Positions 1-52,383 of a stretch of 52,383 nt of DNA are shown here, in pieces; position 1 is the first letter of the stretch, and each line of letters opens with the position of its first letter. The position numbers were made by a program, and so were the translations under genes. Source of the stretch: a virus; IMG/VR virus record IMGVR_UViG_3300033145_003438, positions 1 through 52,383 of that record. The stretch is one strand, 5' to 3'. The notes beneath the pieces are model-generated. The model was not told the origin of the DNA and searched no databases. It saw only the letters and a program-made list of their open reading frames with translations.

Positions 1-438
1 ATGACGCCAGAATTGATCATACTCCACCATTCTCGAACCAAAGACAGCAAAACCCTCTCCATGGGGGCCATTCGTCGTTTCCATATCGAGGTCAACGGGT
101 GGGATGATATCGGGTATCACTTCGTTATCGAACAGATCAGAGATAGCTATGAAATCCTATTAGGCAGGATGCCCGACAGAATGGGTGCACACTGCCAAGG
201 GCAGAACAGCAGATCCATAGGAATATGTTTTGTCGGCAACTTTGACTATTCCCCTCCTCCTCCAGATCAATGGTCCCGCGGGCTGGAACTGATTTCATTT
301 CTTTTGAGACAATACAACCTCACACATGAAGACGTAAAGCCCCATAGCGACTTTAACACAACCAAAACTTGTCCCGGTCGGATGTTCGACATGGGGCTTT
401 TTTGTGCCGAACTGAGGAGGCTCATAGAAAGCACATGA
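1..438 (+). CDS. T7 lysozyme-like N-acetylmuramoyl-L-alanine amidase (endolysin)
   Basis: The 145-residue product is an Amidase_2/PGRP-fold enzyme that cuts the amide bond between N-acetylmuramic acid and L-alanine in peptidoglycan during host lysis. It aligns end to end by eye with T7 lysozyme (151 aa): LHHS near residue 8 (zinc ligand H9), the GWDDIGYHF block near 33-41, and the C-terminal H115 and C124, which match the other two zinc ligands. No signal peptide is visible, so release should depend on the holin-like gene that follows with an ATGA overlap. The window begins at this ATG, so the ribosome binding site and any upstream start are not visible. Function is well supported; the start is assumed. 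Confidence 0.92.
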   Translation: MTPELIILHHSRTKDSKTLSMGAIRRFHIEVNGWDDIGYHFVIEQIRDSYEILLGRMPDRMGAHCQGQNSRSIGICFVGNFDYSPPPPDQWSRGLELISFLLRQYNLTHEDVKPHSDFNTTKTCPGRMFDMGLFCAELRRLIEST

Positions 439-692
439 ACGGCGAATACGAAATTGACAAAGATACATTCATGGGCCTGGACACATCAAAACAAAATTGG
501 ATGATGTATCAAACATTCAACAAATACCGCGTGGATTGCAATGAACGATTCAGCGAAAGCGAAAACCGGCTTGAAAAACTCGAAAACCGGAAAAGGTTTG
601 ATACCGCCGTTTCCGGTTCAGCAGGAGTTGTAGGCGGTTTTATAGCTATGGGCAGCATGTTGGTTGCCCGTGCTGTGGGATGGTTTAAATGA
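435..692 (+). CDS. holin-like / XhlA-like small membrane protein
   Basis: This 85-residue protein begins at an ATG that overlaps the amidase stop (ATGA). Residues about 30-55 are charged and heptad-like, and residues about 60-84 form one hydrophobic, glycine-rich segment (GSAGVVGGFIAMGSMLVARAV). A soluble coiled coil followed by a single C-terminal membrane span is the layout of XhlA-type proteins and of some small holins. The position between an endolysin and two envelope-directed genes supports a role in the lysis cassette. It has no diagnostic motif, so holin is an inference from layout and context. An in-frame upstream start at 369 lies inside the amidase and is less likely. Confidence 0.6.
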   Translation: MNGEYEIDKDTFMGLDTSKQNWMMYQTFNKYRVDCNERFSESENRLEKLENRKRFDTAVSGSAGVVGGFIAMGSMLVARAVGWFK

Positions 693-1075
693 GTAACAGG
701 CCAGAACGAATACGATATCGACACCTAACACCCGACGAGCGGTCTGTGGTCTGTAATGGGTGTGGACCCAAAGGCGGTTTTTTCCCAGTGCCTGAGTTTG
801 TCTTCACTTCAGCGTGTGACCAGCACGATTTCAATTATTTTCTTGGAAGTACCCGAGCGCAACGGAAGAAAGCCGATCTACAGTTTTTAGCCGAAATGAT
901 AGCCGAGGCCGCAGGGGTGAAGAAATATATTTGGCTGGCAAGAATTTATTACCGGGCGGTCCGATGGTTTGGCGTATTTTGTTTTCACTGGTCGCGCCGG
1001 CAGAGGACAAAAAGAGACCTGAAGGCATACCTAAAAAAGCACGAACATATTTTAGAGGGGAGGCTTCCAAAATGA
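689..1075 (+). CDS. phospholipase A2-like protein in the lysis cassette
   Basis: The 128-residue product carries the prokaryotic secreted phospholipase A2 signature. A CGP-containing loop at residues 22-30 is followed by ACDQHDFNY at 42-50 (catalytic-type His46-Asp47 and Tyr50). A second Asp, D63, sits in an R..KADLQF stretch, matching the R..aD..F pattern after the HD pair in Streptomyces violaceoruber-type enzymes. The family hydrolyses the sn-2 ester of phospholipids using calcium. The C-terminal half is basic and aromatic, suited to membrane contact. It overlaps both neighbours by four bases, so it is translated with the endolysin and holin-like protein. No signal peptide is visible. I infer a role in breaking host membranes, possibly the outer membrane; activity is untested. 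Confidence 0.72.
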   Translation: MSNRPERIRYRHLTPDERSVVCNGCGPKGGFFPVPEFVFTSACDQHDFNYFLGSTRAQRKKADLQFLAEMIAEAAGVKKYIWLARIYYRAVRWFGVFCFHWSRRQRTKRDLKAYLKKHEHILEGRLPK

Positions 1076-1533
1076 ACACTTTTGTTAAGTTTTTACTGGT
1101 TCCTATCGTTTTGACTGCATTGACCGCCGTCATGTTCATTATTCCGTCATGTCAACACGTGGGTACGGCACCGCCGTCAGTGTGCGATCAGCCAGGGAGT
1201 GAAAAGTCCGTCATTTGCCAGGTGTGCTCGGAGATAGGAGTACAGGCCGAGGATATTGACCTACTCCTGCAGATAGCAGCTGTCCGGGCGCTTGATGAAC
1301 ACGGAAAGAAAGAGGCCCTGAAATTTTACGACGATGTCGAATTTTATCTCAAGACCACGGCCACATATCGAGGCCTGATTCGGTACGTTCAAGAACAGGT
1401 AGATATCACGGGCCCAGAACTCCTGATCATATCCCGGTATTTTCCCATGTTCGACTCGACGCGGTTTATTTCAACCTTCGACCGGAACTTGATCTTGACC
1501 CACATCGAACGGATAAAGGCGCTTTTGGATTAG
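1072..1533 (+). CDS. membrane-anchored or lipoprotein-like protein of the lysis cassette
   Basis: The 153-residue product starts at an ATG overlapping the phospholipase-like gene stop. Residues 5-26 form a hydrophobic export signal ending in IIPSC, a poor but possible lipobox with Cys27. A short cysteine-containing stretch (C38, C50 and C53 by my count) and a helical domain follow. No family is recognised. Being last in a lysis cassette and exported, it could be a spanin-like outer-membrane lipoprotein. However, it lacks the proline-rich Rz1 composition and no Rz partner is visible. It could equally be an inner-membrane-anchored periplasmic protein. Confidence 0.6.
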   Translation: MNTFVKFLLVPIVLTALTAVMFIIPSCQHVGTAPPSVCDQPGSEKSVICQVCSEIGVQAEDIDLLLQIAAVRALDEHGKKEALKFYDDVEFYLKTTATYRGLIRYVQEQVDITGPELLIISRYFPMFDSTRFISTFDRNLILTHIERIKALLD

Positions 1534-1560
1534 TGCAACAAAAAGCAGCAATTTCAGCAA

Positions 1561-2103
1561 ATGAAAAAGCTAAGCGAACAAAAGAAAAGATTTATGGATA
1601 ACCTCCTGAATGGAATGGGAAAACAGGAGGCTTATGAAAAGGCAGGGTATAAGGCAAGGGGTAGGGCGGCGGCTTCTTGTGCAACAAAAGTGCTTAAAAT
1701 TGCTGAGTTTGCAGCAATTTATAAGCAACGCAGAGAGGAGATCAGGGAAAAGGCCAGTGAAAAGGCACAGATAACCACAGAACGACTGATGGAAGAAGAA
1801 GCCAGGCTTGCATATTCTGACATTGGGGAACTTTACGGCGGGAAGTCTTTCATCCCACCAAACGAACTTCCTGAAGATGTCCGAAGGGCTGTTGCAGGTG
1901 TTAAAATTACAACACGCACATTTACCCCAAAGGGTAAGAAAAAACCAGTGACCGAAACAACCTATGAATACAAATTTTGGGATAAGGGAAAGGCCTTGGA
2001 TCGTCTCCATAAAATAAAAGGGGATTACGAGCAAGACAACGCCCAAAAGGCGGATAAAATTGTCATCAACCCTGATCATAAGGTTAAGAAAGGCAAAAAG
2101 TGA
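1561..2103 (+). CDS. terS: terminase small subunit (Terminase_2 family)
   Basis: The 180-residue protein has the features of Terminase_2 small subunits. The N-terminal helix-turn-helix includes KKRFMDNLLNGMGKQEAYEKAGY (residues about 8-30), where the AYEKAGY signature is typical. A helical oligomerisation segment (residues 55-85) follows, and a lysine-rich C-terminal tail. The small subunit recognises the pac or cos site on the concatemer and loads DNA onto the large subunit. It overlaps the large terminase start by four bases. The tail after residue 160 is very basic, suited to DNA contact. Confidence 0.88.
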   Translation: MKKLSEQKKRFMDNLLNGMGKQEAYEKAGYKARGRAAASCATKVLKIAEFAAIYKQRREEIREKASEKAQITTERLMEEEARLAYSDIGELYGGKSFIPPNELPEDVRRAVAGVKITTRTFTPKGKKKPVTETTYEYKFWDKGKALDRLHKIKGDYEQDNAQKADKIVINPDHKVKKGKK

Positions 2104-3602
2104 ACGAATCGGCAGGAAATGTTGAGGAGATACACTACGAAGCTCTTCCTACGATCCTAAAGTTCCACAATTCAAGCGCCAGGATTCGCGCCATGGTGGG
2201 GCCGGTCGGTAGTGGGAAGACAGTCGGCGCTGCGTGGGATATCTGTTATTACCTGCCATGGTTTTTGTATAACGAGTACAAAATACCCCACACGCGATGG
2301 GTGACAGTTAGAAACACCTACAAAGAACTCATTGATACAACCCAATCCAGCTACTTTGAATGGTTCTCCTGGGGCGATTATTACGGGAAACGGGAAATGT
2401 ATACCCTCGAATATCCCAACGGACCCAAGTTGGAGATTCTTTTCCGCGCCTGCGACCAAAAAAAGCACGTTCGGCAGTTTAAATCCCTCGAAGTTACCGG
2501 CTATCATATCGATGAGTCTATTGAGGTTTCCAAAGATGTAAAGCTGATGCTTCGCAATCGTATAGGGCGATATCCGCGTATTAAGTGCCTGAAGTGTCAG
2601 ACATTCATGAAGACCATTGAGGGCAGAGACGAGAATGGCGAAGTGACCGCTTTTTATCAATGCCCAAACTGTGATTATGTCCTTGACCCGGATATGCCTT
2701 TTAAATTCGGAATCGAGACAACCAACCCGCCGGACGTTGAGCACCCGACCTATTCAGAGTTCGATTGGGGCGATCAACCCCCTCCTGGACCCGTTACTGA
2801 GATAAAGCCCAAGAAAGGCTATGCCGGATTCTGGCAGCCACCCTATGAGAATAAAGCCAACCTGCCATTGCATTATTACCAGGATCTTATCGAGGACTAT
2901 AAAGATCAGCAGGATTGGGCTGAAATGTATGTCCAGGGCAAGCCCGGGATCATCGTCAAGGGCAAGCTGGTTTACAACAATTTCAGGCGTAAGATTCACG
3001 TTTCCAATGATCCGCTCGTTTGGAATGGCGGTCATCTTTACAGGGGTTGGGATGATTCCGGCAACACACCGGCCTGTATTGTCGTTTCGGTTCCTTCTCC
3101 CATGCGCGAGCATGTTTTAAAGGAGTTTGTGCACGACAAGATGAATATCGTGGACTTTGCAAAATGGGTGGTTTCCGAGTGCAACCAGATATTTCCTAAT
3201 GCCGATTGGACCGACTGGGACGATCCGGCAGGGTGGAATAAGTTTTCAAAGAAAGAAGGCGGTTTCACATCCAATGCTGAAATGATTCAGGAGGCAACAG
3301 GCATTGAAATGAACGCATCCGAGCAGAATCTGGATACGCGGATCAATTCAGTTGATGGCCAGTTGAATCTGATGGACGGAGTTCTTATAGACCCCAGTTG
3401 TGTGCGTCTTATCAACGGGTTCATGGGCGGGTATCACTATCCGGAGATCGGAACGACCGGGGAATATCACGACAAAATATCCAAAAACCGTTTTTCGCAC
3501 GTTCAGGACGCCTTTCAGTATGTCAACGTCCGACTATTTAAGCAGAAACTGAAAACCAAGAAACACAGAAGAAGAAAAAAGAGGAGCGCAATGGCGGCGT
3601 AA
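2100..3602 (+). CDS. terL: terminase large subunit (packaging ATPase-nuclease) with a zinc-ribbon insertion
   Basis: This 500-residue motor pumps DNA into the prohead and cuts it. The Walker A motif GPVGSGKT is at residues 34-41. The Walker B region GYHIDES is near residue 137. The nuclease domain has RGWDDSG (about 315), a DWDDPAG block (about 373) and HVQDAFQY near 468, the usual late acidic motif of the RNase H-like nuclease. Between ATPase and nuclease two CxxC pairs (C163/C166, C188/C191) form a probable zinc ribbon, which is not in the minimal family. A very basic tail (about 484-498) ends the protein. It directly follows terS. Confidence 0.92.
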   Translation: MNESAGNVEEIHYEALPTILKFHNSSARIRAMVGPVGSGKTVGAAWDICYYLPWFLYNEYKIPHTRWVTVRNTYKELIDTTQSSYFEWFSWGDYYGKREMYTLEYPNGPKLEILFRACDQKKHVRQFKSLEVTGYHIDESIEVSKDVKLMLRNRIGRYPRIKCLKCQTFMKTIEGRDENGEVTAFYQCPNCDYVLDPDMPFKFGIETTNPPDVEHPTYSEFDWGDQPPPGPVTEIKPKKGYAGFWQPPYENKANLPLHYYQDLIEDYKDQQDWAEMYVQGKPGIIVKGKLVYNNFRRKIHVSNDPLVWNGGHLYRGWDDSGNTPACIVVSVPSPMREHVLKEFVHDKMNIVDFAKWVVSECNQIFPNADWTDWDDPAGWNKFSKKEGGFTSNAEMIQEATGIEMNASEQNLDTRINSVDGQLNLMDGVLIDPSCVRLINGFMGGYHYPEIGTTGEYHDKISKNRFSHVQDAFQYVNVRLFKQKLKTKKHRRRKKRSAMAA

Positions 3603-3664
3603 AGAGTTTTAACAATTTGGGCTAACTTTGGGAGTCGCGACCCGGAGGACAGCAAAAGAATTAA

Positions 3665-3706
3665 GGGGGCAGTTCGGTGCCGAACCATCGAATTGCCCCC
3701 TTTTTT
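3665..3706 (+). terminator. rho-independent terminator after terL
   Basis: An inverted repeat of GGGGGCAGTT (3665-3674) with AATTGCCCCC (3691-3700) can form a 10-bp GC-rich stem with one G-U pair, followed at once by six T residues (3701-3706). It lies in the 128-bp gap between the terminase and the next gene and would limit read-through from the lysis/packaging genes into the head genes. Confidence 0.75.
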
Positions 3707-3730
3707 GTTGCCCGTAAGGACAAAGGATAA

Positions 3731-4246
3731 ATGGCAGAACTTCAACGAGCACTTTCATACGATCAAGACGGGCAGCCGGTCATGGTGATTTTCAAGAAGA
3801 AAGCACCGGTTTTAACGTTTTCCGTCGAGAAAAAGACCATCGAGTCCTACATCATCGAGCAGAAAGACGCCTGGATGTACTCAAGGGATCACTATCCGGC
3901 CAAGATTCCAATCTTTCACGGTTGGAAGAAAAGGGGTCTTTTGGATGTGAACGGTAATCAACAAACTGTTCCGGATGTCACAGAACGGGTGGTCAGCTTC
4001 GATTATGCCATGAGGCTGAAAGCGAATGAACTTTGCTATCAGTTCGAACTGGGAGAGGCAACAACCCAGAGGTTCGCGCAGATCATATCCCTCATCGAGG
4101 ACGGACTGGGCGATCTCATAGCCATGCCCCCGCAGAAAACGGAAGATAAAGTTTTTGGGGAGATCAAGCTATCGTCTCAAGGACAAGATTTCTATAACGA
4201 CGCCACAGAGGAAGTGCCGATCACCGATAATGTAGTGAGTGGGTAA
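3731..4246 (+). CDS. hypothetical protein upstream of the portal gene
   Basis: The 171-residue product has no recognised motif. It is a mixed alpha/beta soluble protein, without a signal peptide or membrane segment, and ends in an acidic, polar tail. It sits between terL and the portal gene, three bases from the latter, so it belongs to the head operon. Such a position is often filled by a small virion or portal-associated protein, but this is only context. Confidence 0.7.
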   Translation: MAELQRALSYDQDGQPVMVIFKKKAPVLTFSVEKKTIESYIIEQKDAWMYSRDHYPAKIPIFHGWKKRGLLDVNGNQQTVPDVTERVVSFDYAMRLKANELCYQFELGEATTQRFAQIISLIEDGLGDLIAMPPQKTEDKVFGEIKLSSQGQDFYNDATEEVPITDNVVSG

Positions 4247-4249
4247 AAA

Positions 4250-6394
4250 ATGGGCGCAGAAGAGTTTTACGACAACATAAGCAGGCATGACGGGGACGGA
4301 CTCACACCAGAGCAACAAGTAGAGGATATTCCCCACAACACGGGTACTATCGGATCTCATTTCCTCGATAAAGATCCGCAAACCCAGAAGTATTTCCGCA
4401 TGATCCGGTCCTGGCACAATTACGAACGGACCAAGCAGGCCGCGAATCGTGAAGAACGGATGAAGGACCATGATGTCCGTGATGGCGACCAATGGGATGA
4501 GGACGATAAGGAAGAGGTCGAGGCCAGGGGGCAGAAAGCGTCTGTGTTTAACCTGGTCAAGGGTACTTGCGATTGGATTACAGGCACGGAAAAGCGCACC
4601 AAGGTCGATTACGCCGTTCTTCCCAGGCGAAAAGAGGAAGCAAAAGAGGCCGAATCCAAGACCAAGATGTTCAAGTACACTTCCGATGTTTCGAAATTGA
4701 CCTTTGCGCGGTCAGCAGCGTTTGCCGATGGGGTTATTTCCGGTCTGGGTTGGATTGATACCGGCATCAGGTCGGATGAAAGCGACGATCCGATCTATGT
4801 TCGATATGAGGACTGGCGAAACGTCTGGTACGACTCCCACGCGAAAGAGCGTGATTTGTCTGACGGTCGTTACCAATTCCGTACAAAGGCTGTGGATCTT
4901 GATGTAGCAGTGGCCATGTTTCCCGATAGAGCGGATGCGATCATGGCCTCCTTTCATCAAAATGAGCTCAGCGATGATGAATACGCAGAAACGGGTATCA
5001 ATCCGGAAGAGGATGCTATTGCCGATCAGGGCGATGCTCTTGACGCCGGCGTGAAACGAGACAGGGTGAAGCTGATCTCCTGTGAATATCGCGTGCCTGC
5101 CAAGGTCAAGATCATTCGTGGAAAAGAACTGGGGTCGATAAATGGGTCTTTTTATGATGAGAAAAATGAAGGCATGGCCGGTCTCGTCGAATCAGGACAC
5201 GCTTCTCTCTACGATGCGATCAAGATGGTTATGTGGAAGATGATCTTTGTGGGTAACTTCGTGCTGCAGAACAGAAAACGAGTTTACAACCACAATCATT
5301 TTTCCCTGGTTCCATTCTGGGGATTCCGGAAAAAAAGAGACAATTCGCCTTATGGTGCGGTCCGGAACATGCGCGACCCCCAGGACGATTTGAATAAGCG
5401 CCGATCAAAAGCCCTTTACATCCTATCCACGAAACAGGTCATCCATGAAGAAGATACGATTGAGGATGTTGATGACTTTGCAGAGGAGATTGCACGTCCT
5501 GATGGGATCGCAGAGGTAAAAAAAGGGGCTCTTTCAGGTAACAAGATCCAAATCAACGAGGAAAGAGGTCTGGCCATAGAGCATGTCAGGCTTATGGAGC
5601 AGGACCAACAATTTATTGAGGCCACCGGAGGCGTGACGGACGAAAATAAGGGGCAAGAGACCAATGCGACATCTGGCAAGGCGATTCTGGCCCGGCAGGA
5701 ACAAGGACATGTCACAACCGCAGACCTGTTCGACAATTACCGGTACGCTTTTAAAACCCTTGGAGAAATTGTTCTTTCCCTGATGGAGCAGTTTTACTCA
5801 GAAGAAAAGACCATCCGGATTACCGGCAATGATGGACAGCCAGAATACGTCGAGATCAACAAACCTGGACAGGACGGGGAGAAGATCAATGATATTACAT
5901 CCACCCAGGCTGACTTTATCATCGATGCGCAGGAATACAACGCCACTGTTCAGCTATCCATGGCCGAACGACTGGGCGACATGATTTCTAAGTTACCGCA
6001 GGAAGTATCGGTCTATCTCGTAGACCTTTGGATCGCTATGGCGCCAGGGCTGCCGGAAAAAGAAAGAGAGGTCGCACTTGAGAGGATCAGAGGCAAGCTA
6101 AATCTTACCGACCCTGATGAAGATCCGGATGATCCCAAGGTAAAGGCACGAAAAGAGGCACAGGCAGCTGAGATGGAGAAGCAGAAAGCCATTGAGGACC
6201 GTCTCATCGCTCTGGAAATGGCTTTGAAAGAAGCTGAGATCAAAGAGAAGGAAGCTGAAGCGGAAAAGGATTTCGCAGACGCCGATGCAAAACGGGCCGC
6301 AATCGGAAACAAAAATGAGGAGATGCGAATCAAGCGGGCAGAGGTCTTGGATAAAATCGAAACGCGGGAACAACAGTCAGCAGCGGAAGGCTAA
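4250..6394 (+). CDS. portal protein (P22 gp1-like)
   Basis: The 714-residue product has the length and layout of P22-type portal proteins, the dodecameric ring at the capsid vertex through which DNA enters and leaves. Recognisable blocks are the N-terminal DGDQWDEDDK region (about residues 78-87), the VFNLVKGTCDWITGTEKRTK block (about 99-118) and NATSGKAILARQEQGH (about 475-490). After it comes the LFDNYRYAFKTLGEIVLSLM wing helix. The C-terminal ~100 residues form a long charged coiled coil (AEMEKQKAIEDRLIALEMAL), resembling the P22 barrel. It starts three bases after the previous gene. Confidence 0.88.
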   Translation: MGAEEFYDNISRHDGDGLTPEQQVEDIPHNTGTIGSHFLDKDPQTQKYFRMIRSWHNYERTKQAANREERMKDHDVRDGDQWDEDDKEEVEARGQKASVFNLVKGTCDWITGTEKRTKVDYAVLPRRKEEAKEAESKTKMFKYTSDVSKLTFARSAAFADGVISGLGWIDTGIRSDESDDPIYVRYEDWRNVWYDSHAKERDLSDGRYQFRTKAVDLDVAVAMFPDRADAIMASFHQNELSDDEYAETGINPEEDAIADQGDALDAGVKRDRVKLISCEYRVPAKVKIIRGKELGSINGSFYDEKNEGMAGLVESGHASLYDAIKMVMWKMIFVGNFVLQNRKRVYNHNHFSLVPFWGFRKKRDNSPYGAVRNMRDPQDDLNKRRSKALYILSTKQVIHEEDTIEDVDDFAEEIARPDGIAEVKKGALSGNKIQINEERGLAIEHVRLMEQDQQFIEATGGVTDENKGQETNATSGKAILARQEQGHVTTADLFDNYRYAFKTLGEIVLSLMEQFYSEEKTIRITGNDGQPEYVEINKPGQDGEKINDITSTQADFIIDAQEYNATVQLSMAERLGDMISKLPQEVSVYLVDLWIAMAPGLPEKEREVALERIRGKLNLTDPDEDPDDPKVKARKEAQAAEMEKQKAIEDRLIALEMALKEAEIKEKEAEAEKDFADADAKRAAIGNKNEEMRIKRAEVLDKIETREQQSAAEG

Positions 6395-6585
6395 ACAGCC
6401 TGTGCTCTCCTTGGGCGTCCTCCCCGGTGGCCGAACAAGGTTCAGTCGACGCGGCAAACAAAGCCTGTTCGAAATGCACAGGCCAGAAGATTAAAGGGGA
6501 AGCGGCGCCCCTGATCTGAGAGTCTTTCAGAAGGCAAACAGGTAAAGGCCGGGGAAACACATAATAATCATAAAGGAGAGATCAA

Positions 6586-7026
6586 ATGAAAACATTAGGC
6601 AACAGTGACGGAAATGGCGCGATGGAAAACGTATCAGACATTCAATTTTTTGGAAATCCGGACGCTTTCAAACTGATCTGCAAGGCATGGTCAGGTATTG
6701 AGGGGTGGATGAAGTCCACAAAGGCAATGGAGATCCCGGGAGCCGGTTGTTTGGTTCAAGTCACCACTCAACAGAAGAATCCCGATGGCAGTTATTCTAT
6801 TGCTGAGGCTCTTACAGCCATTCCTGGTGTGAGGATTGTTGAAGATACCGGTCCCGATGGAACGGTTATATCAAGGCGGCTGGCCAGCGGGCATCCAATT
6901 TCACCACCTGTTATTGGCGGTTTACCAGAAGGTCAAGACAAAGGATTTGCCGAAACAAGTGACGATAAACCGGAGTCTAAAAAGAAGGCCGTGAAAAAAC
7001 CCGCAAAGAAGACAGTGAAAAAATAA
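6586..7026 (+). CDS. hypothetical head-operon protein with lysine-rich tail
   Basis: This 146-residue protein is preceded by a clear ribosome binding site (AAAGGAGAG, about 6572-6580). Residues 20-100 form a compact domain with no motif I recognise. The last ~20 residues are mostly Lys, Ala and Pro, a basic tail like those that bind nucleic acid or acidic partners. It sits between portal and scaffold genes. The 191-bp gap before it (6395-6585) shows no convincing gene. A basic tail next to a very acidic scaffold protein might mean the two interact, but that is inference. Confidence 0.65.
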   Translation: MKTLGNSDGNGAMENVSDIQFFGNPDAFKLICKAWSGIEGWMKSTKAMEIPGAGCLVQVTTQQKNPDGSYSIAEALTAIPGVRIVEDTGPDGTVISRRLASGHPISPPVIGGLPEGQDKGFAETSDDKPESKKKAVKKPAKKTVKK

Positions 7027-7054
7027 TCATTCATTAAACCAAGGAGAAAGGGAA

Positions 7055-8077
7055 ATGGGAACAAATGACGAACAACATGAAGGACTCAGTGAAGAGGAAA
7101 TCGCTGCGCTTGAGGACGATGAATCAGAAGTCGAAGGGTCTGGGGGTGATGACGACAAGGATTTATCAGAATCCGATAAAGACGCTGATACAAAGAGCGA
7201 TCAGGACGTCAAGGACAAGGATGCAGACGGAAAGGATGAGGCGGGAGATAAGAAAACTGGAACAGATGATGTCTCTTCCACCACAGATGATGGGGCTGAT
7301 ACCGCCAAAAAAAGCGATGACGGATCCGGCGATAAAACAACGGATGGAGCAGATGCAGGGACAGGCGATGAAAAGGAAAAGACCGCACCGGAACAAAAAC
7401 CGTTTGTTCCAAAATTCACTGGACCCGATAAGGCCGTTGTAGACGATCTGGAAACAAAAGTAAAAGACGCCAAAGCAAAGTTTGACGACGCCGAGGCAAA
7501 GTTTGACGAAGGGGAAATCGACTACCAAGCCTTGGATAAAATGAAAGATGAATGGCGTGATGTCAAGGATGAATGGCGTGAGGCTAAGATCAAGTTCGAC
7601 GTTGCTCATAGCATGGGCGAAGACACCGACCGTTCAAAGTGGGAATGGGAACAGGACCGGTTTTATGAAGATTTTTCGGACTTTGATGCAAAGAACAACG
7701 CCACTCTTCACAGTGCGTTTATCGCTACAGTGAATAGGGTAATTCATACTCCAGAAGCCAGCAAAATGACCGATCGACAAGTTCTATTGAAGGCCAAAGA
7801 ACAGGTTGAGAAGGATCTGGGTATCGCGTCGTCTGCGAATTCAGACAAATCGAATTCAGAGAAGCAAGCGGCTCTCGACAAAGCCAAAAAGGGAAATGCC
7901 GACCGATCCAAACTCGGTGCAGACATCGGCGGTCTTCCTGCAGCTGAAGACGAAGGCACAGACGGTACAGATGAATTTGCATATCTTGACAAGCTGGAAG
8001 GAGAGAAATTTGAACTGGCTGTAGCCAAACTCTCCGAAGAGCAGCTTGAGAAATATATGGACCGCAAAGAAAAATAA
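7055..8077 (+). CDS. probable scaffolding protein
   Basis: The 340-residue product is extremely acidic in its first 125 residues, which are almost entirely D, E, G, S, T and K. A predicted coiled coil follows at about 130-190 (KAKFDDAEAKFDEGEIDY and similar), then a helical C-terminal part. Acidic N-terminus, central coiled coil and location immediately upstream of the major capsid gene are the usual hallmarks of a phage scaffold, which guides prohead assembly and then leaves. No sequence-level family match is visible by eye. A clear AAGGAGAAAGGGAA ribosome binding site precedes the ATG. Confidence 0.75.
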   Translation: MGTNDEQHEGLSEEEIAALEDDESEVEGSGGDDDKDLSESDKDADTKSDQDVKDKDADGKDEAGDKKTGTDDVSSTTDDGADTAKKSDDGSGDKTTDGADAGTGDEKEKTAPEQKPFVPKFTGPDKAVVDDLETKVKDAKAKFDDAEAKFDEGEIDYQALDKMKDEWRDVKDEWREAKIKFDVAHSMGEDTDRSKWEWEQDRFYEDFSDFDAKNNATLHSAFIATVNRVIHTPEASKMTDRQVLLKAKEQVEKDLGIASSANSDKSNSEKQAALDKAKKGNADRSKLGADIGGLPAAEDEGTDGTDEFAYLDKLEGEKFELAVAKLSEEQLEKYMDRKEK

Positions 8078-8126
8078 GCGGTCAAAAGTTCTTTTACATA
8101 GTGTTTTGAAGGCGTCCAAGTAGGCC

Positions 8127-8162
8127 CCGGTTCCAATATAGCCGACCGGTTCCAACATAGCC
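8127..8162 (+). repeat. tandem 17-bp direct repeat upstream of the capsid gene
   Basis: CCGGTTCCAATATAGCC (8127-8143) is repeated as CCGGTTCCAACATAGCC (8146-8162), one mismatch, 19 bp apart, in the 164-bp gap between scaffold and major capsid genes. About two helical turns of spacing would suit a dimeric DNA-binding protein or an RNA-level element. No gene is visible in the gap. Confidence 0.6.
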
Positions 8163-8241
8163 AGGTGAGCGGATGAACGGACAGTAAGTGAAATGTACGG
8201 GATTTCTATAACCTAACTATTTGGAAACGGGAGGAATTAAA

Positions 8242-8459
8242 ATGGGACAAACAGTAGTGGGTACCGGTGATGCGAAAGCGATCAAGAAGTTTTCTGCTTT
8301 TCTCGCACTCGATGTACCGAAAAAAGCGTATTGGACTCGGAAGTTCATGGGGTACGGCGAAACGGCCTCCATGCCTATCCAGATGCTGAAGGAACTGGAA
8401 AGTGATGCTGGTGAGCAGGTTACGTTTGACCTGACCATGCAGATGACGATGCAGCCGGT
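8242..8459 (+). CDS. major capsid protein, exon 1 (N4 gp56-like family)
   Basis: The first exon encodes 72 complete residues plus two bases of codon 73 of an N4 gp56/DUF4043-type major capsid protein. The reading begins at an ATG preceded by GGAGGAATTAAA. The block after the start (KKFSAFLALDVPKKAYWTR, then GEQVTFDLTMQM) is the typical N-terminus of this family. The frame then runs into unrelated sequence and stops within about eight codons, exactly where a group I intron starts. Joining base 8459 to base 9234 restores the expected QPV-EGDDVLENREEDL continuation. The spliced gene would be 1125 nt (374 residues). Confidence 0.88.
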
Positions 8460-8615
8460 TAACCTTAGCCGCCTTGCCGCGTAAGTGGCATTGCAAAGTG
8501 GGTGAAATGCTGGAAACCCCTAAGAGCCCGAAACACCACAACGCAGCTGGCAACGGCAAACGTGATGGTTTGAAAAGGATCGGGATTGGGCAATCAGCAG
8601 CGAAGGTTCATGAGA

Positions 8616-9032
8616 TTAAAGAGAGTTGAGGATATGGAGTTGTTGTTTAAGAGAATGCCTGAGTTCCAAAATGTTTTTGTCAAGTCCTTGACGGGCTGGT
8701 CTGGAGCCAAAGGTTTTTCTGAATTTTATAGCTACTTCCGCCTGCTCTCTTTTTATAACAAGATATGGCAATACGTCGTAAAGCAACTTAAGAGCTGTTT
8801 TCGGAGATGCACGCCATTCGTGCTTTGGTTTCCAATTTGGTTTATGCGAAGGGCTTTTTCGGTGATATACCTGACCTCCAAATTTATCATACAGCCATTC
8901 AATAAGATCGGCTTTTGTATTGGTTACTCCGAGAATAAGGAAATGGCGGTTTTTCTTTTTGTAAAAAACAATAGAAAAATGTCCCTCTCCATCAAGAATG
9001 CCAGCAAGATACGCAAGGTTGGTTTTATTCAT
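8616..9032 (-). CDS. LAGLIDADG homing endonuclease, antisense inside the intron
   Basis: The 138-residue product contains a single LAGLIDADG motif close to the start (LAYLAGILDGEGHFS, about residues 6-20), so it should act as a homodimer. Such enzymes cut the intronless allele and so spread the intron. It lies wholly between the Q and R core elements (P6 region) and is encoded on the strand opposite to the capsid gene, so it cannot be translated from the capsid pre-mRNA. ATG 9032 is preferred because it places the motif at the usual distance from the N-terminus. A TTG at 9053 would add seven residues. A good promoter-like sequence lies immediately upstream. Confidence 0.85.
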   Translation of the reverse strand: MNKTNLAYLAGILDGEGHFSIVFYKKKNRHFLILGVTNTKADLIEWLYDKFGGQVYHRKSPSHKPNWKPKHEWRASPKTALKLLYDVLPYLVIKREQAEVAIKFRKTFGSRPARQGLDKNILELRHSLKQQLHILNSL

Positions 9033-9038
9033 AAGTTG

Positions 9039-9067
9039 TTTATGCACTTTCAAGAGATGTTTGTCAA
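9039..9067 (-). promoter_or_regulatory. candidate sigma70-type promoter for the antisense endonuclease gene
   Basis: On the minus strand TTGACA (9067-9062) and CATAAA (9044-9039) are separated by 17 bases, a consensus -35 and a moderate -10. Transcription would start almost at the ATG (9032), giving a leaderless or near-leaderless message. No Shine-Dalgarno sequence is visible, which fits. This is pattern-based only. Confidence 0.45.
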
Positions 9068-9233
9068 CAATCTCGTGATCAACGTTCAGAGACTATCTCT
9101 TCGGAGAGTACGGCCAAGCGGCCGGAAGTGCCCACCACCCCAACGGGGTGATGATATAGTCCCAACTGTATGGAAACATGCAGCAGCCAATAGTTTGGCG
9201 GGGTAGGGTTAGCGATCCTACTTGAAGGTGCTG

Positions 9234-10140
9234 TGAGGGCGATGATGTACTCGAAAACCGGGAAGAAGATCTGAAGTTCTACACGGATTCTCTTTATATC
9301 GATCAGCTTCGTGGTGGCGTCAACTCCGGTGGCAAGATGACCCGCAAACGGACCAAGCATAAACTGCGGAAGATTGCCCGTAGGCGTCAGTCCGACTGGT
9401 GGGGCAGGGTGTTTGACGAGCTCTTTTTCATGTACGGCAGTGGAGCAAGGGGCGTCAATCCGAAGTTCTTGTTCCCCACAGGTTACACGGGTTTTGCCGG
9501 AAACTCCTTTTCTGCTCCGGATACCGATCATATCCAGTATGGCGGCGGGAAGGTTAAGGCCACCGTCACGACATCGGAAACGATGAACCTGACCGAGATC
9601 GACAAGTTCCGGACCAAGGCCGTGATGATGGATGAAGTTACTGGAACAGCCGGCACGGACGGGGGTACCAAAAACCCGGCTATTCAGCCGATCATGGTTG
9701 ACGGGGAAGAGCACCATGTTTGTGTTATGAGTCCTTATCAGGCCTATAACGTGCGAGTTTCGACCACTGGCGGCCAGTGGCTTGATCTTCAGAAGTCTCT
9801 GGCGGCTGCCATCGGCACCAAGTCCAAGATCTTCAAGGGCGGTATGGGTATGCACAACAACGTGGTTCTTCATGAGCACAAATCGGTGATTCGATTTTCC
9901 GATTACGGTTCCGGTACGAATTTGCCGGCTGCCAGGGCTCTTTTCCTTGGAGAACAGGCCATGGTTTGTGCCTTCGGTTCTCCTGGCACCGGACTCCGGT
10001 TCGGGTGGCATGAGGAAACCAGGGACAATGGTAACCAGTTGATCATCACATCCAGTACCATCGTGGGGGTCGAGAAGGTTACTTTCAACGGCAAGGACTA
10101 CGGTGTCGGCGCGATCGATACCTACGCGACTCAGGCGTAA
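9234..10140 (+). CDS. major capsid protein, exon 2
   Basis: The second exon supplies the rest of the N4 gp56/DUF4043-like capsid protein. It reads in frame after splicing as a family-typical block: EGDDVLENREEDLKFYTDS, IDQLRGGV, GGKMTRKRT, then LFFMYGSGARGVN. Its C-terminal part includes VVLHEHKSVIRFSDYG and a FGWHEETRDNG segment typical of the family. The protein builds the icosahedral shell with the scaffold encoded upstream. The only internal ATG that could start this piece alone (9337) would remove the conserved YTDS-IDQ block, so independent expression is unlikely. Confidence 0.88.
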
Positions 10141-10146
10141 TTAAAC

Positions 10147-10164
10147 GGGGGCTGAAAGGCCCCC
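10147..10164 (+). terminator. hairpin after the major capsid gene
   Basis: GGGGGC (10147-10152) and GCCCCC (10159-10164) form a perfect 6-bp stem with a 6-base loop, six bases after the capsid stop codon. It is followed by only two T residues, so it is a weak or partial terminator, or an RNA-stabilising 3' hairpin for the abundant capsid message. Confidence 0.5.
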
Positions 10165-10221
10165 TTCATAAATACTTTCATAGAATTTCAACGATAACTT
10201 TCAACATAGAGAGGTGAAAAA

Positions 10222-10716
10222 ATGGCAACCTTTACATCTACTCAGGTCACGAACAAAGACCTTAACCCTGCGGCAACTCCTCATTCGTCAAGAGAGGTTA
10301 TGTGTGTTCGCGGAACCGTGGCCTTGACCGACGCCCTGGCCGCAGGAGATTTCGCCAAATTGGTGGTTCTGCCTCCGAAAACCATTGCGGTCGAGTGTAC
10401 GCTTATCAGTACCGACTTGGACACTGGAACTCCGGCCATCATCATCGATGTCGGTGTTTTGAACACGGCAGAAGACGGTCTTGTGGCCGGATCCCTTTTG
10501 ATCGACGGATCCGCTGTCTGTCAGGCCGGTGGTGTGGCCCGAATGGACGATCACGAACACACCCATCTTGCATCAACGTGGTTGGCTGTTTCCACCGGTC
10601 CTGGTGATGATGATGAAAAGATCATTGCAGTCGAAGTTATGACCGTAGCAGCAACCGAGGCAGCGGGAACGATTTATTTTGAGTGTTTCTACCGGTCAAG
10701 CGAGGGTGGAACTTAA
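10222..10716 (+). CDS. probable head accessory/decoration-type protein
   Basis: The 164-residue product follows the major capsid gene, with a GAGAGGTGAAAAA ribosome binding site. It is rich in Ala, Val, Thr and Asp, is predicted to be mainly beta, and has no signal peptide or membrane segment. Its location and composition match small head-associated or decoration proteins that often follow N4 gp56-type capsid genes. I cannot identify a specific family motif, so the function is inferred from position. Confidence 0.65.
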   Translation: MATFTSTQVTNKDLNPAATPHSSREVMCVRGTVALTDALAAGDFAKLVVLPPKTIAVECTLISTDLDTGTPAIIIDVGVLNTAEDGLVAGSLLIDGSAVCQAGGVARMDDHEHTHLASTWLAVSTGPGDDDEKIIAVEVMTVAATEAAGTIYFECFYRSSEGGT

Positions 10717-10729
10717 TTAATAACCCATA

Positions 10730-10786
10730 GGGCAATATGCCCGTTTAATGATTACGGCAGGGCAGGGTCTCGTTCTGCCTTGCCGT
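10730..10786 (+). other. two intergenic hairpins before the deoxyribosyltransferase-like gene
   Basis: GGGCA/TGCCC (10730-10734 with 10738-10742) is followed by GTTTAAT, a weak terminator-like hairpin. ACGGCAGGGCAG (10754-10765) pairs with CTGCCTTGCCGT (10775-10786) as a 12-bp stem with one G-U pair and a 9-base loop, 24 bases before the next ATG. The second lacks a T run, so it may be an attenuator, a processing site or a stabilising structure. Confidence 0.5.
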
Positions 10787-10809
10787 GAATAAACCAAGGA
10801 GAGAAGACT

Positions 10810-11883
10810 ATGAAGCGAGTATTTCTCGGAGGAACATGCAACGAATCCACATGGAGGGATGAATTGATTCCCATGCTCAAGATCGATCATTTTAACCCAG
10901 TCGTTCCGGATTGGACGCCGGCGTGCCAGGAGGAGGAGATCCGGCAACGGCTTTCCTGCGATTTCTGTCTCTATGTTATCACGCCTCTTATGGCAGGCGT
11001 CTACTCTATTGCTGAAGTGGTGCAGGATTCGTGTAGAAAGCCAGTCAGTACCATCTTTTGTGTTCTGAATTCTGATAAGAACATCGATGGCAATGCTTTT
11101 TCTTTTGAAGGGTCCGGTCGAAAATCTCTCGAAGCCGTTATGAGAATGGTCCATGACAACGGATCAAAAGTGTTTGAAACCCTTGAAGATGTTGCAGAAG
11201 AACTGAATCAGCATTACGAGGAAGTTCCCCTGAATGAAAACCTGATCGAATGCCTTATCGAACGTGACGGCCCCACAGAGATACGTCTGCAGAAGTTCGT
11301 CTATCGTTTTGAGCAGAATATAAACGGAGACTATGTTTGTGAGGTCCTGAATATGGCACACCGGAAACACCTTCTTTCACTCGATGATTTCCGTATCTAC
11401 CAGGAACACCTTTTCCCCAAACCCGACTTCGACGAGAAAGAAGCGAAGGTTGTCGAGATGGTTAGCCGCTTTAGCGATGATCGTCTTAGGGCGTATGTCA
11501 ACGGCCATATTTCAGAGCTTATGGGGCTTTCTCAAAAGGTTAAGGCCCTCATAGTTGAGAAATGGAACCGGATATGCGGTCCGCAGAAATGCCCCATCGA
11601 TGACACGCCAGATTTCCAGATACCGGCAGAGCCCGAAAAGACCTCCACCACCAAAAACGACGATAAGGACCTTACCGCTGGAAATGACGAGGCCGTTGAA
11701 CCCGTCGATTACGCATCTTTATGGAACAGCATCAAACGTCTTTCCGGAGAAAACTTTAAAAACTGGGTGGAGAATAACGATCCTATCATTATGGATTCAC
11801 CTGATGAATTCGAGGATAAAGCCATGGCCAAATGGAACCGGATCGTTAAAGACGAACCCTGGCCGTATGAGGATGACGAATGA
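10810..11883 (+). CDS. nucleoside 2-deoxyribosyltransferase-like protein with duplicated C-terminal motif
   Basis: The first ~110 of 357 residues match the Nuc_deoxyri_tr2 type fold: VFLGGTCNESTWRDELIP at 4-21, the FNPVVPDW block at about 28-35, an E..IRQRL segment and YVITPLMAGVYSIAEVV at about 56-72. The family cleaves or transfers N-glycosidic bonds of nucleosides. The remaining ~240 residues are unrelated to it. They contain a repeated element (..YVNGHISEL...KALIVEKWNRI, about 222-254, and ..WVENNDPII...KAMAKWNRI, about 317-344). The last four bases overlap the next neck gene, so it is coexpressed with virion genes. It may be a virion-carried enzyme or a head accessory with a retained fold. 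Confidence 0.75.
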   Translation: MKRVFLGGTCNESTWRDELIPMLKIDHFNPVVPDWTPACQEEEIRQRLSCDFCLYVITPLMAGVYSIAEVVQDSCRKPVSTIFCVLNSDKNIDGNAFSFEGSGRKSLEAVMRMVHDNGSKVFETLEDVAEELNQHYEEVPLNENLIECLIERDGPTEIRLQKFVYRFEQNINGDYVCEVLNMAHRKHLLSLDDFRIYQEHLFPKPDFDEKEAKVVEMVSRFSDDRLRAYVNGHISELMGLSQKVKALIVEKWNRICGPQKCPIDDTPDFQIPAEPEKTSTTKNDDKDLTAGNDEAVEPVDYASLWNSIKRLSGENFKNWVENNDPIIMDSPDEFEDKAMAKWNRIVKDEPWPYEDDE

Positions 11884-12521
11884 CACAGGCCGAGCTTATA
11901 GCAAAGATCAAGGCGACCTTGACGGAATTTCCCGCAGTTGACTCCATTTTCCTGGAAGACCTCAACAAGGGGTTACAGAAACTGGCCCGGGAATTCTTCA
12001 TGCCTGACCTGATGGATTCGGACACGGTTACGGTCACTGGTGGAGATACCGGCATCGAGGCTTTGCCGGCAGATTTCAGCCACAGTGTTTACGAGGCCAC
12101 AAGCACAACCAACGACGAAGAACCGGTTTTGATTTACCGGAGCATCAAGTCTCTGCATAAGGATTACACCACAACCGAGGCCAAAGTTGGGCGCATTGAG
12201 GGTGTAGCTGAGGCCGGATCTAATCTTTATGCCCTTCCTGTTCCGGAAGACGATGAGGCTTTATTGATCCGGTTTTATCGTGTTCCGGCAACTCTGGCCG
12301 GCGACAGCGATGAACCCGAGGGGATACCGGATCATCTTCAAGAAGACCTCCTGGTGGGGTGGGTCGTGAGGAACCGGTATCCCCAGGTATCCGAAAAAGG
12401 CCAGTTGAAACTGAAGTTTGTTCTTGAAGACTATGATCGTGCGAGAAATGACCTGAAAGCGATCTGTAAAAATTCACCAAGGCCAAAGTATCATATCCGG
12501 AGAAATCCGGTTTTCTTTTAA
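11880..12521 (+). CDS. head-to-tail adaptor (P22 gp4-like position)
   Basis: The 213-residue product begins with a short helical region (LIAKIKATLTEF..), then has a central beta region with ALPADFSHSVYEATS and a helical end. This is the layout of connector proteins that bind below the portal. An LPADF-type motif followed by a helix-rich C-terminus is common in podophage adaptors. The order adaptor, DUF6682-like protein, gp10-like protein after the head genes supports the assignment. No enzymatic motif is seen. Confidence 0.7.
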   Translation: MTQAELIAKIKATLTEFPAVDSIFLEDLNKGLQKLAREFFMPDLMDSDTVTVTGGDTGIEALPADFSHSVYEATSTTNDEEPVLIYRSIKSLHKDYTTTEAKVGRIEGVAEAGSNLYALPVPEDDEALLIRFYRVPATLAGDSDEPEGIPDHLQEDLLVGWVVRNRYPQVSEKGQLKLKFVLEDYDRARNDLKAICKNSPRPKYHIRRNPVFF

Positions 12522-12530
12522 GGGGGAATC

Positions 12531-13163
12531 ATGACAACAGCGGTAAATGACATTGTTGATCGGGCAGAAACGATCCTTCAGGACACCACAAACGTCCGGT
12601 GGCCATCAGCGGAACTGGTAGACTGGCTTAATGCTGGTCAAGTCGAGGTAGTGCTTTTAAAGCCCAATTCCCATGTGACGCATGCGGCAGTTGTTTTAGT
12701 AATTTCTGAAACAAAACAGTCTATTCCGTCTGCTGGAATTCAGCTTATTGACGTTGTCAGGAACATGGGAACAGGTGGTTCAACACCAGGGGACGCCATA
12801 CGTCTTATAGACAGAAAACTTTTAGATGAGCAAGTTCCGGATTGGCATTCCGCGACAGGATCTGCAGTGGTCAAGCACTTCATGTTCGATCCAAGAAACC
12901 CGAGAAACTTTTTTGTATACCCTCCGCAGCCTGGGTCAAGTCCTGGATATGTCGATATTGTATATTCGGCCACACCCGCCGCTGCTTCGGCGGGTGGCAA
13001 TATAACCCTGGGCGATGAATACGCAAATGTTCTTTTAGACTACATCCTTTACAGGGCGTACCAGAAAGACGCTGATTATGCTGAAAACAGCCAAAGAGCG
13101 GCGTTGTATTATCAAGCATTTATCGGAGCATTGGGGAAAAAGGAATCTAACGAAGGTAATTAA
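12531..13163 (+). CDS. phage adaptor/neck protein (DUF6682-like)
   Basis: The 210-residue protein shows the pattern of DUF6682-type phage adaptors. The N-terminal block has IVDRAETILQDTT..RWP..ELVDWLNAGQ (about residues 6-40), where the RW.S.ELVDWLN signature is distinctive. A central FMFDPRNPRNFFVYPPQP block comes next, then DEYANVLLDYILYRAYQKDA near the C-terminus. These proteins sit between portal/adaptor and nozzle. It follows a GGGGGAATC ribosome binding site and shares its last base with the first base of the next gene (TAATG). Confidence 0.75.
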   Translation: MTTAVNDIVDRAETILQDTTNVRWPSAELVDWLNAGQVEVVLLKPNSHVTHAAVVLVISETKQSIPSAGIQLIDVVRNMGTGGSTPGDAIRLIDRKLLDEQVPDWHSATGSAVVKHFMFDPRNPRNFFVYPPQPGSSPGYVDIVYSATPAAASAGGNITLGDEYANVLLDYILYRAYQKDADYAENSQRAALYYQAFIGALGKKESNEGN

Positions 13164-14986
13164 TGAACGGTATCCGATTCGACATATTCAAGGGCATGAT
13201 CCCCAGGCTACATGACGCCAAACTGCCTGAAGGCTACGCGGCCTTGGCCGAAAATTGCGATATTCGGGAAGGAACGCTTAAATCAATATTGGACACTACG
13301 GGTGTGCAAAGTTGGGCATCTACGTCAGCTTATAAAACGCTTTATAAATACGGCTCTCAATATCTGATTTCAACAAACATTCTTGATATCATTAAACCGT
13401 CCATTATTCCCACTTCTGAAAAGAATCGACGGATTTTTACTGGAAACGGTGAGTACCCGAGTCAGTTTGATGACGATCAATGGACTGAAAGCAGGGGAGA
13501 ACCCGCAACTCAAAGCACAACCGAGGCAAATTCTGAGTACTGTAAATTAGGTGTTCCTGATTTCTCAAAGGATGACCACGGAATCGAGAACCAACTAAAT
13601 GAACAACTCGAAGTTGGGGTTGTAAATGGTTCAGGTGGTGATACGGGGTATTTTTTTGGATTCACAGTTGTCGTTGAGCACGCTGATGGAACCCAGGAAG
13701 AATCCGCTATGATTGGAACAACTAATTCTGTACTTGAACCCGCCACAGGTTCCTACGTCTATTGGAGTACGTTTGTTGATGGTGATTGGGCTTGGCCCAC
13801 ATTCGCATCAGAGGGGTACGAAATAAAGTATCTGAGATTCTATCGGCTTGAGGAAAGTTCTGCGGGTGCTGTGTGGAGACTGACCAAGGTTTATACCATG
13901 CCTGACAGTGATGATCCTTATATCAATGCAGACGCTGATCGCGCAGGGCCAATGTGGGATGTACCCATAGCCAGCGTGAATACCTCAACAGCCCGTGTCC
14001 TTGATTGGAATGGTGAGGACACAACTGATCCCGAGTGTGGCTTGAGCGATATCCTTGGTGAAGCTATCGCAACAGATGACTTTGATGTGCCTCCGGCAGA
14101 TATGGAAGGCATCATGCATTATAAAAACGGCATGGTGGTAGGGTTTGCTGGCTCCGAGCTTTGCCCATCCGAACCGAATATCAATTATGCATTTCCGGAT
14201 AAATACCGCCAACCCGTATCTGGAGATATTGTTTCTATGGGCGTTCATGCCGGATCTCTGATTATTACGACCGGTTCACAGGTCTGGATTGGGGATGGTG
14301 TGGATCCTAGCTCAATAATTCTCGACAAACTCCCTCATGAGCAAGGTAATGTGGCTAAAGAGGGTACGGTCAACACTAAATACGGTGTACTATTCCCCTC
14401 TCCGGACGGGCTTTTTCTGGTCAATGCGGCTGAAGGCAAACTTCTTACGGAACATCTATACCAAAAGGAACAGTGGGAAGACCTGGGCCCAGAAGACTTA
14501 ATTGCTGAATACTTTGACGGCAAATATTTTGCCTTTTTCCGAGGATCCACGGACGGCATTATTTTGGATTTCGAGGAAGACATTTCTCATGTAATGCCCA
14601 TCGCTCACGATAAGAACGTCCTGGCCATGCACGTTGATCATGAGAATGACGTTCTCTATCTCTTAACTCAATCAGGAGCAACATCATACATTGAAACCTG
14701 GGCGACCGGTAGTGGCAAACTTACGAAGGTCTACACCACCAGAACCGCCGAAGTTCCGGTTTCGATGAACTTTCCTTGGATTCGTATCATGGGCAATCAA
14801 TCAGTTGGTTCCGCGATTACCTATTATGTGTATGGGGATGGATCCCAAGTCGCAACTGGTAGTTGTACAAGTACAAGTCCGATACGTTTGCCAGGAGGGT
14901 TCAGGGCAAAACAATGGGCGGTTAAGGTAACGGGTGATCCGGATATTGAATTCATCGAACTATTGACGTCATTGAAGAGGCCTTAA
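13163..14986 (+). CDS. tail nozzle / packaged-DNA stabilisation protein (P22 gp10-like)
   Basis: The 607-residue product begins with a motif seen in phage stabilisation/nozzle proteins: FKGMIPRLHDAKLPEGYAAL then AENCDIREGTLKS (residues about 9-42). The rest is a long series of beta-rich repeats including ITTGSQVWIGDG, VLFPSPDGLFLV and LYLLTQSG, reminiscent of a propeller or tubular nozzle. Such proteins seal the head after packaging and connect to the tail spike or needle. It directly follows the adaptor genes. Assignment rests on the N-terminal pattern, size and order. Confidence 0.72.
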   Translation: MNGIRFDIFKGMIPRLHDAKLPEGYAALAENCDIREGTLKSILDTTGVQSWASTSAYKTLYKYGSQYLISTNILDIIKPSIIPTSEKNRRIFTGNGEYPSQFDDDQWTESRGEPATQSTTEANSEYCKLGVPDFSKDDHGIENQLNEQLEVGVVNGSGGDTGYFFGFTVVVEHADGTQEESAMIGTTNSVLEPATGSYVYWSTFVDGDWAWPTFASEGYEIKYLRFYRLEESSAGAVWRLTKVYTMPDSDDPYINADADRAGPMWDVPIASVNTSTARVLDWNGEDTTDPECGLSDILGEAIATDDFDVPPADMEGIMHYKNGMVVGFAGSELCPSEPNINYAFPDKYRQPVSGDIVSMGVHAGSLIITTGSQVWIGDGVDPSSIILDKLPHEQGNVAKEGTVNTKYGVLFPSPDGLFLVNAAEGKLLTEHLYQKEQWEDLGPEDLIAEYFDGKYFAFFRGSTDGIILDFEEDISHVMPIAHDKNVLAMHVDHENDVLYLLTQSGATSYIETWATGSGKLTKVYTTRTAEVPVSMNFPWIRIMGNQSVGSAITYYVYGDGSQVATGSCTSTSPIRLPGGFRAKQWAVKVTGDPDIEFIELLTSLKRP

Positions 14987-14987
14987 G

Positions 14988-16052
14988 ATGGGTCGTATTC
15001 CCAAACCAGCCATTCCAAGTGTTCCTGGTGGACTTGATCCTACCATGTTCAAGCTCCTTCAGGCCATTAAAGAAACCCTTGAAATTGGTGACGGCGTTCG
15101 AAAAGACGCCCAGGATATCAGCAGGTGGGTAACTGTTACCGATCTGATTGATGGTAATTTCATTGACAGTCTTAGCTTGCTTGGTGGTTCTACATTTATT
15201 GATAAAACCATACAAGAAATCGACTCTGCCCTCGATACAGACGAACATCTTTATTTTGGAGATGACCAAGAGGGGCATATCGTTTTTGATGGAAATGAAC
15301 TGCTGTTCGAAACAATCAACACTGGAGGATCTCCATACTATGGAATTCGGTGGGTAGCTGGTGGAGACAATTCTGATTTAGTGTTTAATAATCTCGGTGT
15401 GTTGAGCATACCAGACGATGCTACTTATAGTAAAAACATGTTCAGGTGTGGGATCCATAACGGTCACTCTGCACGCATGTTTGTTTTACCAGACAATTCA
15501 GCAAATTTCGCAGCCGTAGGAACTACAGTTGATCATGGAGACTTGTGTTTACGAACTGGGAATGGAGCAGTTTCTCCTTACTACGGTATAGTGGGGTTAA
15601 GAATTGCCTGGGTCTCAGGGGCTCAGCCTGGAAAGACAACTATCTATGGTAATGCAGAAATTCAAAATACAACAACAATCAAAGGCTGGCTTGCCAATGA
15701 CGTAAAGGATACTCTTTGCTTATATAACGGACACACCGGCGTGGGTGCTGGAACCGCAATGACATTCACCGGGAACGGCTATAGCGCCCAGATCAATGCA
15801 CGTATCGCAGGTGTAAAAACTGCGTCTGATGATACAGGTGATATATACTTTGATGTTTATGACGGTGTTGCTACGGCATTTATTGAGGCACTACGACTCA
15901 AAGGCTCTACTGGAGCAATGGAACTAAATGCTTTGGCAACAGAAAATCTTGACATTGTTGATGCCGGGTCTACAGGTGCAACCGAACAGGATTGGATCGA
16001 AGTGGCCGTTGGCGGTAACCAAGGATACATAAGGGTATTCGCAGCTAAATAG
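14988..16052 (+). CDS. tail fibre-like virion protein
   Basis: The 354-residue product starts with a helical, proline-bounded segment (IPKPAIPSVPGGLDPTMF, MFKLLQAIKETLEIGDG) typical of an N-terminal attachment domain. It continues as a beta-rich, glycine- and asparagine-rich shaft with repeats such as LVFNNLGVLSIPDDATYSKN and TIYGNAEIQNTTTIKG. It ends in a short GSTGATEQDWIEVAVGGNQGY region common at the end of phage fibres. It is directly downstream of the nozzle gene. A receptor-binding role is inferred; no peptidase or chaperone domain is visible. Confidence 0.65.
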   Translation: MGRIPKPAIPSVPGGLDPTMFKLLQAIKETLEIGDGVRKDAQDISRWVTVTDLIDGNFIDSLSLLGGSTFIDKTIQEIDSALDTDEHLYFGDDQEGHIVFDGNELLFETINTGGSPYYGIRWVAGGDNSDLVFNNLGVLSIPDDATYSKNMFRCGIHNGHSARMFVLPDNSANFAAVGTTVDHGDLCLRTGNGAVSPYYGIVGLRIAWVSGAQPGKTTIYGNAEIQNTTTIKGWLANDVKDTLCLYNGHTGVGAGTAMTFTGNGYSAQINARIAGVKTASDDTGDIYFDVYDGVATAFIEALRLKGSTGAMELNALATENLDIVDAGSTGATEQDWIEVAVGGNQGYIRVFAAK

Positions 16053-16060
16053 GAGAATTT

Positions 16061-16234
16061 ATGCCGAAAACTAAAAAGGAAACAACCCAAAAAGGAATGC
16101 CGTTTAACGAAATTTTGGAGTTTGTTGGAGCCCAATCGTTAGAACTCGAATACACAAGGAGGCAGAACCATAAACTGAGAGCACTCCTGGTGGACATAAG
16201 AAAAACTCTTATCAAGAAACAGGCACCGAAATGA
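16061..16234 (+). CDS. small basic hypothetical protein (57 residues)
   Basis: The ATG is preceded by AGGAGAATTT, a good ribosome binding site, and the stop overlaps the next gene start (ATGA). The product begins MPKTKKETTQK and ends KTLIKKQAPK. It is a single predicted helix, basic at both ends, without a signal peptide. Its exact packing between the fibre gene and the next gene argues that it is real. Function is unknown. Confidence 0.7.
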   Translation: MPKTKKETTQKGMPFNEILEFVGAQSLELEYTRRQNHKLRALLVDIRKTLIKKQAPK

Positions 16235-16731
16235 CCGTTGTTAAACTAAAACCCTATATCGATGCTTCCATGTCAGATGATGAGCTTTACGAGCTCGTCC
16301 TCAGGGCCAAGCAGGAGGGCACGCTCAAAACGATATATTATGGAAAGAAAACCATCAACATCACCAATATGATCCACCGGATTAAATACGATTCGTCCTG
16401 TATTTTCATGGCCGGTTATGTGGATGGGAAGGTCGCAGGGTTCGGGCTTCTGGATCAAATCAGATACAACACGGCCCATGCTCATATGTGCTTATTCAAG
16501 GAGTTCTGGGGAAAATCGGTCGAGATCATGACCGAGGCCACAGAACAGCTTTTGACCAATCGATTTTCAACTTTGATTTTTATATTCCCCAAAAAACTGG
16601 GGCTTGTGAACAACTTAATGAAGCAGATCGACGGGGTGAAGTATCAATGTCGAATCCCTAAGTATGTGTGCAACGAACTTACGGGGGCTTATGAAGACGC
16701 CCTGATGTATACGATCTCAACGGAGGATTAA
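16231..16731 (+). CDS. GNAT-fold-like virion-operon protein
   Basis: The 166-residue product has a layout resembling GNAT acetyltransferase-fold proteins found in podophage virion operons: a FMAGYVDGKVAGFGLLDQI strand-turn-strand, AHAHMCLFKEFWGKSVEIM leading to an alpha helix, then LIFIFPKKLGLVNNLMKQI. The usual Q/RxxGxG/A acetyl-CoA loop is not clear; a WGKS sequence lies at its expected place. It may be a degenerate or non-catalytic GNAT. The position between fibre and ejection-type genes suggests a structural or accessory role. Confidence 0.6.
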   Translation: MTVVKLKPYIDASMSDDELYELVLRAKQEGTLKTIYYGKKTINITNMIHRIKYDSSCIFMAGYVDGKVAGFGLLDQIRYNTAHAHMCLFKEFWGKSVEIMTEATEQLLTNRFSTLIFIFPKKLGLVNNLMKQIDGVKYQCRIPKYVCNELTGAYEDALMYTISTED

Positions 16732-16734
16732 GCC

Positions 16735-17553
16735 ATGAATATGGGCGGAGGTAGTGGTGGAGGGGTAGACGAAGACTATAACGCTCGAATGGCGTCCATC
16801 TTCGAAGAACAGCAGGGATGGGCCAGGGGGCTTATGAACTTCTGGGAGCACGGTGTCAATTATGATCCCAATGAAAAGGTCATGGTGGACGCGCAGGGAA
16901 ATATTATCGTTCCGGAAGCAGAAACTCCTGCTTCAAATACTTCCGGCCAAGATAATCAAACCAGCCCAGGATATAATCCAAATCGTGGTGATTCCGGTAT
17001 TGATTCTGGTGATGATGGTGCCCCCTCTGGTGACGGAGCTCCCAGTGCTGATGCCGGTGGCACTGCCGATGCTGATGGTGATGGTATAGGGATAAGATCT
17101 GTCGGTAATGGAGTTACTCTAAATCCGACAGTAAACAAATCGAGAAACGGCAATGTTTCTATAATGGGCGATACGCCCGAGGGTGGAGCATTGACTCCGG
17201 CAGATCAAAACGGCCCCCGCGAAATGACCCTGGGAGAATTCCACGGGTACAATCCTGATGATTATGTCTCTGAAATGGATCTCATGCAGGAGTACAATCG
17301 TCATGCCATGGATGCTTCGGATTACGCCAAGAATACCAAGCAAATACGAACCGATGTTATGGCAGACAACCAGATCGCCACGGACGCGACCAGAAGGTCT
17401 CTGGCAAGAATGGGCATCAGCCCGACATCCGGGCGCGGTGCGGAAATGCTCCGAACAGACCAGTCGGATTTGGCGAAACAACTTATAACCGCGAGATCCA
17501 AGGCCAGAGATAGAAGCCTTTCAATTCTAAGCGGCGGCGGTACGGAGATGTAA
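16735..17553 (+). CDS. virion/ejection-type protein with low-complexity linker
   Basis: The 272-residue protein has a short helical N-terminus (ARMASIFEEQQGWARGLMNF, about 18-37). A low-complexity Gly/Asp/Ala/Ser linker (about 60-125) follows. The helical C-terminus includes a conserved-looking SLARMGISPTSGRGAEM block (about 222-238). This domain layout, helical ends joined by a disordered linker, resembles small internal virion proteins. It follows the GNAT-like gene by three bases. No enzymatic motif is visible. Confidence 0.6.
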   Translation: MNMGGGSGGGVDEDYNARMASIFEEQQGWARGLMNFWEHGVNYDPNEKVMVDAQGNIIVPEAETPASNTSGQDNQTSPGYNPNRGDSGIDSGDDGAPSGDGAPSADAGGTADADGDGIGIRSVGNGVTLNPTVNKSRNGNVSIMGDTPEGGALTPADQNGPREMTLGEFHGYNPDDYVSEMDLMQEYNRHAMDASDYAKNTKQIRTDVMADNQIATDATRRSLARMGISPTSGRGAEMLRTDQSDLAKQLITARSKARDRSLSILSGGGTEM

Positions 17554-17557
17554 TAAA

Positions 17558-17785
17558 ATGGCAAGGTATAGCGCATTAGACAGGGCAATGGATATGTCAA
17601 GCAGGGCGGCGGGAACCGCTCAAGGCATGGACAGGAAACAACGGGAACCGATCAAACCCGAAAAAACAGCCGGTGGCGCGATGAGTGCGGCTGGTGGTGG
17701 AGCTGTGGCCGGGACCGCCGTTTCACCTGGCTATGGCACGGCAGCAGGGGCGGCTATCGGGTTCATGGGGTACTATCTGTCTTAA
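17558..17785 (+). CDS. small virion/ejection-type protein with glycine-rich membrane-like tail
   Basis: The 75-residue product has a basic polar N-terminal half and a C-terminal half (about 42-75) of Gly, Ala and Val ending in AIGFMGYYLS, resembling a glycine-zipper membrane segment. Similar short alanine/glycine-zipper proteins occur among internal podophage proteins that enter the host envelope. It overlaps the 3' end of the oppositely oriented lipoprotein gene by four bases. Function is inferred from composition and location. Confidence 0.6.
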   Translation: MARYSALDRAMDMSSRAAGTAQGMDRKQREPIKPEKTAGGAMSAAGGGAVAGTAVSPGYGTAAGAAIGFMGYYLS

Positions 17786-18090
17786 TAGACATTAATTGAG
17801 ATGGATGATCCGGTCATGCCTCTGTTGGGGCTGAACCAAGCAAGTTTGTCGTTACTATCGTGAAAGTAAAGAAAGTAGGTTTCAGTTGTTCCATTTTTCG
17901 GGTCAAAAACAGAGTACCATAATGAAGTATAACCGGAATGATACGCGATTTCATCCGGAGTTCCCCACATCTGAACAACTTCGGCTTTTGTGGTTTCATC
18001 GATTTTTAGATCAGTAAACAGCTGTTTTTTAGTCACACTGGCGCAACCGAGCAATGAGAGCAGGACGATGAGACAGAGCAGCTTTTTCAT
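17782..18090 (-). CDS. BamE/SmpA-like outer-membrane lipoprotein (moron)
   Basis: This is the only oppositely oriented gene in the virion operon apart from the intronic endonuclease. The 102-residue product has a textbook lipoprotein signal (MKKLLCLIVLLSLLGC, lipobox LLGC, Cys16). A compact domain follows with TTKAEVVQMWGTPDEI and a W-Y-S-V-F strand region, matching the BamE/SmpA/OmlA pattern (T..eV...G.P, then aromatic strands). BamE helps assemble outer-membrane proteins; phage-encoded relatives might alter receptor assembly or exclude superinfection. It has its own ribosome binding site (AAGGAGCATAAACT) and a candidate promoter. Its position and orientation are typical of a moron expressed in lysogens; the function is inferred. 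Confidence 0.8.
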   Translation of the reverse strand: MKKLLCLIVLLSLLGCASVTKKQLFTDLKIDETTKAEVVQMWGTPDEIAYHSGYTSLWYSVFDPKNGTTETYFLYFHDSNDKLAWFSPNRGMTGSSISINVY

Positions 18091-18131
18091 AGTTTATGCT
18101 CCTTAAAATGTGAGTTTGGAAGATTACCAAA

Positions 18132-18159
18132 AACATAACAACGATTTTTATAAATTCAA
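18132..18159 (-). promoter_or_regulatory. candidate promoter for the BamE-like lipoprotein gene
   Basis: On the minus strand TTGAAT (18159-18154) and TATGTT (18137-18132) are spaced 16 bases apart, about 40 bases before the lipoprotein ATG, in an AT-rich gap. This matches a sigma70-type promoter only moderately, but an independent promoter is expected for a lone reversed gene. Confidence 0.4.
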
Positions 18160-18171
18160 TAGGTGGACATA

Positions 18172-19701
18172 ATGCCAGATCAATACGGTAGAACCACAAT
18201 ACAAGACGGTTTGAATTTTGCCAGGGGTTGGACGGGTGTTCAAAATACGATCGAAGCGAGAAAGGACCGCAAAACAGCGCGGGATCGTACGAAATTAGTT
18301 GAGGATACCAGAATGAATTCATTCACCATCGCCGATCAACTCAGGCAGAACCCAAATCTTGAGAAGGGCAATTATAAAGACGAGGACTGGTACACCGGCA
18401 ATCAGCTTTATATGAAGGGTGAATTCGACCGGATATCGAAAGAAACAGGTGATCTTCAGCTTTCCAATGCCGGACGTCAGGCCAAATTGGGCGAGATCCA
18501 GCTGAACGAAAAAAAAGGCGAACACCTACGGCAACTGTTCCATGCGGAAAGAGACCCCAAGAAAAAACTCGAACTTGCCTCCCAGTGGAATAACACGGTC
18601 CTCTATAATGGGATTTTCACCGAAACCGACGATAAAGGAATCAAGATCACCAATTCGCAGGGCCAGGAGTCTTATGAGGACCTATCCACCCCAGAGGCGA
18701 TTCAGAACGCCCTAACTACCGCAGAAACCCAGATCAACACTTATTATGCTAAAACACCGAAGGAACGTTTAAACGCATCTCTTACGGGTGAAATGTTACG
18801 AATAGAGGGCAATAAAGCAGCCCTGAAGGAAACTATTGAAAACCAGACCTATCATTACAGGGATAGCAAGGGGAATATTTATTATCTTTTCGGCGCGGCC
18901 CCAGGTAAGCCGATCCGCGACAAAAAGGACGGCAGGCCGCTCAAACCATTCTTTGCCAGGGATCCAAACGCAAAAGAAGGGATAGACCCCGATTCTGAAG
19001 AGGCCAAGAAATTGGGACTTACTCCAATAAAAACGTCAGACACGAACCTTCAGAGGGAAAACCTGGAGGAATCCGTGACCTCGAAGAAACAGGCCAATAA
19101 AGAGGCCGCAGCCACCGAGAGCACACGGACAGAGATTTTTGAAACCAACCTTGATACTAAAAAGCAGTATCTCAAGGAAGTCCAGGATACCGAGAGCACC
19201 CGGAAGGCCCAAGGAGAGGCTAATCTCGAATTGATCCAGGAAAAAATCAAGTCCTTGAAAAAGGAAACCACGACCAAAGTGAATGAAAAAATTAACAAAC
19301 TGGATGAGCAGAAGCGTAAGAAATACAAGGAAGATCTGGCCCTGATGCTTCAGCCTTTTGCCGGGAGCAAAGTCGCATTCGATGAAGCGGGGAACCTATC
19401 CATTACGGGCAAAACTGCCTTGGAAGACGCTATGATGCTGGTCGACAAGTATCAAGGAAACCAAAAAGCCCACGATGATCTAAAACAAAAACGAGATGCC
19501 GGTGTAGACGAAAAGGAACTTCTAAGGTTAGAAAAAAAGGTTGAATCAACCAAATTGACCACGGCAGAGCTTAAAAAAATCAAACACGCATTTAAAGCGT
19601 GGGAAATGTACAATGGTATATCGAAAAATATTACTGACCAATACCTGAAAGAAGAACAAACGTCCGGAACAGCAAATGTTAGTTGGAAGGATTATAAATA
19701 A
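18172..19701 (+). CDS. coiled-coil internal virion (ejection-type) protein
   Basis: The ATG at 18172 is chosen because AGGTGG lies five bases upstream; a GTG at 18163 would overlap that site. The 509-residue product is highly charged and helical. A region at about 270-390 (ENLEESVTSKKQANKEA, then EKIKSLKKETTTKVNEKINK) is strongly coiled coil with a repeated pattern: ATESTRTEIFETNLDTKKQ and DTESTRKAQGEANLELIQE are two imperfect copies. No enzymatic motif is visible. Its location directly upstream of the giant polyvalent gene suggests that the two are ejected together. Confidence 0.65.
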   Translation: MPDQYGRTTIQDGLNFARGWTGVQNTIEARKDRKTARDRTKLVEDTRMNSFTIADQLRQNPNLEKGNYKDEDWYTGNQLYMKGEFDRISKETGDLQLSNAGRQAKLGEIQLNEKKGEHLRQLFHAERDPKKKLELASQWNNTVLYNGIFTETDDKGIKITNSQGQESYEDLSTPEAIQNALTTAETQINTYYAKTPKERLNASLTGEMLRIEGNKAALKETIENQTYHYRDSKGNIYYLFGAAPGKPIRDKKDGRPLKPFFARDPNAKEGIDPDSEEAKKLGLTPIKTSDTNLQRENLEESVTSKKQANKEAAATESTRTEIFETNLDTKKQYLKEVQDTESTRKAQGEANLELIQEKIKSLKKETTTKVNEKINKLDEQKRKKYKEDLALMLQPFAGSKVAFDEAGNLSITGKTALEDAMMLVDKYQGNQKAHDDLKQKRDAGVDEKELLRLEKKVESTKLTTAELKKIKHAFKAWEMYNGISKNITDQYLKEEQTSGTANVSWKDYK

Positions 19702-19703
19702 TA

Positions 19704-22700
19704 ATGCCTCTTTCTACCATAGAACAGTGGAATCAGGATCCAGAGTTTTCCCAACTTCCCTATCAACAAAAACGGCAAGTTATCGATAATTATTTCGACT
19801 CCCGGCTTGCTGATGATGAATACTTTTCCCTTTCCTATGATGACCAGGACAAGATTAAACACAATTTCTATGAAAAGGAAGTCGGTCCTGTTCCCATTGA
19901 GAGAACACCCCTGGTTCCAACGGTCCAAGAAGAAGAAAAGGGATTCTTTGGTCGGATCGGTGAAAAATGGAAGACCGGAGAGGCCCAGACCGAACTTGGC
20001 ATCCTGAGATCCCGTCAGTTAATGGGTGAAGACACGCCGGAGATCCGCGAGAGAATCGCCAAGGTTAAGAAGGATATGCCCCAAGGCGAAGAGGAAAAGC
20101 GGAACCTGTTTGAAAGAGCGATCGGTGCAGCGGCTGAAATGCTTCCCATCCAGGTAGAGGGCATGAAACAGGGCGCAAAACGTGGCATTGCCCTTGGTAC
20201 CGGCTTTGGGACTATTGCGGGTATTGCCGGTCAAGCCGGTCCACAAGTTGCTACACCTGAAGAAATCATCACCGTCCCTGCGGCATTTGCCGGTGGGTTT
20301 GGCGTGGGAATGGTTTCCGGGACCCTTGAGAACATCGGGAAGATTGAAGCCGGTCTTGCCTATGATGAATTGCTGGACCTGAAGGACGAAAACGGGAATA
20401 AAATCGATCCCAAGATTGCCAAGGCCGCGGCCGCTTCTGTAGGTGTTGTCAATGGTCTTATCGAAATGTCACAGATCGGGCTCCTCTTAAAAACCATTCC
20501 AGGCGGGAAGGCAATATTAACAGGTGCGATCAGAAAAACGATTACCGAAGCCGTTAAAAAGGGAACTCTAAAACAGGTAGCTTTAAGGGCCGGTATAAAA
20601 TACGGAGTATTTGTTACGGCTGAAACCGGGCAGGAGGTCTTACAGGAATCTACCAATATCCTGATGGCCGAGGTTGCAAAAAAGGTTGATCGTAATTTGG
20701 GGAATTCGAACATAGCGCCTGCCACCCGCCAGGAAATCATAAGCCGATTGGTGGAAACAGCCGAACAATCCGCATTAGCCTTCATGGCCATGGGTGCGCC
20801 GGGGACTGTAGTAACCACTGGCATGGATGTCCGGGCCGCCAGAAAGGACGCACGAAACGAACTTCTGGATCCTGGTGAAGAAGGCGCGGACGCCAGGGAG
20901 ATTTTAACCGGGGAAAAGCCGGTATCACCCGATATTGAGGCTGTTGATACCCTGGACGCTGAAGAACAAGCAAGGCAGTTCGATGAAGATGAGCTCGACC
21001 GAGTTCAATCCCAAGAGACACAGACTAAAAAACCGAAAATCGAAAAGCCCAAAGCCCCGTGGATTGCGCGATTGACCGATGCGCAACTTACCCAACGTAT
21101 TGAAAATCTTGAAAACAACAAACGAGTTGGCAGGTTAAATGATACCCAGGCCAGTGTTCTTGAACGCCTTCACACCGAAACTGAAAACCGCGGCATCAAG
21201 TCTGCTTCTGACTCTGCAGGCGTTTTCTTTAAAGAAGAGATCGAAGAAGAAAAGAAAGAAAACTCTGCGAAAGCAAAGGAAATATTTGAACAACCAACCG
21301 AGTTGTCCGGTAAATCGGCCCAGGAATCAGCGCAGGCCATTCTTGTAGAAGAGGAAATTTCCAAAAATCAGACCGCAAGGGATGAAGCCAAAAAAGATAA
21401 CAATCTAAAATATATCGCCAAAACTCTGAAAATTGACAATATCGATAACGCCTCCAACGAGGAACTATTACGAGCTAAAATGCAGTTGAAACACCAGGGC
21501 CGTGATGACCTTGTTCGGTCCATCGACAACGAATTCGATTCGCGGCGGTCCGCGAAAACAGAGGAGAGAGAAAAAAAACAGGCTGAATCTGAAAAGCAAT
21601 CACCACCGGAAATAGATATCAAAACTCCAAAAAAGGAAGAGCAAAAATACACGACCCTTGGCGGTGCGATCCGGAACATGGGTGGTATTAAAACCGGTGG
21701 GTTGAAAACGGACATCCTCTATCAGAATGATGCTGCTCAGAAAGGCAAGCTGATCAACGAAAAATCCGGTCTTGAGATCGAGAAAATGCAGAGTCAGCTT
21801 GTCGACGCTGGTTGGATGCTTCCCAGTGAAGACCTTACCCAGATTCTTTCTGAGAATCCGGACAGACTCCGAGAGGGTATGCTTGACGGAGAGGCCAAAA
21901 CCAAATGGCAGAAAGAACGCTCAGCAGAAAAACAAGCCCAGGAAGATGAAATTCCAGAACCAACAAAAGATGAGATGGAAGCCGATCCTTCACTGGCAGC
22001 GGCTTTCCCGGAATTAGCGCAACAATATGGAATAAAGACAAGCCCGGCAGAAAAACCCGAGGATCTTGATATCAGTTTTGATTTTGGGGCGAATACGGAC
22101 TCCGGTACCACATCGGCAGATATGGCGGGGGTGGCCACCACCGATACAAAAGACGATGACGGTGCTCATGAATATTCATCCACCCAGGTAAACATTCCTG
22201 AATCAGAGGCAAAAGAGATCAAGGAGTTTTCATCCCAGATACCGGATTCTGAACTGGCAGATGACGGGCGCGAAGATACTCCGCACATTACCGTAAAATA
22301 CGGGCTCCATACCAATGATTTGCGAAAAGCTCAGCCCCTTATAAAAGGGGTGGGACCGATCAAGGCGAAACTGGGAAAGGTTTCCATCTTTGAAAATGAT
22401 GATGAAGATGTTGTTATGGTGGAGATCGACAGCCCTGAACTGCATGCTCTCAATAAAAAGATTGCCGATGGTCTGGAACATACGGACACACATCCGGATT
22501 ACAAGCCCCATGCCACCATAGCGTATGTAAAAAAAGGTGAAGGGAAGAAGTATGGCGGGGATGATCGATTCGAAGGTAAAGAGATCACCCTGAACTCTTT
22601 GGTGTTTTCCGGAAAGGATGGAAGGGAAACAAAATATAACTTTAAAAAAAAGCCGAAATCTGCTAAGAAACCTACCGTGACCTCCGAAAAGGGGCCGGGC

Positions 22701-25700
22701 AAAACACCCACCACAAAAACCTCTCAAAGCCCGAAGGGTGGGGACAATCTTGAAGTGTTATATCAGCACGATACAAAGCTGTTTATTGACGACGATGGTA
22801 AAGAGTATCGTGCCGATGATGCTTCTGATTCTCTTTCCTTATTATCAGACAAAGAATTTGTTGAGATAACGGGTTATTCAAAAAATGATTTTAGGAGGAT
22901 GGGGGGGGCAATATATTTCATTCCAAAAGATAAGCCAGGCATAAACTCCATTCATCATATCTCTGGTGAGATTATATTAAGTGATGATTTAAAGAATAAT
23001 AAGAGCACTCTACAAAAAACATTAATTCACGAATTAACACATTGGGGGCAAATCCAAAAAAATGAGGCACCAGAAGCCTATTATGTTAATCCAGAAGAAA
23101 GTATCTCTGGTTTTATGGATTATTTTTCTGACCCCGCTGAAGTTAAGGCAAGATTTAATGCGGATGGGCGATCTGATGAAGAATACAACGCATTTATAAA
23201 AGATTTGAATTGGGCCAAAAGTACAGATTCCGGCAAGATTAAAGCTCCAGACATCGGTGAAATTCGAATTGAAACAAGAAAAAAATGGCGCATGCCATTG
23301 TCGTATATTAAACAGGAAATTAAGGCAGCTCAAAGAAAAAACGATTATAGAAATATCGCTCCCCGGAAGCTACAAAACGACATTGATGAAATAGAGGGAA
23401 TTGTCGGACATGAAACAAGCGACGCATTAACAAAGAAGGATGATTTACACGAACAGCTTGAAACGATTTACAACAGAGATCCAATATCCGATAGTGATAT
23501 ATCCAATATTAATGAGTTTTACTTCGAAACAAAACGTAAGTGGAACCTAAGAAGGCTTGGCTCCGCAGATAGAAAACTCCGCAACGATGAAATTGAATAT
23601 TATGAAATACCTGTAATGCGGGTTGAGGTTTTGGGTAAGAAAAATCCTCAAACCGGGAAAAGAGGAAGAATAAATCCAATAATCACTGAAGGTATCCTAA
23701 GGGACAAAACAGGTATCAAGGGAATTGCCGTAGGGCCAAATGAAATTAATATTGATTTAAACGCATCTAATGTAAAAAACATATATAAGCTTAACAAGAA
23801 AACCAAAAAGTTTTTTCTCCCTAACCCCACAATCTCACCGGAAAAGGTGAGCAAAGATGCTACCCCTGCATCAAAACCCACCGTAAAAACCAAAGAATTA
23901 TCCCCCTCTGTTGTTTCGATACAGGGCGCCACACAACCCAAACCATCCAGAAAGAAAAAAGAAGACACCCTAAAATTTGGCGAAACCATCGGAGGCTCTA
24001 AATACGACAAAGCCCAAGAGCGCCTTTCTCTTTCTTCGATCACGGATATGAACGAGCGGGAGAGACATAAAAACATCGTAAAGAGAAATATCTGGCCAAA
24101 GCCTGATTATGTAAAGATGGTTGAAAGTGGTCATTCTCCTGAAAACATGTACTTGATCAAGAAAGTAATCGATTCAATACCGGTTCGACCGGAAAAGGTT
24201 GAAGATCAGGAACTGTTCATACAGGAAGTGGGCAGGATTCGAGATATCGTTGAACAGATCAAACCCGGTAATGATATTCAGGGCCTTTTCGGTAAAATAT
24301 TCACGGAGGAATACCATTCTCGGTCTGGTTATTCAAAAGGCTGGACGGAAAAGGGCGGGCCTGTTGCCCACATGCTTAAACCCAAATTTCTGAAAGCCGT
24401 TCAAATCAGCAATTACGATATGTTGACCGCCAAACGAAAAGTTGAAAAGACCGGTTTCCCGGCAAAACAGGAGGCATGGAAGCAGGGCATTGAGATTGTA
24501 GAGCGTGGTTTTGGCGATAATGCCACATGGTCTATTTTTCGGCGCAAGGGTGGCAGAATGGTCGAAGTCCTTGGCAAGGGCTTTAAAACCAAAGAAGAGG
24601 CCCAGAATCACCTCACAGACGTTCTGCAACCGAAATTGAAAGCATCGATGAAGGGAAAGGGCCGGTTTAAGAAGCCCATGCTTGACCACATCACGCGAAC
24701 AGGGACCGACTATCGGGATGGGAAGGATATTACCACTGACGATATCCTTGAAACATTCGGTTTCCGGGGTGGTGAATTCGGTAAATGGTTGAACGAAAAG
24801 AATCAGCAGGAATCCCTGAATCATGCCTATGACGCTTTCATGGATCTTGCAAACATTCTGGACATCCCTCCCATGGCCATAAGCCTGAATGGTACGCTTG
24901 GTATCGCCTTCGGTGCCAGGGGATCGGGGGGGGCGGCTGCGCATTATGAAGGCGATAAGGTCGTTATCAACCTTACGAAACTATCCGGCGCTGGATCGCT
25001 GGCCCATGAGTGGGGGCATGCTTTTGATGATTATTTCGGAAAAATGGCAAAATCGCCACAATCCGGAAAGTATATGATCACTCCCCTGTCTGCAGGAAAA
25101 ACAGGGAAAGAATCAACCGTCCGGCCGGAAATGCTCAATGCATGGCTGAACGTCAGAGGCCGGATTGCAAAACGTGATGAAACCAAAAAAGAGGCCATTG
25201 CTCGGGTTGAAAAGGAAATAAAGAAAAGCAAGCGATATACCAAGTCCTGGCTGGACGGGATCAGGACCGAGTTAGAAAGAGATGATACCGCATACAGTAA
25301 GAAGAAAAGGGCTGCAACCGAAAGTGAGTTAAAGTCCTGGGATAAATTGACGGAGGAAATCCTTGCCGGAAAGCATAAACCCGTTCTTGATGAAAATGTC
25401 CGGTCAAAATACACCATGCCGGCAGTCAATGACTTTTATAAGGGCGTCAAAGGCGTTCTTCCTGCCTCTGATACGAGAACAAGCCTATCGGCCAACATCA
25501 ACAGCCTTCAGCGCAACGTAGAGCACCTGGCAGAGATTAAATCGGATAAAGCAAAACCACGTCAGATCACAACCAATTTCAAGGGCAAGGCAAAAGAGCT
25601 CGGGAATGTTGAATACTGGGGCAATCCCCATGAACTGTTCGCCCGGGCGCTTGAATCCTATGTTGATGATCAGATAAGAGAACAACCCAACAAAAGCCAG

Positions 25701-28700
25701 TACCTCGTTCACAGCACTCAGAACAGCCTGTACGGTGAAGACATCTCTCCATATCCCATGGGTGTAGAACGTGTTGCCATCAACAAGGCGTTTGACGGGC
25801 TTTTTGATGTTCTTGAATCAAAAGAGACCGATAGGGGCGTTGCTCTCTTTTACAAGCGTCGCAATCCTCAAAAGTATAGTGTTCTCAGCAAGAAAAAACT
25901 TGAAGCTGCTATCACCGGCATATCTGGTGCATGGGAAAACGCCCCTGATATCGTCGTTCTGCAAAAGCAAAACGAGTTGCCAGAAAAAATACAGAAAATG
26001 GCCGATGGTGATATCGTTGACGGTGCACACTATCAGGGAAAGATTTTCTTGGTAGCCGAAAATATGAAGGACACCAACTATGTTGTTGAGGTTCTTCTCC
26101 ATGAGGCATTTGGCCACTACGGTATTCGTGGCGTCCTTGGGAAGAACTTAGCTCCCGTTTTAAGAGACGTTTATATCGCCAAACGAAAAGAGGTTCAAGA
26201 GATAGCCCAGGAATACGGCTTTGATCTCAGTGAAGAATCCGGAAGAGCACTGGCCGCCGACGAGTGGCTTGCCAGGGAAGCCCAGAAGAACCCCGAATCA
26301 AAATGGATTGACCGCGTTATCTCAGCGATCCGCGCCTTCGTCCGGAAATTCTACCCCAAGTTCAAGATGACCGACAAGGATATCCGGAAGATACTGGCCG
26401 ATGCAAAATCTTATGTGACTAAAGGAAAGCGAAAATCACATAAAAGCCGCATACCTTCATTCTCCAAAGACAAAAAGGCCGATAAGTGGCACTCCCAGAT
26501 GGCCAACTTCCTGAACATGAAGCTGACCAACGGACCCGCAAAACAGATCAAGTCTAATCTTCAGGCGTGGGCGAAGAAAGGTTTGATCAAACAAGAAGAA
26601 TTGGAATGGTCCGGATTGCTTGACTGGTTGGATTCCAAGAGCAAGGTCAACACATGGAATGCCGTTGCGGACAAAGATCGTTTTACCATCGAATTAAGGG
26701 AAGATGGCCGGTATTACCTTTATGATACCGATCTTGGACCTGATAATACGGCGGCAATGCCGGATTATGAAAAGTTTGAAGACGCCATTGCAAGCGCGGA
26801 GGATGTTGTTGATACCCGTAGGAACAAGACAATAAAACTTAATTTCAAGCCCAATAAACCAGGGAAGGTCAAAAAGATCGATACCCTGAATTACCTGAAA
26901 GATAACAATGTCACGTTGCAGGAGGTTCTGAAAGACAGTGAACTGTGGGTGGTGTGGGATGGTGAAGAAGAAACGTATTTTGAAACACACCAAGAGGCGC
27001 TTGATTACGGGCAAGAAATAGGCGCACCGCCAGAAGACATTTTTTATAAAGAAAGTAAGATGTCTGATGCGACCAAGTTTTCCCAATACACACTTCCCGG
27101 TGGAAAAAATTACAAAGAACTGCTTTTGACATTGCCGGCGAATTCCAAACCACAAACAAATGCGCTTAATGATTTTATTCGTCGGATGGAAAATAAGTAT
27201 GTTGGTACAGAACGACATTGGCGAGTTGCCATGAACGATCAAGAAGCAGATGAGTTTGAATCATTGGCAGAAGCCGAACGTTTAGGTTTTTCGACAGACA
27301 GCCAAGAATATAAGTCCTCCCACTGGCAAGAACCCAACGTATTAGCACACGTCCGATTCAACGAACGTACCGATGCAGACGGAAACAAGGTGTTGTTTAT
27401 TGAGGAGATACAGAGCGATTGGGCGTCCGAAGGTCGGAAGAAGGGGTTCCGTGGAAAGTTTAGGGGCCAAGGTTTTACTAAAAGCAAGGCTGTTTCTGAT
27501 GCTTTAAAACGTTCAAATATGGTTCCAAACGCTCCGTTTGTCGGGAGCACACAGAAATATGTGATGCTTGCGGTAAAGCGAATGGTAAGGCACGCCGCTG
27601 AAAACGGTTTCGACAAGATAGCCTGGACAACGGGACAGATACAATCAGATCGATACGATCTAAGCAAACAACTTGAGTCTATCACATATGCTCCCGATTC
27701 GAAGAAGGGGTTTCCGGGAATACTTCGAGCATATCCATTATCTCCAAATGAAGCGCCTATCATAAAACGAATTTCCGATGAAAATGAACTGGCTGTTGTT
27801 ATCGGAAAGGGTCTGGCAGAAAAAATCATTGATGGCGATAGAGATATCAGAGGTAAGGATCTCAAGGTAGACAGCCCCGGTATGCGCGGATTTTATGACA
27901 AGATTATCCCTGCTGCGGTTAATAAATTTTTCAACAAGGCCGCTTGGGGCAAGGCGAAGGTTGAGACAATAAAAATACAGACTGAAATAGGATCTGAGGG
28001 GTTTGAGATTCCCCAACGGGTTGAAGATGTCTGGTCTCTCCCACTCACCCCAAAAATGAAACAGAAAGCCCTCCGTGAGGGCATGCCCCTTTTTAAAAAG
28101 CGGGACCGCACCACCAAAAAGAGCGATACAGGATCCGGCATCCTTCCAGCGGAAGTCGAACAGCGCATGGAAGCATCCAGAGGCGTTCCGAAAACGACCC
28201 TGAAAGAAAAGGTCAAAGAGCAGATCGTAGAGATCCGCAGGCAGAGGCAGCATTTCCCCAAACTAAAGACTATCGAGGATAAAAACCTACGCCACCGTCT
28301 TGCCGATATCCTCCGGAGACATCAGGAAGTACCTGAATCGGTCAAGCAGCAGACAATAAAATTCTTGAGCTCATTTACCCAGGATCTATCCAAGCAGGAC
28401 TATGAAGCCTTTCGGATGCACATCATTCTGGCCGATATGAAACGGGATATCGACAAAGGCCTTTTGGATGAAAAATCAAAGCTGCCGTTCGGTTTTTCAT
28501 CCATAGACGATGTTGAAAAAGCCTTTAAGGGTTATCAGGAACTGGCAAACAACAATCCGAAGATCAAAAAAGCCCTGAAAAAAAGAAATGATAAGGTCAA
28601 TGAGATCAAGCAGAAACTGGTTGATGCCAAACTTCTGAAAAAAGAAGTGATGGAGGATGAAGACTATTTCCATCATCAAGTATTGATGTTCTGGGATGAT

Positions 28701-31217
28701 AAATACGGTCTTGCTACAGGTTCGAGCGATGTTAGAACCCACTGGCGCGGATGGATGGCAGCAAGGAAGGGATCTGCCCTTGATTACAACACCGAGTACA
28801 TTGAAGCCGAATTTATGGCCATATCTCAGCAGATGGCCCAGTTGGAGGCCGTTGCCACCCTGAAACGGATCAAGGACGAAGCGGATGTTTATTCTCAGAT
28901 AAAGTCCCATGCCAAGGCCGCGAACTTCAATAATTTTTACAAGAAACTTAAAGATGCTTTCGGGCATGATGTTAAAGACACCGACGATGATCCTTTAAAG
29001 CCATTCAGGGCCAAGATCGCCATGTCCAACATGAAGCTGGCAGAGATGGCCGCGAATGGGAAATTACATTACGATAGCGAATGGCAAGAGATTGTAGATG
29101 CTTTGAACAATTCTTATTCGTTCTGGAAAGAGAATAAAGACGACATCCCCGATATACCAACTCCGGGTGTAGATGATCCGCGTTGGTTTCACTTTTTGTC
29201 TCATCTACTCAATACACAAGCACCGGGGGCAAACTGGGCCGCTACCATATTCAAAAGTATCAAAGGCCGAGATACGACCATTCAGAGCACCCTTGGCGGT
29301 GATTTCCTGACCTACCGCAATTTAATCCCCAAGGGATACAAACAGTGGAAACCAGACCCCGGCAAAGGATGGTTCTGGGCCAATACGGTTGCCGATAACG
29401 CCCTTCAAAGAATGATCGACGGTGAACTGAACCCGAAAGATGTTGAATTCCGGAAGATCATCGCAAAGGGCAGGGATCTAATATGGATCATCCCCGAGGG
29501 GCTTGCCGACACTCTGGATAAATTCATTGATTATGGGGATCCTTCACATATCGGGAAAGTGGCGGATAAAGCTCTTTCTATGTGGAAACAGTGGATCCTG
29601 TTAAATCCCTTCTCCGTGGTTCGATACAACCTTAATAATATGTCTGGTGACCTCGATGCGGTTCTGGCCTATGCACCCGGAATAGCCGGGAAGAAATACG
29701 CACATCAGGCCATGAAGGACCTCTGGAAGTGGCACAGAAGAAAGAATCTGCCGGCCAACGTGCAGAAAGAAATTGATGAAGCCCGGAAACTGGGAGTGAT
29801 CGGATCCGGCTTTTCCGTACAGGAAGTGGACGATGCCCTGAAAATTCTTTCCATGGATAAGATCGTTCGGGATGTCATTCTCGACGAAAAGCCCAACTGG
29901 TTTAACCCGAAGACCTACGGAGAAAAATACTGGAAATATGTTCAAATGTTTACGGCCCTGAGAGAGAACGTCCTCCGGTTGGCAGCCTACAGGTGGTTCC
30001 TCGAAAATAACAATAAACAGCTTTATGGTGCATCCAAACCGGAAGAGATCGATGCAATAACAGATCCCCACGAAAAGGCCGCGAAACTGGCCCGAGAACT
30101 CTTGGGGGATTACGGCAACCTTTCAAAGACCGGCGAGTGGGTCCGGAAGAGACTCATACCTTTCTATTCCTGGCTTGAAATCAATACCCCCCGATATGTC
30201 TATCTGATGCGAAACTCGAAATATGAGAACAGAAAAGCGGCATCTGCTACCGGTAAAATGGCAATGGTGGGTGGTAAAAAGGTTATCATGTCCTCTGCAA
30301 GTTTGGCTTTAAGGGCATCGATGCTCTATGGCGCCGTAATGCTTTGGAACATGACCATGTTTCCAGACGAAGAAAGGGAATTGGGCGAAACCGGCAGAAA
30401 TCAGCTTCACATCATTTTGGGAAGACGGGAGGACGGCTCAATCATTTCCATACGATTTCAAGGCGCTCTTTCGGATGCGCTTTCATGGTTCGGCATGGAA
30501 GATTGGCCTTATGATGTCAAAGACCTGATTGAAGGCAAAAAGACTATTCTTGATAAGTTGAAAGAAGCCGGCAAGGGCGTGTTTAATCGTACAATTCATG
30601 GACTCAGGCCAGAAATTAAAATGTTTGCCGAGCAGATCAGCGGGAAGAGTTACTATCCAGATGCTACCAGAGGGCTTCCGATCCGTGATCGCCTCGAACA
30701 CGCCATGAAGACTTTCAAGCTGGACCAGCTTACCGGATATAGGGCGGTGATCGGACGTCCGGGACGGGGAAAGAATCCCGATGCTCCAAGAGCGGTACAG
30801 GTCATGCAACACCTTGTCAACGATCTGCAGAGAATACTTGTCTATTATGCGGATCCCGGGATGCTGGCCTATTATGACACACGCGGGATGGTTTTCGATT
30901 GGTTGGCCAAAGAGGGTGACGAAAAGCGGTACGGTGGCAGACCCACGAGCAAGGCCAATTCATTTTATTGGTATAAACAAGCCATGAAATTTGGGGACCT
31001 TGAAGCAGCCCATCGATATTTAACAAAATACTACGAAAAGGGTGGAACGGAAAGATCAAAAATTACTTCAATCCGAAACGCACACCCCTTATCCAGTATT
31101 CCGAAGATGAGAAGAAAGGCCTTCCGGGATTCCCTGAAGCCGGACCAGGATGAAGTCTTAAAAAGAGCCCTTAAATGGTACAAAAAAACATATTTAGAAA
31201 AGGAAGGTGAGAAATGA
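19704..31217 (+). CDS. giant polyvalent ejection protein (3837 residues)
   Basis: A single uninterrupted frame encodes a multi-domain phage polyvalent protein. From the N-terminus: a helical region and Gly/Ala-rich hydrophobic segments (about 155-330); charged linkers; a 2H phosphoesterase-like domain with HITV (H861) and HATI (H936); a lower-GC segment with HELTH (H1109); an LPD1-type domain with GAGSLAHEWGHAFDDYF (H1768); a further HEAFGH (H2133); a domain with FIEEIQSDW (about 2565-2573) and later AWTTGQIQSDRYDLSK; and a helical C-terminal LPD38-like region with LNPFSVVRYNLNNMSGD (about 3300) and WLEINTPRYVYLM (about 3490), ending in a possible membrane segment (about 3531-3555). Such proteins enter the cell with the DNA and are thought to disarm host defences. 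The frame overlaps the next gene (ATGA). Confidence 0.88.
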   Translation: MPLSTIEQWNQDPEFSQLPYQQKRQVIDNYFDSRLADDEYFSLSYDDQDKIKHNFYEKEVGPVPIERTPLVPTVQEEEKGFFGRIGEKWKTGEAQTELGILRSRQLMGEDTPEIRERIAKVKKDMPQGEEEKRNLFERAIGAAAEMLPIQVEGMKQGAKRGIALGTGFGTIAGIAGQAGPQVATPEEIITVPAAFAGGFGVGMVSGTLENIGKIEAGLAYDELLDLKDENGNKIDPKIAKAAAASVGVVNGLIEMSQIGLLLKTIPGGKAILTGAIRKTITEAVKKGTLKQVALRAGIKYGVFVTAETGQEVLQESTNILMAEVAKKVDRNLGNSNIAPATRQEIISRLVETAEQSALAFMAMGAPGTVVTTGMDVRAARKDARNELLDPGEEGADAREILTGEKPVSPDIEAVDTLDAEEQARQFDEDELDRVQSQETQTKKPKIEKPKAPWIARLTDAQLTQRIENLENNKRVGRLNDTQASVLERLHTETENRGIKSASDSAGVFFKEEIEEEKKENSAKAKEIFEQPTELSGKSAQESAQAILVEEEISKNQTARDEAKKDNNLKYIAKTLKIDNIDNASNEELLRAKMQLKHQGRDDLVRSIDNEFDSRRSAKTEEREKKQAESEKQSPPEIDIKTPKKEEQKYTTLGGAIRNMGGIKTGGLKTDILYQNDAAQKGKLINEKSGLEIEKMQSQLVDAGWMLPSEDLTQILSENPDRLREGMLDGEAKTKWQKERSAEKQAQEDEIPEPTKDEMEADPSLAAAFPELAQQYGIKTSPAEKPEDLDISFDFGANTDSGTTSADMAGVATTDTKDDDGAHEYSSTQVNIPESEAKEIKEFSSQIPDSELADDGREDTPHITVKYGLHTNDLRKAQPLIKGVGPIKAKLGKVSIFENDDEDVVMVEIDSPELHALNKKIADGLEHTDTHPDYKPHATIAYVKKGEGKKYGGDDRFEGKEITLNSLVFSGKDGRETKYNFKKKPKSAKKPTVTSEKGPGKTPTTKTSQSPKGGDNLEVLYQHDTKLFIDDDGKEYRADDASDSLSLLSDKEFVEITGYSKNDFRRMGGAIYFIPKDKPGINSIHHISGEIILSDDLKNNKSTLQKTLIHELTHWGQIQKNEAPEAYYVNPEESISGFMDYFSDPAEVKARFNADGRSDEEYNAFIKDLNWAKSTDSGKIKAPDIGEIRIETRKKWRMPLSYIKQEIKAAQRKNDYRNIAPRKLQNDIDEIEGIVGHETSDALTKKDDLHEQLETIYNRDPISDSDISNINEFYFETKRKWNLRRLGSADRKLRNDEIEYYEIPVMRVEVLGKKNPQTGKRGRINPIITEGILRDKTGIKGIAVGPNEINIDLNASNVKNIYKLNKKTKKFFLPNPTISPEKVSKDATPASKPTVKTKELSPSVVSIQGATQPKPSRKKKEDTLKFGETIGGSKYDKAQERLSLSSITDMNERERHKNIVKRNIWPKPDYVKMVESGHSPENMYLIKKVIDSIPVRPEKVEDQELFIQEVGRIRDIVEQIKPGNDIQGLFGKIFTEEYHSRSGYSKGWTEKGGPVAHMLKPKFLKAVQISNYDMLTAKRKVEKTGFPAKQEAWKQGIEIVERGFGDNATWSIFRRKGGRMVEVLGKGFKTKEEAQNHLTDVLQPKLKASMKGKGRFKKPMLDHITRTGTDYRDGKDITTDDILETFGFRGGEFGKWLNEKNQQESLNHAYDAFMDLANILDIPPMAISLNGTLGIAFGARGSGGAAAHYEGDKVVINLTKLSGAGSLAHEWGHAFDDYFGKMAKSPQSGKYMITPLSAGKTGKESTVRPEMLNAWLNVRGRIAKRDETKKEAIARVEKEIKKSKRYTKSWLDGIRTELERDDTAYSKKKRAATESELKSWDKLTEEILAGKHKPVLDENVRSKYTMPAVNDFYKGVKGVLPASDTRTSLSANINSLQRNVEHLAEIKSDKAKPRQITTNFKGKAKELGNVEYWGNPHELFARALESYVDDQIREQPNKSQYLVHSTQNSLYGEDISPYPMGVERVAINKAFDGLFDVLESKETDRGVALFYKRRNPQKYSVLSKKKLEAAITGISGAWENAPDIVVLQKQNELPEKIQKMADGDIVDGAHYQGKIFLVAENMKDTNYVVEVLLHEAFGHYGIRGVLGKNLAPVLRDVYIAKRKEVQEIAQEYGFDLSEESGRALAADEWLAREAQKNPESKWIDRVISAIRAFVRKFYPKFKMTDKDIRKILADAKSYVTKGKRKSHKSRIPSFSKDKKADKWHSQMANFLNMKLTNGPAKQIKSNLQAWAKKGLIKQEELEWSGLLDWLDSKSKVNTWNAVADKDRFTIELREDGRYYLYDTDLGPDNTAAMPDYEKFEDAIASAEDVVDTRRNKTIKLNFKPNKPGKVKKIDTLNYLKDNNVTLQEVLKDSELWVVWDGEEETYFETHQEALDYGQEIGAPPEDIFYKESKMSDATKFSQYTLPGGKNYKELLLTLPANSKPQTNALNDFIRRMENKYVGTERHWRVAMNDQEADEFESLAEAERLGFSTDSQEYKSSHWQEPNVLAHVRFNERTDADGNKVLFIEEIQSDWASEGRKKGFRGKFRGQGFTKSKAVSDALKRSNMVPNAPFVGSTQKYVMLAVKRMVRHAAENGFDKIAWTTGQIQSDRYDLSKQLESITYAPDSKKGFPGILRAYPLSPNEAPIIKRISDENELAVVIGKGLAEKIIDGDRDIRGKDLKVDSPGMRGFYDKIIPAAVNKFFNKAAWGKAKVETIKIQTEIGSEGFEIPQRVEDVWSLPLTPKMKQKALREGMPLFKKRDRTTKKSDTGSGILPAEVEQRMEASRGVPKTTLKEKVKEQIVEIRRQRQHFPKLKTIEDKNLRHRLADILRRHQEVPESVKQQTIKFLSSFTQDLSKQDYEAFRMHIILADMKRDIDKGLLDEKSKLPFGFSSIDDVEKAFKGYQELANNNPKIKKALKKRNDKVNEIKQKLVDAKLLKKEVMEDEDYFHHQVLMFWDDKYGLATGSSDVRTHWRGWMAARKGSALDYNTEYIEAEFMAISQQMAQLEAVATLKRIKDEADVYSQIKSHAKAANFNNFYKKLKDAFGHDVKDTDDDPLKPFRAKIAMSNMKLAEMAANGKLHYDSEWQEIVDALNNSYSFWKENKDDIPDIPTPGVDDPRWFHFLSHLLNTQAPGANWAATIFKSIKGRDTTIQSTLGGDFLTYRNLIPKGYKQWKPDPGKGWFWANTVADNALQRMIDGELNPKDVEFRKIIAKGRDLIWIIPEGLADTLDKFIDYGDPSHIGKVADKALSMWKQWILLNPFSVVRYNLNNMSGDLDAVLAYAPGIAGKKYAHQAMKDLWKWHRRKNLPANVQKEIDEARKLGVIGSGFSVQEVDDALKILSMDKIVRDVILDEKPNWFNPKTYGEKYWKYVQMFTALRENVLRLAAYRWFLENNNKQLYGASKPEEIDAITDPHEKAAKLARELLGDYGNLSKTGEWVRKRLIPFYSWLEINTPRYVYLMRNSKYENRKAASATGKMAMVGGKKVIMSSASLALRASMLYGAVMLWNMTMFPDEERELGETGRNQLHIILGRREDGSIISIRFQGALSDALSWFGMEDWPYDVKDLIEGKKTILDKLKEAGKGVFNRTIHGLRPEIKMFAEQISGKSYYPDATRGLPIRDRLEHAMKTFKLDQLTGYRAVIGRPGRGKNPDAPRAVQVMQHLVNDLQRILVYYADPGMLAYYDTRGMVFDWLAKEGDEKRYGGRPTSKANSFYWYKQAMKFGDLEAAHRYLTKYYEKGGTERSKITSIRNAHPLSSIPKMRRKAFRDSLKPDQDEVLKRALKWYKKTYLEKEGEK

Positions 31218-31621
31218 AGAATGCATTAATCTTATTAGCGTTGTTTCTTGTGGTCCTGGTGACCATCGGAGCGGTGTCCACGAACCTTGAAGTGACTTGG
31301 GATAAAAGAGGCCAGAATTACGCCATTCAGCAGAGTACACACATTGATGCGCGGGTACTTGCAGCTGGTGTGGCCGAGTCTCATACCGTGCCTGCCAATG
31401 CTATCTATGTTGTCTTTTCAGCCCAGGACGGCGGGGGGGATGCTTGCAGCTTTTATGCAAATTTCTCAGGAACGGCGGCTGAACCCTCAGCGGATATTAC
31501 GGACGGATCCGGAAGCGAATTGAATCCAGCTGTCCGGGCTCTCGAAGGGGCAACGGCTATATCTCTTCTCGCCCCGGAAGCGTGTATCCTAACATTGGCA
31601 TTCTATAAAAGTGGTGTTTAA
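31214..31621 (+). CDS. exported or membrane-anchored virion-region protein
   Basis: The 135-residue product begins at an ATG overlapping the giant gene stop. Residues 3-22 (NALILLALFLVVLVTIGAVS) form a hydrophobic signal or anchor. The remainder is beta-rich with Ala, Gly and acidic residues and two cysteines (about residue 78 and near the C-terminus). No family is recognised. Placement in front of three other genes with signal peptides suggests that they act together outside the cytoplasm or on the virion. Confidence 0.6.
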   Translation: MKNALILLALFLVVLVTIGAVSTNLEVTWDKRGQNYAIQQSTHIDARVLAAGVAESHTVPANAIYVVFSAQDGGGDACSFYANFSGTAAEPSADITDGSGSELNPAVRALEGATAISLLAPEACILTLAFYKSGV

Positions 31622-31641
31622 CGGCAGGAGGAAACCAGATC

Positions 31642-33081
31642 ATGAAAAAAATATTACTTTTAACAATCTTGATTTTGAGTTTTGCGGGCTTTGCAGAGGC
31701 ACAAAATCCGTTTACATTGCCTGCCGGGAGTGGAGGCGGGACAGCCACTGGTGTTGATGCAACCGAGACCATCCAGGGAGACAAAGGAATCGAGCTGATC
31801 CCGAGCGGACCGACTCTGTTTACTGCAAAGGCATTGACCGGCGGTGCGGCCGGTGCCTTGGACTCAATGTCGGTAAGCGATCTTTCTGACAACGATGTTG
31901 CCATCGTTCCGGTTCTCAGCGGGACTACCGTACTTGTCTACCGTTATATCTTCGATGCCGATGGAACGACCGCTGAAAGCTCTCCTACGGTCATTCGACC
32001 GGACGATTATTCATCCGCTGGTGTATGGAGGATAGATATTTTGCCGCCTTCAATGGGTGGATTGGGTATCGATACCTCCGGCCTTACGGGACTGGGCTGG
32101 GTAGGAAATCCTGCGGGTGATTGGAATGTGTTCGGTACGGCTTGGCGGTCAATCTACCTTGACGCCTCATCTAATATTCAGGGAATAACCCTTGGTGCAG
32201 CAAACACATTCCTTGGGTCCGATGGAGCCAGCACAGCACCAAGCTATCAGGCACTTGCGGATGCGGATATCCCTGATACCATAACGATTGCCGGCGGTGC
32301 GGATATTGCTGTCGCCGATGGTGGATCTGGATCGAGTACGGCAGCAGGTGCGAGGTCAAACTTGGGTGCAGGGCAGGAATGGATAGAAGACCCTGAAACA
32401 ACCGATGCTGACCCGGACACTATAACGATAGTCGATGGTGAAAAGATACTGTTACTCTTGACTGCACACCAGGCCGATGTGGACATAACCTTTGCAGAGA
32501 CTAATGCTACGCACATGGATGAAGTTCTGGTCTGTAATGTTAGTTCTGATTCATTGGCGTTTGCAGATAGTGCAGCGGTTTTTGAAACCTCTACTCCTAT
32601 CACGCTTGCACAGGATGAGTGCTTTAGAATGGTGTATAGGACGGATAGGTATGTTGTGACTTCGAGAGATACCAAGGCGGCCTCTTTTGCATCTCTTGAC
32701 ATTTCAGGTGGTCCATTCACCTCTGACATGCAGATGATCGTGCCAGATTCCAAAACCTATACGGGTGTGGATGAGAATCAGACCGTAGGCATAGGTGATG
32801 ATATTGAGAGCTCTGTTGTCCTCGTAACCGCTGTCGATGACAATGGGGATGAATCAATCGACTTACAGGACGGGACTGAAACTGGTATTATGGTAACCTT
32901 TATTGTGATAGCAAATGTAGATGTCACTGACGATGCTTTTATCATAGATGCTGAAACCGATTCAACTTGCACGGGATGTCCTGATGCTGGAATATTCACA
33001 CTTGAAACTGAGGGCAGTTCTGTGACGCTTTATTGGACAGGATCATTTTGGCATTACTGTGGCTCAACGGTAGGTGAATAA
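31642..33081 (+). CDS. tail fibre-like protein with N-terminal signal peptide
   Basis: The 479-residue product has a canonical signal peptide (MKKILLLTILILSFAGFAEA, cleavage predicted after AEA) followed by beta-rich, Gly/Ala/Thr/Asp-rich sequence. A GGSGSSTAAGARSNLGAG motif near residue 230 is characteristic of phage fibre shafts, which otherwise lack export signals. The C-terminal half has DDIESSVVLVTAVDDNGDESI and ends in YWTGSFWHYCGSTVGE, a typical fibre end domain. AGGAGG lies upstream (about 31626-31631). It shares its last base with the next start (TAATG). A fibre sent to the periplasm is unusual. Confidence 0.7.
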   Translation: MKKILLLTILILSFAGFAEAQNPFTLPAGSGGGTATGVDATETIQGDKGIELIPSGPTLFTAKALTGGAAGALDSMSVSDLSDNDVAIVPVLSGTTVLVYRYIFDADGTTAESSPTVIRPDDYSSAGVWRIDILPPSMGGLGIDTSGLTGLGWVGNPAGDWNVFGTAWRSIYLDASSNIQGITLGAANTFLGSDGASTAPSYQALADADIPDTITIAGGADIAVADGGSGSSTAAGARSNLGAGQEWIEDPETTDADPDTITIVDGEKILLLLTAHQADVDITFAETNATHMDEVLVCNVSSDSLAFADSAAVFETSTPITLAQDECFRMVYRTDRYVVTSRDTKAASFASLDISGGPFTSDMQMIVPDSKTYTGVDENQTVGIGDDIESSVVLVTAVDDNGDESIDLQDGTETGIMVTFIVIANVDVTDDAFIIDAETDSTCTGCPDAGIFTLETEGSSVTLYWTGSFWHYCGSTVGE

Positions 33082-33884
33082 TGAAAAAACATAACAATCC
33101 TAACAAGTGGTTATCTTTATGGATTCTTGGGGTGATGCTGCTTACCTTTGCCTTGGGTTTGTTGACAGGTATAGCTCACGCAGAAGACGATTTACTCCTT
33201 GCCAATATGATGATGGGGGCGAATCAGCCGGCAGCGGGTGCAGATCCCTGCGCTGCAACTGCCTGTTCTGCATGTGATGGGCAAGAGCGTTTTGAGTGTG
33301 GGTCAACCGCAGGAGATGATGATTCAGATCAAGAGAATACAGTTACGTATACAAATGGTGGCGCTGCTGTGAATGATGCCTATACCGCAGATGCTCTTGA
33401 AGGCTCTGAGTCGCTACTACTTGATACTGACGATGATGCTAAGATAGGCGGTCTTACCGCAACCGATGGCGATCTGTATGTTGCGTGGATTGCTAAGTGT
33501 GGAACCGTTACTGAAGCGGTATCGTTAGTCAGGTTAGAAGAAACTGACGGAACTGACATCGTAAGGGGTTATATTGGCGAAGCATCCGGTGATTGGGGAA
33601 ACTCAAGGTTTTATTATGATGCTACCAACGATTATTCAGCGGTTCCTATGGATGGGGATGCTCCTGTCTATATGAAGTTGAAATATAACAATAGTTCCGG
33701 TGCATCAGACGGAGTGATTCAGTTTTGGTTTTCAAGCAACGGTGCAAATGGCAACTGGACATTGCAGCATGACATATCTGGTGTAGCTAATACAAACCAA
33801 GCCGGGCAAATATCGCTTGAAAGTGACGGTGACGATATAATTTTCGATGATGTTCGATGGGATACTTCTGACATAGACTACTAA
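33081..33884 (+). CDS. exported protein with possible lectin-like beta-sandwich
   Basis: The 267-residue product has a signal peptide after a basic start (KKHNNPNKWLSL, then WILGVMLLTFALGLLTGIAHA, cut after AHA). A cysteine-rich patch (CAATACSACDGQERFEC, about 58-74) follows. The C-terminal domain (about 120-267), with DLYVAWIAKC, VYMKLKYNNSSG and WTLQHDISG, resembles concanavalin/LamG-like beta-sandwiches. A carbohydrate-binding role is possible but not shown. It is sandwiched between two other exported fibre-type genes. Confidence 0.62.
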   Translation: MKKHNNPNKWLSLWILGVMLLTFALGLLTGIAHAEDDLLLANMMMGANQPAAGADPCAATACSACDGQERFECGSTAGDDDSDQENTVTYTNGGAAVNDAYTADALEGSESLLLDTDDDAKIGGLTATDGDLYVAWIAKCGTVTEAVSLVRLEETDGTDIVRGYIGEASGDWGNSRFYYDATNDYSAVPMDGDAPVYMKLKYNNSSGASDGVIQFWFSSNGANGNWTLQHDISGVANTNQAGQISLESDGDDIIFDDVRWDTSDIDY

Positions 33885-33892
33885 AAGCTAAA

Positions 33893-35857
33893 ATGAAAAA
33901 ACTTATATTAACGATTTTTATAGTCGTTCTATTTACGAGCCAAGGATTTTCTGCAACTTATTTTATCGACTATGGTGCCGCAAATAATGACGCAAACGGA
34001 ACAACTTCAAGTACGCCCTGGAAGCATTGCCCAGGTGATCCGAGAGCAGACAGTAATGCTGATATTACTTTATCTGCTGCTGATGTAGTTGTATTCAAGG
34101 GCGGGATAACTTATGAGTTTGCTGATGGGGATGCAGATAGCCATATACCTGTGAATGCTTCGGGGTCAGAAGGGAATATAATTTATTTGCGGTCTGGTCA
34201 CTTACATGCTCCGGTATATGGTTCGGGCAGGGCGATCATAGACGGAACAAATGCGAATCTAAACTATGCGAGTAATCGAACAGGTGTAATTTATATGGGA
34301 ACTCGCAGTTATGTCACAATTGAAGGTTTGCAAATACAGCATGCCCCGTGGGTAGCTTATACGGGCTTGATCGGCTGGTTTGGCTCAAGTGGGAGTAATA
34401 TAGTCATTGATGATGTTGTTTTGCTATCCGACATTTCGCCCCCAAACGACTTGACAAGTGCATGGGCGGGAATAGTAATTCAGGGTGAATGGACAGGCGT
34501 GACACCTGCAACATTTACAATATCGGATAGTGAAATTTACGACATCGGTGGACACGGTATTTTTCTCAGGGCAGGCATGACAGGGGTTACAATATCTAAT
34601 AATGTTATTCATGATTGTGGCCCAAATCCAAGTCCATATCAAGGAGATGGTTTTTTTACTGAAAATGGAGGAGCCGGGGGCGATCCTACCAATATCACTA
34701 TTACTGGAAACGATTTTTATGACTTTGCCGAAAAGGGGTGTGGTTTAGTGGGTGGTGGCACCACAATCTTAATCGAGAAAAACTATTGCTATGACGATGA
34801 TGGAACGAATGGGTTTGGGTTTACGATTAGAAATGGCGACAACATCACGATGCGTAACAACTTGATTGTATTTGATAACGAAGGCAAATGGGAGGGGTTA
34901 TTTAGAATAAAATTGCAGAACTCTTTTGGTACAACTACCAATGTTTATTACTACAACAACACGTTGATAGGCTTATCGGCAGACTACGGATTTTACTTGA
35001 CCAAGGGAGATTCGACCCTAACTAATGTTTATCTATCCAACAACGTCCACGACTTTAATTCTGTCGGTACGCCAAAAGATTATATTTTAGTAGACACAAT
35101 ATCAGGTACGTTTGAGTCTAATTATAATATATTCTACGGTGGTGACGCTTTGCCTTATTCACACAATGGCACATCCAAAAATTTAGCGGATTGGCGTACT
35201 GCGATAAGTGATGAAGCGAACTCATCAGAAGAAGATCCTGGCCTTGATGGGAGCTACAAACCGGATAATATCAGCGATGCTGTTGTGGGTGCCGGGGAGA
35301 ACAATGGCGTGGTGGATGATAAAGATGGAAACAGTAGGCCACAAGGCATTGGTTTTGACGTTGGAGCTTACGAGTTTTTAATAACAGAATCAATCGCAAT
35401 CACAGGTACAATGGTTGACGGAGGGGTTGACGAGGGTGATTTAACGGGCGAGAAATTTGTTCTGACAGCCTCCGGCGATGAGTTTGTAGAAACTCTCTGT
35501 GACGATAACCAGATAACCACAGACTTTTTAGCAGGTATTGATGCAGAAGCATCATGGGATTTCAACGAAGCGGCTGGATTTGTAGCGGAGGTTACGCTTG
35601 TTCACGGAAATTGCACAAGAGACAGTGCAGCACAAGTTACCGTAGAAATTGCTGCTGGAGTCGTAAATATTACTCAAACCCAAACAGGCACTTGGACCGT
35701 CCCTGCATCAAGTATGGTAAGCGCAACACAGATCGTGGCAACCCCTACAATACCCATATCCGTGGTCGTGGCAGACACGACAACAGGGCAGGTGGGAACG
35801 TATAGTGCTGATGGTGCCGTGGGAACATATAGCTCGGATGGGCATGTGGGACAGTAG
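33893..35857 (+). CDS. exported right-handed beta-helix protein (tail-spike-like)
   Basis: The 654-residue product has a signal peptide (MKKLILTIFIVVLFTSQGFSA). A parallel beta-helix domain follows: repeated short strands such as VTIEGLQIQHAPWVAYTG, ITITGNDFYDFAEKGCGL and NVYLSNNVHDFNSVG (about 130-390), of the kind seen in pectate lyases and phage tail spikes that cut polysaccharide. A C-terminal beta domain (about 500-610) follows, then a tandem motif GTYSADGAV-GTYSSDGHV at the very end. Catalytic residues cannot be assigned by eye. It is the last rightward gene before the convergent junction. Confidence 0.75.
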   Translation: MKKLILTIFIVVLFTSQGFSATYFIDYGAANNDANGTTSSTPWKHCPGDPRADSNADITLSAADVVVFKGGITYEFADGDADSHIPVNASGSEGNIIYLRSGHLHAPVYGSGRAIIDGTNANLNYASNRTGVIYMGTRSYVTIEGLQIQHAPWVAYTGLIGWFGSSGSNIVIDDVVLLSDISPPNDLTSAWAGIVIQGEWTGVTPATFTISDSEIYDIGGHGIFLRAGMTGVTISNNVIHDCGPNPSPYQGDGFFTENGGAGGDPTNITITGNDFYDFAEKGCGLVGGGTTILIEKNYCYDDDGTNGFGFTIRNGDNITMRNNLIVFDNEGKWEGLFRIKLQNSFGTTTNVYYYNNTLIGLSADYGFYLTKGDSTLTNVYLSNNVHDFNSVGTPKDYILVDTISGTFESNYNIFYGGDALPYSHNGTSKNLADWRTAISDEANSSEEDPGLDGSYKPDNISDAVVGAGENNGVVDDKDGNSRPQGIGFDVGAYEFLITESIAITGTMVDGGVDEGDLTGEKFVLTASGDEFVETLCDDNQITTDFLAGIDAEASWDFNEAAGFVAEVTLVHGNCTRDSAAQVTVEIAAGVVNITQTQTGTWTVPASSMVSATQIVATPTIPISVVVADTTTGQVGTYSADGAVGTYSSDGHVGQ

Positions 35858-35886
35858 CCTCTCACGGAAGGCCCTAATACAATGTG

Positions 35887-36189
35887 TCACTTAAACAGAT
35901 TTTCAGTATTGTCATTCTCGATACCATAGTCGATCTGAGCGGTTATGCAATCAAGCAGGGCCAATAAAGCCTTTTCTTTTGTATCGCCCTGGGAAACTAT
36001 GTCAAGCGTCGTATATTCAGCAATATAGCAACCCGGTTTTGATTGATAGACCCTCACTGTATTATCCATGGTTTTCACTTTCTCATCCTCTTCGCAAACC
36101 CAACAGCCAAATACATCCATGTCGAGTCCCCAATTTGTTCCACACTTACAACATTCATAGGTTTCTTCCTCGATTAGCCAGACCCGCAA
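35887..36189 (-). CDS. HicB-like protein with N-terminal zinc-binding motif
   Basis: The 100-residue product has two CxxC pairs in the first 35 residues (CCKCGTNWG and CWVCEED), a probable zinc ribbon. A HicB-like domain follows: YQSKPGCYIAEYTTLDIVSQGDT, with KEKALLALLDCI after it, matching the pattern of HicB antitoxins (strand-A-strand, SQGDT.EEAL helix). No HicA toxin is next to it, so it may be a lone regulator. The start is doubtful: TTG at 36189 keeps the zinc motif but has no clear ribosome binding site. It is the last leftward gene before the convergent junction. Confidence 0.6.
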   Translation of the reverse strand: MRVWLIEEETYECCKCGTNWGLDMDVFGCWVCEEDEKVKTMDNTVRVYQSKPGCYIAEYTTLDIVSQGDTKEKALLALLDCITAQIDYGIENDNTENLFK

Positions 36190-36204
36190 AACATTTGTTA
36201 GTTT

Positions 36205-36384
36205 TTAATCTTCTTCCTTAAACGATATGAGAGAGATTTCCCAGTTTCCGACCTGTAATGATTCCCCCCATTTGGCAACCTGTTTAAGCGTTGTTCCCGG
36301 TGCGTAAACCTTTGTGTGGTTCCGACCGACTCGTTTTACGGCATTTACCAGCTTACAATCTACGATCATCCATTTTTCATCCAT
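36205..36384 (-). CDS. small hypothetical protein (59 residues)
   Basis: The open frame starts at ATG 36384 (MDEKWMIVDC) and ends at TAA 36205, with AAGGAG about ten bases upstream. The product has a NHTKVYAPGTTLKQVAKWGES region and ends ISLISFKEED. It lies between the tRNA-like element and the HicB-like gene. It shares no motif with known families that I recognise. Codon quality and tight spacing support it. Confidence 0.6.
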   Translation of the reverse strand: MDEKWMIVDCKLVNAVKRVGRNHTKVYAPGTTLKQVAKWGESLQVGNWEISLISFKEED

Positions 36385-36404
36385 TTTTCATCTCCTTTGT
36401 TGTA

Positions 36405-36485
36405 GGGGCGGGGTGGAATCGAACCACCGATATAGGTTCCCTGAGTTTAAGCATGCCCTATGCGTTACCCCTACGCAACCGCCCC
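36405..36485 (-). tRNA. tRNA-like element with non-canonical anticodon arm
   Basis: On the minus strand the ends pair over seven bases (GGGGCGG with CCGCCCC). The D arm GCGT-AGGGGTA-ACGC and the T arm GGTGG-TTCGATT-CCACC are perfect, so the element derives from or mimics a tRNA. The segment between D and T arms cannot form a normal 5-bp stem and 7-base loop: the only good stem is ATAGG/CCTAT, which leaves a ~20-base loop (GCATGCTTAAACTCAGGGAA). No CCA is encoded. It may be a degenerate tRNA, one with a small insertion, or a tRNA-like regulatory element. The isotype cannot be assigned. Confidence 0.6.
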
Positions 36486-36568
36486 ATATTTTCAAAATCT
36501 CTGTAAACGTACTGTTTTCAATGGTACCCTAATTTTCCGCGAGTCAATTGGTGCGGGCCAGTCCCGTA

Positions 36569-36904
36569 TTAACCCCTATTTATAAAATCCGGTGGAGGAT
36601 CTTTAATGAAGCGTTTTGCTGTCAGCTTCAATCCCTCGGCTTTTGCTTTTATGATTCTATGCCAGCCATCCATAGGATATCCATCTGATCTGAGAATGAT
36701 CGGAATACCACAGTCAGCTTCCTTGACCCGTCTATAATGTGCAACATAATCTCTCAGGTTTGAAATTTTCCATCGGATTATTTCATCAAGTGAAATATCT
36801 GTTGTCTCAAATGGTCTTGCCGTGAGTTCCATGGCTGCACGAATTAATGTTGAATCCCTCCAAATATTTCCCTTAGCATCTATAAAACAATGTTTTAATT
36901 TCAT
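36569..36904 (-). CDS. ParB/sulfiredoxin-fold-like protein, copy A
   Basis: The 111-residue product has a C-terminal block of the ParB/Srx superfamily type: GIPIILRSDGYPMDGWHRI at about 66-84, followed by IKAKAEGL and a final strand. DGWHR matches the DGxHR nucleotide-binding motif. The N-terminal half (KHCFIDAKGNIWRDSTLI) is shared with a second copy at 39022-39357; I count 86 of 111 identical positions without gaps. The ribosome binding site is AAGGGATAAA. Its start overlaps the end of the nucleotidyltransferase gene by 32 bases. Partition is unlikely; these may be ParB-like nucleases or regulators. Confidence 0.62.
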   Translation of the reverse strand: MKLKHCFIDAKGNIWRDSTLIRAAMELTARPFETTDISLDEIIRWKISNLRDYVAHYRRVKEADCGIPIILRSDGYPMDGWHRIIKAKAEGLKLTAKRFIKDPPPDFINRG

Positions 36905-37610
36905 TTTTTTTATCCCTTACCAAATATTTTTTAAATCGCTGAAATTCCTCATCCGTATCAAATTCAACCGGAAAATTTACCCCTACAACACCTATTCGTA
37001 TTTTATGAGCTTTCCAACGTTTATATATAAAATAACCAGCGGAACGCTGAAAATTATCGCCTATAACATCCTGTAAAATATCATGATTAATGATATATGG
37101 GTTTCTTACATAAGTATGGTCCTGTGAGATGTTGTCAGCATTCAAATCTACTGCTATATATTTATTATTGGGAGCACGCACTATTCTTCTTTTGTTACTT
37201 GTCTCATTATTTATATTGCGATAGGCCGATACTACCACATCAAACTTTTCTGCTTTTTCGATCAATTTTTTAAACTGTGTTGGGGATATATAGTCATGAC
37301 CACAAACAACCAAAAATCTTTTAGATAAATTATTTTTAAATATAGTAGGAACAGACGCAAAATTAGGGCCAGTTTGTTTAAGTTTGTAGAATACATGAAA
37401 TGGTTCGATAATGCTTTTGATTGTTTGGTAATTTTTTTTGTTTATAGATATAAAAAATTTTTTCAGCCCTGCTGATTTAGCAGAGTTAATTAATAATTTA
37501 ATCAGGGCTTCCCCGTTATATTCAATCAATGGTTTGCTGTGGTGTGGATTTAGGGCAGAGCTCATTCGTGACCCAATCCCGCCGGCTGCAATAACAATAT
37601 CGGTAATCAT
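36873..37610 (-). CDS. nucleotidyltransferase (NTP_transferase-like)
   Basis: The 245-residue product begins with the sugar-1-phosphate nucleotidyltransferase signature VIAAGGIGSRM (residues 6-16, GxGxRM) followed by HSKPLIEYNG (24-33). A FLVVCGHDYI strand is at about 98-107. It would transfer a nucleotide to a sugar phosphate or similar. The AT-rich codon use sets it apart from the virion genes. It shares one base with the start of the preceding gene's stop (TAATG) and overlaps the ParB-like gene downstream. No dedicated partner enzyme is visible, so its substrate is open: a surface sugar or a DNA modification precursor are both possible. Confidence 0.72.
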   Translation of the reverse strand: MITDIVIAAGGIGSRMSSALNPHHSKPLIEYNGEALIKLLINSAKSAGLKKFFISINKKNYQTIKSIIEPFHVFYKLKQTGPNFASVPTIFKNNLSKRFLVVCGHDYISPTQFKKLIEKAEKFDVVVSAYRNINNETSNKRRIVRAPNNKYIAVDLNADNISQDHTYVRNPYIINHDILQDVIGDNFQRSAGYFIYKRWKAHKIRIGVVGVNFPVEFDTDEEFQRFKKYLVRDKKNEIKTLFYRC

Positions 37611-37753
37611 TACCTACACCCGTGACACGAAGAGCATTGGCGACAGCCAATCTTCGTGCCCCTCTTTTTAATGTTATCGAACATGAAAGTCATAGTCTTC
37701 TCGATTCGATATTTCGGCTTCTGGTATTGCCTCTTTACTTTGTTAGATTTCAT
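37610..37753 (-). CDS. small cysteine-rich protein (47 residues)
   Basis: ATG 37753 follows AAAAAAGGATTACT, a fair ribosome binding site. The product is very basic (KVKRQYQKPKYR) and ends in GCRQCSSCHGC, four cysteines in 11 residues, like a compact metal site. The longer frame upstream is out of phase with the real 37782-38084 gene and is rejected. It ends in TAATG with the nucleotidyltransferase start. Function is unknown. Confidence 0.55.
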   Translation of the reverse strand: MKSNKVKRQYQKPKYRIEKTMTFMFDNIKKRGTKIGCRQCSSCHGCR

Positions 37754-37781
37754 AGTAATCCTTTTTTGAGAGTTTAGCCTA

Positions 37782-38084
37782 TCAAGATGCTGGCGTACAT
37801 TCCCTGCAAATAGCATATCCGTCTGGAGCTGGTATCTGGCCAGAACCGTCACAGGTTTTACAGTTTTTTCTTTTAATTGCTTTAAGTTCTTTCTCACCCT
37901 CGGACCTCCAACTATTGCCATGGTTTTCATGTAAACAAAGCATCCAGTGTATGACAGCGGCCTGTTCTTCTTCAGCTTTTTCCGGAATGTCATGTCCGTC
38001 ACTTCGGAGTATCTGAGCGATTCCGATACAGGTAAAATTGGGGCGGCCTAAAATCCATTTAGTTTCATCGTTTAGTTCGAACAT
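37782..38084 (-). CDS. hypothetical protein with DnaJ-type zinc motif
   Basis: The start ATG 38084 follows AAAGGAGAAAAC. The 100-residue product has a helical region (MFELNDETKWILGRPNFTC) and a C-terminal CKTCDGSGQIP....CREC, the CxxCxGxG plus CxxC arrangement of DnaJ-like zinc modules. It belongs to a run of short zinc-motif proteins in the accessory region. The function is not recognised. The longer reading back to 38156 has no ribosome binding site and is less likely. Confidence 0.65.
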   Translation of the reverse strand: MFELNDETKWILGRPNFTCIGIAQILRSDGHDIPEKAEEEQAAVIHWMLCLHENHGNSWRSEGEKELKAIKRKNCKTCDGSGQIPAPDGYAICRECTPAS

Positions 38085-38136
38085 GTTTTCTCCTTTGCGC
38101 TCATCTTTTCCTCCGACAGCCCCCGCAGATCGCCCC

Positions 38137-38382
38137 TCACACTTCGACCCCATCAATTAATTTATCAACGAGTTTCATCAATTCAGGGTCCGGAGATGTG
38201 ACTGATCCGGGCTTGTGTTTTATTTCCCATTGAATATCCTTGAGACACGAATCACACACTCCGATGCGATACATGGCGTACGGTCGGCCACACTTTAAAC
38301 AAAACGCTGATTCAATCATCTCAGCAATATAGCCCCGAACCTTGCATATTTTACCAGCTTCAATAGCATTTATTATGTCCAC
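38137..38382 (-). CDS. small zinc-ribbon protein (81 residues)
   Basis: The GTG start overlaps the end of the upstream gene by ten bases. CLKCGRPYAM and CDSCLKDI form two CxxC pairs (about residues 28-31 and 43-46). The N-terminal part (DIINAIEAGKICKVRGY) is repeated in a truncated second copy at 39354-39476. No family is recognised beyond a zinc ribbon. Confidence 0.62.
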   Translation of the reverse strand: MDIINAIEAGKICKVRGYIAEMIESAFCLKCGRPYAMYRIGVCDSCLKDIQWEIKHKPGSVTSPDPELMKLVDKLIDGVEV

Positions 38383-38585
38383 CTCCTGATCATTCGATGC
38401 TGTTTGACCCCAAGGTTTATTCCCATGTTTTCACGGAGATAATCGCCATGGATTTCAAAGCGAGAGTTTTTCTTTTTCCGCTTTTTAATGTCGTCAAAAT
38501 CAGCATCCACATAATTTGTTGTAACAGCCATCCCATCCCAAAACTCTACTATTTCTATCATTTTTTATTCCTCTGGTTGTGGCCG
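38286..38585 (-). repeat. 300-bp direct repeat, copy 1
   Basis: This block matches 39380-39679 at a constant offset of 1094 bases, with scattered mismatches. It contains the whole 62-residue gene at 38373-38561, the 5' half of the 81-residue zinc-ribbon gene and the last codons of the HNH gene. The right end is TGGTTGTGGCCG. Confidence 0.85.
38373..38561 (-). CDS. small hypothetical protein, paralogue 1 (62 residues)
   Basis: The product (MIEIVEFWDGMAVTTNYVDA...) differs at five of 62 positions from paralogue 2 at 39467-39655. It is a distant relative of the 80-residue protein at 39879-40121, all sharing an AD..D-KKR-K....R-EIH-DY-E pattern. Its ATG overlaps the HNH stop (ATGA). Function is unknown; conservation at protein level across three copies suggests that it is expressed. 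Confidence 0.68.
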   Translation of the reverse strand: MIEIVEFWDGMAVTTNYVDADFDDIKKRKKKNSRFEIHGDYLRENMGINLGVKQHRMIRRWT

Positions 38586-38986
38586 CAGTCCCGTAGTTCG
38601 GTTTCAAACCAAAAAACCACCGGCTTTTCGACAGCCTCAATTAACCCAAATCGTTCAGCCGTTCTAAAGTTCACCGAAGTTTTTCTTGCACGTTTTACCT
38701 GTTCCGATATTTCAGCCCGAAACACTTCAACGCTCAGTACAGTTTTAAAGAGATTACACGGAGCGCATGACGGGACTATATTTTCAAAATTATCATTTTC
38801 TGGCCGTAATGCCCCCCCCTGTTTCGTGACATAGCGCCCATTGTCCCTAAAACTGTCAGTTTGCCTAAAGATTGGCTTTATGTGGTCGGCGTGCCAACCT
38901 TTTTTAGGGAGATCACATCCACACCACCAGCATCTACCATTCGTTTTATTCCATACTTCCTGTCGCTGTTTTTTTGTGAGCGCCAT
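38558..38986 (-). CDS. HNH endonuclease
   Basis: The 142-residue product has a classic HNH core: CWWCGCDLP (about 19-27) then WHADHIKPIF (about 31-40), and later ENIVPSCAPCNLFK (about 68-81), giving H...N...C..C with two zinc cysteine pairs. HNH nucleases cut DNA and are often free-standing homing genes. The ribosome binding site AAGGATAAAT precedes ATG 38986. The C-terminal ~20 residues are encoded by the end of the duplicated segment, so the gene may have gained its end in a recombination event. Confidence 0.82.
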   Translation of the reverse strand: MALTKKQRQEVWNKTNGRCWWCGCDLPKKGWHADHIKPIFRQTDSFRDNGRYVTKQGGALRPENDNFENIVPSCAPCNLFKTVLSVEVFRAEISEQVKRARKTSVNFRTAERFGLIEAVEKPVVFWFETELRDCGHNQRNKK

Positions 38987-39021
38987 ATTTATCCTTGTGG
39001 CCTATTAAGATTGGCCCGTAC

Positions 39022-39357
39022 TTAACCCTCGTTTATAAAATCCGGAGCGGGGTCTTTCTCAAATCTTCGAGCTGTCAACTCTAAACCTTCTGATTTTGCT
39101 TTGATAATTCTATGCCATCCGTCCATCGGATAGCCGTCTGATCTCAGTATGATCGGTACAGAACAATCTGCATTTCGGACACGCCTGTAATGTGCGACAT
39201 AATCTCTCAGATTTGCAATTTTCCATCGGATTACTTCTTCAAGAGACACATCCGAAACTTTAAAAGGGCTGACCGGAAGATACTTTGCGGCTTTTATGAG
39301 AGTTGAGTCTCTCCAAATATTTCCATTGTGGTCGATAAAACAGTGTTTAAGTTTCAT
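39022..39357 (-). CDS. ParB/sulfiredoxin-fold-like protein, copy B
   Basis: The 111-residue product matches copy A at 36569-36904 along its full length. It keeps VPIILRSDGYPMDGWHRIIK near residues 67-86, the DGWHR part of the ParB/Srx fold. Differences lie mainly at residues 23-40. It starts at an ATG that overlaps the stop of the truncated zinc gene (ATGA) and follows AAAGGAATTAC. Two diverged copies within 2.5 kb indicate an old duplication maintained at the protein level. Confidence 0.62.
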   Translation of the reverse strand: MKLKHCFIDHNGNIWRDSTLIKAAKYLPVSPFKVSDVSLEEVIRWKIANLRDYVAHYRRVRNADCSVPIILRSDGYPMDGWHRIIKAKSEGLELTARRFEKDPAPDFINEG

Positions 39358-39476
39358 TGTAATTCCTTTCTATGGTTGCGGCCACACCTTAAACAAAACG
39401 CTGATTCAATCATCTCAGCAATATAGCCCCGAACCTTGCATATTTTACCAGCTTCAATAGCATTTATTATGTCCAC
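39354..39476 (-). pseudogene. truncated copy of the zinc-ribbon gene (40 residues)
   Basis: It starts with the same GTG as the 81-residue gene at 38382 and copies its first ~30 residues (DIINAIEAGKICKVRGY to CLRCG). At the edge of the 300-bp repeat it changes to RNHRKELQ and stops, overlapping the ATG of copy B. It keeps only one CxxC and so cannot form the original zinc site. A short functional peptide cannot be excluded. Confidence 0.55.
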
Positions 39477-39679
39477 CTACTGATCATTCGATGCTGTTTG
39501 ACCCCAAGGTTTATTCCCATGTTTTCACGGATATAATCATCGTGGATTTCAAACCGAGGGTTTTTCCGCTTTCGTTTTTTAATGTCGTCAAAATCAGCAT
39601 CCACATAATTTGTTGTAACAGCCATCCCATCCCAAAACTCTACTATTTCTATCATTTTTTATTCCTCTGGTTGTGGCCG
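39380..39679 (-). repeat. 300-bp direct repeat, copy 2
   Basis: This is the second copy of the 38286-38585 block, offset by 1094 bases. Both of its ends carry TGGTTGYGGCC (39373-39383 and 39668-39679), suggesting that recombination between short GC-rich sequences made the duplication. It contains paralogue 2 and the 5' end of the truncated zinc gene. Confidence 0.82.
39467..39655 (-). CDS. small hypothetical protein, paralogue 2 (62 residues)
   Basis: Differs from paralogue 1 at five positions by my count (K/R30, S/P33, G/D39, L/I42, R/S59). ATG 39655 follows CAGAGGAATAAAA. It lies in copy 2 of the direct repeat, four bases after the stop of the preceding gene. Function is unknown. Confidence 0.65.
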   Translation of the reverse strand: MIEIVEFWDGMAVTTNYVDADFDDIKKRKRKNPRFEIHDDYIRENMGINLGVKQHRMISRWT

Positions 39680-39877
39680 AAGGTCAGTTCCGTATCCCCG
39701 TTTCAAAAGTTTCAAAATTAGTTTATCGGGCTTGATAGATTTTACACGGAACAAACTTCCCTTGACTTCAACCTGTTCGCCTACACGAAAAGCCCCTGAG
39801 TTTAACGGGTATTCCCCTTCCGCTTGATCAAAAACATGTTCCGGTATTTCCTCAAACTTTCCATTTCCTGAATCCAT
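39659..39877 (-). CDS. hypothetical protein (72 residues)
   Basis: The ATG follows AAAGGAGGAGTAAA, a strong ribosome binding site inside the end of the previous gene. The product begins acidic (MDSGNGKFEE), then has a beta-rich segment (EQVEVKGSLFRVKSIKPDKLILKL) like a small SH3-type or PUA-type barrel. It ends in RPQPEE. No family is recognised. Confidence 0.62.
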   Translation of the reverse strand: MDSGNGKFEEIPEHVFDQAEGEYPLNSGAFRVGEQVEVKGSLFRVKSIKPDKLILKLLKRGYGTDLRPQPEE

Positions 39878-39878
39878 T

Positions 39879-40121
39879 TTACTCCTCCTTTGATTTTATA
39901 ATGCAGTACGAATGAATGCCGTAAACCCTGCCTAAATCCTCTTTGATGTAATCCTGGTGGATTTCCATCCGTGGGTGGTTTTTATGTCGTTTTTTCAGAT
40001 CGTTCAGGTCGGCCTCAATATATATTTCGCTCTGCACCTCATAACCCGGCAATACCCTGGTACCGAATGGTGCGTCCGGGTCGTCTTGCACTTTGTTCCA
40101 AAATTTCGTTACTGTTATCAT
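39879..40121 (-). CDS. hypothetical protein, distant paralogue 3 (80 residues)
   Basis: The product shares the core ADLNDLKKRHKNHPRMEIHQ-DYI-E-LG with the 62-residue paralogues but has a longer N-terminus (ITVTKFWNKVQDDPDAPFGT). The start follows GGAAGGGTGATAGC. It suggests that this family expanded locally. Function is unknown. Confidence 0.65.
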   Translation of the reverse strand: MITVTKFWNKVQDDPDAPFGTRVLPGYEVQSEIYIEADLNDLKKRHKNHPRMEIHQDYIKEDLGRVYGIHSYCIIKSKEE

Positions 40122-40159
40122 GCTATCACCCTTCCCGTGAGAGGCAGGCCCGTATCATC

Positions 40160-40444
40160 CTAATCTTGTCCCGCATGTTTCTTTAAAAGCCCCTGTTTTA
40201 TTTTATCGATTAAACGAGATCCACATTTCATAGAGTCACCGTTGACCATCTTATCAAGGCTATGAGATTTAGATTTAATCCTTGACCTAAACTTACCGGC
40301 CTTCAGGTTCGCTAATTCCTCTACAGATTTAAGGGACAATACTTGTCTTTCTCTATTGTCGATCTGCGCATTAATATAGCCTGCATAATAGCCATTCTCG
40401 TATGCTAATTCGCAAACTCTAAGATCATCTTTTGTCATTTTCAT
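40160..40444 (-). CDS. hypothetical protein (94 residues)
   Basis: A helical, basic product beginning MKMTKDDLRVCELAYENGYY. GGGGGAGCACAA precedes the start. The middle (SVEELANLKAGKFRSRIKSK) is lysine/arginine-rich. No motif is recognised. One copy of the GC-rich boundary motif follows its stop codon. Confidence 0.6.
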   Translation of the reverse strand: MKMTKDDLRVCELAYENGYYAGYINAQIDNRERQVLSLKSVEELANLKAGKFRSRIKSKSHSLDKMVNGDSMKCGSRLIDKIKQGLLKKHAGQD

Positions 40445-40524
40445 TTGTGCTCCCCCATTAAATACCTATAAATTACTGTTTTACCTGCATATTCCATGCG
40501 CAAGCGTTGCAATCGGCCAGGCCC

Positions 40525-41574
40525 CTATGCCGGGTATTGATCCCAGGTTTCACCGCTCAACATTCTACCAGCTTTCTTTTTGCCAACCTTTTTCATTCTG
40601 TAATTTTGATCAAAGCGGTAAGACCCATCAGGCAACAAACCAAAAGTATTTGATTGCTCATACTTTGGGTTCTTGCATTGTTCCCATTCTCCCCATTGTT
40701 TGAAAAAAAAAGGCACGTTGGCCTTTATACATTGCCACGCCAAAGATGCCGCCCATTCCGGGTGCATCGGTCGTGCCCCTGGTCCCGATTCGCCGCCGCA
40801 GATAACCCAATCAATAGACGGAAGTTTTGTTGATTCTATTCTTCCGAGTGACCAATCAATATCAACCGGCCCAAGCATCGGCTCAACAGAAACAAACCTG
40901 GCAGCAGCCGGGATCTGCAACAGAATAGGGATTCGCTCATCGGCTCTTTTCTGGTTTTCGGCGGTGGTACCTATCAATATATTGGGAATAGGCCATGTAT
41001 CACACCAATCCTGTCTCTGTAAATGATACCCAAGATCACCGTTTAGTAATTGTTCTGCTCGTTCAGGACGCTTTGTTAAAAATAAAAATTGGTGCCGGGG
41101 CAACATTCCAGCGATTTGAAATATTGAAAATAACCAATTCCATTCAACATCATCGTGAAAAATATCGCTCATCGAACAGACAAATATTCTCTTTGGTTTT
41201 TTCCAATCCCCGGGTTGATGTAATCGGTCTGGTTGGTTTGTAACCTTGAACGGCTCATCTTTAGGATACCCATACCGACCGGCCAGGCGTTTTGACATGC
41301 GTTCGGCATAGCAATTTTGGCACCCTTCAGATATTTTGGTGCATCCTGTTACCGGATTCCATGAAGCTGTTGCCCACTCTATGCTTGTTTCTGCCATTTC
41401 AAATACCTCCTCCTTATTATGCCGATTCCCATACTTCTCAAACCATTCCGAAGATACAGGATTGCCCCGGTACCCACACTCAGGACATTCTTTCATGTTG
41501 ATAAAGTTTTTCCGTGGTTGCATTTCCACCCCGCAATTCGGGCAATGTGTTTTCTCTGATTCAATTATTTTCAT
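40525..41574 (-). CDS. DUF5131 (phage Gp37/Gp68-family) protein with N-terminal zinc ribbon
   Basis: From the internal Met at 41397 the product matches DUF5131: ETSIEWATASWNPVTGCTK, then GCQNCYAERM and later FVCSMSDIFHDDV, FLFLTKRPERA and WVICGGESGPGARPM. The cysteine pattern C..G(C)xxCYAE resembles radical-SAM-like [4Fe-4S] sites. In the longer reading, from ATG 41574, about 59 extra residues carry two CxxC pairs (CPNCGVEM and CPECGYRG), a zinc ribbon. AAGGAGGAGGTATTTGAA precedes 41397, so both forms may be made. The start at 41574 is coupled to the upstream ASCH gene by a 14-base overlap. Function is unknown. Confidence 0.8.
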   Translation of the reverse strand: MKIIESEKTHCPNCGVEMQPRKNFINMKECPECGYRGNPVSSEWFEKYGNRHNKEEVFEMAETSIEWATASWNPVTGCTKISEGCQNCYAERMSKRLAGRYGYPKDEPFKVTNQPDRLHQPGDWKKPKRIFVCSMSDIFHDDVEWNWLFSIFQIAGMLPRHQFLFLTKRPERAEQLLNGDLGYHLQRQDWCDTWPIPNILIGTTAENQKRADERIPILLQIPAAARFVSVEPMLGPVDIDWSLGRIESTKLPSIDWVICGGESGPGARPMHPEWAASLAWQCIKANVPFFFKQWGEWEQCKNPKYEQSNTFGLLPDGSYRFDQNYRMKKVGKKKAGRMLSGETWDQYPA

Positions 41575-42178
41575 TGCTCTCCACCCTTTTAAATTCCACA
41601 ACCCAAACCCAAGGATTCGATTTCCACGAATGCTTTTTTTTGTTGATCAAGTCCCATAAGTACATAAAAGATGTGTGCGCATTAGGTGCGTAGGTGTTGT
41701 AGTCATCAATCGTAACCCCGTAAAAATCTTGGCTACTGTATTTATCTCGTTCAATGAATTGTATACCCTCTTTTATTGCATCCTCGTTTGAAATATCCTG
41801 CACCCGTTCAACCCGGACGTTGGTGATTTCGAGATTGATACGTGAGGCCCACCGGGGCATGAAGATTGACGGTTTCCACTTGCACAGCTCATCTTCCAGG
41901 TGCGATGGAAAGTCACCATCGGCTCTATAAAAAAGACCATCATCTTCAATGCTGCTGTTGGTTATAAAGGCAAATGTTTCCTTCACATAAAGACGATCAC
42001 CGGGAACACCGTAGGGGCACTTGGCATAGTTTTTTATATAATAATTGCGCCATTCGCTTTCAGTGAGAGTTTCATCAAGTGTTTTTGATAGTTTAACAAC
42101 CCTCCGAGTTACAGATTTTCGATTGTCTAATATAGCCCTCACCATAGGGGCGGAAAAAAGTATCGGTTTTTCCTTCAT
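41561..42178 (-). CDS. phage ASCH-domain protein
   Basis: The 205-residue product opens with KPILFSAPMVRAILDNRKSV.TRR, the signature of phage ASCH/PUA-like proteins, which are thought to bind RNA or modified nucleotides. YGVPGDRLYVKETFAF follows near residue 55, then RWASRINLEITNVRVERVQDIS in the second half. The ribosome binding site is GGAGGATAAAAACC. Its stop overlaps the start of the DUF5131 gene. Co-location of ASCH and DUF5131 genes is common in phages and may reflect joint nucleic-acid work. Confidence 0.82.
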   Translation of the reverse strand: MKEKPILFSAPMVRAILDNRKSVTRRVVKLSKTLDETLTESEWRNYYIKNYAKCPYGVPGDRLYVKETFAFITNSSIEDDGLFYRADGDFPSHLEDELCKWKPSIFMPRWASRINLEITNVRVERVQDISNEDAIKEGIQFIERDKYSSQDFYGVTIDDYNTYAPNAHTSFMYLWDLINKKKHSWKSNPWVWVVEFKRVESNENN

Positions 42179-42263
42179 GGTTTTTATCCTCCATATAATA
42201 CTTATAATCTACTGAAATGTTTAAGTAAACTCTGCGATATTATTTATTTGTGCCAGGCCCGTA

Positions 42264-42509
42264 CTACACCCTTTTCCCAATTATACCTAATAATTCCCCC
42301 ATGGCTTTATCACGATCACTTTTAATCCTGTTCAACAGTTCGTTAGTTTCAATGGCAATCGTTATGCAAACGATACATACGGTTGTCCACTTTCCCGTTT
42401 CTGTGTAAACACCATAAATGAGGATAGATGTAAGAATCCATCGGAGTATATCAGTGCGTTTAGTTTTGCTTAACAGATACATCAAAGCCTCTTTGGTTGT
42501 GACTTTCAT
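42264..42509 (-). CDS. small membrane protein (81 residues)
   Basis: The product has two hydrophobic stretches, ILRWILTSILIYGVY (about 21-35) and WTTVCIVCITIAI (about 41-53), then a charged helix (NRIKSDRDKAMGELLGIIGK). It is likely an inner-membrane protein. The start follows AAAAGGAAAAAATAACG. No family is recognised; superinfection exclusion or holin-like roles are possible. Confidence 0.6.
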   Translation of the reverse strand: MKVTTKEALMYLLSKTKRTDILRWILTSILIYGVYTETGKWTTVCIVCITIAIETNELLNRIKSDRDKAMGELLGIIGKRV

Positions 42510-42558
42510 CGTTATTTTTTCCTTTTATATTCCACAAGAAACGGCCTCGGGCTCCGGA

Positions 42559-42738
42559 TCAGTCCGGGAACGTTATGCCGTGGTTATTTTTGATCCGTTG
42601 GCCGGGCTCCGGTTTCGGTGGGTATAAAACACCCTCTATTTCTTTTATCTGCTCAATAGTGCAATTCTCTGACATGTCGATTTGATTAGATAGAATCTGA
42701 TGAAGTGCCGATAATATTAATTCTGTTTCTTGTTTCAT
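42559..42738 (-). CDS. small hypothetical protein (59 residues)
   Basis: The ATG at 42738 is preferred because GGAGCAATC precedes it; the longer reading to 42825 runs over the terminator side. The product (MKQETELILSALHQIL...) is acidic and helical, ending in a proline-rich stretch (YPPKPEPGQRI). It lies between the att core and the membrane gene. No family is recognised. Confidence 0.55.
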   Translation of the reverse strand: MKQETELILSALHQILSNQIDMSENCTIEQIKEIEGVLYPPKPEPGQRIKNNHGITFPD

Positions 42739-42809
42739 GATTGCTCCATAAAATTGTTCACAAATTGACCGCGTTTTTGGTTTAATTTGGAGAGATTTGG
42801 AGAGAAAAC

Positions 42810-42829
42810 AAAAAAAGGCTTTCAAGCCT
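42810..42829 (-). terminator. rho-independent terminator downstream of the integrase/att core
   Basis: On the minus strand AGGCT-TGAA-AGCCT is followed by seven T residues. It lies about 30 bases past the tRNA-derived CCA and would stop leftward transcription from the integrase. Confidence 0.75.
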
Positions 42830-42855
42830 AATCGCCTGAAAACCCTTGGTGTTAT

Positions 42856-42909
42856 TGGTGGGCCGTCCGAGAATCGAACTCGGAACCTACTGATTAAGAG
42901 TTATCCGGC
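42856..42909 (-). other. attachment site core (3' part of tRNA-Lys, anticodon CTT)
   Basis: On the minus strand CTCTTAA (anticodon CTT in a 7-base loop) is followed by the 3' half of the anticodon stem, an extra loop, a perfect T arm (CCGAG-TTCGATT-CTCGG) and ACGGCCC plus CCA. The 5' half of the tRNA (D arm, acceptor 5' strand) is absent: the sequence becomes unrelated before the anticodon loop. This is a typical tRNA 3'-end core that restores a host tRNA after integration. It is just downstream of the integrase gene with phage genes on both sides, so it is attP. Confidence 0.85.
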
Positions 42910-42970
42910 GATTTCAATTATTTCAAATACTTAAAATCCATTGTTCGCATTTTGTCCGCATAACGTGCGT

Positions 42971-43951
42971 TCAATATGAGAACTTTCTCCCCTCCCTCTT
43001 GAGCGTCTCCTGTAAAATCTTTGCGTAAATTTCGGTTGTTTTTATATCAACATGCCCGAGCCATTCCTTGACGACCTCAAGGGCAATCCCGCTTTTTAAC
43101 ATCTGCGTGCCGAATGTATGCCGGGTGTGGTGAAGGTGAACATCCTCAATACCGCATGCCCTGGCGATCACCTTAAACGCTTTGGTATACTTTGACAGGT
43201 CGTTCCAATGGGTGAAAACATATCCGATGTCTTTTTCCTGGCCCATAGCCTCTTTTGTTCCGGACAGGATAGGTATGGTTCTTTCTTTATCGCCTTTTCC
43301 GATCAGCCGCAGGGTATCACCGTGGACATCCTGCCATTTCAGCCGGGCTATTTCTTCTCTACGAGCTCCGGTCCAAAGAGCAAATTTAATTACCCGGTAC
43401 ATTTCATAATTATTTTTCGTGGCATATTTGAGCATATTTTCGCGTTCTTTGTCGGTCAATATTCTCGGATGCCGTTCCGGGAGCTTGAACTCGACAACCG
43501 GCACTTTCTTTTTAATGTCACCCCAAGCATGGGCCTTATTCAAAATGCCCCTGATATGCCGGAGGTATGTATTGACAGATACTTTTTTAACCCTTCTGGT
43601 CAAGCAGATAGCCTTAAATTCGTCTATTTTATGTTCATTGATACGTGAGAGTAGGGTAGAGGCTCCAAACGCCTCAGAGAGCAGCTTGAAGGCCAGTTCA
43701 TAGGCTTCAATGGTCTTGTCTGATATGTCGGTGTGTTTCAGGAAAAAGCGATCCTTGAATTGTTTAATGGTAATCCGTTTTTTATCGTCAAGTTCTTCAA
43801 GTTTGCCCTTTAAATATTTGCGCTTCATTATATTATAAAGCGCCGTGGCCTCTCGTTTGTTTTTGGTTTTGAGAGCACGCGGTTTATCGCGCTCAAACTC
43901 GTAATAGTAATATCCGTTTTTTCTTTTAAATAGTCGCATGGATATTTTCAT
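42971..43951 (-). CDS. int: tyrosine recombinase (phage integrase)
   Basis: The 326-residue product has an N-terminal DNA-binding and SAM-like domain with YEFERDKPRALKTKNKREA at about 17-35. The C-terminal catalytic domain contains LWTGARREEIARLKWQDV (Arg of the first catalytic box, about 195-212), HLHHTRHTFGTQML (His-x-x-Arg, about 273-286) and WLGHVDIKTTEIYAKI (His and the Tyr nucleophile, about 299-314). It integrates the phage at the tRNA-Lys site located 60 bp downstream of its stop. The excisionase-like gene lies directly upstream. Confidence 0.93.
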   Translation of the reverse strand: MKISMRLFKRKNGYYYYEFERDKPRALKTKNKREATALYNIMKRKYLKGKLEELDDKKRITIKQFKDRFFLKHTDISDKTIEAYELAFKLLSEAFGASTLLSRINEHKIDEFKAICLTRRVKKVSVNTYLRHIRGILNKAHAWGDIKKKVPVVEFKLPERHPRILTDKERENMLKYATKNNYEMYRVIKFALWTGARREEIARLKWQDVHGDTLRLIGKGDKERTIPILSGTKEAMGQEKDIGYVFTHWNDLSKYTKAFKVIARACGIEDVHLHHTRHTFGTQMLKSGIALEVVKEWLGHVDIKTTEIYAKILQETLKREGRKFSY

Positions 43952-43952
43952 A

Positions 43953-44198
43953 TTATCCTGTCCTCAACAATGCAAGTGCTTTATCTTCCAGGTATCCGGC
44001 TTGGTTGTTTCGATACTCATCGATGGAATATCTATCGAATATCCAATCACCGCGCTTTGAATCGGGATCTTGGAAGCCTTTAATGTGGCCCTCTTCGGCC
44101 AGTTGTTTGAGGCGCTCCTTGCCGATGGACGCCCATGCAGCGGCTTGTTTCAGCTTTAACCACCTGGGCCATTCTTTATATGTGGAGGGATTATTCAA
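43953..44198 (-). CDS. excisionase-like helix-turn-helix protein
   Basis: The 81-residue product has a MerR/excisionase-type DNA-binding pattern: WLKLKQAAAWASIGKERLKQLAEEGHI (about residues 13-39), then a wing and RYSIDEYRNNQ. Such proteins control integrase direction. It is immediately upstream of the integrase gene. Its start is TTG at 44198, just after the preceding stop, without an obvious ribosome binding site, so translation may be coupled. Assignment as an excisionase is from fold and position. Confidence 0.72.
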   Translation of the reverse strand: MNNPSTYKEWPRWLKLKQAAAWASIGKERLKQLAEEGHIKGFQDPDSKRGDWIFDRYSIDEYRNNQAGYLEDKALALLRTG

Positions 44199-44199
44199 C

Positions 44200-44394
44200 T
44201 TAATTCAACCATTCAACAGCTTCGTCGTATGCCTCTTCATATCCATTGCCTATGCGTTGATAGAGGGCCTTTTGCATGTCTCCCGGGAGTTGCTTGTAAC
44301 AAGGAAAACAAAAGGATCTCATTTTCTGTTTTGACCTTCCGCATTGACATTCTCCGCTTTTGAGCTCGTTCGAGTAGAATTTAAAATCTTTCAC
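44200..44394 (-). CDS. small zinc-motif protein (64 residues)
   Basis: The GTG at 44394, five bases after GGAG, is preferred and overlaps the end of the methyltransferase gene by 14 bases. A GTG at 44427 would add 11 residues. The product has CQCGRS and CFPCYKQ, i.e. two cysteine pairs (about residues 16-18 and 29-32), then a helical, acidic tail. No family is recognised. Confidence 0.6.
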   Translation of the reverse strand: MKDFKFYSNELKSGECQCGRSKQKMRSFCFPCYKQLPGDMQKALYQRIGNGYEEAYDEAVEWLN

Positions 44395-45184
44395 AATATC
44401 TCCAATTGTGGTGGTAAAAGCCTTCACCGCCGTTATTGCCGTTGCCAGCTGTATTAACGGCTTCGAGCAGGGCTTTTCTTTCCAGAACCGGCAAAGACAT
44501 CAATCTTTTGGCCCAACGGTCTTTTCGCCTCTTGATCCGTTCCCTATCCCTGTAATCCCTTCCCAGATACTTGTAATCATGCAGTTCGGTCGGTTTCGGA
44601 TAATTCATCCAGACCCATTCCCGGGCTTTGCCCTGGCGTGTGCTGGCCTCAAAAGTCATTGATCGCCAATTCCAGAGGGTTGTGTGGTAGAGCTCAGAAA
44701 AATATCCGGAGATCATCACCATGCAGGGAAGAGAGATCAGGGCATTCAACAGGCCGATATGATCGTCCCGGGTCATTTCAAAGTTATACCTGGTGTCAGA
44801 TTTTCTGGTGTTGTGAAGATAGGGGGGATCCGCGTAAACGAATGTACGATTATTGATTAACAGTTCATCGCCCCACTTTTTATTCAACCACCTGGTTGCA
44901 TCGCTATTTACGATGGTAAGCGATCGCGTACTTTTCCATTGGTCGACAACCTCCGGATCCACATCAATACCAATATTCTTATGTGCTGGTTTTTTATATC
45001 TCATGACCGCACCGGCCCCTAAATGAGATTCAATATAAATGTCATGCGAGGGGATCTGGTTTATCAGCGTTTGATAGACTCCTGCACCGGCTTTGCCCCC
45101 GAAATAGCTTCCAGATCCCGTACCGCTATTTATGGCGGTTAGGTCCTCATCGTTGTATGTGGTGGTGGCTGCCGGTATCATCAT
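44381..45184 (-). CDS. DNA adenine-N6 methyltransferase (Dam/D12 class)
   Basis: The 267-residue product has the FGGKAGAGVY motif I (about 28-37), ESHLGAGAVMRYKKP (about 51-65) and the catalytic DPPY motif (FVYADPPYLHN, about 115-125). It transfers a methyl group from S-adenosylmethionine to adenine in a short DNA site. It may protect phage DNA from restriction. No restriction gene is next to it. The last bases overlap the zinc-motif gene. Confidence 0.9.
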   Translation of the reverse strand: MMIPAATTTYNDEDLTAINSGTGSGSYFGGKAGAGVYQTLINQIPSHDIYIESHLGAGAVMRYKKPAHKNIGIDVDPEVVDQWKSTRSLTIVNSDATRWLNKKWGDELLINNRTFVYADPPYLHNTRKSDTRYNFEMTRDDHIGLLNALISLPCMVMISGYFSELYHTTLWNWRSMTFEASTRQGKAREWVWMNYPKPTELHDYKYLGRDYRDRERIKRRKDRWAKRLMSLPVLERKALLEAVNTAGNGNNGGEGFYHHNWRYCERF

Positions 45185-45196
45185 TTTTTATTGAGA

Positions 45197-45245
45197 CCCC
45201 TGTTCAGACATCGGCCTGCCCGATGCTTACTTGACCCGTCAGGGG
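45197..45245 (-). promoter_or_regulatory. nested stem-loop in the leader of the methyltransferase gene
   Basis: CCCCTG (45197-45202) pairs with CAGGGG (45240-45245). Inside it CATCGG (45209-45214) pairs with CCGATG (45220-45225). No T run follows in the leftward direction. It lies in the 79-bp gap between helicase and methyltransferase genes and could act as an attenuator or RNA-processing structure. Confidence 0.4.
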
Positions 45246-45263
45246 AGCCGGGTGGAGGTATGC

Positions 45264-47921
45264 CTATGCCTCAATATTAGCGCGTTGAGGCTCGCGCGAC
45301 TGAATATCCATTTCTTTGATAAATCGTGATATCGGGTTATGATAAATCTTGCCCGATTTGCTTTCCTTGGTTTCCGGTCGGGCTGTGAGGATCAAGTGAT
45401 CTTCGGCCCTGGTGACCGCTACGTAGCAAAGGCGGCGTTCATCCTCTATATTATCAGAGGATATCGCCTGTTTTGAGGGGAGAAGGCCCTCGTTCATGCC
45501 GGCTATGATGACAATCGGGAACTCAAGGCCTTTCGCGCCATGGATCGTCATCAGTTGGATCCCTTCAGTTTCTTCGGTGATTTCATCCTGCAGGTCATAG
45601 GTGGCCAACCAGTCAAGATATAGAATGATTGGGCCTACTTCGCTCGGAATGTCTTTCATTTTCGGGTGATCATTTTCCCATTTCAGAATAAAATCACAGA
45701 TATCCTTGGTGTTAAATAGCACGCCTAAAGATTCCCCCATAATGCGAACCAGTCCACCAAGGTCGTGTGACCGGGAGGCAATTTCAATATCACGCCACCA
45801 CGACTCTCTGTAGTTATCTTTCCATGCCTGAAAATGGCTTTTTCCTTCCATAATTGACCGAAATCGAACCTTGCTATATTCCCCATCGCTTAAATTAATG
45901 AAGTCCTTAATCAACAGAAATGCAAAGTTGTCATAGGGATTGACGATCAATTTCAAAACAGCGTGGAATCGTCTGAACTCTTCTGACCTGGTGAGCTCAG
46001 TTTTGCGGCCCACATAGGTATGCGGAACATTTTCTTCCTTTAGTATGGAAGAAAGTTTCTTTAATAGGATGTGGTTTCTCGACAAGATCGCCATGTCCTT
46101 TAGGTCAAAGGCTTCCAGTTCAACAATTCCCTTCAGGTATCCGGCCAGGAAGTTACTATCGAAGTTTCGTTTTACGGTGACCACATCCTTGTTGGAATTC
46201 CTGGTGGCAATCATGGTCTTTTCAAGGCGTGATGAATTGTTGACGATCAGTTGATTTGCTGAATAAACAATGTCCAAGTCAGACCGGTAATTTAGTTCAA
46301 GACGATAAATGTCGAATTCGTCTTGGTGTTCCAGAAGATATTCCGGTACGGCACCGCGAAAGGAATAGATGCTATTGCAAGTACAAAGGCCGTCGGCAAC
46401 GTAGGTGTGATATTTTTCAACATCTAAGCTATAAACAGACAATTTTTCTACATTCTCAAACGATATGTCTTTTATCGGGGACCATTTTATAAAACGGGTG
46501 CCTTCTTTTTGCGGAAGACAAAAGAATCCTGCCCTCAAATTATGGGTAGATATCTGAAAAATTGTTTTCCCCCCCTGCTTTTTATGGTCGCCGTTATTAT
46601 TAAAAAATGGGTGTGCCATACTAAGTTTATGATCGGAAAGAATTTTCTTTGCGTTTGTTTCCAGGTGCCACAAAGAATTAAAAACATAATCGATTCCTTC
46701 TTGGTCATAGTATTTGGCATTATTGGTGGCTTTAAATGTGATGGTGGGTATTCCATACTGCGCAGCCAAGATGCTTTCCAATAGAGATGCTTGTTTTTTT
46801 GTATCGCAAAATCTTAATATCCAAGCACAATCTGCGCCTTCAAGGCGAACGCGAGTATAAAAATGAATGCCCGGGTGTCCGTTCCTGAATAGTTGGCACC
46901 ATCCTATTCTAAATCGATTTCCTTTTTTCATTAAATAGACAACATTCCACTTGTGGTCCCTTGCCCAATCTGACCATTTCACATACCATTTATGATTATC
47001 GGTACACGATGTTGCCTTACCTCCTTTAACCCTGATCGTCCTAAGAATTCCTGTAAATTTTCTTTTTTTGATTGAAAATTTATATCCTTTGTTATGGCCG
47101 CCATAAATCATGGCGTCATGTTTGCAATATACCTTCAATTCGTCCTTTTCAGGATCAAGTGATTCAATTGGCTTCGCTCCATTGGTAGTAATAACCATCG
47201 TCCCTTCAGGTTGGCATTGATCGATGTCACCCACCACAAAGAGGGATGCACCGAACGCCTCAACCATTTTGTTGATGATTCTCCACTGAAGGGGATCGAT
47301 GTCCTGAACTTCGTCGACAAGGATATGTTTGTAATGAAGATGCTTTGCCATGGTATCGATGAGCATTTCCAGGCCGATCAGGAGGCCGCCGTAGGTCAAT
47401 GAGTTGTTTTCGCGGCAACGAGCCATAAAAGCTTTGAACAGAGGATAGGTTTTATCCAACTCATTCGGAACAATTCCTTTTTGATAATAATTATTTAAAG
47501 TAAGATCGATGTCCGCCTTCTTGGGATTCCAACCCTTTTTAAAGACTCCCATTTCTTTGGCGATTTCTTTTAGGAGAAAGGCCTCTTCCCATGCCCCATA
47601 TACTGTAATAGAGTTCGGCCGCATGCCGATGATCTCCCCGAACCGATGGAGCATGCTCAATGCCAGTGAGTGCATGGTTCCCATGGTGACGTTATGGGCG
47701 GTCGACCCCAGGCGGTCTTCAAGACGGGTTTTCATCTCCTGGGCGGCTTTTCTGGTGAAGGTGAACGAAAGAATTTCATAGGGCGAAACTTTTTCATCTT
47801 CAACCAGGTGCGCTATTCGTTCGGTCAGAACTCGAGTCTTTCCTGATCCGGCCCCGGCCAAAACGAGCACACTTTTTCCTTTGGCGAATACGGCTTTTTC
47901 TTGGTTTTTGTCTAATTGCAT
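45264..47921 (-). CDS. UvrD/Rep-family helicase (contains an intein)
   Basis: The 885-residue precursor is a 3'-5' superfamily 1 helicase. Motifs are Q (LDKNQEKAVF), Walker A (AGAGSGKT, about residues 21-28), motif II (VDEVQDID, about 203-210), motif III (VVGDIDQ then SIYSFRGA, split by the intein), and motifs V/VI (MTIHGAKGLEFP and RRLCYVAVTRAEDH). Removal of the 281-residue intein (236-516) leaves a 604-residue helicase, short for UvrD but normal for phage versions. It would unwind DNA in replication or repair. The ATG overlaps the stop of the upstream HNH gene. Confidence 0.92.
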   Translation of the reverse strand: MQLDKNQEKAVFAKGKSVLVLAGAGSGKTRVLTERIAHLVEDEKVSPYEILSFTFTRKAAQEMKTRLEDRLGSTAHNVTMGTMHSLALSMLHRFGEIIGMRPNSITVYGAWEEAFLLKEIAKEMGVFKKGWNPKKADIDLTLNNYYQKGIVPNELDKTYPLFKAFMARCRENNSLTYGGLLIGLEMLIDTMAKHLHYKHILVDEVQDIDPLQWRIINKMVEAFGASLFVVGDIDQCQPEGTMVITTNGAKPIESLDPEKDELKVYCKHDAMIYGGHNKGYKFSIKKRKFTGILRTIRVKGGKATSCTDNHKWYVKWSDWARDHKWNVVYLMKKGNRFRIGWCQLFRNGHPGIHFYTRVRLEGADCAWILRFCDTKKQASLLESILAAQYGIPTITFKATNNAKYYDQEGIDYVFNSLWHLETNAKKILSDHKLSMAHPFFNNNGDHKKQGGKTIFQISTHNLRAGFFCLPQKEGTRFIKWSPIKDISFENVEKLSVYSLDVEKYHTYVADGLCTCNSIYSFRGAVPEYLLEHQDEFDIYRLELNYRSDLDIVYSANQLIVNNSSRLEKTMIATRNSNKDVVTVKRNFDSNFLAGYLKGIVELEAFDLKDMAILSRNHILLKKLSSILKEENVPHTYVGRKTELTRSEEFRRFHAVLKLIVNPYDNFAFLLIKDFINLSDGEYSKVRFRSIMEGKSHFQAWKDNYRESWWRDIEIASRSHDLGGLVRIMGESLGVLFNTKDICDFILKWENDHPKMKDIPSEVGPIILYLDWLATYDLQDEITEETEGIQLMTIHGAKGLEFPIVIIAGMNEGLLPSKQAISSDNIEDERRLCYVAVTRAEDHLILTARPETKESKSGKIYHNPISRFIKEMDIQSREPQRANIEA
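46374..47216 (-). mobile_element. intein inserted in helicase motif III
   Basis: The in-frame 281-residue insertion begins with Cys236 (CQPEGTMVITTNG, block A), has a block B-type SCTDNHKWYV and ends with VYSLDVEKYHTYVADG and LCTCN before Ser517 (+1). It interrupts GDIDQ|SIYSFRGA, a motif III residue run that must be contiguous for ATPase coupling, so excision is required. The penultimate residue is Cys, not the usual His. The middle part (FRIGWCQLF, then ADCAWILRF and YGIPTITF) shows no LAGLIDADG or HNH motif; it may be a degenerate endonuclease or a separate linker. Confidence 0.85.
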
Positions 47922-48253
47922 AGTTCCCCCTTTTCATAGTACCTCCGAGTTTTTGAATCATAGTTGAGTAGGTCTTTTTTCATATGGCAGGGCAGGCACA
48001 GTAAATTGCAGTTTTCAAATGTGTCCAACCGAAGGATGCTTCGTTTAATGACATGATCAATGGTGAGCTGTCTGGGCTTGAATTTTTTAAGACAGGCACG
48101 ACAAGTATAATTTTGAAGCAGCATTACTTGTTTCTTGAATTTGCTATATGCGTGACCCTTACCCAGGTTGACGGCCTGTTTTGGAACGGCAAACCCCGTC
48201 CAGTCCACCGGCAGTTTCCTTCTGGGTTTTATTTTGGGATCAGGAATTATCAT
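47912..48253 (-). CDS. HNH endonuclease (113 residues)
   Basis: The product has YTCRACLKKF (C..C), LTIDHVIKRSI (the H of HNH, about residues 68-78), then ENCNLLCLPCHMKKD (N, C..C, H). It may be a homing nuclease or a DNA-processing enzyme. It lies between the helicase and the AP2-HNH gene with overlaps of 10 and 4 bases, so it is translated as part of the operon. Confidence 0.85.
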   Translation of the reverse strand: MIIPDPKIKPRRKLPVDWTGFAVPKQAVNLGKGHAYSKFKKQVMLLQNYTCRACLKKFKPRQLTIDHVIKRSILRLDTFENCNLLCLPCHMKKDLLNYDSKTRRYYEKGELCN

Positions 48254-48927
48254 TTTGTTGGATTTAAATATGCTGTTTCGCCATGATAAGTTTTGGCGGC
48301 TTCATTATATGCCTTGGCAGCTTCTTTTCGGTTTTTATAAAGACCAAGGTGAATTTGTTTGTGGTTAACCGTGATATAGGCTCTCCATTTATTAGTTGGC
48401 TTGTGCATGGACACACCTTTATATTTGCCAATCGGTGGTTTTTGAATCATAGCGAGTCGTGAATTTTCTTTATTTGATAGCCAGCGACAATTTTTGGGTT
48501 CGTAGCTTCGACTAGAATCAATACGATCTATCGTAAGGATATCATTATATCCGTTGCTGTCAGCCCAGTCTTTAAACGCCAAGAAGTCCTTTTTCCACTC
48601 ATCACAGACGATAACGCCTTTCCCACCGTAGTTTTTGTATTGATGGTCATTGGGGTTGCTGCATCGGTAGTTCATTTGTCCCCAAATTCGGTAAAGTCGG
48701 GTTTTAGTCATCCCATGTTTAAACGTTCGTTTCGCCGTTGCTTCGCTAAGCAGACACCCGCAACTTCTGGTATTTCCAGAAACCAAGCTTCTGGCAAGGA
48801 CTACGCTTGTGTTGCCACAATCGCATTGGCACTTCCATAATATCTCACGGAATCTGGTTATGCCTTTTTTGCGGACGACCAACAGCCTTCCAAATTTTTT
48901 TCCAATAAGATTTAATTTTTTACCCAT
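48250..48927 (-). CDS. HNH homing endonuclease with AP2 domain
   Basis: The 225-residue product has an N-terminal zinc motif (CQCDCGNTSV then RSCGC), a central HNH-type domain (YRIWGQMNYRCSNPN, YKNYGGKGVIVCDEW, TIDRIDSSRSYEPKNCRW), and a C-terminal AP2 DNA-binding domain (GKYKGVSMHKPTNKWRAYI, then LGLYKNRKEAAKAYNEAA). This is the AP2-HNH type of free-standing mobile endonuclease. It fits exactly between two genes with short overlaps. It may have been acquired as a selfish gene. Confidence 0.86.
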   Translation of the reverse strand: MGKKLNLIGKKFGRLLVVRKKGITRFREILWKCQCDCGNTSVVLARSLVSGNTRSCGCLLSEATAKRTFKHGMTKTRLYRIWGQMNYRCSNPNDHQYKNYGGKGVIVCDEWKKDFLAFKDWADSNGYNDILTIDRIDSSRSYEPKNCRWLSNKENSRLAMIQKPPIGKYKGVSMHKPTNKWRAYITVNHKQIHLGLYKNRKEAAKAYNEAAKTYHGETAYLNPTK

Positions 48928-49318
48928 TGTTCAAACCTTCGTTTGGATCAGGTAAATAGACACCATGTTCGATGCTCGCCCATCGCTGAATGCGTTCTAT
49001 ATAATCAACAAATTCTTTGGTGTTGAGCCTTGTCGTGCTTTTGACTGTTGGCAGGGGTGATTCGTGCTTTCTGAGAAAATGCCACTTTAAGGCTTCGTGC
49101 ATTTCTTCCTTTTCGTACCCAAAATGATCTCCCAGGGTTTTGATAATAACACCCCAGTAATAAGCGTTTTGTTCCAAAGAACGGTCCTTCTTGGGCGTCC
49201 GAATCTCAACTTCAAGGTCATCCCCGTTCCGGAACCTTTTTAGGAATTTCCGGAGCTCGGGTTTGTCCTCGATAATGAGTTTCAGATTAAAAACGGTGCT
49301 TTTGAAGGTTTGTTTCAT
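48920..49318 (-). CDS. NinB/Orf-like recombination protein
   Basis: The 132-residue product matches the NinB family by pattern: RSLEQNAYYWGVIIKTLGDH (about 47-66), FGYEKEEMHEALKWHFLRKH (about 67-86) and STTRLNTKEFVDYIERIQRW (about 93-112), ending in a proline-rich DPNEG region. NinB/Orf acts like RecFOR in phage homologous recombination. It is in an operon with the Rad50-like ATPase and the helicase, consistent with that role. Confidence 0.85.
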   Translation of the reverse strand: MKQTFKSTVFNLKLIIEDKPELRKFLKRFRNGDDLEVEIRTPKKDRSLEQNAYYWGVIIKTLGDHFGYEKEEMHEALKWHFLRKHESPLPTVKSTTRLNTKEFVDYIERIQRWASIEHGVYLPDPNEGLNNG

Positions 49319-49863
49319 AATTCGGTTACTGTAAATCCTTCTGGAATTGCACCGCTTGATGAATGACAGGTATTTACAATCACCTGAGGACCATCGATGT
49401 TCGAAAGCTGCTCAAGTAAACCGGCGAGTCGGTCTTCGTCTGTTTCCGCAGCTTCATAAATCAGAACATCGGCCTGCAGCGCATGAGACAAAGCACCATC
49501 GAAAACGATCCTTTCGCCACCGGATAAGCCGTTATATGGTTTAATCTGTCCATCGATCTCCCACCCGAAAAAGACTTTGCCGTTTATCGTAAAAACGGCG
49601 ACCCCTTCCGGAAGAACCTCGTTCATCTTTTTTGTGAGTGCCGCCGCGGTCGACGCAACAGCTTCCGCTTTCTGGCCTTTCAATTCGGCCAGTTCATCTT
49701 TCATTGCGGAAACGTCGTCCTCCAGGGGTGTGATCTCTACACGGTTTTTCTCGATCTGTTCGTCCAATCCCTGGGCTTTGAGAAACAGGGCTTCCTTTGC
49801 TCGGAGATTCTTTCCCTTTGTTTCCAGGCCTTTTAATTTGTCTTGCATTAATTGAATATCCAT
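49315..49863 (-). CDS. Rad50/SbcC-like ATPase, C-terminal half
   Basis: The ATG at 49863 follows AAAGGAGGCCGCCTA and shares a base with the stop of the upstream half (TAATG). The 182-residue product has a coiled-coil N-terminus, the ABC signature NGLSGGERIVFDGAL (about residues 114-128) and a Walker B-like VLIYEAAETD (about 137-146). It lacks Walker A, so it must pair with the product of the adjacent gene. Function: DNA end processing or recombination. Confidence 0.78.
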   Translation of the reverse strand: MDIQLMQDKLKGLETKGKNLRAKEALFLKAQGLDEQIEKNRVEITPLEDDVSAMKDELAELKGQKAEAVASTAAALTKKMNEVLPEGVAVFTINGKVFFGWEIDGQIKPYNGLSGGERIVFDGALSHALQADVLIYEAAETDEDRLAGLLEQLSNIDGPQVIVNTCHSSSGAIPEGFTVTEL

Positions 49864-50891
49864 TAGGCGGCCTCCTTTCTCAGAAAGAGCATGGACTCTT
49901 TTTTGCACTGAAGAACTACGGCCATAGCGTCTACCTTTTCAGCCACGGCCATAATGCGGTTGATGGAATCCAGAGGGTCCGGGGTTGTTGGAATGTTCGC
50001 TGTTTTCCTTTTAAGGGACGATTCAGCGTTTTGTCGGTTTCTTTCATCCGGATCCAACCGGCTCGAAGCAGACCCAATGCCCGGTGACTCGGTTTTTTTT
50101 TCCGGCTTCTCGGTGTCCCGGACATTCGCAGGGCCTCTATCGATCAACTTGGCTTTTCGTGCCTTCTCTTCCAGATCCCGTTTCTCTTCAGCCTCTTTTT
50201 CTGCCTTTTTTGTGGCTTCCAGGGCTGCAAGATCTTCCCGAGCCTTGGAAAGCTCGGCATTGCAAGCCTTGTATTCATCTTTAGTTTTACCTATTTCATC
50301 CCGAATCTCTGCCAGGGACCCGGAGGGAAGTTCGATTTCGGCCTTGGCCTTCATCAACTCAGAAACCACGCTTTCCTTGCCCTTGATGCTTTTTTGTTTG
50401 GATAAGAGGTCATAGGTTAGCTCCTCTATTTTGACATCCAGCTTAGATACATCGTCACCAGGCGGGAAAAGGTCGAACAGGTAATCGATCTTCTTTTGAT
50501 CGGAGAGGTCAAGAAATGCTTCCCCCAGATCAAGGATGGATGGAGCTCCGGCCTTGGCCATCTTTTCAATAAAGTCGGATTTGTTGGCCTTTCTCCTGTT
50601 GATGAGAAAGTCTTGCTTGACGGTTCCTTTTTTATCGCGGGAAAATCGTCTCAGGTAATGAGTCTTTTTGATCTCTCCCGACACAAACAGTTTTTCCCCG
50701 GCCCCGAAGTTGTCCAGGATCGCTGCGTTCTGCTTGGCTGTACCCGGAACATACCCCAAACAAAGAAGCATGAGCGCAATGGACCTGGCGCTTTTACCGG
50801 ACCCATTGCGGCCTATGATGAGATTCTTTTCAGAAAGATCCTGGGTGAAGTCCATACCCTTGAACCCTTCTGCTTTTATTTCTGTTATCAT
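49863..50891 (-). CDS. Rad50/SbcC-like ATPase, N-terminal half
   Basis: The 342-residue product has the N-terminal ABC ATPase region with Walker A GRNGSGKS (about residues 27-34), then FSRDKKGTVKQDF and a long coiled coil (about 150-250) ending in charged residues and PEKKTESPG. It has no signature or Walker B motif; the downstream gene supplies these. The normal Rad50/SbcC layout (Walker A, coiled coil, signature, Walker B) is thus split between two genes. No nuclease partner (SbcD-like) is visible in the window. Confidence 0.8.
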   Translation of the reverse strand: MITEIKAEGFKGMDFTQDLSEKNLIIGRNGSGKSARSIALMLLCLGYVPGTAKQNAAILDNFGAGEKLFVSGEIKKTHYLRRFSRDKKGTVKQDFLINRRKANKSDFIEKMAKAGAPSILDLGEAFLDLSDQKKIDYLFDLFPPGDDVSKLDVKIEELTYDLLSKQKSIKGKESVVSELMKAKAEIELPSGSLAEIRDEIGKTKDEYKACNAELSKAREDLAALEATKKAEKEAEEKRDLEEKARKAKLIDRGPANVRDTEKPEKKTESPGIGSASSRLDPDERNRQNAESSLKRKTANIPTTPDPLDSINRIMAVAEKVDAMAVVLQCKKESMLFLRKEAA

Positions 50892-50903
50892 GGTTACCCC
50901 CTG

Positions 50904-52148
50904 TTATTCGGCTATTTGCAAATCAACGATCTCTTCCACCTTTTTCATGACCGCATCGGCGTGTTCGAATGTCGGATTCTTTTCATTGAACTGGTCAAGC
51001 TGCAGCTCTTTGACGGCTTGCCTGTATTCACTCGGAAAGTTGTCTTTGGTGGCGTGATAGTTTGCGAACAGCTTTTTTGCTTTGTCGGTCAGAGATTCTA
51101 CATTTTCCTCTTTCTCTGCAGGCGCTTTGGTCTCTGACACCGTTTCATGTGGTACATCGATCGGTTGTTGGTCTTCCGGGTCCGTTTCAGATTCGATGGT
51201 TTCAAACCCGGCTTCATCAGATACGCGCTCGTTTCCGGTTTTTGATTCAATTTGAGGAGTATCAGACCGGAATTCGTTCCCGTTGTCGGTGATCAGGCCG
51301 CCGACCTTGCTCTGCAGCTGTGAGTAAACCGTTGAGTCCCACTTGATGATGTTTCCGGATACCGGTCTCCAGCAGAGGACCGACATATCCCATACAGGCC
51401 CAGGGGCTTTCTGAAGGGCTGAGAGATGTTTCAGCGCGTTCCTTTTGGCAAAGGTTTGGGCGAAGTCCATTGATTTCTTTTCCCGGTTCAGGATTTGGGA
51501 ATACCACTTCAACGCTTCTTCATGAGATGTGTCCACCCAGAGCTTTGTGGATTCGTCAAAAGGGTAGCAAGTCCATGTCCCTTCTTCTTCCGGCTTTTCC
51601 ATGTCGGATGGAAGCAACCTGAAAGCCTGGGGGAATTTTTTTGCTTTTGCCAGAAGATCGATCAGGCGGTAAGATGGTGTATCGAAAATGGTGGTCCAGT
51701 CCGATACCTGGGGTATTCCCTTGGATGAAAACCGAAAGGCAACTGCTCGTGCATGTACGGCCAGGATTCTTCTGTTTTTCGTGTCCCTCTCCGCAAATGG
51801 GTTAAGGCACAACTGGTGATTGACCAGTACCTCTTTTGGAAAAATCACACATGCGCCGGCGCTTTCAGCCCACTTTTCGTATCCCTGAGCAGAAATAACA
51901 AAGGGTCCTTGGGGGGTGGGTTTAATTAATGTGCCTTCGTTCTCCGAGAGGGTAAGCCTTTGCCGAAATGCCTTGATTTCTCCATCGGCGTCTTTCAGTG
52001 CAAACGCTTCGTCGACACCCAAGCTGATTATGTCCCCTTTCAGGGCTCCTTGTATAACCTGAAATTCGGGACGTTCCTTAATCCCGTCTATGGCCTCAAG
52101 GTTTGCCATAGCCTCTTCGATAGTAAGTTGTTTCGCGGGTAAATTCAT
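50904..52148 (-). CDS. probable DNA recombination-associated protein (unidentified)
   Basis: The 414-residue product has an N-terminal region with ALKDADGEIKAFRQRLTL and YEKWAESAGACVIF (about 70-120), a FAQTFAKRNALKHLSAL segment (about 240-256), and an acidic C-terminal linker (about 285-350) followed by a helical end. The FAKR.ALKH segment recalls single-strand annealing proteins, but I cannot assign RecT, Erf or Rad52 families. It precedes the split Rad50-like genes and NinB-like gene, so recombination is likely by context. Confidence 0.6.
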   Translation of the reverse strand: MNLPAKQLTIEEAMANLEAIDGIKERPEFQVIQGALKGDIISLGVDEAFALKDADGEIKAFRQRLTLSENEGTLIKPTPQGPFVISAQGYEKWAESAGACVIFPKEVLVNHQLCLNPFAERDTKNRRILAVHARAVAFRFSSKGIPQVSDWTTIFDTPSYRLIDLLAKAKKFPQAFRLLPSDMEKPEEEGTWTCYPFDESTKLWVDTSHEEALKWYSQILNREKKSMDFAQTFAKRNALKHLSALQKAPGPVWDMSVLCWRPVSGNIIKWDSTVYSQLQSKVGGLITDNGNEFRSDTPQIESKTGNERVSDEAGFETIESETDPEDQQPIDVPHETVSETKAPAEKEENVESLTDKAKKLFANYHATKDNFPSEYRQAVKELQLDQFNEKNPTFEHADAVMKKVEEIVDLQIAE

Positions 52149-52194
52149 TAGTTACCTCCTTCTGGTTTTCTGTTTATGCTGCGATATCGATAAA

Positions 52195-52383
52195 TTAATC
52201 ATGCTTGTGAATCATCTGTTCATAATCCAGCTGCATCTTATTGAGCATTTTGACCATTTCGTTTCGTTCATCCCAAACGGCCGGATTCCACACATCGGTA
52301 GGAAGAGACTGAAAACGGTCTAATTGTTCCTGCATCTGTAAAATGTTTTGGTAGGTCTCTTCGATGAGGTCTTTTAGTATCAT
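52195..52383 (-). CDS. small helical hypothetical protein (62 residues)
   Basis: Starts at an ATG that occupies the last three bases of the window, so its ribosome binding site lies outside. The product is a charged helical protein (YQNILQMQEQLDRFQSLP, then RNEMVKMLNKMQLDYEQM). No family is recognised. It is the first leftward gene seen in this window. Confidence 0.6.
   Translation of the reverse strand: MILKDLIEETYQNILQMQEQLDRFQSLPTDVWNPAVWDERNEMVKMLNKMQLDYEQMIHKHD

Follow-up and report, generated by a model that had tools for sequence, protein, structure and literature searches.

An antisense I-CreI-like endonuclease gene in a group I intron of the major capsid gene of a probably temperate P22-like phage

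RESULTS

The major capsid gene is split

The window analyzed here is a 52,383-nucleotide IMG/VR virus record (IMGVR_UViG_3300033145_003438, positions 1 to 52,383). On its plus strand it carries the two exons of a major capsid protein gene (8242 to 8459 and 9234 to 10140), separated by a 774-nt group I intron (8460 to 9233). The opposite strand of the intron contains an open reading frame for an I-CreI-like, single-motif LAGLIDADG endonuclease (8616 to 9053, minus strand). Profile searches revealed P22-like portal, terminase, and capsid genes and a tyrosine recombinase, and the phage is therefore probably a temperate podophage of the P22-like kind. The recombinase, on which the temperate reading rests, is XerA-like (42971 to 43951, minus strand). 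Elsewhere in the window, a PcrA/UvrD-like helicase gene (45264 to 47921, minus strand) probably contains an intein (about 280 aa, near residues 237 to 516); the NCBIfam model intein_Cterm scored above its cut-off there and Pfam Intein_splicing scored below. A giant protein of 3,837 aa, encoded at 19704 to 31217 (plus strand), gave sub-cut-off matches to CLCA_X and RNA 2',3'-cyclic phosphodiesterase.

The capsid protein belongs to the P22/N4-gp56-like family (Phage_capsid_3 [PF13252]; phrog_334). Exon 1 comprises 72 codons plus 2 nt and matches the N-terminal part of both profiles, and exon 2 matches PF13252 (E value, 1.9e-42) and phrog_334 (4e-76). The two exons are in register, with contiguous matches at positions 3 to 67 and 68 to 375 of PF13252 and at positions 1 to 70 and 72 to 380 of phrog_334. 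The initial annotation had claimed that joining 8459 to 9234 restores the family sequence. Indeed, the join creates a Val codon (GT from exon 1, T from exon 2) and restores the protein gap free, and the product aligns as a single block over the junction with 74 uninterrupted IMG/VR relatives. In the unspliced message, translation would stop after 80 codons at an in-frame UAA (8482 to 8484).

Anatomy of the group I intron

In a scan of 951 nt, the intron matched the full RF00028 covariance model (positions 1 to 253) with an E value of 1.5e-9, though its score of 43.3 bits is below the curated gathering score of 50 bits. For this reason, an Rfam scan of the whole window at the gathering threshold listed nothing, and the group I assignment therefore rests on the E value, the anatomy, and comparison with relatives.

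P1 and P3 to P10 can all be drawn in the 774-nt intron. P1 (8456 to 8471) is formed by CGGU (8456 to 8459) and GCCG (8468 to 8471); the RF00028 alignment places a U8459.G8468 pair at the 5' splice site, as first proposed, and the final intron base is a G (G9233). P10, which had been predicted to mark the 3' site, can be read directly off the sequence as CCUUA, immediately 5' of G8468, pairing with the UGAGG that opens exon 2. This pairing is less perfect in L089, a homologous intron described below. The RF00028 alignment and a helix check, whose minimum-energy fold gives the P4 pairing, place P4 (8508 to 8513/8594 to 8599) and P5 (8518 to 8520/8582 to 8584). The P6 extension (8610 to 9076) pairs AUGAGAUU (8610 to 8617) with AAUCUCGU (9069 to 9076) at 8 of 8 bases, and its loop holds the endonuclease gene. 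P7 (9091 to 9095/9157 to 9161), P7.1, P7.2, and P8 (9136 to 9141/9145 to 9150) lie within 9091 to 9161, as placed by RF00028, relatives, and the helix check, and the P9, P9.1, and P9.2 hairpins occupy 9166 to 9221 (helix check). P3, P5 to P9, and the additional P7 and P9 helices all pair at these coordinates. The presence of P7.1 and P7.2 suggests subgroup IA, and we describe the intron as IA-like.

The P3-P9 core is kept across relatives, and two of its helices covary. P3 reads GUGGGU/GCCCAC in the window (8498 to 8503/9130 to 9135), CGACGU/GCGUCG in L015, CUGGGU/GCCCAG in L085, and CGAGGU/GCCUCG in L084; these differences among homologous introns are compensatory changes at several pairs. 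P9 covaries among the window, L089, and L015; P8 and P9 were placed by hand, and some of their pairs fail in L084 and L085. Taken with the E value and the register of the capsid halves, this anatomy upholds the original description of a capsid gene split by a group I intron.

The antisense ORF encodes an I-CreI-type endonuclease

The endonuclease frame is intact over 138 aa from an ATG at 9032 (145 aa from a TTG at 9053) and lies antisense to the capsid gene in the P6 loop, the location and orientation initially reported. Its family profile matches I-MsoI/I-CreI, with E values of 2.9e-24 for a fused two-copy chain and about 2e-11 for single I-MsoI chains. An AlphaFold model of the protein has a pLDDT of 92.5, and the top Foldseek hits in the PDB are all I-CreI (E value, 4e-8). 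Among 28 homologues, the residues of the AG..DGEG motif and K101, the counterpart of the active-site Lys of I-CreI, are invariant. The protein scores 20.1 bits against Pfam LAGLIDADG_1, below the cut-off of 23.1 bits, and its relative L102 passes at 27.6 bits. The fold and profile evidence outweigh the missed cut-off, in agreement with the LAGLIDADG identity given at the outset. The top PHROG (phrog_5046) is named HNH endonuclease; this identity was ruled out because the predicted fold matches LAGLIDADG proteins, and on the model the label is a misnomer for the window protein. I-CreI and I-MsoI, whose hosts are algal chloroplast rRNA genes, share with the window protein their fold, single LAGLIDADG motif, size, and origin in a group I intron, at about 25% identity.

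Empty sites and same-site introns

Intron-free alleles are common among relatives. The insertion site is uninterrupted in 74 of 80 IMG/VR capsid relatives and interrupted in one (L015); the remaining five are ended by contig ends. All 24 capsid relatives from bacterial genomes that span the site are uninterrupted, including one that is 71% identical and comes from a Desulfosarcina assembly. The DNA flanking the site is well conserved; the highest identity, seen in L018, is 25 of 26 nt.

The nearest ribozyme relatives of the window intron are introns at the same capsid site. L015 and L089 carry a homologous ribozyme with P7.1 and P7.2 at this insertion point; compared with the window, L089 has 86.5% identity in a 141-nt 5' segment, which takes in the end of exon 1, and 76% identity in a 106-nt 3' segment. 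Unlike the window, both have a sense HNH-type gene, which in L089 occupies the P6 region in place of the antisense LAGLIDADG gene. Ribozymes of this type with sense HNH-type genes also occur at other capsid sites (L084 and L085). Since the nearest same-site ribozymes carry a sense HNH gene, these sequences are most simply read as the replacement of one endonuclease by the other on this ribozyme lineage, with a flip of orientation. The wider occurrence of the HNH gene suggests that it came first and the LAGLIDADG gene later. Separately, a P7.1/P7.2-type intron core lies beside an endonuclease-like ORF in L088 (7508 to 7670, reverse-complement coordinates), within an apparent tape-measure gene.

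Antisense endonucleases recur in capsid introns

With the window endonuclease as a single query, a viral scan gave no matches; with the alignment of its family as the query, 80 IMG/VR loci were found. Two parts of a capsid gene, separated by less than 1.6 kb, enclose the endonuclease in antisense orientation at 23 of these loci and in sense orientation at 3, a comparison in which sense cases are undercounted, as the capsid queries were derived from antisense loci. At four further loci the gene is antisense and adjoins capsid parts that do not form a close pair around it, and intron hits add five sense cases. The host genes tested match phrog_1357 or phrog_9953 (major head protein). A regular expression for the window's P7.1/P7.2-type pattern found no match in the introns of this antisense family, since the ribozymes there belong to another sequence type.

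On the endonuclease tree, whose deep branches are weakly supported, genes of like orientation cluster together. With capsid-based labels (29 antisense and 8 sense), 3 changes are needed, compared with a mean of 7.4 in 500 shuffles, none of which was as low. Both orientations occur among the rows nearest to the window. A strict single origin of orientation had fit an earlier set (11 antisense and 6 sense) whose antisense labels came solely from intron hits, with the window and LittleE added, and for which one change sufficed; it was dropped given the three changes needed with capsid-based labels. L105 and L174 are exceptions on the tree, being sense between capsid halves despite many antisense neighbors. 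In the phage loci L113, L125, L134, L139, and L166, sense LAGLIDADG genes coincide with group I intron hits, of which several of these loci have two or more; next to L125 lies a phrog_1357 capsid part. In L098, a second LAGLIDADG-like ORF (3866 to 4378) lies upstream of the antisense ORF and on the same strand as the capsid gene, so that one capsid gene possibly contains two introns of opposite endonuclease orientation.

Expression signals of the antisense genes

By our scoring, 23 of 26 antisense relatives have a Shine-Dalgarno sequence of at least 4 bases. The mean upstream promoter score of these 26 was 6.8 versus 5.9, above all 200 dinucleotide shuffles; for the small group of 8 sense relatives it was 6.2 versus 5.7, and 11 of 200 shuffles reached it. 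As a set, the antisense endonucleases thus carry an apparent Shine-Dalgarno sequence and sigma-70-like promoter of their own.

The window gene has a weak candidate promoter (9039 to 9067, minus strand) in which a good -35 element, TTGACA (9067 to 9062), is followed after 17 nt by a weak -10 element, CATAAA (9044 to 9039), ending 6 nt before the ATG. The -35 region and the 17-nt spacing are shared with L098 and L101. Under the scoring applied to the relatives, the window gene has no Shine-Dalgarno sequence, and the promoter scan tool listed no antisense promoter near it. The message could be leaderless, or the promoter could have weakened; this is the point on which our account is least secure. 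Given the missing Shine-Dalgarno sequence and the weak -10 element, the window endonuclease may be poorly expressed or decaying.

DISCUSSION

We consider it highly probable that the window holds a mobile, self-splicing group I intron in the capsid gene of a probably temperate P22-like phage, with an antisense I-CreI-type homing endonuclease that has its own promoter and was gained by exchange. The anatomy of the sequence, the homologies, and the empty sites in relatives are the basis of this scenario. The capsid transcript would self-splice at the borders marked by U8459 and G9233, restoring the capsid protein, and the opposite strand of the P6 loop would encode a homodimeric LAGLIDADG endonuclease of the I-CreI type. 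Expressed from its own antisense promoter, apart from late capsid transcription, this enzyme would cleave the capsid allele of an intronless coinfecting relative, and repair of the cut allele would copy the intron in. The endonuclease gene would have been exchanged on a ribozyme closest to those of same-site introns with sense HNH genes.

An unlikely alternative, and the one that survives best, is that the intron still splices and is passively inherited as a nonmobile remnant whose endonuclease is no longer expressed. The lack of a Shine-Dalgarno sequence and the poor -10 element, unlike the signals of most relatives, would fit such a remnant, but the 138-aa frame is intact, the LAGLIDADG motif and the active-site Lys equivalent to that of I-CreI are kept, and the fold is confidently predicted. 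It is very improbable that the insertion goes unspliced, leaving the capsid halves as separate proteins or the gene broken: a conserved, covarying ribozyme core sits exactly at the gap-free junction, homologous introns occupy the same site in other phages, and in the ORF list exon 2 has no ATG, GTG, or TTG start before 9337. The region does contain many overlapping frames, but the reading of the antisense ORF as spurious, in an ORF-less intron, has a negligible probability and is already contradicted by homology to the 80 IMG/VR endonuclease loci, the I-MsoI/I-CreI profile match, and the structural match to I-CreI.

A mobile capsid intron with an antisense endonuclease, our preferred reading, has precedents. 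In mycobacteriophage LittleE, published in 2013, the major capsid gene contains an 820-bp intron, described as most likely group I, whose splicing was shown by RT-PCR and N-terminal sequencing; like the window intron, it carries an I-CreI-like LAGLIDADG gene (gp14) on the bottom strand (PMC3706429). LittleE differs from the window in its phage, its capsid gene, and its intron length. Its endonuclease is 24% identical to that of the window, has an extra C-terminal part, and is annotated as HNH. Introns also occur in the capsid gene of some crAss-like phages. With these cases and the 23 of 80 homologues lying antisense between capsid halves, the initial annotation's view of the capsid gene as an unusual host for such an arrangement does not stand. 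The spliced capsid gene with an antisense endonuclease is a known kind of element, and the observation is sound. L098, L102, L112, L133, and other IMG/VR loci resemble the window in having a same-family antisense endonuclease between capsid halves; they differ in ribozyme sequence, in capsid family (N4-gp56-like), and, in most, in their clear Shine-Dalgarno sequence and promoter-like site. Antisense endonuclease genes within mobile group I introns are likewise found in the rDNA of Didymium squamulosum and D. iridis, for which an own promoter was proposed; unlike the window, these are eukaryotic nuclear rDNA introns with His-Cys genes, and the D. squamulosum ORF lies in P9 (PMC9548176).

Two aspects seem to be new. 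One is the endonuclease exchange with a flip of orientation at one site; the other is the recurrence of antisense capsid introns with apparent private promoters, on which a literature search covering few subscription journals found no paper. We tentatively suggest, at somewhat less than even odds, that a widespread class of capsid introns has settled on antisense I-CreI-type endonucleases with their own host-type promoter, which would permit action before late capsid transcription and keep ribosomes from disturbing ribozyme folding, and that the window represents an exchange between sense HNH and antisense LAGLIDADG genes on one ribozyme lineage at one site.

Capsid genes split by such introns are easily misannotated. 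That the endonucleases found with one ribozyme lineage at one site are of two unrelated kinds, with opposite orientations, is a further case in favor of ribozymes and endonucleases evolving separately. Private promoters would free antisense endonucleases from late capsid transcription, and their apparent presence, together with the frequent antisense orientation, suggests a testable way in which the homing genes of phages may escape late transcription.
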